Positions 1 to 64,000 of a DNA stretch of 64,000 nt are shown one piece after another (the stretch's first letter is position 1; every line of letters starts with the position of its first letter). This DNA is from Bryum argenteum (taxonomy: Eukaryota; Streptophyta; Bryopsida; Bryales; Bryaceae), in assembly GCA_037043015.1 (NCBI GenBank), contig CM073321.1:24937510-25001509 (forward strand), given 5' to 3'. Position numbers and translations under genes: made by a program. The notes under the pieces were generated by a model. That model did no database searches and had not been told where the DNA came from. It saw only the letters and a program-made list of their open reading frames with translations.

Positions 1-1453
1 GCAATAGGAAGTTTCATAAGTGCATCATTTGATTTTGTTTTGTGAGAGAACAAAGGACAAGCCGTTTTCGCATGATCCATTTTGTCGTGGATAATGCAAA
101 GAACATCTTTGGGCCTTTGAATAGATAAAGAGCGGTTTGTATAATAATACTCACGATGTGTTCGCTGATGGTCCAAGTGCAGTTTAAGCTTTTTGATCCA
201 CATGTTCTCTTCACTTGATTCTGGCACTATAGACTTGATCATGGTCTCAAGTTTATCACTTGTTGCACATCGCGCAAAATTGTCTCCGGGTGCTTTCTTC
301 GAATACTCGGAGAATATTGTTCGCCTACTCTTGCTGAGGGTACTTTGCGCGATGAATTTCAGCCCCAACGTCTCGTTGATGAGATTGATATCTGGGATTG
401 TATCTTTCCATTTGAAGGAGGAAGGCAATGACCGTGAAATTACTTTGAGTCCATTATTGAGCATCTTCGCTTTGTGCGGCATATGATCAGCTGCGTTGTC
501 GATTAACACTTTAAGCGTTGCAGCAGCTTGCTTCACATGAAGTCGTGGTTTCTTGGAGCCAACAAATCCGTGATGTCGAGCCCGTAAACCAGCAGCCGCC
601 TCTGCTTTCTTCCTGTAAAACGATGCAGGACGAACTCCAATAATATTATGCCAAGCTCGAGCACAAATATCAATACCTTCCGTTGTAACCATCATACTTC
701 CGTCAGCAGTTTTATGAAATCGATGATGTACATCAATCTTAAAGTGCGCCTTAAACTTAAAATCTGAAGACTCGTACATCTGCTTTCTCAAGGTCAGAAT
801 CTTTTGGCGAGGGAATGGCTGACAGCAATTTTTACTGCAACACTTCATACTTGCAACCAAATTGACAGACTCGACGGTCAATAGTTGCTCTTCCCTCCTA
901 GTTCTATGGATCTGAGGATGTCTTTCTCCCAAAGTATAAGGACGAACTCCTTTCCTCTTCGGTTGATCACGAGCATAAACCGCAATATTGTATTGCTCCC
1001 GATGCAAATGATCAAGTAAAGACCAACCGTCATGAATGGCGTGGCTCAGATCCCATTTTAATGACTGAAATATAGTATCAGAAGGTAGAAACTCTAAATC
1101 CAAGCACTTTACGATCTGAACAACTACTTGATCATCTCGCAAAGGATCGTCATCAGAGTCCAGTACACAATCAGACTCCACACTTTGACAAATACCCTCT
1201 GCAATAATGGCCCCTCCAGGATTCAATAGTGTCACAAATTTGGTTATCCATTTGCATCTCGGGAGTCCAGGACAATCCTTCAAACGATTCGGCAGAACGA
1301 GCTTAACATCTTCCAAATCCTAATAACCAAAAAACAATTATGTTAAACAAGGAACCACCATAGACGTCGAAAGCAACAAAGCCGTGAAGATTATAATACC
1401 TCTGAAGAAAGACCTCGATTGTCCCAGTCGTCATCGGACGCATTACTCGCCAT
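1..1453 (-). CDS. Gene A: DDE-like transposase of element X (partial, runs off left edge)
   Basis: Two exons on the minus strand: 1453-1400 (18 codons, beginning MASNASDDDWDN) and 1319 to the window edge, joined by a GT..AG intron (1399-1320) in phase 0. I translated exon 2 by hand; it is open for about 439 codons without a stop and is cut by position 1. Features in order: a Cys cluster (CCSKNCC, near 845-830), a conserved-looking middle with an 'HHGFVGSKKPR' stretch, an 'NFARCATSDKL' stretch, and near the edge 'VLCIIHDKMDHAKTACP' (about 100-50). The D-x-M-D-x-x-KT block after a Cys-rich region resembles the first catalytic Asp region of a widespread, poorly classified DDE transposase group in plants and animals. 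That assignment is by memory of the motif. The remaining catalytic residues would lie beyond the edge. No lesions are seen, so it may be functional. It is divergent from gene B and shares its upstream repeats. Confidence 0.68.
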
Positions 1454-1469
1454 GTAGAGCGGTCACGCC

Positions 1470-2725
1470 CTGATTATAGCTCCATGAATATGCTATACAA
1501 CATTACAAAAGATTCAAATAACCATTAGTGGAAATGAACACGCAAACATGAAACCTTAGAACATGCTGAAAAAAACCTATGGAAGTAGTATTTAGCTCGA
1601 CTGGATATCATTTCCTACCTAATATACTAGTTTATAAATAATCATTTGACATCAAATAGGAACGATCTAAACCCTCAGACTGTGGACATAGCTCGAAACA
1701 ATACCTTAAACAGATACCGTGCGTTTAGGAGGCATCGACCTAAACAGATCGCGTTTACCAGGCAGCGATCTAAACTCTCTGCATTTAGGAGATATCGACC
1801 TAACCACTGCATCTATTTGGGATCGACCTAAACACTGCATTTAGCAGACAGCGACCTAACCACTGCCTCTAGTTGGGATCGACCTGAAAACTGCCTGTTT
1901 AGCAGGCAGCGACCTAAACACTGTGCGTTTAGCTAACAGCGACCTAACACTACGTTCAGTTCCGAGAGTTCTTACCACTGTGCGTTTAGCAGGCAGCGAC
2001 CTAAACACTGCATTAAACAGGTAGAAACCTACTGACAGTGCGCTTAGCAGGCAGGGACCTAATCACTGATTGTATAACAGGCAGTGACCTGAACAGTGAT
2101 CGTTATAAGGGAGCGACCTGAACACTGCGTTCGGTTGGAGGTGATATGAATAGTGCCTTTAGCAGGCAGCGACCTAAACACTCTAAAATAAACAGGCATC
2201 GACCTACACACCGTGTGTTTACCAGGCAGCGACCTAATATCTGTGCTTTTAGCAGGTAGCGACCTAAACACACTGCGTTAACCAGAAATTGACCTATACA
2301 ATGTGCGTTTAGCAGACAGCGACCTTACATTGCGTTAAGATGGGAGAGTCCTCACCACTGTGCGTTTAGCAGGCAGCGAACAAACACTGCGTTCAGTTGG
2401 GAGAGTTCTAACCACTGTGCGTTTATCAAGTAGCAACCTAAACACTGCGTTAAACAGGCATCGACCTATACACCGTGCGTTTAGCGGGTAGCGACCTAAA
2501 ATTTGCGCGTTTAGCAGGCTGCTACCTAAAAGCTGTGCGTTTAGCTCGTGAAATAGGATATACCTGTTTTTGCGACCTAAATGCACAGGCAACGACCTAA
2601 ATGCACACTGTGATTCTAGTATTTGTAGTGATGTAAAATGAATCGCGCGGAGAGGTCGCAATGAGCAAGATGAAATAACAATGCAATTGCGCATGGAATT
2701 GCAATTGCGTATGGAAATGACGTAC
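1470..2725 (-). other. Inferred 5'UTR intron of gene A, holding the repeat array
   Basis: On the minus strand a donor CAG|GTACGTC lies at 2725 and an acceptor ATAATCAG ends at 1470, leaving a 16-base untranslated exon before the ATG at 1453. The donor context (TCTCTATCAG|GTACG) matches that of gene B (TCTATTCAG|GTATGC at 26438), which supports the two leaders being homologous. The intron is mostly a degenerate tandem array. Inferred from splice signals only. Confidence 0.5.
1690..2612 (-). repeat. Degenerate ~30-33 bp tandem array (left copy)
   Basis: About 28 diverged units of the form GTGCGTTTAGCAGGCAGCGACCTAAACACT (split here as GTGCGTTTAGCAGG + CAGCGACCTAAACACT) in plus-strand reading. 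Each unit begins TTTAG and ends CTAAA, so it is a loose palindrome. The right edge (2530-2612) carries two CGACCTAAATGCAC motifs. The array is the reverse complement of the one at 26553-27388. Open frames across it only reflect the repeat period. Confidence 0.9.
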
Positions 2726-2960
2726 CTGATAGAGAGCACGAACAAACCCTAGCGCACTGACGAACACCCTTGAACACACACCAAATGCAAGCGCGACCTA
2801 GGGCAAATGCAAGCGCGAGCTGTGCGAAGTGGTGGCAGCAGCGACGACGATTAGCAGCAGGAGAGGCCGCGCAACGACGAGGGCAGAGGACGAGCGCAAC
2901 GACGAGGGTGGTGGCAGCAGCAACGCTTGCTCGGGAGCGGAGCGCTGGCCTGTGCGGTGC

Positions 2961-3032
2961 GGAGCGCTAGCTAGGAGCGGAGCGCTAGCTAGGAGCGGAG
3001 CGCTAGCTAGGAGCGGAGCGCTAGCTAGGAGC
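2961..3032. repeat. 18-bp tandem repeat, four perfect units
   Basis: Four head-to-tail copies of GGAGCGCTAGCTAGGAGC, followed by partial variants. Each contains the palindrome GCTAGC. It lies inside the GC-rich leader of the left element X terminus and has no counterpart in the right copy, so it expanded locally. Long open frames on both strands here follow from the repeat. Confidence 0.9.
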
Positions 3033-3259
3033 GGAGCGGAGCGCTGGCGTGCTCGGGAGCTGGCGGAGCGCTGGCTCGGGGCTGGCTGGCGGGAAGCCCA
3101 TTCAAAATTGGGAGGGAAGCTCGCGCCAACAGGCGGCGGGCTGCCCTGCGCCTTGATGGCGGAGTGGGGCCGCTGCCCGGCCTGCCCTGCGCGACGTGGC
3201 GGCGTGGGGCCGCTGCCTAGGCTGCCCGGGGGTGCCTGCTGCCCCAGATAAATCCAATG

Positions 3260-3590
3260 ATTCAAATAAATTAAGTCTCAAATATAGACATAATTAAGAC
3301 ATAATTCCATAATGCAACTAACTTATTTGTTTCAAAATCATTGATTAAGATTTTAATTATACATAGGCTAATAAATAATATATTACTCATTCTATCACAC
3401 TTTCTAACGATGACCTAAATAATTCACTATAGATCAATCTTAGAATTAATTACCTCATTAATAATTCAAATCCAATCTTAGAATAACACATTTAAAATAA
3501 CTAGATACTATAACTACAATAGTACATATATTTTACGAGATACTAGTCTTTGAAGATTTGACATCAAATAACTCATGACACGTGTTAAAA
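3260..3590. repeat. Direct repeat, copy 1 (second copy 4140-4460)
   Basis: Shared, diverged text such as ATGCAACTAACTTATTT, ACACTTTCTAACGATG and AGTACATATA occurs in the same order at 3260-3590 and again at 4140-4460, an offset of about 880 bp. Old duplication of unknown element or satellite type. Confidence 0.7.
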
Positions 3591-6500
3591 TCAGGTGAAC
3601 ACCCTTTTTGTGCTCTAATCTTGTCTTATTCAATGTTTTCGTAGTTGCATGTAAATTATAACATATAGACGCGATAATCGTATGCGTAATTTAAAAATAC
3701 CATCGTTTTCATAAGATTATTATTTACTAAGACGCGTGTAACTCACTATTTACTTATGTATTTGCAATAACAACCGTACTTGTTGTCTTATCTATTTAAA
3801 AGATTCTAAATAAAATACTAAATAGTTTTAATTCTCATATTGATTTATGAACACTTGACCACATAAATTTGGTTCATTGTGTTAATGTAAGTAACTATGA
3901 TGATTAATTTTCCTATTCTTTTATACTTTATTTGTTTATTATTTAAACTTATAATCACAGCGTCTAAAACAAGATTCACGTATAAATGAAATTTTCATAG
4001 ACTTCTCTTTGTGTTTCAACAAACTTCATAAACTGATAATTACTTAGCGCATGAATTAAAATTAATTATATTATCCTTGTCTCTAGCTTTATTTCCAATA
4101 TTTTTCAATATTATAATAAATTTGAAAACTTTAATTCCAATGATTAAAATAAATTACTTATGAAATCAAATTTAAATAAAAAATTAAAAAACAAATACGT
4201 AATGCAACTAACTTATTTATTTCAAAATCATGCATTAAGATTTGAATTATACCTAGGCTGATAAGTAATTTATTACTCTTTCTATTACACTTTCTAACGA
4301 TGTGCTAAATGATTCACTTTAGATCAATCTCAAAATAGATCAATTAAAATAATTCAAATCGAATCTTACAATAACGCATTCAAAATAACTAAATTATTTC
4401 ATACCTAGAATAGTACATATACTTTACGAGTTACTGAACTTCGAATATTGATCATCAAATAACATAATTAAAATCTTAGAATATTTTGCTTAAAATATCT
4501 CAATTCGAATCTTTATAAACCAACTTTTAATGAAATTCTTGAATATTATACCTATCATATCAAACTTCATTTACGTCATATTTATTTTAGTATACCACAT
4601 CAAATCTAGTAAATATTTAAATTAACAAGACACAACAAATTTTGTACTTGAGTAATAAACTTTGAATATTGCACTTACAACAATTTTAATCCTAGAATAC
4701 CTCTATTAGAAATTATTAGTACTAATATATATAGGTTACTGAACGTAATTTTCCAAATACTTAGATTGGAATAATTCGCTTAAAATAAATATACACAAAA
4801 ATTAGAATACTACTTTTAAAATGTTTGAATCCTAATTATTCTTATAGTACCTCACTGAATTTAGTAACAATTCTGTTATAAGTTCATACTTATTTACTAA
4901 ATACTAACTGTAGTATACTTTACTCTAAATATAATGAAACTAATATCTATAATTGAGAAGCAACTAATTTAATATTATTTTCATACCAAAAATGATGTAA
5001 CAAATATTATATCTAAAGTTATTAGGATACAACACTTATTAAGGCTTTAAATAAAGTATAACTATTTATTTTTATAACTTTTTGAAAACTAAATCATTTA
5101 TAGAACTTTTTAGAAAAAAATAATACTTTTGGAAAATAAATTCATCTAATATTGTTAATTTTAATATACACTTTAGCTTATTACGTATCAATTGATATAA
5201 GTTTTTTATAGATGTAACATTTTACATGTTATATTTATAAAAAACTTATTTATTCACAGAGAATATAGTTATAATTCAATGTATATTTCAAATACATAAA
5301 CCATTTATAAATCATCAAACTGAGCATAAATTTTTCTATAAAATCATTAAAATCAAACGTAAAAACAGAAGTAAAAAATATAACAGTCAAGGTATTTTAA
5401 TTTAAATAAATTTAAGAACAAATTATAATATATTTTAACAGACTAAAATTATTCTTAAATTTTATATAATTTTATAATATCCAAATATAAATGACAAATC
5501 AAATTTCCATAGATAAATAATAAACAAAATACGTAAACATAATTTGAAATAAACAATTTTCAACATAAATATTTATTTTATGTTAAGTTAGATATACATG
5601 TCATTCGTATTATACAATCAACTTATTTTACGAGATAATATTATGTTAATATATACATATCTACCTGCGTCGGTTATACCGCAGCAGTAACGGTAACTTT
5701 TTTAACGGCAACTGTAATATCCATACGAATACATCTTGATTAAAATTTGAGACAAAATCAGAGATACATTTAACCACTAATATAACTCGTTCTGCTTTTT
5801 CTAAGTTATATTGAAACTCAAATCTGTTGTTTGAATGAAATTCTCGCTGAACAATTTCTATATAAAATTAGTATAATCCCGTTCGACTTATACTCTCGGT
5901 ATTCCAAATGTTAGCTATTGTGAAAGCGCGACATATGCAAACTCCATTTTGCAATGTAATCTTTCAGTACTCCACAACCTTTGAATAAATAGAATAAAGC
6001 AGTTTCATGCTTACAAATGAAAACATACAATTTCAAAAAGTAAAAATATTATCCAAGATCTCTAAGTTGTATTGTAACTAAAAGTAAAGGTACCCTAACA
6101 CAAACCGAATTCAAATTCATAATTATACAAAAGACAAAAATTAATCTACTGTGTCAATTTTTAATTAGATAACTATTTTATTCTTATCATTAGTATTACT
6201 TATTTAGTGACGTTATATTAGATTTTAACTTTCATTCTTGAGGATTAAATAACTAAATAAACATCTGTGTATTTAAGAAAGTCTATGTGTGAGAAATTGA
6301 ACCTATTCTATGCTTATGTCTTAGATTATTTGACCTTGTGTAATCATATGAATAAGATTTATGAAAAGTAATTAAAGAAATGAAAGTTTTTAGTACCGAA
6401 CCTTCTTAAGCTTAAACGTAAGCTTAAAACACGTAATTCGTTATAATGGGAATATTCAGATTATCAAATTGATGTAAATTGAGCTTGAGTTGAGCCAAAT

Positions 6501-8511
6501 GTACTGTGTAGGTACATTTAGCTTGACCCAAGCTAAAGCCACATTTATGTATCATTTAACTAAATATGGACTTTTGGCTTATTTATGGACTCTAAAACAT
6601 GGGGAGATCCCTCCATCTATGACCTTAAAATCTACATATTTGAAGAGTATCTTCATAGAAACTAGATTTTAGAAATCATTTTGCAACTATTGTTCTTAAT
6701 TGTAGACTGTGGACTGTTCATATTTAGTCAAATATGCAATATTTCTCAAAATCAGTGAATAATACCATTATACTGAATTACTTGTTTTAACCGAATCGAG
6801 TTAATTTCATCATATATAGTTTATGTTGTAATAATTATAATGAGTCATAAACATATGAAAGTCTTTAAATTATGATGTATTCCACGCAATATAATATACT
6901 TTATATTTATTTTAAGTATTGTGCTTTAACTTGGATTTTTTATTTTTTAAAAGATGTTCATACTTCAAATTAAGGATTGTAAAGATTATTAACGTTTATT
7001 AAAATTATATGTTGAAACTATATTTTTAAATGAATAAGCTTCTCTATAAGACTATCTTACAGTAGTCTACAATATATCATTATGCATTAACAACGCGACA
7101 GTGCAAATGTGCAATGTACATTTATATTTATCTATACTTTATTAAAATATAATTTATAGTAAAGCAGCATTAAGTAAAATTTATTTATAATTTTACAAGC
7201 AAGCTAAAAAGGTACTACAAATAAAACTTGTTAAGAATTATGACTGAAATTATTCATTTTCATCGTCTATGAATTACTCTAACATATTGCTTAGCATCAT
7301 GTGTATGTTAGGTTACTTATTTTAAAAATGTTTTGCTACTCTTGATCAAGATATCAATCATCTTTCGTAGCAATTGTATCACGTCAAGAGTTGTGCAGTT
7401 CTCAAATCTTCCATCACTTATAGCCATGCGTGGCCACTGAGAACTTCAGAACTGGAATATCAACACTTCTCACAGTGAGCGGCATTAATACATGTTGCTG
7501 CTTTCTCGTTTATGATGAACAATCGAGCTGCAAAAGTCCGACAACAGAGAGTGCGAGCCAAGAGATTGAGTCCGATCACTCAGGTGCAGAGTACAGCTCA
7601 CCGGAGCCGATGGGCACTAACGATGTGAAAAGCATGCCGTTCAAAATTTCTGATGAATAGCTCCAAGTGCTTCTCATGTTGGAGAAGAGCTTGTACTTCA
7701 AGAAGACTTTCACACGGGCATGGACGACGAATTCAGCCTCAGGTATTGGACCGCTAAGCTATGCATATTATCTCCTCTGACTGATAACTCATTATTGTCA
7801 ATCTACCCATGTACCCAACACTCTATCGCAAAATCCACCTGGTTTTGAATGCCGCTTGCAAAGAAGAAGAGACTCAGCCTCATTGAGAGCCTTACATCCT
7901 TAGCAATGCCTTCACAACGTAGTGTGTTCAGCGTTTTAGGCGCAAGGCTGCCTACAACGACGAATTCGCTTGATGTAGAGTAGGTGCTAACTCTCTTCGA
8001 ATTGAATAGCAATGATATCGAGTTTCTCGCAAGCAACGTCTCTTGCGGTATCCATTGTAGTACCGACTGCGAATATATAAATCGATGGATTGATTATTAA
8101 AATCGAAACGAATGAAACTTATTCGATCATAAATGATTTTCTTAATGTTTCATCAATATGGATAATTTTATCTTCTGGCGTGCACTTTAATACTTGCTTA
8201 CATTTCTTTGAGGAAGTGAGAGTCAACACTCGACTTGTGTTGAGTTTCAATTTGGTGCAAAAATATTGCAATAAGTCTCATATATTTTGCATTCTTTCAT
8301 GTTGAGGAGTGTTGAAACATTGCTACAGCTATGATAAGAGGTTGTAGAATCGGCAAATACAGAGTTCTTTCCTACCAGGTTTGCAATTGTATTTCTGACA
8401 TAACGAATATGCATAGGCGAATTTCAATTTTGAAACATAAAAAGATAAAGAATTATGATTTTCTTTCCTTGATTTTAAATTGTGAATTGACATTACTTGA
8501 ACAATGTTTTT

Positions 8512-8615
8512 GTTTGATATACACTGTAGCTCATTTGATATACACTGTTGCTTATTTGATATACATTGTTGCTTATTTGATATATACCGTATCTTGTTTG
8601 ATATACACCGTCGCA
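8512..8615 (+). repeat. ~21-bp tandem repeat, about five units
   Basis: Units of the form TTTGATATACACTGTTGCTTA are repeated about five times with small changes. They produce periodic peptides in frames on both strands, which are not evidence of a gene. Confidence 0.85.
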
Positions 8616-9759
8616 TATAAAAACAAAAAAAAACCAAGAAGCCATATTCACGAAAAGAAGAAATGTAATTTACCAGAATTTTTTTAATTTAAAACTTATT
8701 AAAATTGTCAATGGTGGCAAATATATTCGATATAGACTGAATGTTGATCAATTTTGCATTTAAATTTAACTAAATAGAATCTTAGAGAAATGTGAGATTG
8801 AAATATCCATACGTTTATGAAACAAATAAGCTATTTTTACTCTAATTATCTAGGAATAATATAAATTGATTCAAATTTCAAAAAAAGAAGAAAAATAGCA
8901 AATTAAACAATAAGATAAATTATAAATTTCAATTAAATTAAAAATTGGCGTGTATAAATTATAAAATGTAATATATAAAATCATAACGGTATTATATCTA
9001 TACGGTTGATTCTGATTAATATTGTACAAAATGAACAAAATATTTAAAAATAATGAAAAAATAGATTAATGAAACAATGATAAATATATAATTATTTGGC
9101 TAGGTAAGTATCATCTTATGATTATTATATAAAAAATAAATAAAAAAATTATAGAAATGCAAAGAATATTATTGACAGAATCGCATCTATATGTAATGTT
9201 ATGAATGCAATTTATATAACTAACAATAATAAATAAGTAAGGAATGAAAGAGTAGAATGTAAATGTAATAACTCTTTGTACATTCAAAATATATTAGAAA
9301 AATGTAATAAATGTGTTATTTTTGTATTTTTTAATTAAACTTCATTTATGTATTTTATTTATACCAAACATTTAAAACATTAAAAAAACAACTACAGTAG
9401 AAGTGTAATTCCTAATATATTAGTAACAACAAAGAAAGTTGTGTTCCAGCTAATAATGATCATATAAAAATGATATAATTTTGACAAAAATAAACGAATA
9501 CCGCAACTATATGTAATTACTTATATGCAATGACGAGATTTTAAATGCTTAAAACTCGAGAAGTTAGAAAAAGGAACTTAGATGTTTAATACAATATGAA
9601 GAACATAATTATAACAAAGTACTGTCTTAAAGACTGTATAATAACCGTAAATTTTGAATTGTATGTATTCAAACAATGTTTCTAAATTAAGTATCATCTT
9701 TTTATAATTAATTAAGATGTATATAATTCTAAAAATTAATCTAAAATGTTATTATTTTA

Positions 9760-9960
9760 GTTAGTACTTGTAAATAGTTATGATTGGCTAAAATCAGTCA
9801 TTATATGATTAAATCGAAATAAACTAGAAATAATTAATGAGAAACATTAATATTTACGTAAACTAGAACAAATTATTACAATAATAAAACCTTGTTGTGT
9901 TTGTGATTGAAAGGTGATTCGGAACAATTTAGCAAATCAAATAGAGATCTGTAAATTGAT
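9760..9960. repeat. Direct repeat, copy 1 (second copy about 10845-11045)
   Basis: Blocks such as TGTTTGTGATTGAA and the following AGAACAAT/GGAACAAT..CAAATCAA segment occur in the same order about 1085 bp apart. Diverged; origin unknown. Confidence 0.65.
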
Positions 9961-11357
9961 ATTTTGAACTAAACTTCTAAACGGCCGAGGCTCTTTTTAG
10001 CAAAATAGCACATTTTCATAAAAATCGTCTTAAATAAAAATCATTAGAAGCTTTTAGAAGTTCAATCGTACAAACTTGTAATAGACTTATCGAAGATCGT
10101 GTGGACCAAAATTTGAGGCCTTATAAATTGTAAGATCATAACATATTAATATTAAAAATAAACTGCAAAATTTTATTATTTACACTTTGAGGTAAAATTG
10201 CTACTAATATACATATTGCAATGAAATAATCACCAACGAGAAAAAGTTGTTTGCATTCATCTTTATGAGTCCTTTACTCAACAAAAATACATCCAAACAA
10301 TTTCTTGGCTGAAATAAAAGCCATGCAATGGTGAAAACTACCGAACATTTTACAAAAAAAATATAGCTGAAAATTAGACTCTTATCAATAAATTTAATGC
10401 ATTATGTTCAAAACATTTTCGATCTTGTTTAAGTTTCTATCACTTGGACTACACCCTAATTGAGGGCCATCTCAAAAAATCAAGTTGAATTCCAACGGTG
10501 GATGAGGAAGATATAGCTTTTCAAGTATCATACATTCTTCACTTTTACTGTTGTCAAAACATCATTGCAAATCCAATAGCAATAACATTTGAATCAAAAA
10601 ACTTCTCATTTCAAAGTTGTTAAGAATCTCCTAAGATTTAACCATGAAAAAAATAAATATTGAAATACTATTTTTAATTTCACATAATTGCTTGCAATGG
10701 TAAAGCACAGGCTTGGAAACCCAAAAACAAGAGTTCTCTTCCCTTAATTGCATACCATTAATTCACTTTATTGTATGCACTTGCAAATTTTACAACACGA
10801 ACTAAACCTGATTAATAACCAAATCAGGTATGAATGTAATTTTCGTAGTTAATAATTAGAAACAGGTTATCTTTGACTAAAATCACATATTATATGTTAA
10901 AATAGTAATAAAGTAGAAGTAAATGATGGGAACCCATAATACTTACGTCGAATATTCTTACAATAAGAAAACTTTGTCCTGTTTGTGATTGAAGGCTAAT
11001 TTAGAACAATCTATCAAATCAATTAGAGTCTTCTGAATTGAATGGCGTTTATAACTTAACAAACTTCGAATATGTTACAAAATAAATAAAAAAGTAACTT
11101 TTATAATTTGCTTATTGCTCTTCAAAATTAAGGTTCGATCATAATCCGCTTGATTGGACTCTTTGGGGTTAAATAAATCACAAAAAGTGCAGTAAAGTGG
11201 TCTAGAGAATATTCTAAGATTTAGAAAATTAATAAGCCTGGACATTTTGTAAGTAATGAAAGTGCAAAAAAAAACATACAAAAATAGATATTGTGAATTA
11301 GAGTGTTTGAATTTAACAAACCGTAGCAATATAATAAAAAAAAATTCACAATACTAC

Positions 11358-11688
11358 GGCAGCAGGCACCCCGGGGCAGTCAAGGCACATTAGGCAGCGG
11401 TGCCCCATCTTGTAAAGGCAGCGGGCACCAGGGGGCAGCCAGGGCCCCCTAGGCAGCGCTGCCCCATCACGGACGGGCAGCGGGCACCGAGGGGCAGCTG
11501 GCGCAGCCCGGGCAGCGGCCTAGCGCAGCCGAATGCCCGTGGGCAGCCCGTGCAGCCGCCACGCGTCCATGTTTTTGGGCAGCCGGCGGGGTCGCTGACA
11601 TCTCCCGCGCAAGCGCCCCGCCGACACTCTCGCTTTCTCTTCGTGCTTCTCGCCGTTTGCCGCTCCTCCCACCTTCGCCGTTTGCAGG
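11358..11688 (+). repeat. Element X terminal inverted repeat, right copy, outer part
   Basis: Three diverged ~59-bp GC-rich units begin at 11358, 11417 and about 11475, each starting GGCAGC(A/G)GGCACC. The first matches the reverse complement of 3245-3190. The block is cut at 11688 by the LTR-type insertion and resumes after it at 26018. Sequence on both sides of the cut is alike in composition (CGCCGTTTGC motifs). Confidence 0.72.
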
Positions 11689-12160
11689 TGTCGGATGCCT
11701 TGTATTCATTTTATCTTCCCTTACACGTTTATTGGTGTAAAAACCGTGTTCAGGTGACTCGTGTATCGTTCCAGGGATTCTGTGAAGTGACCAATACAAG
11801 TAGTGCTAAAACAACCAAACCCACAAACGTATCTAGTCCCAACTTATGTTTTAGCCTTGCATGGCAAGGGTATCCCTTTGTAAGACGGGTTGCACAAAGA
11901 CTCTTTAACTTATGTTTACCGTGGCGGAAACTTCCACACTTAGACTCTTCTCACACACGCACACACTAAGGCACACATTACGTCCTCACAACTAATCCGT
12001 CCTATCTGTCCAAACTAGCAGGTCACGTAGGCCGTCCTGGTTACCCTATCACACTTACTACAATGACAGACTCCAAGAGCTCCGAATCCGGCTAGAAGAC
12101 GTCTACACGTATTCTGGTCACGTACTGTGCTTGATTCGTCTTCCGAGACTACAGAGGAAC

Positions 12161-13455
12161 TGCCGCGCACCTCTCCTTGAGGAGTGCCCGCAACACCAAG
12201 GGCCCAAGGGGGACACCGGAGTGACGCCCGGGCCTTGGGGTGCCAAGGTGAAGGGAACCTAAGTGGGCCTAGTGTGGGAGAGGACCCCGGGCGTTGGAGA
12301 CGCCTCTCACCCACGGAGACTAGGAGCCACGACGGAATGGACATGAGATTATGGAAGCTCATGTTGCCACGATTCCGGGATGCTAAGGAGCACCTCATTT
12401 GGAGGTGTGAGCTAAAAGTTATGGGAGTTGGAAGATTGTGGGACTAAAGGGAGTGCTGTCCAGGGACAGTGCTGGACTGGGAAGCTGGCCCGGGACTCCC
12501 GAATCTTCAGAGGGGCATAACTCCCTCAATACTTGTCGGAATGAGGCAAGTAAGGTGTCTATCGGCATCTACTTGACGAGTAGATGTCGATAGAGTGGTC
12601 GCTCGTCGCGTTTGGATGCGGGACGAGGTAGATACGAGCCCTGGAAGGTTCGGGAAGTCTCCCGGGGCCTTCCAGCGGCTAAGGCATTGGGAGATTGGGT
12701 GGTCTTCCAAACCTTAGAGGTGTGAGGGTCCAGCCCTTCACCTAGGACCAGGGGCTGCCGAATCCCACAGAGTATACTATGGGGAGGGCTGGTCTCCCTC
12801 CCCACTCCCATGGTGCCTTGGTGGTGACCAAGGTGGGAGTCCCGAGTGGTGTGGCTAGTGTTGGGGCCTCACCATGGGGACTCCCAAGCCAAGGTGAGTC
12901 CCAATGGGTGGAGCTAGTGTTGGGGCTCCACCATGGGGACTCAAAGTGCAAAATGAGGCACGGTGGGTGGAGCTAGTGTTGGGGCTTCACCACGGTGGCT
13001 CATAAGGACAAGGTGAGTCCCGGTGGTGGAGCTAGTGTTGGGGCTCCACCATGGGGACTCATATAGGCAAAATGAGGACCATGAGTGCTACCGATGTGGG
13101 GTGGTGTCTCACCGCCGGCGTTGTGATTACTTGGTGGCCTTGGGGTCACCATGGTGGTCATGGGCGGTGGTGAGGAGACACCACCAAGTGCGGTTAGGCC
13201 GCGTGGTATGGGAGTGCCACCAAGTTGGGCCTTGGACATAAGTGGAAGTCCGCACCTAACCATTGGCTACCTACGAAGGAGTTGAGTCCCGGTTGCATGA
13301 GTAGGAGGGATTGATAACCAAGCGGTGAGCTTGGTGGTTGGTATGGAGAGCTAACTTTGTGCATGTGGGGGATGTGCAGAGTTAGCGCTCGTGACACTTG
13401 CTAGAGTTGGGAAAAAGTTGGTGTAAGCCAAGGTGAGCTAGCAAGGGTTGCGACA
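12161..13455 (+). repeat. Chromovirus LTR 1 (5' LTR of first copy)
   Basis: About 1295 bp, ending TTGCGACA immediately before a primer binding site. By eye it differs from LTR 3 at only a handful of places and from LTR 2 at slightly more, so LTRs 1 and 3 look like the original pair. It contains repeated motifs such as GGAGCTAGTGTTGGGGCT. Confidence 0.95.
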
Positions 13456-13457
13456 CT

Positions 13458-13469
13458 TGGTATCAGAGC
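13458..13469 (+). other. Primer binding site, first chromovirus copy
   Basis: TGGTATCAGAGC directly follows LTR 1. It is complementary to the 3' end of plant initiator methionine tRNA, the usual primer for Ty3/Gypsy elements. The same site follows LTR 2 at 16273-16284. Confidence 0.9.
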
Positions 13470-13504
13470 AGGCTTTTAGTACCCAAGTGCAAAGTTGTGA
13501 GGGA

Positions 13505-14974
13505 GCAATGGGCAAGAAGAAGACCATTGAGGGTGATGAGCCTGGAGCTTCCAAGCGGCCACGCACGAGGGGGAACAAAGACCCCGATGCTACAAGTGAG
13601 GCTCATTCTCATGACTCCAATGAGCAAGCTGCCACTAGTGAGGGCAATGAGCAAATGGAATTGTCACTTCAAGAGGAGCCCTTGGGTGAAGAGGAGCGCT
13701 CTAGGTCGAGACGCCTAGAGTCTTCCCAAGGGGTGGAAAGACAAGATCCTCAATTGGCTTTCCAAATGTGAATGCTTGAGTTCATGGACTCCGTGAATCA
13801 AGAGCTCAAGCGTGGGAAGGGAGAAAGGGATCGCCAAGAGAGGTTGATTGAACACCTCATGATGCAAGGGTCTTGACCTTCATCTTCCACCAAAAAGTTG
13901 GCTAAGGTAAACATGCCAAGCACCTTCTCGGGACTTGGTAAGGCAAGGAAGGTGAAGGAATTCCTTCTTGAGATGGATAACTACTATGATGTCCAAAAGC
14001 CGGATGAGGAGGACAAGGTTTCCATTGCGGTGACATTTCTCAAGGATCATGCTCTTCAATGGTGGACAAGCAAAAAGGAGCAAGAGCCGGATTTGGTGGC
14101 AAACTTGACTTGGGGTGGCTTCAAAGACTTGTTGAGTGAACGCTTCACACCAGAGTATCAGGAGTTGAGGGAAGGCATGAACTTGGTGCAAATGAGGCAC
14201 ACTGGGTCTCTCAAGGCCTATGTGCGTGACTTCAATGCCCAAATGAATGCCACACCCAAGATGGATGAGTTCTCTAAGAAGTGCATCTTTTTGGGTGGGC
14301 TTCAAAAGTGGGTGGTGGATGCCTTGTTCAAGTTCCCAAAACTTCCTGAGGATGTGGCGGGCATCATCAAGATTGTTGAAAGGATTGAGGCTGATGGACC
14401 CGAGAGGAAGTCAAGTGGCCCCTCTCAACAAAGCGGATCAAATAGGAATGCGGTTCAAGGCAAAGAGCGCAGGAAGTTTGGCTTTGGCAACAAACACAAG
14501 GGACAAGTGGATGGTGGAGCCTCTAACAAAAGGGAACACCAAGGGGGAAAGCCATCTAAAGGGGGAGACAAAGGTGATGACACCAAGGCCAAGAGGTGCC
14601 ATGGTTGTGGCAAGATTGGCCACTTCATTGCGGAGTGCCCCGACAAGAAGGTGAGTACCATTGCAAGTCTTGCTTGTGTTGAAGACCGCATACTAGAAGG
14701 AGGTTTTGTGGCCAAGGCAAGTAGCCTCAAGCCAAGGCCGGGCCTCTTGTTTCTTGAGGCCCAAGTGAAGGACAAAGATGTCTCATGTTTGGTTGATACA
14801 AGGGCAACGCACTCCTTCATGAGTCCCAAACTAGCAAGGGAGTTGGGCTTGCCACTGCAAAAGGCAAGCAAGCCCATCAATGTGCGTTTTGCAAAGGGCG
14901 AACCGCACAAGACGGAGGAAGTGGCGTTGCAAGTGACCTTGAAGTGTGGGACATTGGAGTTTGTTGAGAATTTC
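13505..14974 (+). pseudogene. Chromovirus gag and protease start, first copy (fossil, truncated)
   Basis: A gag-like region begins with MGKKKTIEGDE, has the retrotransposon gag domain (ALQWWTSKKE, FTPEYQELREGM), a basic stretch, one CCHC knuckle (CHGCGKIGHFIAEC, near 14600-14640) and the start of an aspartic protease domain. The internal region stops where LTR 2 begins, so the rest of pol is absent from this copy. It looks broken. Confidence 0.9.
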
Positions 14975-16270
14975 TGTCGCGCACCTCTCCTTGAGGAGTG
15001 CCCGCAACACCAAGGGCCCAAGGGGGACACCGGAGTGACGCCCGGGCCTTGGGGTGCCATGGTGAAGGGAACCTAAGTGGGCCTAGTGTGGGAGAGGACC
15101 CCGGGCGTTGGAGACGCCTCTCACCCACGGAGACTAGGAGCCACGACGGAATGGACATGAGATTATGGAAGCTCATGTTGCCACGATTCCGGGATGCTAA
15201 GGAGCACCTCAGTTGGAGGTGTGAGCTAAAAGTTATGGGAGTTGGAAGATTGTGGGACTAAAGGGAGTGCTGTCCAGGGACAGTGCTGGACTGGGAAGCT
15301 GGCCCGGGACTCCCGAATCTTCAGAGGGGCATAACTCCCTCAATACTTGTCGGAATGAGGCAAGTAAGGTGTCTATCGGCATCTACTTGACGAGTAGATG
15401 TCGATAGAGTGGTCGCTCGTCGCGTTTGGATGCGGGACGAGGTAGATACGAGCCCTGGAAGGTTCGGGAAGTCTCCCGGGGCCTTCCAGCGGCTAAGGCA
15501 TTGGGAGATTGGGTGGTCTTCCAAACTTTAGAGGCGTGAGGGTCCAGCCCTTCACCTAGGACCAGGGGGCTGCCGAATCCCACAGAGTATACTATGGGGA
15601 GGGCTGGTCTCCCTCCCCACTCCCATGGTGCCTTGGTGGTGACCAAGGTGGGAGTCCCGAGTGGTGTAGCTAGTGTTGGGGCCTCACCATGGGGACTCCC
15701 AAGCCAAGGTGAGTCCCAATGGGTGGAGCTAGTGTTGGGGCTCCACCATGGGGACTCAAAGTGCAAAATGAGGCACGGTGGGTGGAGCTAGTGTTGGGGC
15801 TTCACCACGGTGGCTCATAAGGACAAGGTGAGTCCCGGTGGGGGAGCTAGTGTTGGGGCTTCACCACGGGGACTCATATAGGCAAAATGAGGACCATGAG
15901 TGCTAACGATGTGGGGTGGTGTCTCACCGCCGGCGTTGTGATTACTTGGTGGCCTTGGGGTCACCATGGTGGTCATGGGCGGTGGTGAGGAGACACCACC
16001 AAGTGCGGTTAGGCCGCGTGGTATGGGAGTGCCACCAAGTTGGGCCTTGGACATAAGTGGAAGTCCGCACCTAACCATTGGCTACCTACGAAGGGGTTGA
16101 GTCCCGGTTGCATGAGTAGGAGGGATTGATAACCAAGCGGTGAGCTTGGTGGTTGGTATGGAGAGCTAACTTTGTGCATGTGGGGGATGTGCAGAGTTAG
16201 CGCTCGTGACACTTGCTAGAGTTGGGAAAAAGTTGGTGTAAGCCAAGGTGAGCTAGCAAGGGTTGCGACA
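14975..16270 (+). repeat. Chromovirus LTR 2 (5' LTR of second copy)
   Basis: About 1296 bp, TGTCGCGC to TTGCGACA, followed by a primer site at 16273-16284. It lies directly against the truncated internal region of the first copy, which marks the second copy's insertion point. No matching target duplication is found after LTR 3, consistent with later LTR-LTR recombination. Confidence 0.95.
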
Positions 16271-16321
16271 CTTGGTATCAGAGCAGGCTTTTAGTACCCA
16301 AGTGCAAAGTTGTGAGGGAGC

Positions 16322-19300
16322 AATGGGCAAGAAGAAGACCATTGAGGGTGATGAGGCTGGAGCTTCCAAGCGGCCACGCACGAGGGGGAACAAAGACCCC
16401 GATCCTACAAGTGAGGCTCATTCTCATGACTCCAATGAGCAAAGCCGCCACTAGTGAGGGCAATGAGCAAATGGAATTGTCACTTCAAGAGGAGCCCTTG
16501 GGTGAAGAGGAGCGCTCTAGGTCGAGACGCCTAGAGTCTTCCCAAGGGGTGGAAAGACAAGATCCTCAATTGGCTTTCCAAATGTGAATGCTTGAGTTCA
16601 TGGACTCCGTGAATCAAGAGCTCAAGCGTGGGAAGGAAGAAAGGGATCGCCAAGAGAGGTTGATTGAACACCTCATGATGCAAGGGTCCCGACCTTCATC
16701 TTCCACCAAAAAGTTGGCTAAGGTAAACATGCCAAGCACCTTCTCGGGACTTGGTAAAGCAAGGAAGGTGAAGGAATTCCTTCTTGAGATGGATAACTAC
16801 TATGATGTCCAAAAGCCGGATGAGGAGGACAAGGTTTCCATTGCGGTGACATTTCTCAAGGATCATGCTCTTCAATGATGGACAAGCAAAAAGGAGCAAG
16901 AGCCGGAGTTGGTGGCAAACTTGACTTGGGGTGGCTTCAAAGACTTGTTGAGTGAACGCTTCACACCGTAGTATCGGGAGTTGAGGGAAGGCATGAACTT
17001 GGTGCAAATGAGGCACACCGGGTCTCTCAAGGCCTATGTGCGTGACTTCAATGCCCAAATGAATGCCACACCCAAGATGGATGAGTTCTCTAAGAAGTGC
17101 ATCTTTTTGGGTGGGCTTCAAAAGTGGGTGGTGGATGCCTTGTTCAAGTTCCCAAAACTTCCTGAGGATGTGGCGGGCATCATCAAGATTGTTGAAAGGA
17201 TTGAGGTGATGGACCCGAGAGGAAGTCAAGTGGCCCCTCTCAACAAAGCGGATCAAATAGGAATGCGGCTCGAGGCAAAGAGCGCAAGAAGTTTGGCTTT
17301 GGCAACAAACGCAAGGGACAAGTGGATGGTGGAGCCTCTAACAAAAGGGAACACCAAGGGGGAAAGCCATCTAAAGGGGGAGACAAAGGTGATGACACCA
17401 AGGCCAAGAGGTGCCATGGTTGTGGCAAGATTGGCCACTTCATTGCGGAGTGCCCCGACAAGAAGGTGAGTACCATTGCAAGTCTTGCTTGTGTTGAAGA
17501 CCGCATACTAGAAGGAGGTTTTGTGGCCAAGGCAAGTAGCCTCAAGCCAAGGCCGGGCCTCTTGTTTCTTGAGGCCCAAGTGAAGAACAAAGATGTCTCA
17601 TGTTTGGTTGATACAGGGGCAACGCACTCCTTCATGAGTCCCAAACTAGCAAGGGAGTTGGGCTTGCCACTGCAAAAGGCAAGCAAGCCCATCAATGTGC
17701 GTTTTGCAAAGGGCGAACCGCACAAGACGGAGGAAGTGGCGTTGCAAGTGACCTTGAAGTGTGGGACATTGGAGTTTGTTGAGAATTTCACATTATGTGA
17801 GATGGATGAGGTAGACCTCATCTTAGGGGATACCTTCTTTGAGGCGCACACGGTGGATGTGAGGCGCAAGCCAAAGACGGTTAGTGGTGCGCCGTGATGG
17901 CAAGGAGTTAGTGTTGAAGTTAACTCGTGGCCCTTCAATAGCGGGGGGCAAATTAAACTTGGTCTCTTTAGACCAAATGTTGGAACATCAATTTGTGGTG
18001 ATGGCTCGTGAAGAGCAACTTGGGCATGAGGGGAAGGGGGTGCAACAACCACTTCCCAAAGAAATTCAAGAGGTGTTGGCCAAGTACAAGGATGTGCTTA
18101 CCAATGAGTTACCCAAAGAGCTACCCCCAAGAAGAGAAGTGGATCACAAGATCGAGGTGCTACCTGGAGCTGAGCCACCTTCTAAGGCACCTTATCGGTT
18201 AAACCAAAAAGAGTTGATGGAGCTAAAGAAGCAACTAAACGACTTGTTGGAAAGGGGTTATGTGAGACCAAGCAAGTCACCATATGGTGCACCGGTCCTC
18301 TTTGTGGACAAGAAGGATGGCAAGCTTAGGATGTGCATTGATTATAGGGCCTTGAATAAGGTGACCATCAAGAACAACTACCCTTTGCCTCGAATTGATG
18401 ATCTCTTTGATAGATTGGCGGGAGCTAAGTACTTTAGTCGCATAGACTTGAAGTCGGGTTACTACCAAATCCGCATTGCGGATGCGGATGTAGAAAAGAC
18501 CGCGTGCCGCACAAGGTATGGGTCTTATGAGTTCCTTGTGATGCCCTTTGGGTTGTGCAATGCACCCTCAACATTCACAACCCTTATGAACACCATCTTT
18601 CGAGAGGAAATGGATGACTTTGTGATTGTCTACATCGATGACATCTTGGTGTTTTCCAAGACGGCCGAGGAACATGCAAGGCACCTTGAGGCAAAGTACT
18701 CATGAAGCTTAGAGACAACAAGCTTTATGCTAATGGGGAAAAGAGTGAGTTTGCACAACTTGAGATGGAGTTCTTGGGCCATGTGGTTACCGGAGATGGA
18801 ATCAAGCCGGACATGAAGAAGGTGAAGGCAATTCAAGAGTGGAAGCGGCCTTCTACACAAAAGGGACTTAGGTCATTCCTTGGCCTAGCAAACTACTATC
18901 GCCGCTTCATACGCAACTTCTCTAAGATTGCCAAGCCTTTGTCCGACTTGTTGAAAAAGGGGTGAACCAAGTATGGGATGAATTTTGCTACCAAGCCTTT
19001 GAGGAACTCAAGAACAAGTTGTCATCTCCACCAGTGTTGAAGTTCCCTGAGTTTGATAAGCCCTTTGAGGTCCACACAGATGCAAGTGACTTTGCCATTG
19101 GAGGCGTCTTGATGCAAGATGGTAGGCCAATTGCCTATGAGAGCAAGAAGTTGGATGGGTGTCAAAGGAGGTGGCCAACTCACGAGAAGGAGCTCTTTGC
19201 GGTGGTGCATTGTTTGAAGACATGGCAACATTACTTGGGGTTGCACAAGACTAAGGTCTACACCGATAATGTGTCTTTGAAGTATTTTGAGACACAAGCA

Positions 19301-20944
19301 CAAATGAGTGCCAAACAATTGAGGTGGCATGATACCTTGGCGCTCATGAATGTGGACTTGATCCACAAACCGGGCCGTGACAATGTGGTGCCGGATGCGC
19401 TAAGTAGAAAGGAAGAGTTTCATGCCATGAGCACCACCCAAGTCTTGCGGCTCATGTATAAGGGTGAAGGCAATTGGGAACGGCGGATAAGAGATGGGTA
19501 CATGAAGGACCCCGAGGCACAACAAATGCTTGGTGATCTTAGGAAGGGCAAGAAGCTCAAGGAGATCAAGTTGGTGAATGGATTGCTCAAGTATAAGCAA
19601 AGTAGGGTGTATGTTCCTCAAGGCAAGCTTAGATTGTTGGTTTTGAAGGAGGAACATGATAGTCCCATAGCCGCCATAGGGGAGAAAAGGCTACCATTGC
19701 AACGGTGTCAAGGAGGTACTATTGGCCGGGGATGAAAGATGACATAACCCACTTTGTGAAGACTTGTGTGAAGTGCCAACTTAACCGGGCTTCATATCAA
19801 AAGCAAGCGGGCTTGTTGCAACCATTGCCAATTCCGCCGGGTCCTTGGCATAGTGTGTCTATGGACTTCATCACAAGCCTTCCCGAGTCGCAAGGGTATG
19901 ATGCCATCTTAGTGATGGTGGATCGGTTTAGCAAGTTGGCTCATATGGTGCCAACTAGAGGAACCGAATCGCGCTTGAGACCGCCAAGATCTTTCTCGAT
20001 GCATGGTGGAAGCATCACGGGTTGCCAAGAGTGATTGTGTCGGATCGAGACCCAAAGTTCACAAGTGCATTTTGGAGACACTTCTTTAGGAAGGTGGGAA
20101 CCAAGTTGACATTTAGCACACGCCTTTCATCCCCAAACAGATGGGCAAACCGAAAGGGTGAATGGGGTCTTGAACCAATACTTGAGGAACTTTGTGAGTG
20201 CGGACCAACGTGATTGGGTAGACTATGTGGGGTTGGCGGAGTTCGATTACAATGCGGCCACACACTCGGCGACTAAGGAGTCACCTTTCAAAGTGGCCTA
20301 TGGAGTGGAGCCACTCCAACCCGCCGACTTAGCTCTCGAGGGGGCACATTCAACACGAGTTCAACCAAGATGGTGAAGACTTGGCCAAGAAGCGGGAACA
20401 TATGTTGGAAAAAACCAAGTTGTTGTTGGAGAAGGCAAGAAGGCGCTATGAGAAGCAAGTCAATGCCGGAAGACGTGAAGTGGAGTATGAGGTGGGACAA
20501 AAGGTGTTGTTGAATGTGAAGAACTTCACCATGCCCGAAGGCCTCACTCCAAAGTTCATGTCCAAGTTTGCGGGTCCGTTTCCCATTGTGGAACGGGTGT
20601 TCAAAGATGTGTATAAGTTGGAGCTACCACCCGAGATCAAAGTGCATCCAACATTCCATGTTTCATTGTTAAAGCCATTCAAGGAGGATACCTTGTGGCC
20701 GGATCGCAAGCAAGTGATTCGGCCACCACCAGAGTTGGTTGGACAACATTTGGAATATGAGGTAGAGGCCATCCTCAAGAGTAGGAACCTCAAAAACAAG
20801 AGCAAGGAATACCTTGTGAAGTGGCGAGGATACCACGAGAAAGAAGCAACGTGGGTGGCGGCAAAGGGCATGGTGAATGCTAAGGAGGTGGTGGAGAACT
20901 TTGAGAAGAATAGGAGCTCCAACAAGAAGCAACGTAGGCATTGA
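16322..20944 (+). pseudogene. Chromovirus gag-pol, second copy (fossil)
   Basis: Parts in order, approximate: gag 16.3-17.3 kb; CCHC knuckle about 17.41-17.46 kb; aspartic protease (LVDTGATHSF) about 17.6-17.85 kb; reverse transcriptase about 18.2-18.9 kb with [15 protein letters not shown] and YIDDILVFS; RNase H about 19.05-19.35 kb (HTDASDFAIGGVL); integrase about 19.6-20.35 kb with a zinc-binding start and a D-containing core (SMDFITSLPES); C-terminal chromodomain about 20.74-20.9 kb (LEYEVEAIL..YLVKWRGY). The chromodomain defines the chromovirus branch and in known members steers integration to particular chromatin. The region looks broken, with roughly eight breaks. Confidence 0.93.
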
Positions 20945-21745
20945 TGAGGACATCAACCTCCGTAGTGGGGGAGGATGACTTGTAGCTTGGGCGTAGATCC
21001 ACAACACTTGTACTTGTTCTTTGGATTTGGCAATAAAGTTTGGCTTTGGTGTGTGCAAAGAGAAGAGTATGAGATGGAGTCCTAGTCTTGTACTTGTGCT
21101 AAGTTGGTGGAAGAGGGGGAATAGAGATGTGAAACCGAGTTGGGAAGGCCGAGTAATGGGGACCAAGGCTAGGAGAAAGAGTGGATAAAACCATGAAGTC
21201 CCTTGGCCTTGGGCTTGTCCGGCGGGGACAAGGTAATGGCGCGTGCTCATAAAAGCGCCACTCCCACAAACTAGTGCAAGCTAGTGCATGGGAGTCATGA
21301 ACCCATGCCTCGAAAAAGAGATAGTGGGATCCGAGTTGGGCGGAACTTGGCATTACCCCCGTGCGATCGAGTCGTGGTGTAAAAGCCATCTTGGGTTTGC
21401 AACCAAGACAACTTGGTGGAAGCATTGAGGTCCAGCCTAGTAGTCAAGGAAGAAGTGTTAGGCTAGTGGAGCCTAACTTGGAGAGCCAAGGTAAGGGCAA
21501 TCCAAGAGGGTCTCAAAGTAGGTGGGTCTAGAGTAGTTTAGTTGCCTTGGAAGAAGTCCAGGGTTCTAAACGGACCACCTAGTGACGACACCTTTGAGAC
21601 TTTGCCAAAGTTTGAGAGTGCATTGTGGGGGTCGCGCCCTGGTGAAACACAATGCTTTGCACCAATGGGGATGGCAACCCAAGAGTTGGTGTGACCCACT
21701 ACAAGTATAGTCGATGAGGCATCGACTCCATTAGGTGGGGGTGAG
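20945..21745 (+). other. Chromovirus 3' untranslated stretch and polypurine tract
   Basis: About 800 bp between the chromodomain end and LTR 3 without coding features that I recognise. A purine-rich run (GGTGGGGGTGAG, about 21734-21745) directly before LTR 3 fits a polypurine tract for plus-strand priming. Confidence 0.75.
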
Positions 21746-23039
21746 TGTCGCGCACCTCTCCTTGAGGAGTGCCCGCAACACCAAGGGCCCAAGGGGGACA
21801 CCGGAGTGACGCCCGGGCCTTGGGGTGCCAAGGTGAAGGGAACCTAAGTGGGCCTAGTGTGGGAGAGGACCCCGGGCGTTGGAGACGCCTCTCACCCACG
21901 GAGACTAGGAGCCACGACGGAATGGACATGAGATTATGGAAGCTCATGTTGCCACGATTCCGGGATGCTAAGGAGCACCTCATTTGGAGGTGTGAGCTAA
22001 AAGTTATGGGAGTTGGAAGATTGTGGGACTAAAGGGAGTGCTGTCCAGGGACAGTGCTGGACTGGGAAGCTGGCCCGGGACTCCCGAATCTTCAGAGGGG
22101 CATAACTCCCTCAATACTTGTCGGAATGAGGCAAGTAAGGTGTCTATCGGCATCTACTTGACGAGTAGATGTCGATAGAGTGGTCGCTCGTCGCGTTTGG
22201 ATGCGGGACGAGGTAGATACGAGCCCTGGAAGGTTCGGGAAGTCTCCGGGGCCTTCCAGCGGCTAAGGCATTGGGAGATTGGGTGGTCTTCCAAACCTTA
22301 GAGGTGTGAGGGTCCAGCCCTTCACCTAGGACCAGGGGGCTGCCGAATCCCACAGAGTATACTATGGGGAGGGCTGGTCTCCCTCCCCACTCCCATGGTG
22401 CCTTGGTGGTGACCAAGGTGGGAGTCCCAGTGGTGTGGCTAGTGTTGGGGCCTCACCATGGGGACTCCCAAGCCAAGGTGAGTCCCAATGGGTGGAGCTA
22501 GTGTTGGGGCTCCACCATGGGGACTCAAAGTGCAAAATGAGGCACGGTGGGTGGAGCTAGTGTTGGGGCTTCACCACGGTGGCTCATAAGGACAAGGTGA
22601 GTCCCGGTGGTGGAGCTAGTGTTGGGGCTCCACCATGGGGACTCATATAGGCAAAATGAGGACCATGAGTGCTACCGATGTGGGGTGGTGTCTCACCGCC
22701 GGCGTTGTGATTACTTGGTGGCCTTGGGGTCACCATGGTGGTCATGGGCGGTGGTGAGGAGACACCACCAAGTGCGGTTAGGCCGCGTGGTATGGGAGTG
22801 CCACCAAGTTGGGCCTTGGACATAAGTGGAAGTCCGCACCTAACCATTGGCTACCTACGAAGGAGTTGAGTCCCGGTTGCATGAGTAGGAGGGATTGATA
22901 ACCAAGCGGTGAGCTTGGTGGTTGGTATGGAGAGCTAACTTTGTGCATGTGGGGGATGTGCAGAGTTAGCGCTCGTGACACTTGCTAGAGTTGGGAAAAA
23001 GTTGGTGTAAGCCAAGGTGAGCTAGCAAGGGTTGCGACA
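21746..23039 (+). repeat. Chromovirus LTR 3 (3' LTR)
   Basis: About 1294 bp, TGTCGCGC to TTGCGACA, followed by the target duplication GGAAC. Very close to LTR 1. If the nesting model is right it may be a hybrid of the 3' LTRs of the two copies. Confidence 0.95.
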
Positions 23040-23569
23040 GGAACGCAAGTCTGTGGCAGCCGGAGGTCAGATTGGAATCCGGCCTCGCACAGTCTACTCA
23101 CAGACCCTCCCAGACCGTAAGTGTTTACCACAGCAGTTTCCCTCTCTCAGACACCTAGACCAGTTCAAGACACAAGGCACTCAAGAATACGCCCAACCCG
23201 ACTTCAACTCCACAGAAACAATCTAACAAAGAATCCGGATTCCTAACTCCCAACTCATAAATCAACACAGTAGATCCGACTTTCCAAGCACTCAACTGAA
23301 AAGGAGACAGGGAAATGATCACACAGAATATGCGCATAAGAAGGTTTGATTAACACTCAAGCAAGGAATGTTTTAGGTGGCAAAAGTTCCACCTATAAGT
23401 ACTTCTAAGTCAACGACTTAGATACCTAACTGGATTGCGGCGCCGGCCTACAAGGCCTATTCCTAAAAAAGCGGCACGCATTCCCAAAAAGAAGATACTA
23501 TACTGGCCTAGGCCGGATACCAATCCGACCTCCTAACCCTGGCCGTCCTCTGACTGCCGACCTCTAATA

Positions 23570-25479
23570 CGTCCTACCTCCTCCTTCGCGAACTAACCCC
23601 GTGCTTCGGCCGCTTCAGTGGCGTAGCCGCGATACGTCCTGCCTTCACTCTCTTGCCCGTATCGGTTATCACGTACTCGTCCTCGCTAGAGTTGGTGTCG
23701 TCCCTGTCTTCAGCTCTTCTTCTTCGGAGTGTTCGAGGCCGATGTCGTGAAGCTTCTGGGCTCCAGGAGACTTCTCGTATTCCTTGGCCGTAAGCTTCCT
23801 CTTCGCGGTACGAGTGTTCTTGGTCGGAGAATGCTTTGGGACGGGTGCGTCTCCCTCCGTCTTCACCTTCGCTTTGCCCCCTTTGTGTCGGTCGGATCAA
23901 GAGTCCAAAGATCCGTCCTCTCCATCTTAATCGGATCCGGCCTCGGAGTCTTGGCCAGGGTAGAAGTGAAGGCCGGCATGACTACCTTCTTCATCTGCTC
24001 CCGGACGGCGTCGAGCAACCCCTTGACCTCGGCGTTGCTCTTTTCGACCGTCGCGGCGTACGTCTTCGCTGCCAAGAGAAACTTCCTGAAAGTTTCCGCC
24101 TTGAACACCTGCGACTCCAGGATTCCGGCCTTGTACAGGTTCGCCTTCTGCAGTACGTCCACCGGAGTCTCGCAGATCTCAACGAGCTTCACGACCTGCT
24201 CGTTCGCCGTGATTACGGCCTGCCGTCCGACCAAGAGTTCTTCCTCCCTTCTTCTAACCGTCTCGCGAAGACGTCTATTCTCCAGGATTAGCTTGGTCAC
24301 TTGCTTCTCCATCTGTCGGAACTGCTCCTCGTCCGGCTTGGAGTCCCACTTCTGCTTTACCTCCAAAGCAATGCACTATCTGCACTCCAAACTCTCTACA
24401 TAGCTGCAACAGTAGCTTTTGGTAGAAGAAGTACTGGCACCTGGCTTCCGTGAAGTGGTGCCATGCTTGCCTCATGGGATCCGCATGGTTGGCGGACGGA
24501 CTGAGAGGTGGGGGAAGTCTGGGGTCGTACGGATTCATGGGATTCTCCCAGTCGGCCATAACTTCCCCTTCATCCACCGGCCTCGAAGGCTGTCCTCGCT
24601 CGGTCTGAGTTCCGGCCTCGGTCGGGTTCGTAGGAGGGGACGGGGACGGTAGGATGATTACCTCTGGACCCGTACGCGGTGGGGTTGCCTCTGGAGCCGG
24701 CTCTTGTGGCGCGTCCGGTTGGACGTCCTCGTCGCGTCGATCCGACCTCGCCCGAAGACACGGCCCTTCTTTGTCGCGCTCTCCACCGATTCGAACCCTC
24801 CGTTGTTTTGCGATGATAGCACAATCTCGTAGATCGACTCCTCCTCCTCCGTCAGCACTTCCTCCTTGTACAGGTGGTAAAGGAAAGGAGTAATAGGGCT
24901 AGGACGGGTTTTACCTACGTTATCCGCGAGCCGGGCGACCAGATCGCGGATGATCATTCCCCAGTCGACCTCCCGTTTGCCGCGCAGGGATCCCAGGACG
25001 GTGTTGGCGAGCCGGATGGTTATGCGATGCGGCTTCTCCCCGTGAATAATCGGCGCCAAAAACTTGATGATGGCGCGCTCCCTCGGGTCCTTGCAATCTT
25101 CCACCGAGTAGCCGTTGTTCTTGTGCGGACTCTCGTGGAACGCCTTTTTCGCCCATTTGTGTTTCCGGCCGCACAACCCTACTCCGCTGATTACGACCAG
25201 ACCGTAAACAGCTCTCCACAGGTCAGCCGTCCAGGAAGCCGGCTTCCCTCTGACCGTCCCTTCGAATTGATATGGCGCGCCGACCTTGATCTCGCGCACC
25301 ATCTCCGCCTCGCGCAAACCCCAAGGCGTGTCCAACAGGCCGGCGAGTCCCATCTTGTCGAGATCCTCCGCCAAGGACTTCTTCTCGTCCTCATCGATCG
25401 GGATGCAAGGGAGTACTAACTTGATGGAGATCTTCAGCTCCTCCTGCGCTTGAGCGGAAGCGGACGCCGTTCCTGCCAT
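23570..25479 (-). pseudogene. Coiled-coil 'plant transposon' protein of the outer LTR-type element (fossil)
   Basis: On the minus strand a start MAGTASASAQ near 25479 follows a TATAAAAGG box near 25650 and a pyrimidine-rich leader. The first ~230 residues carry 'VISGVGLCGRKHKWAKKAF' and 'FLAPIIHGEKPHRITIRLANTVLGSLRG', resembling the 'putative plant transposon protein' group in non-seed plants (from memory). Further along (about 24.37-23.86 kb) is a long heptad-rich coiled coil (QMEKQVTKLILENRRLRETV), then a basic tail. It belongs to the element that carries it, not to the host. It looks broken, with about three breaks. Function unknown. Confidence 0.55.
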
Positions 25480-26017
25480 GGGAAAGAAGTGCGACAAAAA
25501 GTACAAAGTGGCCGGGCTGAGATTGGCCAGTGGGCCGGATCGGAACTAAGGGATGGAAAGCAGAAGACGGAAGGCAGGGACGCAAGAAGACAAAAGGCGC
25601 AGAAAGCGAGGAGGCAGGTGACGACAAGGGCGGACGGGTGGCCTTTTATAGAGGGAGCCGGAGTTAAGTCCGACCATCATGACTTGTTCCGCCGCCATCA
25701 TTGCCATCTCCGTACGGAGTCGCCTTATGGATTTCTCGCCATTATTAAATTCTTTGCCACTCCGTCCTTCAGCCGCCGTAATAACTTCCATTCCGGCCTC
25801 TGACAGCACGTCCTAGTCGTACGGTGACAGAGTACGGATTCGCGAATCCGTCCTTATTAACACAAATTAGATTTTAACTATAACACTTATTTGTAAAAAT
25901 GTAATTGCCTTATAGTATACGGCCTAGCACATTCATAGGTCGGATTCTAGACTCTATACTTATTCTTAATGCGCATTAGAACTTAATGGCCAAAAATCGA
26001 AAAAAAAGGGTCCGACA

Positions 26018-27390
26018 GCAGGTCCTCGCCGTTTGCAGCTCCCCCCGCCCATTTGCGCCGATCGTCGCCGTCTTCGTGCTGCTATTCATTGTCGCATTCT
26101 TATCGCGTCGCCCTCGTCTCGCCGTTTGCGCTCCTGCTCGTCGCGGTCCTGTTCTTCCGCAGTTGCTGCGCGCTGCTCCTGCTCGATCGACGTCGTCCTC
26201 CTCGTTGGCGCGCTCCTTCGCGCGCCTCCTCCGCTCTTGTTTTCTACTGCTGCGCTTGAGCTGGGATTCCTGCATTCAAGTTTTATCTTCGCATTTTCGA
26301 GTTTCCGCTTGAGCTAGGGTTTTCGCATTCAGCTTTTCGATTAGGTCGTGCTGTGTTTTTAACCCTGATTTGCGGCTAGGGTCTCTGCGCTTTCGGACTG
26401 CCCTAGCGCTTGTTTGTGCTCTCTCCATTCTATTCAGGTATGCAATTTCCATACACGATTGCAATTTGTTACGCAGTTGCATTTCAATTTGATGTTGCAT
26501 TTTGCGACCTCTCCGCTCGATTGATTTTCCATAACTAGAATAACATTGTGCATTTAGGTCGATGGGTGTGCATTTAGGTCGTAAAATCAGGAATATCCTA
26601 TTTCACGAGCTAAATGCACATCTTTTAGGTCGCAAAAACTGGTATCTCCAATTTCACAAGCTGAACGCACAGCTTTTAGATAGCTGCCTGCTAAACGCAC
26701 ACTTTTTAGGTAGCTGCCTCCTAAACGCACAGCTCTCATGTAGCTGCCTGCTTAACCCACTGCTTTTAGGTAGCTGCTTTCTAAACGCACAGCTTTAAAG
26801 TAGCTGCTTGCTAAACGCACACCTTTGATGTAGCTGCTTTCTAAACGAACTGCTTTTAGGTAGCACCCTGCTAAATGCACATTTTTTAGGTAGCTGCCTC
26901 CTTAACGCACAGATGTTAGGTACATGCCTTCTCAATGCATATCTTCTAGGTAGCTGCTTGCTAAACACACATCTTTTAGGTAGCAGCGTGCTAAACCCTC
27001 ATTTTTTAGGTAGCTCCCTGCTAAATGCACACTTTTTAGGGAGCTGCCCCCTGATCGCACACCTCTTACGTAGCTGCCTCCTTAACACACTGCTGTTAGA
27101 TAGCATCCTGCTAAATGCACATTTTTTAGGTAGATGCCTTTTTAACGCACATCTTTGACGTAGGTGCCTACTAAACACACCACTTTTAGGTAGATGCCTG
27201 CTAAACGCACATCTTTTAGGTAGCTGCCTGCTAAACGCACATCTTTTAGGTAGCTGCCTGCTAAACGCACATCTTTTAGGTAGTCGCTAAACGCACACAT
27301 CTTTTAGGTAGCTGCCTCCAAAACGCACATCTGTTAGGTAGATGCCTAATACCGCTTAGCTTTTAGGTAGCTGCTTGCTAAACGCACAGT
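26018..27390 (+). repeat. Element X terminal inverted repeat, right copy, inner part
   Basis: Resumes after the LTR-type insertion with CTCGCCGTTTGCAG and a GC-rich leader. It then has CTAGGG and GTGCTCTCTCC..CAGGTATGCAATTTCCATACACG, GCGACCTCTCCGC, a pair of GTGCATTTAGGTCG motifs, AATATCCTATTTCACGAGCT, and the ~31-bp array. The same order occurs in reverse complement at 2780-1690, with clear base-level similarity. Confidence 0.78.
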
Positions 27391-27408
27391 TATTGCGGTG
27401 AATTGCAG
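26438..27408 (+). other. Inferred 5'UTR intron of gene B
   Basis: Donor TATTCAG|GTATGC at 26438 and acceptor GAATTGCAG ending at 27408, two bases before the ATG at 27411. Its position and donor context mirror the leader intron proposed for gene A. Almost all of it is the tandem array. Inference from splice signals. Confidence 0.5.
26553..27388 (+). repeat. Degenerate ~31-bp tandem array (right copy)
   Basis: About 27 units close to TTTTAGGTAGCTGCC + TGCTAAACGCACATC. The last few (27190-27290) are nearly identical while the earlier ones have drifted. Each unit holds TTTAG..CTAAA spaced as in the 21-base palindromes found elsewhere in element X. Inverted relative to the 1690-2612 array. Confidence 0.92.
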
Positions 27409-29005
27409 ACATGGCTCGCACCAAGCAGACTGCTACAATTGTTCCCGCTCCCGCTGAGAGGGACATCCGTTCTGGGAGTCAGGATGAACCTCTTGACAAT
27501 CAAGTATGAATTTTTCTTGTACTTTCATGGTTTGTTTTTTAAATTCTGAATTCATATCCAGTACATGCATTTCGAGCTAATTCTCGTTGCTTCTTTTTAA
27601 TCAGGTACCGTTTGACTTGAGTACTATTGAAGGATACCTGGAGCCCCTAGTTGTCGAGACCACAGATGTCCTTGCCTCTGCTGTCGCGGACGTCGAGCAA
27701 TACGGCATGTTGTGGACTCCTAAGCCGAATTCCATTGTGTCGTGGTCCTTGTATCCGAAGGAGAAAGGAATTTTCCACCTATTTCAACAGTCTGGAACTA
27801 ATCCAGCCCATCTCCCATTCTGCAACAACACTTTCATATACTCGGTCAACTATGAGGAGTGACACCTTTTAATCACGCTTAAGGTGACCTACGTTCGTGG
27901 ATTCGTCTTCACCATCGTCTTTCCTACGAATGAAGTGCGATACTCGCACAACACTATCAAGGGCTACATGGTGGGGAAGACGGAGGCGGGACTCGTAGAC
28001 CACATCGTGGGTGGCATACTGAATGTTAGCTCTCCGAAGAAATTCGTGCAGACCTAACAGCAGTATTGCATGCATATCTGGAGTGCGCTGAACGACTACG
28101 AGAGAAGCAAGGCGAAAGACAAAGCACCCGCAAAGAAGGCACTCATGCCTGCTTTTGAGGAGGGTATCGGGTCAGGAACAGCGCGGTCCGGTATGGCCTC
28201 CATTGAGGTAACTCCTACGCCTTCGCGGAAACGCCGCAACTCGAACCCCTCACCAGTTAAGCAGGCCAAGAGAATCAAGAGTAATTTGGGAGGCAGTACA
28301 ATTACGTACATAAATCCTTCAATCAAGCATGCCACAACCGAGAAGGACATCGACTATGAAGCAGCAAGTAAGACTCTGAAGGACTTTTGGGAAAAGTGCG
28401 AGCCTTGTTACGTTTTTGGCAAGGACTCGGCTCCTGTCAACGTAGACATCGATCTCCTCGAGAAAGGCGATGCGCGGTTCATCGTCCAAAGCTTGAGCCC
28501 GCTAGAGTTGTCCATTACAGGAATATCTTGACGAATTTGATCGATTTGAATTCAAGGCAGACCATCATCATCATGCCCATCATCACTGTGGCTCCTACGA
28601 CTTGGGACTGGAATGCACTACTCGAGTCAAAGTGCAACTTCCGTGTGATCGATGGGCAGCATCACGTCGAAGCTGCGAAGGAGCTTATCAAGGAGGCTAG
28701 AATCTCCCCCGATAAGATTACCGCCTTGAAGACTTGGCGGGCGCATATTGTTTGGCATTCAGACGCGAAGATGATCATGGACGTGTCTATCATGGCGAAC
28801 AAGACCAACAACGCGGGAACATTCACACAATCGTGGGCCACAAACATATTGGTCGCGAGAAGTGTTTGGATAGAATATGGGTCGTTCAAGAAGTGTGGTG
28901 CAAAACCCAAGTCTGGTCGGGAAACAATCGAGCAAGCTATCGCTCAATTGAACTATGAGGTAAGTCCTGCATTTTCTGTTAATTTCATCTGCTTGATTTG
29001 TGGCG

Positions 29006-29116
29006 TTTAGGTCGACACGACCTAAATTTCAGGTGTTTAGCTCGATGCGAGCTAAATTCTATGCGTTTAGCTTGACTCGACCTAAATTCTGTGCGTTTAG
29101 CAAGACTCGAGCTAAA
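29006..29116 (+). repeat. Four 21-base palindromes at exact 30-bp spacing in gene B intron 2
   Basis: At 29006-29026, 29036-29056, 29066-29086 and 29096-29116. The first is TTTAGGTCG / ACA / CGACCTAAA. The second is TTTAGCTCG / ATG / CGAGCTAAA: the arm change G>C is matched by C>G in the other arm. The third and fourth are imperfect. Similar 21-base units lie at 47658-47678, 48454-48474 and 49988-50008. Confidence 0.9.
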
Positions 29117-29270
29117 TGATCATCCCGTCATGTTCTTGAATTGATGTCGCTCTTTCTTCTTCAGGATTTTGAAGAGGCCATGGTCAAACGCTTCATGAAT
29201 ATCAACACGAAATCCCTCGACAAGATCTTGAAGCCAGCGGACCTCGTCAACGAATTAGAAATCATCACCG

Positions 29271-29278
29271 CTTTTGAG
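29271..29278 (+). repeat. hAT target-site duplication, left
   Basis: CTTTTGAG, against CTTCTGAG at 46405-46412 on the other side: 8 bp with one mismatch. Eight-base duplications are the hAT hallmark. Dropping one copy plus the element leaves gene B in frame (ACC GCT TTT GAG GAG GTA TAC). Confidence 0.92.
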
Positions 29279-29362
29279 CAGGGATGTCAATCCGGACGTC
29301 TTTTGGGTTTTTTTGGTCGGACGGACGTCCGTCCAGGACCGTCCGAACGTCCGTCCGGGGGG
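29279..29362 (+). repeat. hAT left terminal/subterminal region
   Basis: CAGGGATGTCA terminus followed by palindromic GGACGTCC-type motifs (GGACGGACGTCCGTCC). The right end (46321-46404) has the same motif type in inverted orientation. hAT transposases bind subterminal motifs of this general kind. Confidence 0.88.
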
Positions 29363-29461
29363 TAAATCGGGATTACTATGCATGTAGTAAATTTTTTAAC
29401 CGTCAGATCGTATTGAAAATCGCATCGTAGCCGTTCAAATATTGTTGTGAGTGTAGGTGAT

Positions 29462-29951
29462 TACCGTTGGATTCAATCGGGCGGCCCAGGACCGTCCGAT
29501 TGGCCTTGCCGACCGACCGGTCGACGCCGTCGGATCGGTAGTAGCCGACGGATCGGTCGCTTGATCGGACACCGGCCGTCCGATCGGTCGCGGTTTCGGT
29601 CGGCCGTCGGATCGGCCCCGGTCGGCGTCGGCCGTCCGATCGGTCGCGGTCGGCGTCGGCCGACCGATCGGCCATGATCTCCGTCGGCCGTCCGATCCGC
29701 CGCGACCGGCCGGTCGGCGCCGGCCGTCCGTCGGCGGTCGGCGCGCCGCGATCGGTCGGGTCGGGCGGGCCGATCGGTCGGGCGGTCGGCGCCGGCCGTC
29801 CGATCGGCGCCGGCCGTCCTCGGTCGGTCGGTCGGCATGGCTGGCCGATCGGGTCGCGCCCGGTCGGCGCCGCCGTCGTCGGTCGGGCCGGTCGGCCATC
29901 GGCCGTCCGATCTAGGTCGCCGGTCGGCCATGCGACCGCGGCCTATATAAG
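29462..29951 (+). promoter_or_regulatory. CGGTCGG-rich block 1 with TATA box, upstream of kinase-like gene
   Basis: About 480 bp composed largely of GGTCGGTCGG, GGCCGTCCGATCGG and GCCGGTCGGC motifs, ending at a TATATAAGG box (29944-29952) about 170 bp before the ATG at 30117. Long open frames on both strands here are low-complexity artefacts of the repeats. Confidence 0.6.
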
Positions 29952-30116
29952 GCCGACCGGTCCTCCACTCTCCTCACTTCTTTCCTTCGTTATCAGGGTG
30001 CGGAGTAGCTGTAGGTTGGAAATTTTTTTAATTTTCATCCACTGGCTCCTTATCCTGCGGAGGGAAGAAGTCTTTTCGTTTGTAAGGGGGGAGATTTTGC
30101 TTTTTTTTTCACAAAG

Positions 30117-31528
30117 ATGCCCAAACATAGGGTTGGGGGTTGTGGGGGGAATCGAGGCCGGAGACCAAGGGTTGTTAGACATTTGGAGAAGTGGGAGCAC
30201 CCATCCAATAAGTGCAAGAACTTTCTTCGGGAGAATGTAATCGTGTGATTTTATGAGGCTAATAGTCTTCCACGTTTGTTTAGCAAATACGTGAGATACA
30301 AAGAGGAAGTTGTGGCCAAATTCAAGGAGGACATGATGGACCTCATGATGGAAGCGCTCCAAGATCCGGTGTGGAGAACGGAGACCGATAAGCGTGGTTT
30401 TACGGACTGAATGGAGGATAGATTAATTGATGCTCTTTGGAATGCTGTCGACATATTGAAGAGGTATGAGAGAACCACTCGAGCGGGTGATGAGGAGTTC
30501 AGGGATGTGGTATTGAGGACGGAGGCTTTTCAAGAAGTGATGAGGCCGTATTCCAATAATAAAAACCGGGTTGGTTCCATAGGATGGTGGCGCACGGAAC
30601 AAGGAAGGTTAATGGAGCTGGTTCGTACGAATAATTTGGTAGTAATTCCTATGACGGCCCGTATCATCGAGCTTGAGAAGAGGACTCTAAGGGGAGGATA
30701 CGGCACAATTTCCAAAGTTCACATAAGAGGGGTTGTGGGTATTGAAGAGTTTTGGGAATTTCTTTGCAAAGACTCCCATCCATCTTTGTGACACGACCGA
30801 GACTTCGCCAAGGTGGAGCATCGAATGAGGCGCTTCTTTGTGAGGATACAACATCCGGTGTTATTCGTTTTATAGCCATTCATGCAAATAAATTCCAAGG
30901 CTATACGTATTGGTGGAATGGCGGCACGATTCGATCGATGTTGGCCCTTGATGCAAGATATGGAGATGATGTTCATGGAGAGATCGGACTCTCACCTCAT
31001 TCGATGATGAGCTTATTCGAGCTTGGCGGTTGGTTCGGTTCCGCAAAAAACGAACGAGCTTGCTTGGGCTTTAGTGCATATCATGTGTGAAGTCCACCGG
31101 TTGAACTACCTCCACAACGATGTGTCTCGGACAACATACTTCTTCACTTCCCTCAAGATGAATCACGGGTGTATATTGGAGTATGTGATTGGGGGCTAAC
31201 TACGAGCATGGATGATAAAATGAGGTCCTTGTATACGTTCACAAAACCCCAAGAGCGAATTGATACTCTACAAGCACGATATTGGGTAGATCCTCGGGTG
31301 GCGTACTTGTACAAACGGAGTGATGACATTCACATTATTCCCCTTCTTGATTGCGCTTCGGAGGAGTTTGCTACGGCACGAATAGCACAACGCATCCTCA
31401 AGAAGAGCATGTCGAAGGCCTACGAGAATTGCCAAAGTACAACGGGGGGCGACCGGTGGTGCAATCAAGACTTGGCAAATGCTTTTGACCAATACTTGGA
31501 GATGGTGGCGATGCAAAGTATACGTTGA
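30117..31528 (+). pseudogene. Kinase-like gene with HND and DWG motifs, broken
   Basis: The start at 30117 (MPKHRVGGCGGNRG) follows the TATA box at 29944. Then come a helical-looking region, a glycine-loop-like 'GGYGTISKV' (about 30690-30720), 'YTYWWNGGTIRSM' (about 30905), 'LNYLHNDVS' (about 31095), read as the catalytic-loop equivalent HND, and 'YIGVCDWGL' (about 31170), read as the DFG-equivalent DWG. Next is 'RYWVDPRVAYL', like the APE region. I recall this divergent kinase-like family from bryophytes. Lesions: TGA codons near 30246, 30408 and 30789 (each fits CGA>TGA) and frame changes between about 30840 and 31170. Likely dead. Activity of even an intact version is doubtful, since no clear lysine of the ATP site is seen. 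Confidence 0.65.
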
Positions 31529-32319
31529 CCCACGTTGTCAACCGCTTCATGGAATCATTCCATTGGCGGTGCCAAATGATCATTATCGCACCAAGTATGA
31601 TTAGCAAATTAGTTATGCGCATTTCTTTTAGTTCTTGCGGCTTTATTAGATTTTTAGATTCTTCATTGAAGTTCGATGTAGATGTAGGCAAATTTTTGTA
31701 GTAAAATGTATTACATGCCTTCTATATGTATCGGCTTCAAGTACATTCTTGTTTATATATACCTTGCACTGATTCTAATGAATGACTTCTTCTCCATTGT
31801 TTGTTATTTTATTTTATTACTTCTTACCTTCAATAGAAATATCTCCAAATCTTCATGAACAATATTTGAGAATGTATAATGAATTGTGGAACTTCTTCAT
31901 TACATCAACCTTGCGTAGTTGCGATATTAATAGTTTTTCCGAAGTCAGCTAAAGCATAATATGACTTCTCTTACATATGCTTTTTTTTGAATGAATTGAT
32001 GAACATATTATATGTTAGGTGAGAGTGTGAGACTGTGAAAAAAGGCTTAAAGCCAAACAGAAGAAATTATTACCACCAAGTGAACTTATAGTATAAAATA
32101 CAAAGACATCGCCATAAAATCCTTGAAATAACAAATTACATAGTATATTAATATACAACGATATAGTCCGATATTGGATAATCCATTCATAAACAAAATA
32201 TGGATTTCTGTATCCTCAAAATTGGCCCCTAGCAAGGCGATAATGGTGTAGACATTATCCGTTGCCAAAAACTACATAACCTTCACTACAATGACACTAT
32301 GTATGATGATTTGTCATTC
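31529..32319. other. Gap without recognised gene
   Basis: AT-rich tail after the kinase-like gene, running to the end of the minus-strand CKKYVKMY gene. Probably the two 3' ends facing each other. Nothing else recognised. Confidence 0.6.
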
Positions 32320-33575
32320 TTAATCCGATTCTTCATCATCGTGTTTACGACTTGGCCTTGTGCCGTAAGAAGGTGGTCCTCGAGAAGATTCTCCAAACAA
32401 GTACGTTTGCCTAAAGTTTCTTTCGGCTTCAAGCTGTTCAATGTATTCCTGCTGACTTAGAAGTGTGGCTTGTTGCAGATCTTGTTGGTACCTCGCCTCT
32501 TCATCATCCGGAGATAGATAAGGTGCTGAAGGCAGGTCGTTACTTCCGTATGCATTCTGACCATATCCATAATTTGTGTAGCCAACAATGTCTCGATCTT
32601 CTATCATATTGACCTCCATACTCGTATGTTTCCTTGGTGTGATGGCCTACGGTACTCGGGACTTCGAATGTTGTACCGTATTGGTTCCCACGATTGTATG
32701 GGTTTATAGGATGAGTTGGGCTTGAGTTGCATTGAGCATTGGATCCGCTACCCTGCTCACCTCCTAAACCATGTGTACCTCCTGTATACATTGGAGATGG
32801 GTAGTTCGAACTAGATCCACCTCTACCGTACTCGCGTTCGGCTCCGTACGTGTTTTCTTGATGAGGTGGCATATAACTCACCGAGTCTTGAATTGGTGGT
32901 TTCCATGGTAATACCCCTCACTTCTGTGCCAAAGGATATCGGTGCTTGACGATCGTCATGGTTTGAGTCTTGCTGAGTGCCCCCATATGCCCTTGGAGTT
33001 CCATGTTGTTGAAGTTGGGCATCCATATCAGCTGAACGTTCTGAATACGTAGTATAACAATCGCTTGGTCCCATCCAATTTGTGGGAATGAATCGGTTGC
33101 TGCGATCCAATAAATGCACGTTCAAACCTATCACAGTGGTCCAGTCAATGTCCTTGTGCAGGACTATTTCAGCCCACACCATGGCCATGGTAGAATACAA
33201 CATCAATTCTGGCCTTGTGTTCTTGATTCCACCTGCAATTGTGACTTCGTGATATCTGTGCGCAAAATGGTCGCTCTTGCAACTCTTCACTGGGCCTTCA
33301 CGACGAGGACCATATTTCTCTGCTTTGTGCCGCGGCCATAACTTCATGATGTGGTACATCTTCACGTACTTCTTGCACATGGTGCAATTCCAAATGTCCG
33401 CCCTCTCCTCTCGCCAACCCGGCTCTGCAACACAATTTGGGTCACTCCATGCTTCCCAATCCATTTTTGGAGGGTCGCCCTTTGGTCGTGGAGACTTGGC
33501 CTCGCCCCTCGAACGTGAAAACTTCGGGCGCCATTTCAGCGACAAGTATGCGCGGTGTGGGCGTGGGTGACCCAC
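32320..33575 (-). pseudogene. CKKYVKMY-domain gene, copy 1 (broken)
   Basis: The minus-strand frame starts MGHPRPHRAYLSLKW at 33575. It holds 'WNCTMCKKYVKMYHIMKLWPR', then 'SCKSDHFAHRYHEV..RPELMLYSTMAMVWAEIVLHKDIDWTTV', and ends in a Gly/Tyr/Ser-rich tail with a charged QLEAERNFRQ stretch, closing DDEESD. The Cys/Lys/Tyr block and the DHF..H pair also occur in the plus-strand gene at 39.36-39.62 kb, so the two are paralogues; a small zinc-binding fold is possible. Frame changes lie near 32.9 kb and 32.6 kb. A TATA-like ATAAATA (33671-33677) and a GC-rich block lie upstream. No function is known to me. Confidence 0.55.
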
Positions 33576-33670
33576 GCGGACTCGAGTAACACGATCGATG
33601 CGGCTTTAAAAAAAGCCGCAACGCACGGCAAACTCGTTCACTGCGAGTGAGGACAATGAGCCCCTCCTCC

Positions 33671-34000
33671 TATTTATGCCGACCAGGATCGGACGCCATT
33701 GGCCGGTAGCATTGGCCGTCCGATCCCGGCCGGCGACCGCCAAGATCTGACCGTCGGGTCGCCGACGTCCGATCGGTCGATCGGGGCCGCCGATCTGGCC
33801 GACCGATCCGGCCCGGCCGGCGACCGGCGGCCGGCGGCCGGGCCGGAGACCGACGACCGGGCGCGAGACCGACGGCCGGTAGGGCGGCGGCGGCGACGGG
33901 CCGAGACCGACGACCGTAGGGCGACCGGCGACCGGGCCGGAGACCGACGACCGGGCCGGCGACCGACCACGTCCCCGGCGGCGACCGGTCGGTCGCTCCT
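33671..34000 (-). promoter_or_regulatory. CGGTCGG-rich block 2 with TATA-like box, upstream of the minus-strand gene
   Basis: GC-rich GACCGGCGACCGGGC-type repeats. On the minus strand they lead to ATAAATA at 33677-33671, about 100 bp upstream of the start at 33575. Same arrangement as blocks 1, 4 and 5. Confidence 0.58.
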
Positions 34001-36714
34001 TCCGCGTCTCCCCTTCCCCCTCCTCCTCTTGCCTCACCCTAAAACTCCCCGTTTGCACAACTTCGAACACTTCCTCGCCTTGCATACCTGCATTTTCAAA
34101 AGTTCTATATTTAGCCTCTTTGGTCCACGTGGCGTCTAAATAAGGACAGGGAATGTTCTGACAAGGGAATGTCGGGAATGTCTTTTCGTCATAAACGGGA
34201 ATGTTTTATGACAAAGATACTATCGGCTTTAAATAAACCTATAATAAGGGACTCTTTGCAAGAGGAGGGGAGGCCAACAAATCTCCAATCCAATTCACGC
34301 ACTTTTTGAGTTATGTTGCCCAATTAGCTTTAATTGAACAATACATTTAACAACCAATTTAGTGGGGCCAATTTTCCGAGTCGTGAAGTCCTTTGGAGTT
34401 GAAGCCCATGTCTAGAAGGAGAGCCAAGGCCATGGGGCCAATTCTTATTATTAACTAGAGTCCATGTTTTTTTTTTGTACACATTTATTTTTTATTTTTT
34501 ATTTTTGGAATTATTCTTCCCTAACACCTTAACAACCATGGCCACCATTTCGTCTTTTATATCACGGCCAAAAAATGTTTTCATATTCAATTTCAAATGT
34601 AATGATCTCGCATCTAGTGATGATCCAACGGTTGAAGATTTCACACTACTACATATGGTAGTTTACTCAAGATCCTATGGTTGAAATTATAAAGTATATC
34701 CAAAAATATTGGACATAGCCCCTTTGTAGTGAAACCACCTATTCTCGTACACTTAAGGAAAATTGAGGGAATCTATATACTTGGTGTGAGAAAGGAGTGG
34801 GTTACTATTTTTCACGGATAGGAAATAGAAAAAGACAAGCTAACCCTATTTATGTGCTTTTTAAAGCACACACAAAGAAATACAAATTTTATAGGGAGAA
34901 GCCTAAAGGCGGGCACCCTAAATATGTACGCATAATGTAAATGCAAGGGAGGTGAGATCTTTATAAAGTCAAGAATCTTTGCCTCGCGCCTTTAGGTGCT
35001 TTCATCATAGTTCATAGTGGTGAGTGCTAGTATTGCAAGCTCCGTCCCCCGATTCACATTCATTTCTTCTATCTCCCAACTTTTGTCAAAATTTATCCAT
35101 TCTCACTAGGAGATTTTGCCATGTCTTGGCCCCCATTCATGACTTGCCCCGTGCTGTGTACCCTGAGGTGGCCCTAAATCCCCTCTGATTACATTCCATA
35201 AATTTTACCTAGTCCTTGGTGAGAGTATATTGATGTCTCACATTGGAGAGATCCAAGTATATATGAAATGTAGGTGATCATGTGTGAGCATTTACTTTTC
35301 ATAACTTTGGTCTTACTGAGTTTGTCAATATTTAGACTTTCTATTTGGGCCTTAACATTTCCACATTGTATGGTCTATATTAATTGATGGGTATTTGGAA
35401 ATTACTCCGTCGTTGTGTATTCTGATTAGTAATACTTAATATAAAAAATATGGTGCATAAACAATTAATTCTATTATTCGCTATTTTTTGTTTGACAACC
35501 TTCAACTAACCTAGGAGAATATATATAATCTAGTACATATGATTAATTGTAGCATTATTCTTATTGTATGGATTTGAATAGTTACTTATTCCCCTCTTAC
35601 AAAGGTAATTGAAATAAGTTTTCATTGTTACTATTTTTGCAATCATAAAATAAGAGAAATAAATAGGAGACAAATAAATTTTAAAAAATATCCCACCCTA
35701 TAAGTGTTTAACATATGGCAATAATGGCATCAACTTCTAAATTTTTAAGCATATTTGATATTGTACAAGTATAGTACATTAGTACTAGGATTAGATGTTA
35801 TATCAAATTGATTATTCGTATACTATGATTGATTGATTTGGGAATAGAATATTTTCAAGAGCCATCACTTCTTCATTTCTTGTATGTAATGGATACATTC
35901 TCTTGTGGATAAACTTTAAGTTCTTGGTTAAAGATGTATGAATTACTATGTAGGCCTCTAGGGTATAGGGTTTAGGGTTTAGGGTTTATGGTCTTGAGGA
36001 TTTGGGGTGGATTTCATTTTAATCCTAGTTTTTGTGTTGCAAAGCTTTGCAAACACAATTGTGTGTGGATGTAAAATAATGGATTATTGTATGTATGGTG
36101 TAGTTCTCAATTATATTTTACATGGATACAAGTTGCACTTCTCTACATCGCATAGTTAATGTGTGCAAAATAATCTATTTTGTATTTATCATTTTTGATT
36201 GAAGATGTTATTGACATGGAATAAATCACACATTTATTGCAAAGAATATATAGGTACAATATTAAACATCAACATACGAATTATGATTCCAGAGTCTTCA
36301 ATCTCATAGCCTATTTTAAACCAATATTGGAATAGAGTTACTATTGTAGGTCATGTGGCTCGAGTTTAATTCATAGAGCCTCATAGATCATAACGTATGA
36401 AATCTTGAAGTAGTGTGCATGCGAAACATCTTTGAATTCGTGAAGATCTATACTTTTATGGAGTTCACTCGAAATGGTTATGAACTTAAAATTTAAAGTT
36501 CAAATGTATCCGTGAAAAAAGAATACTTAGCATTTCAGAAATCAACATAGGATTCCCTTTTCATTGTGTAGTAATTACTGAAAATCGAGTAACAGAAATC
36601 TTTGAGAAATAAAAAAGGATCCTATGCAATTTTATCTTATTTTAGTTATATATTTCAGGAAAAAAAATTTTTTAAAAAAATAAAAAAAAAAAAAAAAAAA
36701 AAAAAAAGCATCTG
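34001..36714. repeat. Long direct repeat, copy 1, AT-rich, no gene
   Basis: Shares ordered, diverged blocks with 36840-38690: CCGTTTGCACAACTTCG, CCACGTGGCGTCTAAATA, TGGGGCCAATTCTTATTAT, CTAGTGATGATCCAACGGTT, ATTTCAGAAATCAACATAGGAT and AAATAAAAAAGGATCCTATGC. Copy 1 is longer. It contains a short TTTAGGG run at 35966-35988. No coding region recognised. Confidence 0.82.
35966..35988 (+). repeat. Short TTTAGGG telomere-type run (about three units)
   Basis: TAGGGTTTAGGG then TTTAGGGTTT. Matches the common plant telomere unit, but only about three copies, so it is an interstitial motif or chance. Confidence 0.7.
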
Positions 36715-36850
36715 CGGCCCCCATTTCGGTTGGCCGCCATGGGCGAAGCGTGCGCGCCGGCGCCGGCGTCGGCGGCGGCCGGCGGCGGCGCCCGCCGACC
36801 GGCTGCAGACCGACCACGTCCCCGGGCGACGGTCGGTCGCTCCTTCGCGT
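36715..36850. promoter_or_regulatory. GC-rich block 3 (orphan)
   Basis: GGCGCCGGCGTCGGCGG and GACGGTCGGTCGC motifs, as in the other blocks, followed by the second copy of the duplicated segment. It is preceded by a 30-base A-run. No gene start lies beside it on either strand, so it is probably a duplicated leftover of block 2. Confidence 0.5.
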
Positions 36851-38545
36851 CCCCCCTCCCCCTCCTCCTCTTGCCTCTCCCCAAACTCCCGTTTGCACAA
36901 CTTCGATCACTTCCTCGCCTTGCATACCGCATTTTCAAAAGTACTATATTTAGTCTTTATGATCCACGTGGCGTCTAAATATGGACAGGAATTTTTCGAC
37001 AAGAGAATGTCGGGAATATCTCTTTGTCCCACGCGAGAATGTTTTATGACAAAGATACTCTTGGCTTTAAATATATCCATAGTAATGGACTTTCTTCAAG
37101 GGGAGTTAAGGCGAGCAAATCTCCACGCCAATACACTCACTTTTTGAGTTGTTGTGCCCAATTGGCTCGAATCGAAGTAAACATTTAACAATCAGTATAG
37201 TGTGGTCAATTTTCTCATTTGTGAAGGCATTAAGAGTTCATGCCCTTGTTTATAAGGAAAGCAAAGGCAATGGGGCCAATTCTTATTATAAGTTAAAGAC
37301 CATGCTTTTGATTGTACACCTTAATTTATTATTGTTAAAATATTCCTTCTTAACCCCTAAAGATCCATGGACACCAAAGTGGAGGTTTCCTATTTCGGGC
37401 AGCTTATATGAAGAGGTCAAAAGTAATAATTTTTTATTAAATTTTTTCTAGGTGGTCCTTACACCGCAAAGTGCATGTGGTAAAATTTGCATATCCAAAT
37501 TCCAAATTTACAACCTACATCTATAATATTTACGTTTGAAGTCCATTAAGGGTAGTTAAATTTAGTCTTTGTTTGAAATTCTTTTTGGAAATATGTTCAT
37601 GAACAATTTACTACTTGATTCCAAAGTGACCCAAGTCAAAATGTTTGTCTATTTCACAAGGGTACCGTTGAGAGATTACAAAAATAATCTTCACAATTTC
37701 TAGTAATTTCCGATATAAGTCATATAACTCTTTCTTCGATTGATTGTTTTGAAAATATAAAATTTTAAATAGGCATCTCTTCTTCATTTAGAGTATCTAG
37801 TGGATAAAATCACTCGTGGATAGGATTTGTGGTTTATGCTTTAGGATGTATGAATAACTCTTTAGGATGAGTTCCAAAATAAGTGTCCTACATTAAGATT
37901 AGGATACTCCAATTGACATTCTCAACCATGCAATATTGGAATAGAGTTACTGTTGTAGGTCATGTGGTTAAAAGTTAGATTCATGAAGCCAATGGTCAAT
38001 TAAATTACAAAAAGAAAATAGAGAAGAAAGATATTGATTCGAAACCAAATGAATGCCTTATGTTTGAAACATCTATGAATTTGTGAAGATTTACACTTTA
38101 AAGAGTCCACTCAAAATGGTTATGAACTTAAAATTTAGAGTTAACCCCTAAACGACCACGGCCACCGATTCGGCGTTTACAGTGAAGGAAAAAATAATTT
38201 ACAGTCAACTTCAAACGTTATGATCTCACATCTAGTGATGATCCAACGGTTAAAAATATTCACAGTACTACCGATGGTAGTCTACTTCAAGATCCTACGG
38301 TTGGAATTATCAATAATTTCCAAAAATATTGGACGTACCCCCATTAGTACATAGTGGTCGTCATTTGGGATTTCAAGCTCCGAAACATTGTGGATTTTTA
38401 GGGGTTAAGATGTATCCGTGAGAAATAATATATTGCATTTCAGAAATCAACATAGGATTACTTTTTTGGTGTGTAATAATCTTTGAGAATCAAATAACAA
38501 AAAACTTTGCGAAATAAAAAAGGATCCTATGCTATGTAAGATCTA

Positions 38546-38634
<89 letters not shown>

Positions 38635-38690
38635 TTATTTATTTATTTATTTATTTATTTTATTTTTAAAAAAATTGAAAAAAATTGAAA
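36840..38690. repeat. Long direct repeat, copy 2, AT-rich, no gene
   Basis: Second, shorter copy of the 34001-36714 segment with the same landmarks in the same order. It shows that the middle of the hAT element was duplicated in tandem, offset about 2.8 kb at the left end and less towards the right because of deletions. Confidence 0.82.
38552..38662. repeat. (TA)n then (TTTA)n microsatellite
   Basis: About 80 bases of uninterrupted TA followed by about 30 bases of TTTA units, at the right end of the duplicated segment and directly before GC-rich block 4. Likely unstable in length; assembly here may be inexact. Confidence 0.97.
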
Positions 38691-38699
38691 AAAAAAAAC

Positions 38700-38920
38700 G
38701 TGGCGCCCACATCGGTCGGCCGCGTTGGTCGACCAAGCATCGGCGGCCCCACGATTAGCCGGCCACATTGGTCGGCAATGACGCCACGATCGGTCGGCCG
38801 GATCGACCGCCCCACGATCGTCGGCCGGACCGCCGCCAAGATCGGTCGCGGCCGTGATTGGCCGAGCCACCGGTCCGTGCGGCCGGTCCCTAGGGTTGGG
38901 AAGGAGAGGGGATAAAAGGG
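38700..38920 (+). promoter_or_regulatory. CGGTCGG-rich block 4 with TATA box, upstream of RING gene
   Basis: GATCGGTCGGCCGG-type motifs run to about 38890, then GATAAAAGG at 38911-38919 and a pyrimidine-rich leader before ATG 39114. Same layout as blocks 1, 2 and 5. Confidence 0.6.
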
Positions 38921-39113
38921 CTTTGGGGCCTCATTTCCCCTCACTTCTCCTTGTACTCATCCATCTCAATCGAAGCCGCAACCGTAAGCATTAGCTTCTC
39001 GTGTGCTGCATTTGTGGTGGCGGGGGGAAGTCAGCGTGATACTTGCGGCTGCTGCATCGAATTTTTGCATACTTGGGATATCTTCGGGGTATTTTAAATA
39101 CTCCCTACTCTTC

Positions 39114-42100
39114 ATGGCGACGGATATTGATAACACGAACATGGAAGGCGATTTTGAGCAGGACCTTGAGGTCACTGCGACGAGAAAAACACAAACGCAG
39201 ATTGGATTGGTGGGGACCGAGTTGGTTTTACATGAGACACCGTCAAAGAGAGTGAAACCAAAAGGAGCAAGACATGAGTTGCACTACGACATCTTGGATA
39301 ATGAGGCCATCAAAGTGAGATCGGTTGGGCCAATGAAACGGAGGAATATTGGAGAATGGCAACGTGCAAGAAATATGTGAAGATGTATCGCATTGGGAAA
39401 CTTTGGCCTCGAGAATGTCACAAAGTTAATACCAATAATTTTACTTGCAACCCTCAAACATGCAAGGATGATCACTTCCTTCATCGTGCTGAAGAAGTGT
39501 GGGTGGCATTGTTTGGAACTCGTCCCAAGAGCAAGGGTTATTTTTCCTATACGCTCTTGAGCATGGTGTATGCTGAGCTCATAATGAAGCGCAAGGTGAA
39601 CTGGAGCACATTCACGGCGAGTAGTGCATATCCTCTTCGAATCGGGAGAAATCAAAAGGATATCCCTGATAGGTTTGATCCAGAATCAAACTCTACAAAG
39701 GCCTTATTGCAGTACTTGAGGAGGAAAACTCATGAGACGGCGGAGAAGAAATCTCCTCCAACAACCACGACACATCAGGAGGATGGAAGGAATATGGTTC
39801 CTACGGATGCCCCAATCGTAGAACCAACTATAACTGATAGGCTCGAAGGTGCAAACGTAGTTGAAGAACCTCGTGTAACCCCGGTACCAACATCAGAGGA
39901 GGCAGGGCCAAGTGTAACCCCAGTACCAACATCAGAGGAGGCAGGGCCAAGTGAACGACGAGAAACCAGATCACCTACAGATGCCGTAGATGTCATTCAT
40001 ACGGAAAGTAGTATGGTGGAAAATTTCTTGGACTATCTGCATACGGTACCGAGCAATAAGAGATTGGTGGAGTGGTTGAAAACCGCAGAAATGATGGCTG
40101 ATTGGTGCAATAAGGTAGATAAAGACGAAGGTTTGTTAGGGGAGGTTAGGCATAAAGCCTCAGGCGGTTCAATAGTTGCTGTAGGCGTCGACTTCAAAGA
40201 GGTGTCAGAAAGACTTGCTACTATATCTCCCAGTTTAGTATCAATGAGTCACGCTTTGGCAACGATGTTGTCTGGCATTATACAAGCTGCGGTGAATTAT
40301 GAGGCAATCATAGATCGATTCCACCCTCTCTTGAATGAGCGAGCGAAGAATGAGCTAATCATTGAGAAAGCTGCTGAAACAACACCAAATTACGCAACGT
40401 CTCCTTGACGAGTTTTACAAGGAATTGCGGTTGTTTGGCCAAGGTCTGCTAAGCGAGTATGTGGCAAAGTACGAAGAAGCAATGCGCCAAAGGCGCGGCG
40501 GTAGAAGACTTAGAAGATAACCGATATAAGTATTTCAACTTATTTCCACCACAGGATGACACTCAGGGGGCTTCATGTAGTTATGTTGTTCCAGAATGTG
40601 ATGCGGGTGGTAAAGACGATGGTAAAGAGGATGGTGAAAAGGATGGTAATAAAGATAAGGGGAAGACCATTATCGGGACTTCTGATAGTCTTTTTCTTTC
40701 ACAAATTGATGGGGGTGGTAAAGAGGATGGTGAAGAAGAGAAGAGAAAGACGTATATCAGGGATTTATCTCCTCTCAAAGAGGTTGGTGAAGAGGATGGT
40801 AAAGAAGATAAGGGAAAAACCATTATCGAACTAGACGATGATGACGATGATGAACTTCCGGAGGAATTGAAGTTAAGATCACAAAAGGAGGTAGATGATG
40901 GACAGATTGAGCGACAACGAGCATGGGCGATGAAGTTTGTGGTGTGAAGAAGGAGAGAGATGTTACAGTTGCGAAATTGGAGGAGGAAGCAAAAGCATGC
41001 TCAATGAAGTTGGAGGCTACAAGTAAAGAGAGAGATGAGGCAGTCGCTGAATTGGAGGCATTACGGAAAACCTTCAAAACGGTAGATTCTACAGAGGCAG
41101 CAATCCACCTTCACCTACGCATACTACCATGGTTGGGATGGGTTCATCGACTTCAAGATAAGAGGAGCTTGGTTTCGAGAGCAAAAGAAGATCTGAAATC
41201 GATTGCATCTACATCAAAGGAATCACGTGAAGTTGTAGATGCTTCATTGGAGAAGTTCGTTACGAACAGATCGAAAAAACGATATGACCCCATAGAGGTC
41301 ACTTTTTGGGGGGATATTGAAGAGATGATGGAGCGTACAAACTACTCTAAGATGGGACGAAACAATGATGTTGATTGGACTATGGAGATAGAGGAAGGAT
41401 GGGCGCCGTATAGTAGATTCTCATCGCACCTCCAAGAGTCAGCTCGCATAGTAATCAACACATGCGACCCTCCTCCCGCAATACTTAAAGACAAATGTGC
41501 GGTGTGCCTACATAATTTTGGTCCGGAGGGTGCATACACGTTAGGCCAATGTGGCCATAACTTTCATGTTACTTGCATATGCCGATATGCGATGACAAAA
41601 TCGGTATGTCCAGTATGTCGCTCCCCATTTAGCACGAGATTCTACGAGATGATGGGCATTCGAGATCTTATGCCACCAGGGCACGAGTTCAACCGATGGA
41701 ATCTTCCATTGGATCAATACCCGAAGAAATTTCTAAACTACTCTGATTGGGGAAATGCTCTTACCTGGAGTACATCCGAATCAAAACACCAACTAGCCAT
41801 TCAATTTGGTGGGGATCATGATCAGTTATTTTGGATGACACGAGATTACGAAATAGAGATCAGGGCGAGGAATATTGAAGGTGATGAGCAACGAGAGTTG
41901 TTTTGTCGTAATTTCGGAGGGCATTGGAGCGTCAAACACAACCGTTTCTTTCGATTTCCTCCAAAGAAAGTGGAAAAGGGAGAAGATGGTTCGTGGCACG
42001 AAATAAGCGATTCAACAGGCTTTGGTGAGGAGTACAAGAAGTACGATCATACTCCAATTGGAAGAGCTCTGGTACTCGCGAAATTGGAGGAGGCCGCAAT

Positions 42101-42518
42101 ATACCGGATTTCGATACCGGAAAATTCTTTTGAAGATGTGGAGGTCTCTTATTGGGATGCGGTGAAGAAGTTTGATACGCGTATCGATGACGCCATTACA
42201 TTTTGGAGAGAATGTCTTTTAAACCCAAAAGACACACAACTTCTATTATTGGATGAGTTTGAAGGTGTTGTACAGGATGTCATTGCAAAGATCGAGAAGG
42301 CCATGGAAATCTTAAGTAACAAACAAGTGGATCCGAGCAAAAAGCGGAAGAGGCAATCGGGCGACGATGGGGAGGATAGTTGGCAGGCAGGTATGAGAGG
42401 CGAAATCGCAGCGGTGGATCGAGAGTATGAAGAGGGCGGTCGAATTGCCCGTCCAAGTCAAAGACCGCGTACTCGCAGTGTAGCTCAGATTGGCCAATCG
42501 GATGGATCTTCAGTTTGA
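39114..42518 (+). pseudogene. RING-H2 gene with CKKYVKMY domain, copy 2 (frame-broken)
   Basis: The start at 39114 reads MATDIDNTNMEGDFEQD. Domains in order: 'TCKKYVKMYRIGKLWPR' (about 39357) with 'CKDDHFLHRAEEV' and 'LSMVYAELIMKRKVNW', homologous to 32.3-33.6 kb; a duplicated 'VTPVPTSEEAGPS' linker; an acidic/lysine repeat (GKEDGE.. then a D-run, 40.6-40.86 kb); a coiled coil (about 40.93-41.07 kb); and a RING-H2 finger C-x2-C-x14-C-x-H-x2-H-x2-C-x10-C-x2-C (CAVCLHNF..CGHNFHVTC..CPVC, 41.49-41.62 kb). A conserved-looking C-terminal part with 'MPPGHEFNRWNLPLDQ' and 'REFCRNFGGHW'-like residues follows. RING-H2 proteins are commonly ubiquitin E3 ligases; substrate unknown. The last 531-codon frame (40923-42518) is clean. 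Frame changes occur near 39.3, 40.38, 40.49 and 40.94 kb, unless some are introns. Confidence 0.68.
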
Positions 42519-42891
42519 AGTTAGAACAGATGTTGGACCTTAAGTTCCACATATATATATATATGCTTTTTTTAGATTGTATGGTTGTTGTTTTAAAATT
42601 GAGGAAAATGCCACCATTGATCCATGGGGCCTTATTTTTGAAGTAAAGGGTTACAATCTTTTTGATTTAATGTGCATTTCTTTTGTATGCTTGAGAGTGA
42701 AGACTATCGTACGACAAGTATGTAAAAATATATGTAATATTTTTCAAAACATTAAATGTAGTCATGTAAACAATAGAATCTCCAAATGCATTTGGAGTAT
42801 AACAATAAAGTACTGCAGTAAACTATAACTACAATTTCTATAATAAGTATAAGTCCTATGAACCTATACTACATAAAGATGCGAAATTCAA
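42519..42891. other. Convergent 3' ends, no gene
   Basis: Short AT-rich spacer between the end of the plus-strand RING gene and the end of the minus-strand transposase. Nothing else recognised. Confidence 0.6.
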
Positions 42892-45376
42892 CTACTCCTC
42901 AGGACCAGAAGATTGCTCATAATTGCTATCTCCCTTCACTTCAGCTCCACTAGATCCCGTAGGATCATATTCATAATCGCTTGGAACCTCCTCTTTGATC
43001 TTGGGTTTATTCTCTGGACATTGTATATTCCCATACTTATGCCAAGTATCAAATTCGGGGAGATTAACAGGGATCTTCGGCTTTTTAGGCGGAACAATTG
43101 GAACCGTTGCAGATTTCCGTTTATGCGACTTGGAAGTGCCAAGCATGTGCTGTAACCCCGTGGCAGTACGAAGAACATTGGCATTCTTTAAATACCTGCC
43201 CAACGGTACATCAGAGTCACTAGAGATGCTCCCATATTTGGCTCTTGAAAGGGATACTAAACCCTTAGACGATTTCTCCAAGGTTGTCGTAACCCTTGTA
43301 GTAGAGGGTTGAAATAAAGCGCGGGGAGTAGCACATTGATCAGATACTTGATCCTTACTACCGGATGCAATATTCTCCGCGACCGGATCAGAGCTCATAG
43401 TGCCCGCAGTTGTATTGCACGCAGTGGTCTTTGCATCTATCGCCTCCTTTTCCAACCGTAAACCAGTAGCGATAACAAGTACAACGTTATTTGATTTGTC
43501 CATGCCGCCTTGTGTCATTAACCGGGCTAACGGCTGCTCATCATCTAGATCATCCGCTGAAAGACCATGAGCGATAAAATCACCATTAGCATCATGAACA
43601 TTTGAAGCATCTTCATCATTTGAAGCGGGGAAGAAAGTCATATCATCATCTTCATCGCCAAATTCAAAAACATCATTGTCATCAGACTCTGATTCGTCCT
43701 CGACAGCTTCCTCATCATTCTCATGTACTTGGTCTTCCTCTAAATCCAAGTTCTCTCTATACCACCGCCCATCATCACTCAACTTATCATTCGCGAGCAA
43801 TTTCGAGTTGGAATATATGTAGACCAAGTCATCAGCTCTGCCCGGTAGTAACCGATTCTGTTTCTTGTCGTGAACATAAGAGTAGCTACTCCAGTTGCGT
43901 TCGCAAGCTGACGAGGACACGGATGCGTGCTAGTATTCGCTTTGCAATTGGAGAGAGGAGCTTAGCACAAGCACCTTCAAACTCCCACCATGCATGTGGA
44001 GCTAGTTTTTGAGTATTAGGCTCCAGCATGTCATGGAATGGTGGACCCCTTACTCGAAACGCAAGAAATTCACTCACCACGTCAGCGTAATCCTCCGCGG
44101 GACATAATTTTTGTAAAACACGCTTGCAAGCTATTGTAAGATCGGGATCGTCAGCTAACTCTTGGTCGTGTAGTAAATAAGGATTTAAAAGTGCAGCCGC
44201 GCCATGTAAATCCGTTGTCATGAGCCGTTTCCGATGGTAAAACTCCTCTTTTGTGGTGGCCACCTCAAGTGGTTCCAATGAGATGGGCGGTGCGTGCAAA
44301 GTATGGACATGTCTCTCAAGATCACGCATGATATGCCATGCCTTGCCCGTACTAGGAGCCTTGCCGTCGAATTCTCTCAGAGCGTACACCACGGGGGCAA
44401 CCATATCCCGTAGTCTTTTGCATTGCTTCCAAAACTCATCGCTCAACACCACCTTCTTGACCTTTCGTGAGAATATAAGCTTATCTCTAGCAGATACCGT
44501 CTTCTTCGAGGCATAGGCTGTGAACAGAGGGTCGACAACAACTTGCTCCAATGATTCCTTGACCTCCAACAAGCGATCTATCATTATGAATTGACTAGCA
44601 AATCTTGTTTTCCCAGGCATCAGTAGGCTGAATTTTGCCTCGTGTTTACGAAACACAGCTAAGGGCATTTGTCGCCTCTTGATAAACTTGACCATTTTCT
44701 TCGCCATGACCAAAATATTCGCCATCCATCCAGCCTTTCCCCAATCCTCCAACAACAAGTCCATTGCATGTGTCGCACACCCTTGCATGAAAATGTGCGG
44801 ATATTTCTCAAGGACTATTCTTGAGGCATTGAGCATTACAGAAGCATTGTCTGTGCATACTTGAACAATGTTCTCTAGTCCAACTTGTTCTATGTACTTC
44901 AACATGAGAGTTGACATGTACACCGCTGTTTTTTCTTGGCCAGTAGTATCGACAGCACCAAGAAAAAGCTCTCCGGCTTGAGTCACGAGCATCGCATTCA
45001 CCAAAGGGCGACTAGTCACAGATGACCATCCATCCATAGTCAAAGTTTCTCCAAACTTCCGAAGGCTCTCAGAGAGTCTACTATCTAGTTTCTTTTGTAA
45101 CTCCGTCTTTACTTCTCCTAACAACCTTGTCCGAATGTCATGGTAGGATGGTGGAGCATAGGATTTTTGAAATCCCGCAGTCTTCATCACGGCAGCTTTG
45201 AACGCATCATTGCGGGCTACTAAGAATGGTATATTTGCTTCGTAAAAAAATTTCGCCCAGAGTTTATCCAACTCCCGCCTATCCGCTTCTGCAAAAGTAG
45301 CTTCAATTGAAGATTGCTTCGTTTGCTTCATAGATCCAAACATCGGGCGAGTATCCCTTATTCCCCTCATATGCAT
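42892..45376 (-). pseudogene. hAT transposase (one frame break)
   Basis: The frame from 45376 to 43886 (about 496 codons) shows the DUF659-type N part and RNase H-like core: first Asp in 'TLTMDGWSS' (residue about 115), second Asp in 'VCTDNASVM' (about 176), then 'GCATHAMDLLLEDWGK' and 'GKTRFASQF'. The hAT dimerisation segment continues in another frame from about 43920: 'SSSACERNWSSYSYVHDKKQNRL', whose Glu is the third catalytic residue. Thus one frame change lies near 43.93 kb. A long acidic C-terminal extension ends at 42892. An N-terminal BED zinc finger is not evident. This protein would cut and rejoin the CAGGGATGTCA ends of the surrounding element. Confidence 0.9.
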
Positions 45377-45993
45377 GGAAGAAGCAAGAGGTTGACCCTA
45401 CCAAAAGATTTGTTGAATTCATGGGGGTGCCTAGCGAGGACCCTACACAAGAGTCACTCCGGGGGTTTTCGGGAATGTCATGTTTTGAAGCACTGAACGT
45501 CCGTGGATGGAGTGAGAGAACATTCACCGAGAAATAGTTCCAATTCTCCGTTATATGGAGGGAACTCCCACCACATCTTAAAAATAAGCGCCTAATTTCC
45601 CTAGGCGACTTTGGGCAAAGGACGAACTCGAATCCCTATGTCGGGGAATCTTCTCGTACCCATAATGACTCGAATTCCGACTCTTCTTCTTGAAAGAATT
45701 ACACGACATAGTGAAGATCGTAAGAAGGACCCATACGCTTTGCCTTCCTTCTCGATGTCTCTAAACCAAGGCTCATGTGGAGCAGGGCCCATTTTGATAA
45801 ATAGGACGCCTCAAAGTCTTAAACAATGGTGGGACCGTGACGGGGAAAAAAATGGCAAGAGTTCCTTACGGAAATCCTCACTTCCGAACTCAATACCTAC
45901 CAAGCAATGTACACATAAAGTGAATTATGTGGCTCAAAGCTCTTGGAAAGTGTTCAAAATTCGGAAGTGAAATGAGACTCAATGTCTCTTCTC
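45377..45993 (-). other. Transposase leader / degenerate N-terminus
   Basis: Between the TATA box and the main transposase frame. Several short minus-strand frames occur (one near 45792-45601, one near 45527-45303) that may be remnants of an N-terminal DNA-binding domain. I could not recognise the Cys/His pattern of a BED finger. Confidence 0.4.
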
Positions 45994-46260
45994 TTATATA
46001 CCATCCAACTCCGAATATGACCGTTGCAATTTGAAGTTGAAATGCTCCTAAACCGTTGGATGCTCAAAAGGGCCATCTGGCCATTGGCGGTCGCCCGAAT
46101 CACGGGGCGGTCGCGATGGCCGACGGTCGGTCGCCTGGGCCGACGGCCGGACCGACGGCCGGTCGCTCGGGCCGACGGCCGGACCCAAGGCCGGTCACCC
46201 GCGGCCGACGGCCGGTCGCCCTGGCCGACGGAGAGGTCGGGGACCGGTCGACGGGGTCGT
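45994..46260 (-). promoter_or_regulatory. CGGTCGG-rich block 5 with TATA box, upstream of hAT transposase
   Basis: GACGGCCGGTCGC-type repeats (about 46075-46260) sit upstream of TATATAAGAG on the minus strand (46000-45994). Together with blocks 1, 2 and 4 this gives a matching upstream module for the four genes of the element. Confidence 0.6.
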
Positions 46261-46320
46261 TCGACCAATGAACGCACCCCGTTGGTCATTTACCCTTAGT
46301 AAAACGACCAGATTTTCTAA

Positions 46321-46404
46321 GTCACTGACGGTCCCCGGACCCCTGCCGGACGTCCGACGGACGTCTGCCGGACGTCCGGACGTCCGGACGCTGTGACATC
46401 CCTG
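46321..46404 (-). repeat. hAT right terminal/subterminal region
   Basis: Ends TGACATCCCTG, the inverted match of the left terminus, with several CGGACGTCCG-type palindromes next to it. Followed by the duplication CTTCTGAG (46405-46412). Confidence 0.9.
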
Positions 46405-46412
46405 CTTCTGAG

Positions 46413-47633
46413 GAGGTATACCAGCTGTGGTCCGAAGTTATCATTGCAGTCGGGATGGGAGAGTTGATCGACCCCGACACTTGCGAGCCTTTCAATCGGG
46501 CTCCTGACTGGGAGTCAAAATCCAAGGAAATCGTCTTGACTCGCGATACCTTCAGCCAAATGTCTGGATTTGAGGAACACGACTTCAAGACATTAGCGCT
46601 TCATCTTCTGAATAGGACTCCGGATCAGGACCTACCGTTTTCCAAGGTGTCTTTGAAGAAACCGAAGCTGAACTACTGGGAGTGCGTTTCGATAAAGGTG
46701 TGGCTGGAGAAGCGCAAGAGGAAGAAATGCGTTGCAAGAGAGTTCTACAGTATTAAGTCAGCACTGGGGTTATTTGACAGTGCCGATAAGTTTGTGGTTG
46801 AAAAGTGGAAGCTTTTCAAGTTCGATTACAACGTCAATCGGCAGACCATGTCGATGCTCCTTTCCGTGCCCGGGGACATGTTCTTCAGCGACTACCGCCA
46901 GAAGAGGACGAAGAACAAGAGTTCTGAAGAGATCTCTGAGTACGCTGCGGAGTTCTTCAAGAAATTTTTGGAAGTGAAAGGGGATTTTTTGCTGCCAACT
47001 CCGGAACTTCACACACGAATGTTTGATGCTGAGATGTTTCAATTTGCTGGCTCGGATAATGGGTATAGTTGGGACGATGGAAGATACGCGTTGGGCATTA
47101 TCGACCTCAGATGCGTCCCGGGCCATAGTAATAGAGTGGACGATATTTCGAATGTCTACTTCAATGACTTCCTGAATGCTTGGAAGGATTCTGTGTATGA
47201 CCCCTCTATAAAGAATCCTGACGTCTGGCTTATCATTACGGAGACTACCGATTGCCATTGCCAGGCCGTCGTATATTTCAACGCGTTCAAGGATTTGTAC
47301 AAGTCGAAGACTATCCACTACGCTTCTGCGAACAATGAGCGTGTCGACGGTATCTTGGAGGGGAAGGTCGTGGACAAGCACCGCATTCCACTCTTGTTTC
47401 TTGTGAAGAGAACCCACCAGGTATCCGAGCTATTTGATGAAATTCCGGAGACATTCTATGCCCCGGAGTTGCCCCTGTATTAGAAACCAGGAGCTTACAG
47501 GGAGTTCGTTTTCTGCATCAACGACAACGAGTTGCGCTTGGAGTTTTACATTCGCGTACTGCGAATGTTTACAGTTCCAGGAAACAAATTTCTGTCGATT
47601 ATGGCAGAAACAAAGCCCATGCTTGCAGGAATT
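46413..47633 (+). pseudogene. Gene B, exon 3 continued (middle region)
   Basis: Resumes exactly in the frame broken off at 29278 (..TAFE / EVYQLWSEVIIAVG). It encodes about 400 residues of a folded-looking domain with 'LNYWECVSIKVWLEK', 'YSWDDGRYALGIIDLRCVPG' and 'NPDVWLIITETTDCHC'. I recognise no family. An in-frame TAG at 47480 fits CAG>TAG; coding continues after it (KPGAYREFVFCINDNELRLEF) to a GT donor at 47634. A 21-base palindrome lies in the following intron at 47658-47678. Confidence 0.72.
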
Positions 47634-47752
47634 GTAAGTTTGACATTCCTTTGGGCGTTTAGGCCGATGCCACCTAAATGTCTGTTTTTGTCAAGTTCCC
47701 ATCTGCTCTTCTGTTCTTCTTAGTTGACTAACTTTGTGTTTTCATTTTGCAG

Positions 47753-50137
47753 ATGCTTAATCTTCAGACAGATATTGTCTACAAGGACAAAGATGAGTTG
47801 GATAAGTACATAGCCGTCCGAGAAAGTAATTTTAATCTCGATCCGAACGACTTCTGTGTGGACGCTTATGTGAATCCAGATTGGGTTCATGGTCCGAAGC
47901 TTGGGTGTTTGCCTGAGGCTGGGTTTGACGGATCTGCTCGTCGTGGTCGTGGGGAGGCATCGTCATCTGGTGGTCGTGCTTGTCGTGGTGATGCATCGTC
48001 CTCTAGTGGTCGTGCTCGTCGTGGTGATGCATCGTCCTCTGGTGGTCGTGCTCGTCGCGGTGAGGCATCCTCTCCTACTGTGGCTCCTGGTGGCAAACCA
48101 TCGTCTGCTGGTGGTGGTGATCCGTCGTCTGCTGGTCTTGCTCGTGGTGGACGTCCATTCTCTGGTGGCCGTGCTCATGGTAGTAATCCGTCGTCTGGTG
48201 GCCGTGAAGGCGGTCCTTCATCCGCTGTTCCCGGTCGTGGTAGGGCTCGTTCATCCGGTGGTCGTGGTGGTCGTGGTCGTGGTCGTGGTCGTGCATCTAG
48301 TGGGCCTTTTGGCGTGCGGGCTTTAAGCATTGAGCCCATACAGAGCATCGATCCTGTTCACAGGAACCTGCTGATAAATCTTTCCGCTGATAACGATGTT
48401 GATGAAGTTCTTCCATTGGTCGAGCGTCGCGGCTCCTTGGCCCGCGGTGGGGGTTTAGGTCGCACCGACCTAAATCCCCCTACACTCCTTGAGGAGACAC
48501 TCGCCTCCACGGGCCTCCCCGATACTCTTAGCGACGATGATAATGAAGAAGATAACTCTGATCATCGTCGAGAGACACGCACCAAGGCTACAAATGATGT
48601 TTTCGGGTCTGAGTCGGAGGAGGAGGTCGTTCTTGGGCAAGAGAGATTGCCGAGAGATGCGCCTACTTCCGATAGTTCTGACGCAGAGAACGCTGAAGAG
48701 GGTGCCGAGGAAGGTACTGCAGGGTGTGACGAAGATAACAATATTGATCCCTCTCCCATGAATTTGGGCAATGATGTCGTCTCCTCCCCGGCTCCTATGC
48801 AAGCCCCATTGTCGAAACTAGGAGGACAAATGAAATTAACGCCGCCTCCGACACTTGCAAGAGAGCCATCGCCGCCCCAGCCACTTGCAAGTGAGCCATC
48901 GCCGCTTCTGCCACTTGCAAGAGAATCATCCCCGCCTCCGCCGTCTCTTGTGCTCCCATTACCTGCTCCTGCCCCTGTACGCGGACGGTACCTTCCTTTG
49001 TTGAAGAAGGGTGTTTGGAATACTCACGCTGACGACCCTGCTGAGAAGGTGGAGACTCCATTTTTGATTTCTCGGGTGAGCCGGATTTGCCCACGCCAGC
49101 AAAGGAGGCTGACGATCCGCTCATCAATCTTGGTCTTGGTCCGCAAGAGAAGGGTAAACCTTCACAACCGCGAGTGAAGATTGAGTCGAACATTCCCGTT
49201 CCACTCTCGAAGGATGCCAAGCGTGCCCTGCGTGAGAAGGAAAAGGAAGAGAGAAGGGCTGCCAAACGAGCTGAAGAAGAAGCCGCAAATGCAAGACGGG
49301 AGGCGCAAAGACTTGCAGATCTTGCGAGTTGGACAAGCAACAACGAGAAGATCAACTCAAAGTCGAGTCGAAGTTTGTGAATTTGGAAAACTCAAATTCC
49401 AGGGTTTTTGGCGATTTGAGCAATTTGAGGGTCGTGTTGACGCAGATGGCACAGGTGGCTCTTCCCCTTGCCTCCTACAACCCCGTCAATCAGCCTACTT
49501 TGGCTATCTGTGGGCCTTCGACTTCCACCACCCAAACTCCACCCGAACTCGCAGCACCTCCGAATCCTGCAGTTCCAGCCTGCATTCTTCCTGCTCCGGC
49601 TACGCCAGTACCCGACGTTGTTATTGAGGAGATCATTAGTGCCGCATCTCATTCGGAAGTTGATATCGCCAAGCAGGGGGAGAACGATGGCGTTCATCCG
49701 CTCGAGACGCTAGACCACCGAAATGACAATGTGGATTACGAAGCAAGCGACCACCAACAAGCAGATGAAGATCTTCTTGACATTGCTTCCTCACTCTTGG
49801 TGACCTCCGTTTCGATTGATGCAAACTCCGTGCATGAGGTTCCCGCGGGTAGTCAAGACTTGCAAAAAGATGCACAGAGAGCGGTTCAAGGTGCCCCAAT
49901 CTCCCTTAACTCTGCAAACAACGAACTCGACTCAGTACCTGCGACTAATCCCACGGTGAGCTTCTTATCAATTGTAGCAAATCATGTTTAGGTCGGGTCG
50001 ACTTAAATTCCTGTTTATCTGGTTGATGAGCATCTACTCATATTATTGCTCTGCTTGTATGATTTTTCATTTTGTAATAATTCTTAAAGCCGGCGCTCCC
50101 TGTTTTACAGGAATTCGGCATTGAAGACGGCGAGTAG
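47753..50137 (+). pseudogene. Gene B, last exons: RG/GRA-rich tract, coiled coil, C-terminus
   Basis: Exon 4 starts at 47753 after TTTTGCAG and ends at 49955; a GT..AG intron (49956-50110) leads to a final 27-base exon ending TAG at 50137. Residues: 'LNLQTDIVYKDKDELDKY', then about 130 residues of RG/SSGGRARRG-type repeats (about 47935-48310), like RNA- or chromatin-binding RGG tracts, then acidic and Pro-rich spacers. Next is a Lys/Glu/Ala-rich coiled coil (KEKEERRAAKRAEEEAANARREAQR, about 49230-49320) and an acidic tail. A 21-base palindrome (48454-48474) is translated within the exon as part of GLGRTDLN. One-base frame changes lie near 49.05 and 49.33 kb. Confidence 0.7.
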
Positions 50138-50211
50138 GTCTTGCGAGTTAGTCTTCGAATTATTGGATGGTGTGCCACGATTGTAGATAGTACCATGTAG
50201 TGACATCCCAT

Positions 50212-50217
50212 TCAATA
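50212..50217 (+). terminator. AATAAA signal after gene B
   Basis: AATAAA lies 75 bp past the proposed stop codon, consistent with a polyadenylation signal. Weak by itself. Confidence 0.45.
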
Positions 50218-52305
50218 AAATGAAGACTTTTTATTTTATCACTTGCGTCTGCACTGCGTCCGCGTCATTCTCCCTCATTCTTTGCGCTAAATATCGTCAT
50301 TTCTCTATCAGGCCTTCAGAATCTTCAGATTCCTTTTCGCAGCCCTTTCTCTTTTCAGATTCTTTTTCTTTTCAGACTCCTTTTCTGTAGAAGAAAGAGA
50401 GTCTTACCAATTCAACAACCATTGTGAAACTGAAAACTTTGCATTTTCAGCAGTTAGAGTACCTTTTCTAGAATTTTTCATGTACATATACTTGTCCATT
50501 GTTAATCAAACACATGTTCATTTTTTGTGTGTCCGTCTGCGAGGAATGTGCATATGTCTACCAAGGTGAGTGCTTCGTTTTGCGATCCCTGGCGCATCGT
50601 AGTTGGCAGCTTCAATCTGAACTACGATCACCTTCTTAATTGTTTAGATGATAATGTTGGTAATTGCACATGAGTCTGATTTTTCCAGTGCCGATTGTAT
50701 GCACACTGCCGTTTGACATTCGAGCCTGATTTTTGCTAATCAAGAGGCTTGTGGAGATGTAAGTACATAACTCTGCAGGTAGAATTATGTAATGGTAGAT
50801 TGGTAGTGCGAGTATCGAGTTGTAGTGGTTCTCCGCTGTTATGGTGATTCTGTGCACGAGACACAAATATGTTAATGGACGAAGGATTTTCATTGCGGAG
50901 AACGCAGAGATTGAAGCTGTGAATACGACAGAAGCTGTAAATTTGCCAAAGGCTGAAGATGTGAGATGTGAGTACAACTAAGACTGAAGCTATGAATCCA
51001 CCGATTAGTGAGGCGGTGAATCCACTGACTACTGAAGCTGTGAGTACACCGAAGATTGAAGCTGTGGATGCACCAAGCTTGGAGCTGTATGTTATGAGAA
51101 GGAAGGCTTCAAGTTACTGCGACCTGCACTTTTGAACAAGGTAAATGTAACACTTTCTTAGCCATTTCCTTTACAGGTACTATCTGTGCAACAGTTTTAA
51201 GTATTGAGCAGGCTCTACCTGCTATAGATGTTGTTCACATTCTTTGCCATGGCTCGTCGTCCTCTTCCTATCTTATCTCGCTCCCGATGGTGTAAAACCT
51301 CGTTTTTCGTGTACAACATTCTAGAGTGATTTGAAGGTCCATGTTTTGCTTGTCAAGATGCTATTTCAATCACAATCACTTCATGCGTCTTGAATATTAT
51401 GCTGTGTGCTAATGCTGAAGAAACAGTGCTTTAAGTCAGTTGAAATTCATGAGATTTGTTGATTTCATACAAACTGTCTTTGAGATTTATAGAGTGATCA
51501 ACTTGAACCGATGTGAAAGTAGAGCCTGGTTCTGAAAACATAAATTTGTAGGCTAAAATTGGAGGGTATTGGAGGGTCTCAAATGGACACCAAAATGCTA
51601 GAGATCAAGGCAGCTCTTCATGTAGTGGAGTTTCTGTTTTCCAGAATTTTCGACTAGCAGAAATTAGTTAGCATCGGTATCCAAATTCGAGCAACTTGAA
51701 GTCAGCTGCATTCGAATATCAAGAAACGCTTATCGAATTGAAGCTCGTGACGTCGCTCAACTCTTATCCTCGCGAAGCGTCTTAAGGTGAGCCAGCTGAA
51801 GACATGGCTCTCTCAAAGTTCACATTTATTTTGAGGAGCTCTACTTGGATTAAAAAAGTTTATTTTTGGTATTTTTTGTAACATTCCACAAGTTTGGTGA
51901 GTTAGGAGCAACATCCAATTTATGGAAGCTCATTTGGATTCATAGATTGTTCACAATAAGCCTCCAAATACAAACAAGGGAAGGTTTTCTTAGTATAAGA
52001 AAATTTATTATTTTGGTAAATTAAGAAGGCTAATTATAAGTTTCTTGTGGCCTTTCTCAGTTTCACCGTAGAACATCTAATTTTAGCCAATCATACAAAT
52101 TTCCAAACACTAAAAGCGAAAAGTACATTTATATTGATTTTCAGGGTTTTACTCTTTTTAATTAGTTTCAAAAAAATATCACCTATTTAGGAAATTACTC
52201 GCACAAGATTAGTTTTTTACAAGTAATATAAGAATATACTATTTGTAACTCAATAGTAAGGGTAATAGTACTAAGAATTCTCCTTCTCATGTTGCAGGGT
52301 GCAGT
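50218..52305. other. Intergenic stretch, no gene recognised
   Basis: A degenerate repeat near 50905-51090 (GAAGCTGTGAATAC..; peptides like EAVNPLTTEAVSTPKIEAV in one frame) may be the remains of a low-complexity coding end. Nothing else supported. The far end of element X may lie in or beyond this stretch but I could not find a third copy of its terminus. Confidence 0.5.
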
Positions 52306-53422
52306 ATGGAAATGTATCCTTTGGTGGATCCCCCTTGCAATGGTGAGAGCTACGAGAGCCACGACACTCCAGAAGGTGTGTAGTGAATTCTTTTATTAAG
52401 TATCATAATATATATTTATTATACATATAAAGATAAATTATATTAATATTATTTATAAATATTATTTGGTAATTTGTAATAAAAAATATTATATAACTAT
52501 ATTCAATTAAACAGTATTTCAATTCATTCAATAGTATATCAATTTAATAGTATTTCAATTCAATAGTATTTAGCATAGTATTTAAGATGAATTTTACATG
52601 GTATTGTATTGTCCAGATATGGATGTGGTACAGAATAACGGAAATGATCTCGATACGGGCATAGATTTCGACACCAGCTTAGATTCAGAAGGTTTTTACA
52701 AGGATCTTCCCCGAAAGGACAAAGGAAAAACTGTAAAGGAACTCTATGCTCAATATATGTTCCATCCCAACAATGCCCATTTGGAAAATTCTCCATGGAA
52801 GAAATTACCATCTGGTAACTTTTTCCACAGCGCTCTTTGGAACAAAGAGCGTGATTGTGAGGAAGTGGTCATGTTCGTTGGCATATGTGGTTTTGTCTAC
52901 ATCCAAAACGGAGGAAACTACAACAAAGTGTCGTGGGCTGAGAGGGAGGAGTCTTCTTACTTGTCAATTAAGATTGACGATTTGTCTTTTTTTGATGAGT
53001 ATAGAACGAAAATAAATGAATGGGAGCGTGTGTGGAGAAGTGGGAGTGCCAATTTGGAGTGGAAATCATCTGCCGGCTTGACTTTCAAAGCTCCAGCTTT
53101 CAAAAAAGAAGAGGGAGATTCAAGCAAGAACGTTTCCAACAAATGGAAGAGATGCAAAGAAGAGTTCAGAGGTAATTTTTAAACTTCTGACCAGTTGAGC
53201 CGATGCAATCACATTCAAATTGTTGATGAAGACAACCTCCCAATTGAAGCAGCGAAGATCGACAATGGTGACCTTGTTGTTGTGAAGTGTCATGTGAGAT
53301 ACTAGAGGAACTTTAGCAAGTGTATGCACGGCATGAACAAACACCTTGTAGGTGTGAAGTTATTGAAGAAGCTTGAGAAACAAGTCTCAAAGCTATCCTC
53401 TTGGCAGAAGAATATTTTTTAA
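52306..53422 (+). CDS. Unidentified spliced gene
   Basis: Exon 1 52306-52375 (MEMYPLVDPPCNGESYESHDTPE), phase-1 intron 52376-52616 (GT..AG, very AT-rich), exon 2 from 52617 (DMDVVQNNGNDLDTGID..). Notable text: 'LYAQYMFHPNNAHLENSPWKK', 'SALWNKERDCEEVVMFVGICGFVYIQNGG', 'KINEWERVWRSG'. The frame stops at 53182. If GT at 53173 is a donor, coding-like text resumes near 53206 (HIQIVDEDNLPIEAAKIDNGDLVVVKCHV) but meets TAG near 53303, so the gene may be damaged. No domain recognised. It sits just before the Helitron and shares its AT bias, so it could be Helitron cargo. Confidence 0.45.
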
Positions 53423-53760
53423 AGTAGTTCCATAGTATACTTTATCGTACATATTGCAATATAGTTTATAGTACACAGTATACAAAGTATAATATATACT
53501 ATATATACTTTACATAATATAATATATAGTATAGTATTTTAGCATATATGGTACACAGTACAGAATACATTGTGTTATACTGTTATGTTATAGTTTGAAG
53601 TTTACTATAAACTTTTATGAAGAATTAATTTCAAGTATGCTTTACACTACTACAACTCTTTACTTATTTTGAAATTGTTTTTTGTTATATTGTGGTTTAC
53701 TAAATCACACAGTACTTTAAAATGAGGTTTTTACAAAGAAATAAAAGAAATTTCTTTACA
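53423..53760. other. AT-rich spacer, no gene
   Basis: Rich in TATAGTATAC-type text, with no feature recognised. The Helitron 5' end may lie here, but a bare TC start cannot be identified by eye. Confidence 0.5.
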
Positions 53761-54746
53761 TATATATTCATTTATTCCTCTTCATCATGACATATGACAT
53801 ATGTATCCAAAAATGACGAAGATAAGAAAATTACTATAGTCCAAAATAAATTAGCGGAGACTTCTTTATCAAAAAGAAGTGCTCGAAACGCTATAAAACG
53901 CAAAAGATATGCCGAAAATAAAAAAGAGGTGTAAGGTGAAAATGAAATGTTATCAAACTGTGAGATACTTAAAAGAGAGTTGCGGAACAAAAAAAGAAGA
54001 GATAAGTATGCTCAACAAAAGGTCATCAAATCATTACCTCTATCACCTAGAAATAAAAATCATTCATAAATCTAAGCAAGATTCGGTACCCCAACAAAAG
54101 GTCATCAAATCATTACCTCCATTAACTATAAATAAAAAAATCATTCATAAATCTAAGCAAGATTCGGTACCAACTCTGAATTTAAACAAGAAAGAAATAG
54201 TCAATAAAAAACGAAGAGAAAGATATGCAAATCAAAAAAGATTGAGAATTTTGAATACATCATAGGCTATTTTAAATGCAAATTCCCCATATGCATATAT
54301 ACCTCAAATTAATCAACATCATTCTTTTACAGAATGCCAAGTTGAGCGCAATGCAAAGAAACGAAAAGCACATCATATTGAATCAGATATTATACAACCA
54401 ATGTGGGCAAAAAAACAGAAAACCACTCGTGCAATATATGATTTTATCAAAAATAGAAACGAGAAGATTTTAAAACCAACTATTGATCAAGTAAAATTGA
54501 GGTTAGATGCATTAAACAAAAACCGTAGAGTCAAATATGCATTACATAAACACCTCAAATTGTTCAATTTGAAGCGAAGAATCCTATAAGCAAAGAATCC
54601 TATATTCAAAATTCTCAATATGACAAAAATACACGAAAGACTTACAAACGATTAATGGTAGACGAAGAGAATACAATAAATATCAAAATATAATAAAAGA
54701 TTTACAAATTAATAAAAACCGGAGGCGGTTACATGTATTACGAACA

Positions 54747-56260
54747 ATGAAAAATATTTGTAACCATCAATTTCCTCCAGATATCACCTTCGAGAACAAT
54801 GTACATTGTTTACAGCAATATAATGATTACATGACAAATAAATATTTTATTATTTTAAATTGTTCGGTATGTAATCAAATGACAAATGCAACATTTGTTA
54901 AAAAGTACAACATCAATGATATTAATGTTAAATTCCCTCACATGCGAACGTTATTATCATTCAATTCAAACTATCACATCAGGAATAAGTCAACTGTACT
55001 CCAAGAACTTTTAGATGATACTCAACACTTGTACGCAAACCTAAATGGATTGTTGCTTTCCAAAAAAGGAATCTCGTACAAAGATAGTTCTGTATATATA
55101 TGTAAAAGATGTCAATCTGCATTTCATGCTAAACGGATGCCTAAATTTGCTCTTGGAATGGCTTGTGGATAGGAGAAGTTGATAAATTGCTGCCCAAACT
55201 GACAACTATAGAACAATCACGCGTTTCTAAATACCGATGTCATGCGATACTTATAAAATTACGTTACATTGAAGGTAGAAATGGACAATATGCTCTAAAA
55301 GGAAACTTGGTGAGTTTTGCTCAAGATCCAATAAATGCATACAAATTAATAAATTCAATACCACCATCATTGGATTCATTATCTCATTCAATTGCAGTGC
55401 ATTTTGTAGGAGCAAACCATCCTCCAATAAACATTGTTAAAGCATGTGATTTGTTATATGTTCGTAGGGCTGTAGTTTCAGCTTGGATAACATGGCTTCA
55501 AATACATCATATTGGATACAAAAATATAACAATAGATACTCAAGCATTGAATACACTACCACAAAATGACATACCAAGCACAATATTAAGATCAATATTT
55601 CAATCTACAAACATTGGATTTGCTAATGCTGAACATCGTACAAATATAACTGATCTCCAGAACTTATCAAGAGATGATTCCATTAACACAACAAATCTAA
55701 TAATAGAAACGTCAAGGCTCATTGACTTCGACGGTACAAATATCGATGCCAATGAAATGATGCAAAATGCTATACAAAATATGAAAAGAAATTTATACAT
55801 GTCTTATACTCATGAATCAAGAATGGCTAATGAATATAACAACAATGACCTTATTGTTGGAATGTTTTCCACTCTTTTTCCATATGGCATAGGAGTACTT
55901 GAAATGAGTAATCGTTCCATAAAAATTACTCTACAAACACATGTACGCTATTTACTCAATCTTGATGATAAAGTACATGGGTTTGGAAAACATCATTTAT
56001 TTCCTTTTTTCATGTTCAATATAATACAACGACGACATATATGTCTTGGTTCTAAGCTGACTGTATCAAAACCCTTGTTCATTTCAGAAGCCGCACTATT
56101 GAATAATATAAAATCAATAGACTTCAATAAGTTAATTCAGAATCCCTCGACATATATAGACAAAAAGAAATACAAACTTTGTTACGACATATCAAAGCAT
56201 CTAGCAATCACGTCCTTGGATAAGGCGGTTCTCGCAAAACTCAACGAGATCAAATTATAA
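54747..56260 (+). pseudogene. Helitron Rep N-terminal part: Cys-rich DUF6570-like and helicase-like N domain
   Basis: The first frame (54747-55172) holds 'CSVCNQ' and 'ICKRCQSAFHAKRMPKFALGM', the Cys pairs of the DUF6570-type region before Helitron replicases. The second (55163-56260) overlaps it and starts 'WIGEVDKLLPKLTTIEQSRVSKYRC', the usual continuation, so one frame change lies near 55165. It then runs to 'FSTLFPYGIGVLEM', 'FFMFNIIQRRHICLG' and 'DISKHLAITSLDKAVLAKLNEI', matching the Helitron helicase-like N-terminal domain. Upstream, short Lys/Arg repeats (KRRERYANQKRLR) resemble the basic N-terminal tails of these proteins. Confidence 0.85.
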
Positions 56261-56262
56261 GT

Positions 56263-57758
56263 ATGATGCATCAATTAGGTGTCCCAAGTATATTCTTTAC
56301 GATTAATCCAGCTGCTCTTCATCATCCGTTAGTATGCTTATATAGTGGAGAAAATATTAACCTAGACGTTCATTTCGATTCCAATATACCTGACAAAAAT
56401 AAAAGACACTACATTGCAACAACAAATCCAAAAGCTCAAGCTACTTTTGTGCAAACTATAGTAAATGCTACGTTTCAGTACCTACTTTGTACAAAAGAAA
56501 AAAACAAAGAAGTTAACAAAGACAAATCTGGAGTACTTGGAAACGTGATTGCACATTATGGTTGTTATGAATCCGCCAAATATGGAAGCCTCCACATACA
56601 CACTCTACTATGGTTAGCAAATGCACCTCATCCAGATGAATTAACTATGAAACTACAAAATGATCCAAACTTTCAAGCATCATTAATAAAGTATTTGAAC
56701 GACATCATTTTAAGAGATACTACATTATTTGAAAGCACAATTGATGACAAATATAGTAAAAAAGAACTAAATGATGAAGAACAAAAAAGTAGTCTCATTA
56801 ATAACATACATCCTTGTACTACACGAGCCCCAGATGTAAACGACACTAATTTCTTAAACAACTTCAAACAAAACTATGTAGATATGGATATCCTCCCCAT
56901 TAGTATCAGAAACACACTTCAATCCAGAAACAAATTTATTACATATCAAACGAACAGACAAGTGGCTGAACAATGCAAATCCATGGATACTTAGTGCATC
57001 TAGATGTAACGATGACATTAAATTCATAGGCGCCTCCGGAAAGGACGCCAAAGCCATTGTTTATTATATTACTGATTACATTACAAATTCATCAATATAT
57101 ACATCACACATGTACTCTCTCCTGAAAATTGTTGTACATATGATAAATTATCGAAACTACATATGATAAACAATCATGTAAAGACTCCATTGATCGCAGT
57201 CTCCTACTACTTATAAAATGTTTGAATACCATTGGTTCTCAATAAGATATTTCAGCAACTAGGGCTGTCAGCTATCTTATGAATTATCCTGACCATATAA
57301 CAAACCAAAATTTTACTTATATTCCGTGGTTCAGTTTATCATATTGGGTTCAAGAGCAAGAGCAATTTCAAAATGATGCCATTGATATCCAATATGAGCA
57401 AGGAAATTATGAAACATTTAAATTGTGCAAGCAGAAAAACAATAATCAAATTATATTGCAGAACTTTCGCATAGACTATCAATACCGTCCACTATCTTGT
57501 GCCATAATGTCACCATATGAATTTGCTAGCGCAACAACCAAATCAAACCATTCACGTGGATTCAAGAATCTTGAAGAACATCTCCAATTTCAATCTCATA
57601 TTCTTCACAAATTCAAAAATGCCAAAATACCGGTTATACAAGGTTATAACATTCCTTCCAAAAAGAATGATCCTGAAAACTACAGTCGTGCCATGTACAT
57701 ATTTTTTACTTCATGGCGTACAATCCAAGATTTAAAACCAACACAATATAATACATAA
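56263..57758 (+). pseudogene. Helitron Rep: HUH endonuclease and Tyr region
   Basis: Starts 'MMHQLGVPSIFFTINPAALHHPLV', the usual text before the nuclease. The HUH pair is His-111 and His-113 in 'YGSLHIHTLLWL'. The catalytic Tyr region follows in another frame near 57050-57085: 'SGKDAKAIVYYITDYIT', two Tyr in the Y-x3-Y style of Helitrons. The C-part (57279-57758) has 'DYQYRPLSCAIMSPYEFAS' and 'PVIQGYNIPSKKNDPENY'. Frame changes near 56.93 and 57.1-57.25 kb. This protein nicks and joins single strands in rolling-circle-type transposition. Confidence 0.87.
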
Positions 57759-58265
57759 GAAGAAACATATGCAGTACATCAACAACGTATATCATCGTAC
57801 AATAAACAAATTATCTCAAACATACAAATTATTCAAGAATGCAAAGAATCTACGGATGCAGACAGACTCATGATTGACAACAAGAAATCAAATTCATCCA
57901 TCGCAAATAACTACAACGAAGAAGAAGAAGAAGAAGAAGAAGAAAAAATGCACCCCATATTTAACCAACCCTTAGAAAACGAATTAGATGAAGACAAAAA
58001 CATATGTATAACTATTATACAAGAAGACAACTTTCCAAATCCAACACAAGATAATACATTATAATTACAATATCTTCAGTGTAACACAAGTATGAAAAGC
58101 TATGTAACTGGTGTAATAGACACACTCCAAGCTATGACTACAAACATGAACTCTCCAACTGAGAACACATTAGAAGAAGCTTTTGGTATATCCAAAAATT
58201 CCTATATCTCCCCCATTAAAAATTGGTTATAACAGTTACGCACTCAAGAAAAATCTATTGAAACA

Positions 58266-59950
58266 TTGAACTCACAACAAAACACACATCAACACACAGA
58301 ATTAAATATCACAACGCACTCTGGACCATTATTAAGAACTTTGACTAATCAAGACACCATTAATCTAATTAGTGATAATAATGATATTCACTCCAATGAC
58401 ATTTCACTACAAATGAAAATACAAAGCACATTCAATCTTTCAATTGAACAAAATCAAGTATTCAAGGATTTTATTCAAAATCTACAATCATCTACATCCG
58501 TTAATCAAATATTGATGTATGCAGGAGGTGTAGCTGGTACTGGAAAAACACAAATCATAAGAGCTATCAAAGTTTACTTTCAAGAATCTCATATGGAACA
58601 AAGACTAAAAGTAGGCGCTTACACAGCAAGTGCAGCTATTCTGATAGGTGGATCTACTATTCATTCTTTAGCGGGAATAGCTATAGATAAATCAATAAAC
58701 ACTCTCAATGTTAAATCAAGCATAAACAACTGGGCAGAAATAGATCATGTGATCATTGATGAAGTATCTATGATAGGTTGCAATATGCTTGGAACCCTCC
58801 ATCTCAAATTACAAAAACTTAAAGCAAACATGTTGCCATTTGGAGGCACAAACATTCTTTTCATGGGCGATTTTATGCAATTTCCACCTATGGATGATGC
58901 ACCCCTATATACCACAAATATTGAGCCTACATTTGCATTCACGAAACAAACACAAAAATTTTTTTATTGGAAAGAGCCTATGGGAAAATTATGTTCGTCC
59001 AAATACGACTATTCTTACAAAACAAATGAGTCAAGCTGAAGATCTACAATATAGTAACCTATTGAAAAACATTCGGGAAGAAAATTTTTCAAAACAAGAT
59101 TTTGATCTATTGAGTACCCGATTTTTAACAAATCTAAATGTTAACCTGCTTGAACCTCCATGGGTAAATGCACCTTATATTGTTCCACGCAATGATTTAA
59201 GAAATGCAATCAATCACTACATGATTGAACACAACCTAATAAATCATAATCTTATATCTTACACCATTGTAGCTACAGATTCATACAAAAAACAGCCCCT
59301 CCCACAGGATATTCAATTATTGGTTCGACAAACCATTCCTCCTAATAAGAGTCACAATCTCCTTCCATTCCTTAAACTATATAAAAGAATGAAAGTTATG
59401 TTAACCGAAAACATTCATACAAGGTTGGGCCTTGTAAATGGCGCAATAGGAGAAGTTACCCAAGTTTTCTTTGACCAAATTAATTCAAGCACAAAAAATT
59501 CTATGCATGCACCAACCCATGTGTTTGTGGATTTTTCAAATTTTATGAGCATCCAACTAAATCTACCTCAAATACAACTTGAAGGACTACCCAAGAATGT
59601 TGTACCTATTGCACCTATATCTAGAGTTATGGTGTATCATTATCCCACTCATGAATAGAAACACAAGAAAACTTTTAAAATCAATAGATACCAACTACCT
59701 CTTATACTTGCATTTTGTCTCACTGATTACAAAGCACAAGGCCAAACACACACCCGCCTTATAATAGATTTAGAAAACCCTCAAGATGGAAAACCTCTTA
59801 GCATGCACAACATCTATGTAACATTGTCACGACTGCGTTCTATACATGGCCTCGTAATACTTCGCGACATTACTTTTGACGAAATGAAGAAATTAAAATT
59901 CAACAAAAGGAGTGTTCAATACATGCTACAAAACCATCAAACATCTTTTG
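58266..59950 (+). pseudogene. Helitron Pif1-like helicase
   Basis: Walker A 'GGVAGTGKTQII' (about 58530-58560), Walker B 'HVIIDEVSMIG' and motif III 'MGDFMQFPP' sit in the frame 58266-59039. Later motifs follow in other frames: 'MKVMLTENIHTRLGLVNGAIGEV', 'TDYKAQGQTHTRLIIDLENP' (about 59720-59780) and 'NIYVTLSRLRSIHGLVILR' (about 59810-59870), the Pif1/RecD-type motif VI. Frame changes near 58.97 and 59.65 kb. An acidic GAA-repeat segment (57918-57948, poly-Glu) and linker lie between the Rep and helicase parts. Confidence 0.88.
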
Positions 59951-60082
59951 ATAATCAACTTCATAATACAAAACTTCAATATCTTCCAGAAACAAAAACA
60001 TCAAACACCAAAAAATACAAATCACACCCTATAACCAAATCACCAATATTAGGAGATATAGATGAACCAATATTTATAAAAA

Positions 60083-60685
60083 ATGACTCACAAAAATCTA
60101 CAAATATTGATCCATCAATCTACAGATATTGAATCACTAATAGTGGATCATAATACACTTGCCAACAACTATTGGAGTCGTAAATATGAACTTACACAAC
60201 ATCACGAGGCCACACTACTCAATTCATCAGGATGGTTAAGTGATGAACACATGGGACCAAGAATGCAAATATTGTATGAAAACCAACTAAAGCATGAAGG
60301 TTATAAAGAACATTCTTATGCCACATTACATCGAAGATCAAAATATACAACAAAGTGTCTCCAACATGTGTTCATAAATGGAAATCATTGGATTCTTGCT
60401 CTCATACAACCAAATAATATACATTACCAAGTCATAACTTATGATTCCCAAAAACCTCAAAACTCATTGTTACTACATGACACAACTCATAATCTTCAAC
60501 AACTCTTACCTTCTATACCATTCCATTATAAATATGCAAACGTTTTACAACAATCAGACAGTTCACCATGTAGAGTGTTTGCATTAGCATATGCAACTGA
60601 CATTGCATATGAAATAAATCCTGAAACATCAATATACAATATTCCTGATATAAGACATTATCTAAGAGATTGCATTAAACAATAA
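60083..60685 (+). CDS. Ulp1-like cysteine protease (C48-like) at Helitron 3' end
   Basis: A clean 200-codon frame. 'SGWLSDEHMGPRMQILYENQ' resembles the substrate-groove start of Ulp1/adenain-type proteases. The candidate catalytic set is His-102 in 'INGNHWILAL', Asp-121 in 'VITYDSQ', Gln-156 or 157 and Cys-163 in 'QQSDSSPCRVFALAY', in the order H-D-Q-C expected of the family. Ulp1-type enzymes cleave SUMO-like modifiers; in transposons their role is not settled. The region could be a separate protein or the C-terminus of the replicase polyprotein; the preceding frame overlaps it by 50 bp. Confidence 0.75.
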   Translation: MTHKNLQILIHQSTDIESLIVDHNTLANNYWSRKYELTQHHEATLLNSSGWLSDEHMGPRMQILYENQLKHEGYKEHSYATLHRRSKYTTKCLQHVFINGNHWILALIQPNNIHYQVITYDSQKPQNSLLLHDTTHNLQQLLPSIPFHYKYANVLQQSDSSPCRVFALAYATDIAYEINPETSIYNIPDIRHYLRDCIKQ

Positions 60686-60760
60686 AAACTTATACCATTT
60701 CCTAAAAATATATTATAATAATAATAAATTATAAAATATATATGTACAAATATATCATAA

Positions 60761-63700
60761 GTTATTAATCGTCACTGGTAATGCGGAGAGCAGCGAAGCC
60801 TTAGTTTTTTTAGTTGATTATATAAGGCAATAACTTCAATTATCTACTATAGAGTACCAATTTGCAAATAAGAGCATAAAAGGTGTACTTAATGGGATTT
60901 GAAGCAAAAAAAGTCACAGTTTTTGTCCACCGGGACGTACATTTTGGTCCACCCTAGCATGCTTCCACCCACGAACGGGCCGCGCGACATCGATCCGGTC
61001 GCACCGACACTGCCGCGGCGTTTTTGCTCTCGGAGCACCACTTGTTGCCCCTGCAGCACTGCCACCACCACCACACACGCTTTTCATCTACGGCTATTTG
61101 TCTTGTGCAGGATTTCCGACTCGAAGGTGAGCCGGAAGATGACCCAGCGCCGCTGCTGATCGCACGAAGACACCAATACCAAAGGTGATGAATCCCTTGG
61201 TGTCATGTACTACAAGACACCAACACCAAAGGAGATGATTCCATTGCACAAATGGAAGGAGAATCCCAGAGGAAGTCGTCTATATCGCCTGCCTTGGTTT
61301 CTACGAGTTTGTTAGCCTTCACCAGTACAACCCCCTTTGCGCGCCTCGATTGACGTTGGCGACGGATTTTTGCAACCTTGCCTACATAAGAGAGGACGAC
61401 ATCACGGCTTGACTTTGTGTAGTCAACTTCCGCATCAATTGCGCGCTAGTCGAAGAGGTACTTCACCTCCTCAGTTCAACCAACACCTCACGACTCGAGC
61501 AGGCCGGATTTCGGCTGGGCCGCCTCGTGGAGTACTCAGACCCTCCGTGCTGCGTCGAAGGGCTACTCGATCATCAAGCCCCCGGGTAAATATTAGGCCC
61601 GATTTTGGACGTTTACCCACAGCCTGTTTTTTTAAACGCAGGGACTCTTCTATCAGCTAGGAAGGACATGAGATCCTCTTTACAACCAAAGCCCTTGCTG
61701 CACTCATCACTCCCAAACACTGAAACTCTTCCAAGTGGATGTTCAACAACCTTCGCCGCGACATCCGCCAAATCCAGTCATCAAGACAATCGATACGTCT
61801 CTGCTACCCTCGGTTGAGGTAATCGACAAACTCCTATTGTCTTTCTTTTCTAAGGATGAGAACCGCCACATTGATTGGATCAAAATGATTACAATAAACA
61901 AGTGCCACCATGACGAGAACTTAGTAAATTGATTTCAAGGACCGAACTACATCATTTTCTAATCCGGCTAGGGCACGACCGCTGCACCCAAATCAGCACC
62001 CTCACCAATTGCGGGACCAAGTTTACCTGGCAGTGCCATGGCTGGCTCTCATTGGGAGAAGGGTCCTGCCACCAACGACGACAATGTTGAGGACTCCAGT
62101 CGACTCAACTCTACTCCCACCCGCCCGACACAGCGATCGCGGACCGCACCCCTAACTAACCATGTTACGGGCGGCATGAAGCACAAGTCAACCAAACCAG
62201 CGCCCCAGCAGAGCAAACAAAGTCTGTAAAAGAATTATGTTTTGGTAGGCAGTTTGAGCATCAATCTAGTGTCAACGTTCGGATTCAACACCGAGTCAAT
62301 TATGCCTCACTCGACGGACGTCCTCACCCAAGCCTATGCAAATTGTGGACGATGTAGTACTTCTCCAACCGACTCAGTAATTTGTGGTACCCGCTTTATG
62401 AGGTCAAATCCCGGTGTCCCGGTTTCTAACTCACAAGCGGGCCGTGGGGATGGGTGCACACAAAACAATCCTTCCAAGCAATGGACACTAAACTTCAGAC
62501 ATGCATACAATTCCTAATTTGAACTCAACAAAGAAGTACAACCATTCAATCAAGTCTCATTTTAATTCCAACCAAGTAACTCCAGCAGTGAAGTGAGTCT
62601 CCCAAAGCATACCTAGGAGGTTCAAATAGCCTTCATTTGACCACCAAGGGCCTAGGGCTCAATTGTGGGCACAAAACGACCAAAATGAACACGTAAGGCC
62701 TCCAAAACGCGTATGGACCAAGAGGTCCAGCACACAACTTAGGGTTGGAAAAGGTTGCAAATCACCTCTAAACACCTTCTACCTCAATCCCTAACACCCC
62801 AATCACATGTAAGTGCTAACAATCCACTAAGCATGCAATTCACCACTTCTAATACAATTTTGGTTTAATTGGGGAATGTTGGGCAGCGCTTCCGCACCCG
62901 GCCCTAATCCCCTAAGTTTTAACTTAAGGTTTCTTGGTTCGACCCTTGAAACGGGCGGCGCTTCGCGCTAATGACAAATTACCGATTTTTTCACTTAAAT
63001 TTATAAATTTCAGCCTAAATTTTGGGCAGCGCTTCAAGACTACCCTTAGTCGTGGTGCACACTATTATCTAATCATTCAAGACAAAGAAAGGCAAGCAAG
63101 GCACACCATTCCCATCCGAAGCAAACATCCAAACAAAAGCATGCAACACTCTTTAATTTACCACAACCAATTTTGGGCAAAAAACCTTGCCATTTTTAAG
63201 AAGAAACTCACGAGTACTAATGTGTTTAACTCACAAAATCTACCAACACAAGACTACGGATCAAGTGGATAGGAAGGAGAGAGAGAAAGCTCCCTCTTTA
63301 ATAGCACTGTCCACCCTCCGTAATGTCACGGGAGGGGACGGGGCTTCCGTTCTTCGCCGCTGGGCCGACGCCCCCGGTCACGGTCCTCCTTCGCGGTGAT
63401 GGTTGATCGCCACGCCGCCGAGCCGCCACCGGGTCGAGGCTCCGTCGTCGGAAACGGCTGCTGCTGCTGGCTTTGTCGCTTCTTTGTCGATGCGGGCGCT
63501 CCTCGCTCTGGTTGCCCGCCCTCGTTCGCTGGAGACCTCCGCCACTTCTTTGTCGCTGCTCACGCCGGATCGATCTTCCGAGTCCGCCCTTGCTGCGTCG
63601 CTCGGTACCACCTCTCATTGCTCACGCCGGATCGATCCTCCGGCGATCGGTTCTCGTGATCGGTGCCGAATCAGCTCTGTCGCGATCCGGCTCACGAATG

Positions 63701-64000
63701 GGTGGTTGTCCGCCAATGACGGAATTTCTTGTTCGGTTCCAACGGCGAGTTGATGTCGATCTCCAGCCCGGTCTGTCGATCTTTGGCGGCAGCGTCTCCT
63801 CCGTCTTTGTCGGCGGGTGATTGCGATTCTGCGGCCCTCGTGATCACCGTTGCTCCTGCTAGCGGCCGATCGGGAAGGCTGCTGAAACCGAGCTACGAGT
63901 GTCTTATTTGTCGCCGTGGGATTCGATTGGTTGCGGTGTCGGGGGTGAGTTGCCGTTCTTTGGCTTCCTCCCGCCGAGGAGTCGTTAGCACTTCTTGCTC
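60761..64000. other. Right flank, no supported gene
   Basis: The composition changes from AT-rich to GC-rich at about 60.9 kb. Small repeats occur: GACACCAA(T/C)ACCAAAGG(T/A)GATGA twice (about 61170 and 61230), GGGC(A/G)GCGCTTC three times (62883, 62953, 63024), and TGCTCACGCCGGATCGATC twice (about 63557 and 63620). Open frames in 61.3-63.8 kb on both strands lack any domain or codon pattern that I can support. It could be the edge of another mobile element or a gene leader beyond the window. Confidence 0.5.

Follow-up and report, generated by a model that had tools for sequence, protein, structure and literature searches.

Mimicry of histones has been described in host factors and in viruses, and anti-silencing proteins of transposons are also known. 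The A-R-T-K-Q start of histone H3 is recognised by PHD and WDR5 proteins, and the SNAG domain, which begins with Pro-Arg, occurs in zinc-finger repressors. SNAG peptides are described as mimics of the H3 tail in the LSD1 pocket, for which their Pro is required (PMC5896174). Silencing in Arabidopsis has been linked to H3K4 demethylation via an LSD1-type enzyme (PMC13157976). VANC21 has been described as binding arrays of a short motif in the introns and upstream non-coding DNA of its own transposon VANDAL21 (PMC5735166), and VANCs as countering silencing (PMC10398659).

Gene B lies in a 64,000-nucleotide stretch of the Bryum argenteum genome, hereafter the window (contig C1:24937510-25001509), and the genome searched comprised 258.8 Mb in 25 contigs. 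Gene B resembles the VANC genes of the Arabidopsis VANDAL elements in anatomy and not by sequence alignment: both encode a multi-exon element protein, carry tandem motif arrays in introns and upstream DNA, and have a motif that differs between branches (PMC5735166). On the other hand, the motif is a 21-bp palindrome here and a 9-base motif there, and the accessible part of the VANC description contains no H3 start (PMC5735166). The SNAG domain of Snail and GFI1 shares with gene B the position at the extreme N-terminus, the resemblance to the H3 tail and, in the case of branch 2 of the gene B family, the Pro-Arg start (PMC5896174), whereas gene B carries seven or eight residues in the letters of H3 itself and within a repeat-family protein. 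In comparison to histone H3, branch 1, to which the window copy belongs, has the first seven residues of the mature tail and branch 2 has residues 2-8, whereas residues 12-30 of gene B match H3 at 0 of 19 positions. No histone fold was found in exons 2-4 by Pfam scan. In the portion of the open-licence full-text literature that could be searched, no transposon protein bearing an H3 N-terminus was found.

Gene B and its repeat family

The gene was modelled with five coding exons from comparison of the window copy with the copies at C1:43.33 Mb and C1:5.23 Mb (Table 1), the span from ATG to stop being about 5.7 kb in the latter. Its first coding exon (27411-27503; 93 nt, 31 codons) encodes a protein beginning MARTKQTATIVPAPAERD and abuts the donor GTATGA at 27504; the next acceptor ends at 27604 and exon 2 opens with GTACCG at 27605. 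Reading of the DNA confirmed the exon coordinates and the MARTKQTA start at 27411 given in the original prediction, and the tip motif pattern has one match in the window and none in the shuffled controls (100 shuffles). A translation start at the ATG of exon 1 fits the predicted acceptor of the 5' UTR intron, 2 nt before it, and the predicted leaders, which are free of any earlier ATG in 11 of the 12 rows where a donor was found (36 rows scanned, the window and L009 being one place). The exception, L003, has two ATGs in its predicted leader, 142 and 192 nt upstream, and an in-frame stop precedes the exon-1 ATG in 10 of the 12 leaders. After Met removal, the predicted free N-terminus would be ARTKQTA in branch 1 (imitating H3 residues 1-7) and PRTKQTAR in branch 2 (imitating H3 1-8).

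Table 1. Gene B and the surrounding repeat in the window
Feature	Position	Strand	Remarks
Repeat 5' part with predicted non-coding leader exon	26018..26437	+	Ends CAG before donor at 26438
Predicted 5' UTR intron, 971 nt	26438..27408	+	Acceptor GCAG two bases before ATG; splice sites by sequence
30-bp tandem array, 24.4 copies, within predicted UTR intron	26660..27388	+	21-bp TTTAG...CTAAA palindrome-like units
Coding exon 1	27411..27503	+	Reads MARTKQTATIVPAPAERDIRSGSQDEPLDNQ; ATG at 27411; sequence and copy comparison
Exon 2	27605..28959	+	About 453 codons in open copies; stop-broken in window
Intron 2	28960..29164	+	Four palindromes in 30-bp register (29006, 29036, 29066, 29096)
Exon 3, first piece	29165..29278	+	5' of nested insertion
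Exon 3, remainder	46405..47633	+	3' of nested insertion
Exon 4	47753..49955	+	Low-complexity C-terminal part
Exon 5	50110..50137	+	Terminates at TAG stop
3' UTR and sharp repeat 3' end	50138..50314	+	Copy comparison

The window copy is a pseudogene: exon 2 runs into a stop after 85 codons, and exon 3 is interrupted by a 17-kb insertion. It is truncated on the 5' side at 26017/26018 by another repeat; other copies align up to this point and a different repeat lies before it, the 5' end of the family repeat being further out than the DNA covered. At the opposite side the repeat ends at 50314, and the 39 scored copies besides the window (40 in all) stop at query base 206-209, within 3 bp. The nested insertion (29279-46404, 17.1 kb) is hAT-like, with the ends CAGGGATGTCA and TGACATCCCTG and the flanks CTTTTGAG and CTTCTGAG (8 bp, one mismatch); inside it are a DUF659 ORF at 43886-45397 (minus) and, at 40911-42518, an ORF of 535 residues that includes a RING-H2 finger.

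Other elements were also seen in the window. ORFs for a Ty3-type gag, protease and reverse transcriptase occupy 13877-18705, and those at 55145-59658, which match DUF6570 and, weakly, the Pif1 2B domain, may belong to a Helitron. An element with two genes was also considered: at one locus, C1:5.23 Mb, a DUF7869 gene (E 1.5e-43) is present upstream of gene B. An ORF at window positions 3-1319 (minus), 25 kb from gene B, is 47% identical to this gene over 150 residues, and palindrome-like units occur upstream of that ORF, at about 1.7-2.7 kb. At C1:43.33 Mb, the 7.7 kb upstream of gene B contains no long ORF like the DUF7869 gene, as judged by ORF reading and not by homology, and no mention of DUF7869 was found in the open-licence full-text literature.

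Genome-wide, the exact MARTKQTA pattern was found at 55 sites (34 on C1, 21 on other contigs; control 0), 43 of which are of the gene B repeat family and 12 of which were taken as H3, eight being read and four being judged by spelling and by position within 20 kb of read H3 genes. On C1, 33 of the 34 sites run on into family residues and the remaining one (C1:29336348) is followed, about 280 bp further on, by a family exon 2; on the other contigs 17 of the 21 were read, nine as family and eight as H3. Hence, in this genome the repeat encodes the H3 start more often than the histone genes do. With exon 2 DNA as the query, so that the tip played no part, 103 candidates came up, and the 40 that were scored are all located on C1. 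Among 30 branch-1 loci picked by exon 2, the tip is exactly MARTKQTA in 20 and has one or two residue changes in eight, ARTK being retained in all 28 loci that have exon 1, while in L028 and L036 an exon 1 could not be recognised. Branch 1 is concentrated on C1 (34 of 43 exact family sites and 40 of 40 scored exon-2 matches), a contig of 44 of the 259 Mb.

Over 3.6 kb, copies from C6 and C3 share 98.0% identity, so the movement has been recent. Many family copies are pseudogenes. Gene B encodes the protein of a repeat family that is dispersed and has moved recently, and the repeat membership proposed earlier is upheld by the dispersed near-identical copies and their sharp 3' end. In gene B itself, Pfam scans of exons 2-4 found no transposase domain. 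One copy, L010 (C1:24849023), lies about 116 kb from the window copy in the opposite orientation; the two show 100% identity across the 255-bp exon-2 query and near identity further upstream, and may perhaps form an inverted segmental duplication.

Gene B is under purifying selection, with dN/dS of 0.11-0.43 for nine branch-2 copies without an exon-2 stop and 0.21-0.43 for exon 2 of four branch-1 copies. The protein collection contains 11 relatives of exon 2 (47-66% identity) and 12 of exon 3 (25-83%); no exon 1 was seen among them, and the 1259-residue query returned no full-length relative. A viral or bacterial origin was rejected as no exon-2 relative was found in viral contigs or in GTDB prokaryote genome contigs. 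The viral contigs also contain no exact match to the tip pattern or the palindrome. Pfam and NCBIfam, the latter giving nothing relevant, revealed no known domain for DNA binding or chromatin in gene B, and no solved structure matched exon 2. Like the DndB or DGQHR-type proteins (PF14072), exon 2 of open copies has a DGQHH motif; in contrast to them, it stays below the profile cut-off (E 0.02, 14.4 bits against a curated 29.1), with 3 of 15 family members at E ≤1, and NCBIfam holds nothing related. Among solved structures exon 3 had only a PRMT7 motif match (E 0.54); it was considered as a methyltransferase, for which this match was too weak. As judged by its sequence, gene B fits no assigned protein family among the domain libraries scanned.

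The H3-like tip across the branches

Branch 2 was found with a metagenome homologue as the query. Of 996 candidates 92 were scored, and the 93 matches obtained lie on contigs C1, C3, C6, C7, C8, C9 and C10, the best of them being branch 2. In exon 2 it is 51% identical to branch 1. Its first exon reads MPRTKQTARIVQMAANAPAEPEINMEVEQQESAPE and its protein begins MPRTKQTARIVQM, encoded by codons other than those of branch 1. MPRTKQTAR is exact in 17 of 30 branch-2 loci and present in its general form in 28, the exceptions being L060, which is another branch, and L071, which has an indel. The mature N-terminus predicted for the two branches, with R at position 2, therewith imitates the H3 tail as exact ARTKQTA in 20 of 30 and as exact PRTKQTAR in 17 of 30 loci. 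Allowing up to three mismatches, the pattern occurs at 162 genome sites (control 0); among the 100 sites listed, 51 have the exact branch-2 form (50 Pro, 1 Ser), and the 62 outside this list may include an H3 gene.

Representative copies of the two branches agree at 9 of the first 11 residues and at 2 of the following 19, and among their six RTKQTA codons four have changed silently and none otherwise. In exon 2, dN between the branches is about 0.43-0.46 and dS is 2.2-3.2 or saturated. In a tree of 32 rows, metagenome proteins stand between branch 1 and branch 2, which fall in different supported clades. The test proposed originally, whether the tip is kept while the next residues vary, is hence positive between the two main branches, the comparison being made among copies within one genome. 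This agreement pattern suggests that the tip has either been constrained or been reached twice. Within branches (28 and 27 loci, leaving out L028 and L036, and L060, L073 and L084), the tip is no cleaner than its neighbours, and mature positions 5 and 7 (Q, A) vary in several copies. This observation counts to some extent against selection for mimicry and against the mechanism favoured below; from the sequences, it is nevertheless probable that the tip was selected as an H3 mimic.

The minor branches have the tips ARTRTTAR, ARRRTTAR and A[RG]IKSTAR. The L060 type reads MARRRTTARIVR, with relatives such as MARTRLTARIVR and MARGRTTAKIVR, the L092 tip is MARTRTTARIIPAPAN, and L090 along with four pattern sites has MA[RG]IKSTARIVP. 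Two copies adjoining branch 2 in the tree (own fork, 94/89 support) carry MARTRTIAK and MPRTSTTAK. The family-wide core is M[A/P]R-x-[K/R]-x-T-A-R-I-V, and T3, K4 and Q5 differ in minor branches, K4 being R in several of them; many of the minor-variant copies are decayed. Homologues lacking the motif, which the original prediction had named as evidence against itself, therefore exist in part, namely in the minor branches. Either the ancestor may have had the full H3 start, with T-K-Q lost in minor branches, or it may have been ARTRTTAR-like, with T-K-Q gained separately in two branches.

Palindrome arrays around the coding exons

The palindrome unit was defined as TTTAG-N11-CTAAA with at most one mismatch (21 bp, mostly TTTAGCTCGASTCGAGCTAAA) and was counted in 25 of the 30 branch-2 loci, without L060, L072, L073, L084 and L089. 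In these loci, 374 of 377 palindromes are outside exons 2 and 3. The DNA upstream of exon 1 has 324 in 32.5 kb (0 in one shuffle of that DNA), intron 1 has 25 in 2.4 kb and early intron 2 has 25 in 3.3 kb, as compared with none in exon 2 and three in exon 3, each represented by 33.5 kb. In the branch-1 copy of the window, the 24-copy, 30-bp array (26660-27388) just before the MARTKQTA exon is made of TTTAGGTAGCTGCCTGCTAAA types, and intron 2 has TTTAGGTCGACACGACCTAAA types; one unit is located inside exon 4, at 48454. At C1:5.23 Mb, a similar array is present ahead of the DUF7869 gene that lies upstream of gene B.

Possible roles of the tip

Gene B may encode a chromatin protein that targets its own element and displays a false H3 tail to the enzymes acting on that tail, a reading of the sequences which we regard as plausible at somewhat less than even chance. 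In this mechanism, the gene B protein or a partner would bind its own palindrome arrays, which by analogy can be suggested tentatively, and the array-bound protein would present the false tail to proteins gripping the H3 N-terminus. An H3K4 demethylase of the LSD1/KDM1 type would be the likeliest class of target, itself a rather doubtful assignment drawn by analogy; it was chosen because this pocket accepts both the H3 (Ala-Arg) and the SNAG (Pro-Arg) starts, and the family has A or P at position 1 and K or R at position 4. With the pocket of such an enzyme filled, the chromatin of the element would stay H3K4-methylated and expressed, an anti-silencing role comparable to that of VANC.

The tip could instead serve as bait that COMPASS/WDR5-like or PHD proteins methylate or read, which would bring H3K4 methylation to the element. 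Branch 1 has the exact A-R-T-K-Q which this needs, but branch 2 (51 exact among the 100 sites listed) starts with Pro (50) or Ser (1) and never with Ala, and K4 is R in several minor branches; such recruitment is distinctly unlikely. Another explanation is that the N-terminus is kept for some unrelated function, such as import into the nucleus, contact with DNA or binding of an element-internal partner, and that the H3 letters of the large branches are a coincidence. What the minor branches retain is the core M[A/P]R-x-[K/R]-x-TAR-IV and not T-K-Q, and the I-V after the tip, which is not H3-like, is retained as well. Against coincidence, all six letters RTKQTA stand at the mature N-terminus in two branches of separate clades, and we consider this explanation somewhat unlikely. 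It is also unlikely that the two branches reached R-T-K-Q-T-A convergently from an R-T-R-T-T-A-like ancestor and that the false tail at their own arrays disarms H3K4 demethylation or recruits H3K4 machinery.

The remaining explanations concern the origin of the exon. The original prediction had called it selected or captured, and selection is favoured by a tip kept between branches at saturated exon-2 dS. Capture of the 5' end of an H3 gene by the element is extremely improbable: codons 1-8 of branch 1 do match host H3 genes at 18-22 of 24 nt, but the branch-2 tip matches them at 16-18 of 24 nt, the 18 nt upstream match at 3-8 positions and the next 12 nt at 2-3, and the H3 genes read run beyond residue 20 before any interruption. 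The flanking DNA is unlike that of the eight H3 genes read, and this part of the prediction was not sustained. It is very improbable, too, that exon 1 is not translated as drawn and the motif is a by-product of repeat DNA, as the many pseudogene copies could suggest; the two branches, despite their unlike DNA, have the acceptor, the ATG, the open exon and the donor in common.

The tip may help the element to handle the machinery that reads or edits histone tails; that the product may recruit or titrate chromatin factors, as the original prediction had it, is likewise a suggestion. If the proposed false-tail mechanism is true, the counter-silencing of a transposon could be tested with a peptide of ten residues, and the tip variants found in nature (A/P at position 1, K/R at 4, Q/T/S at 5) would chart the tolerance of H3-tail pockets. 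Further, if the convergent reading is true, a selfish element would have come to mimic the H3 tail by convergence and would have a new route out of silencing.
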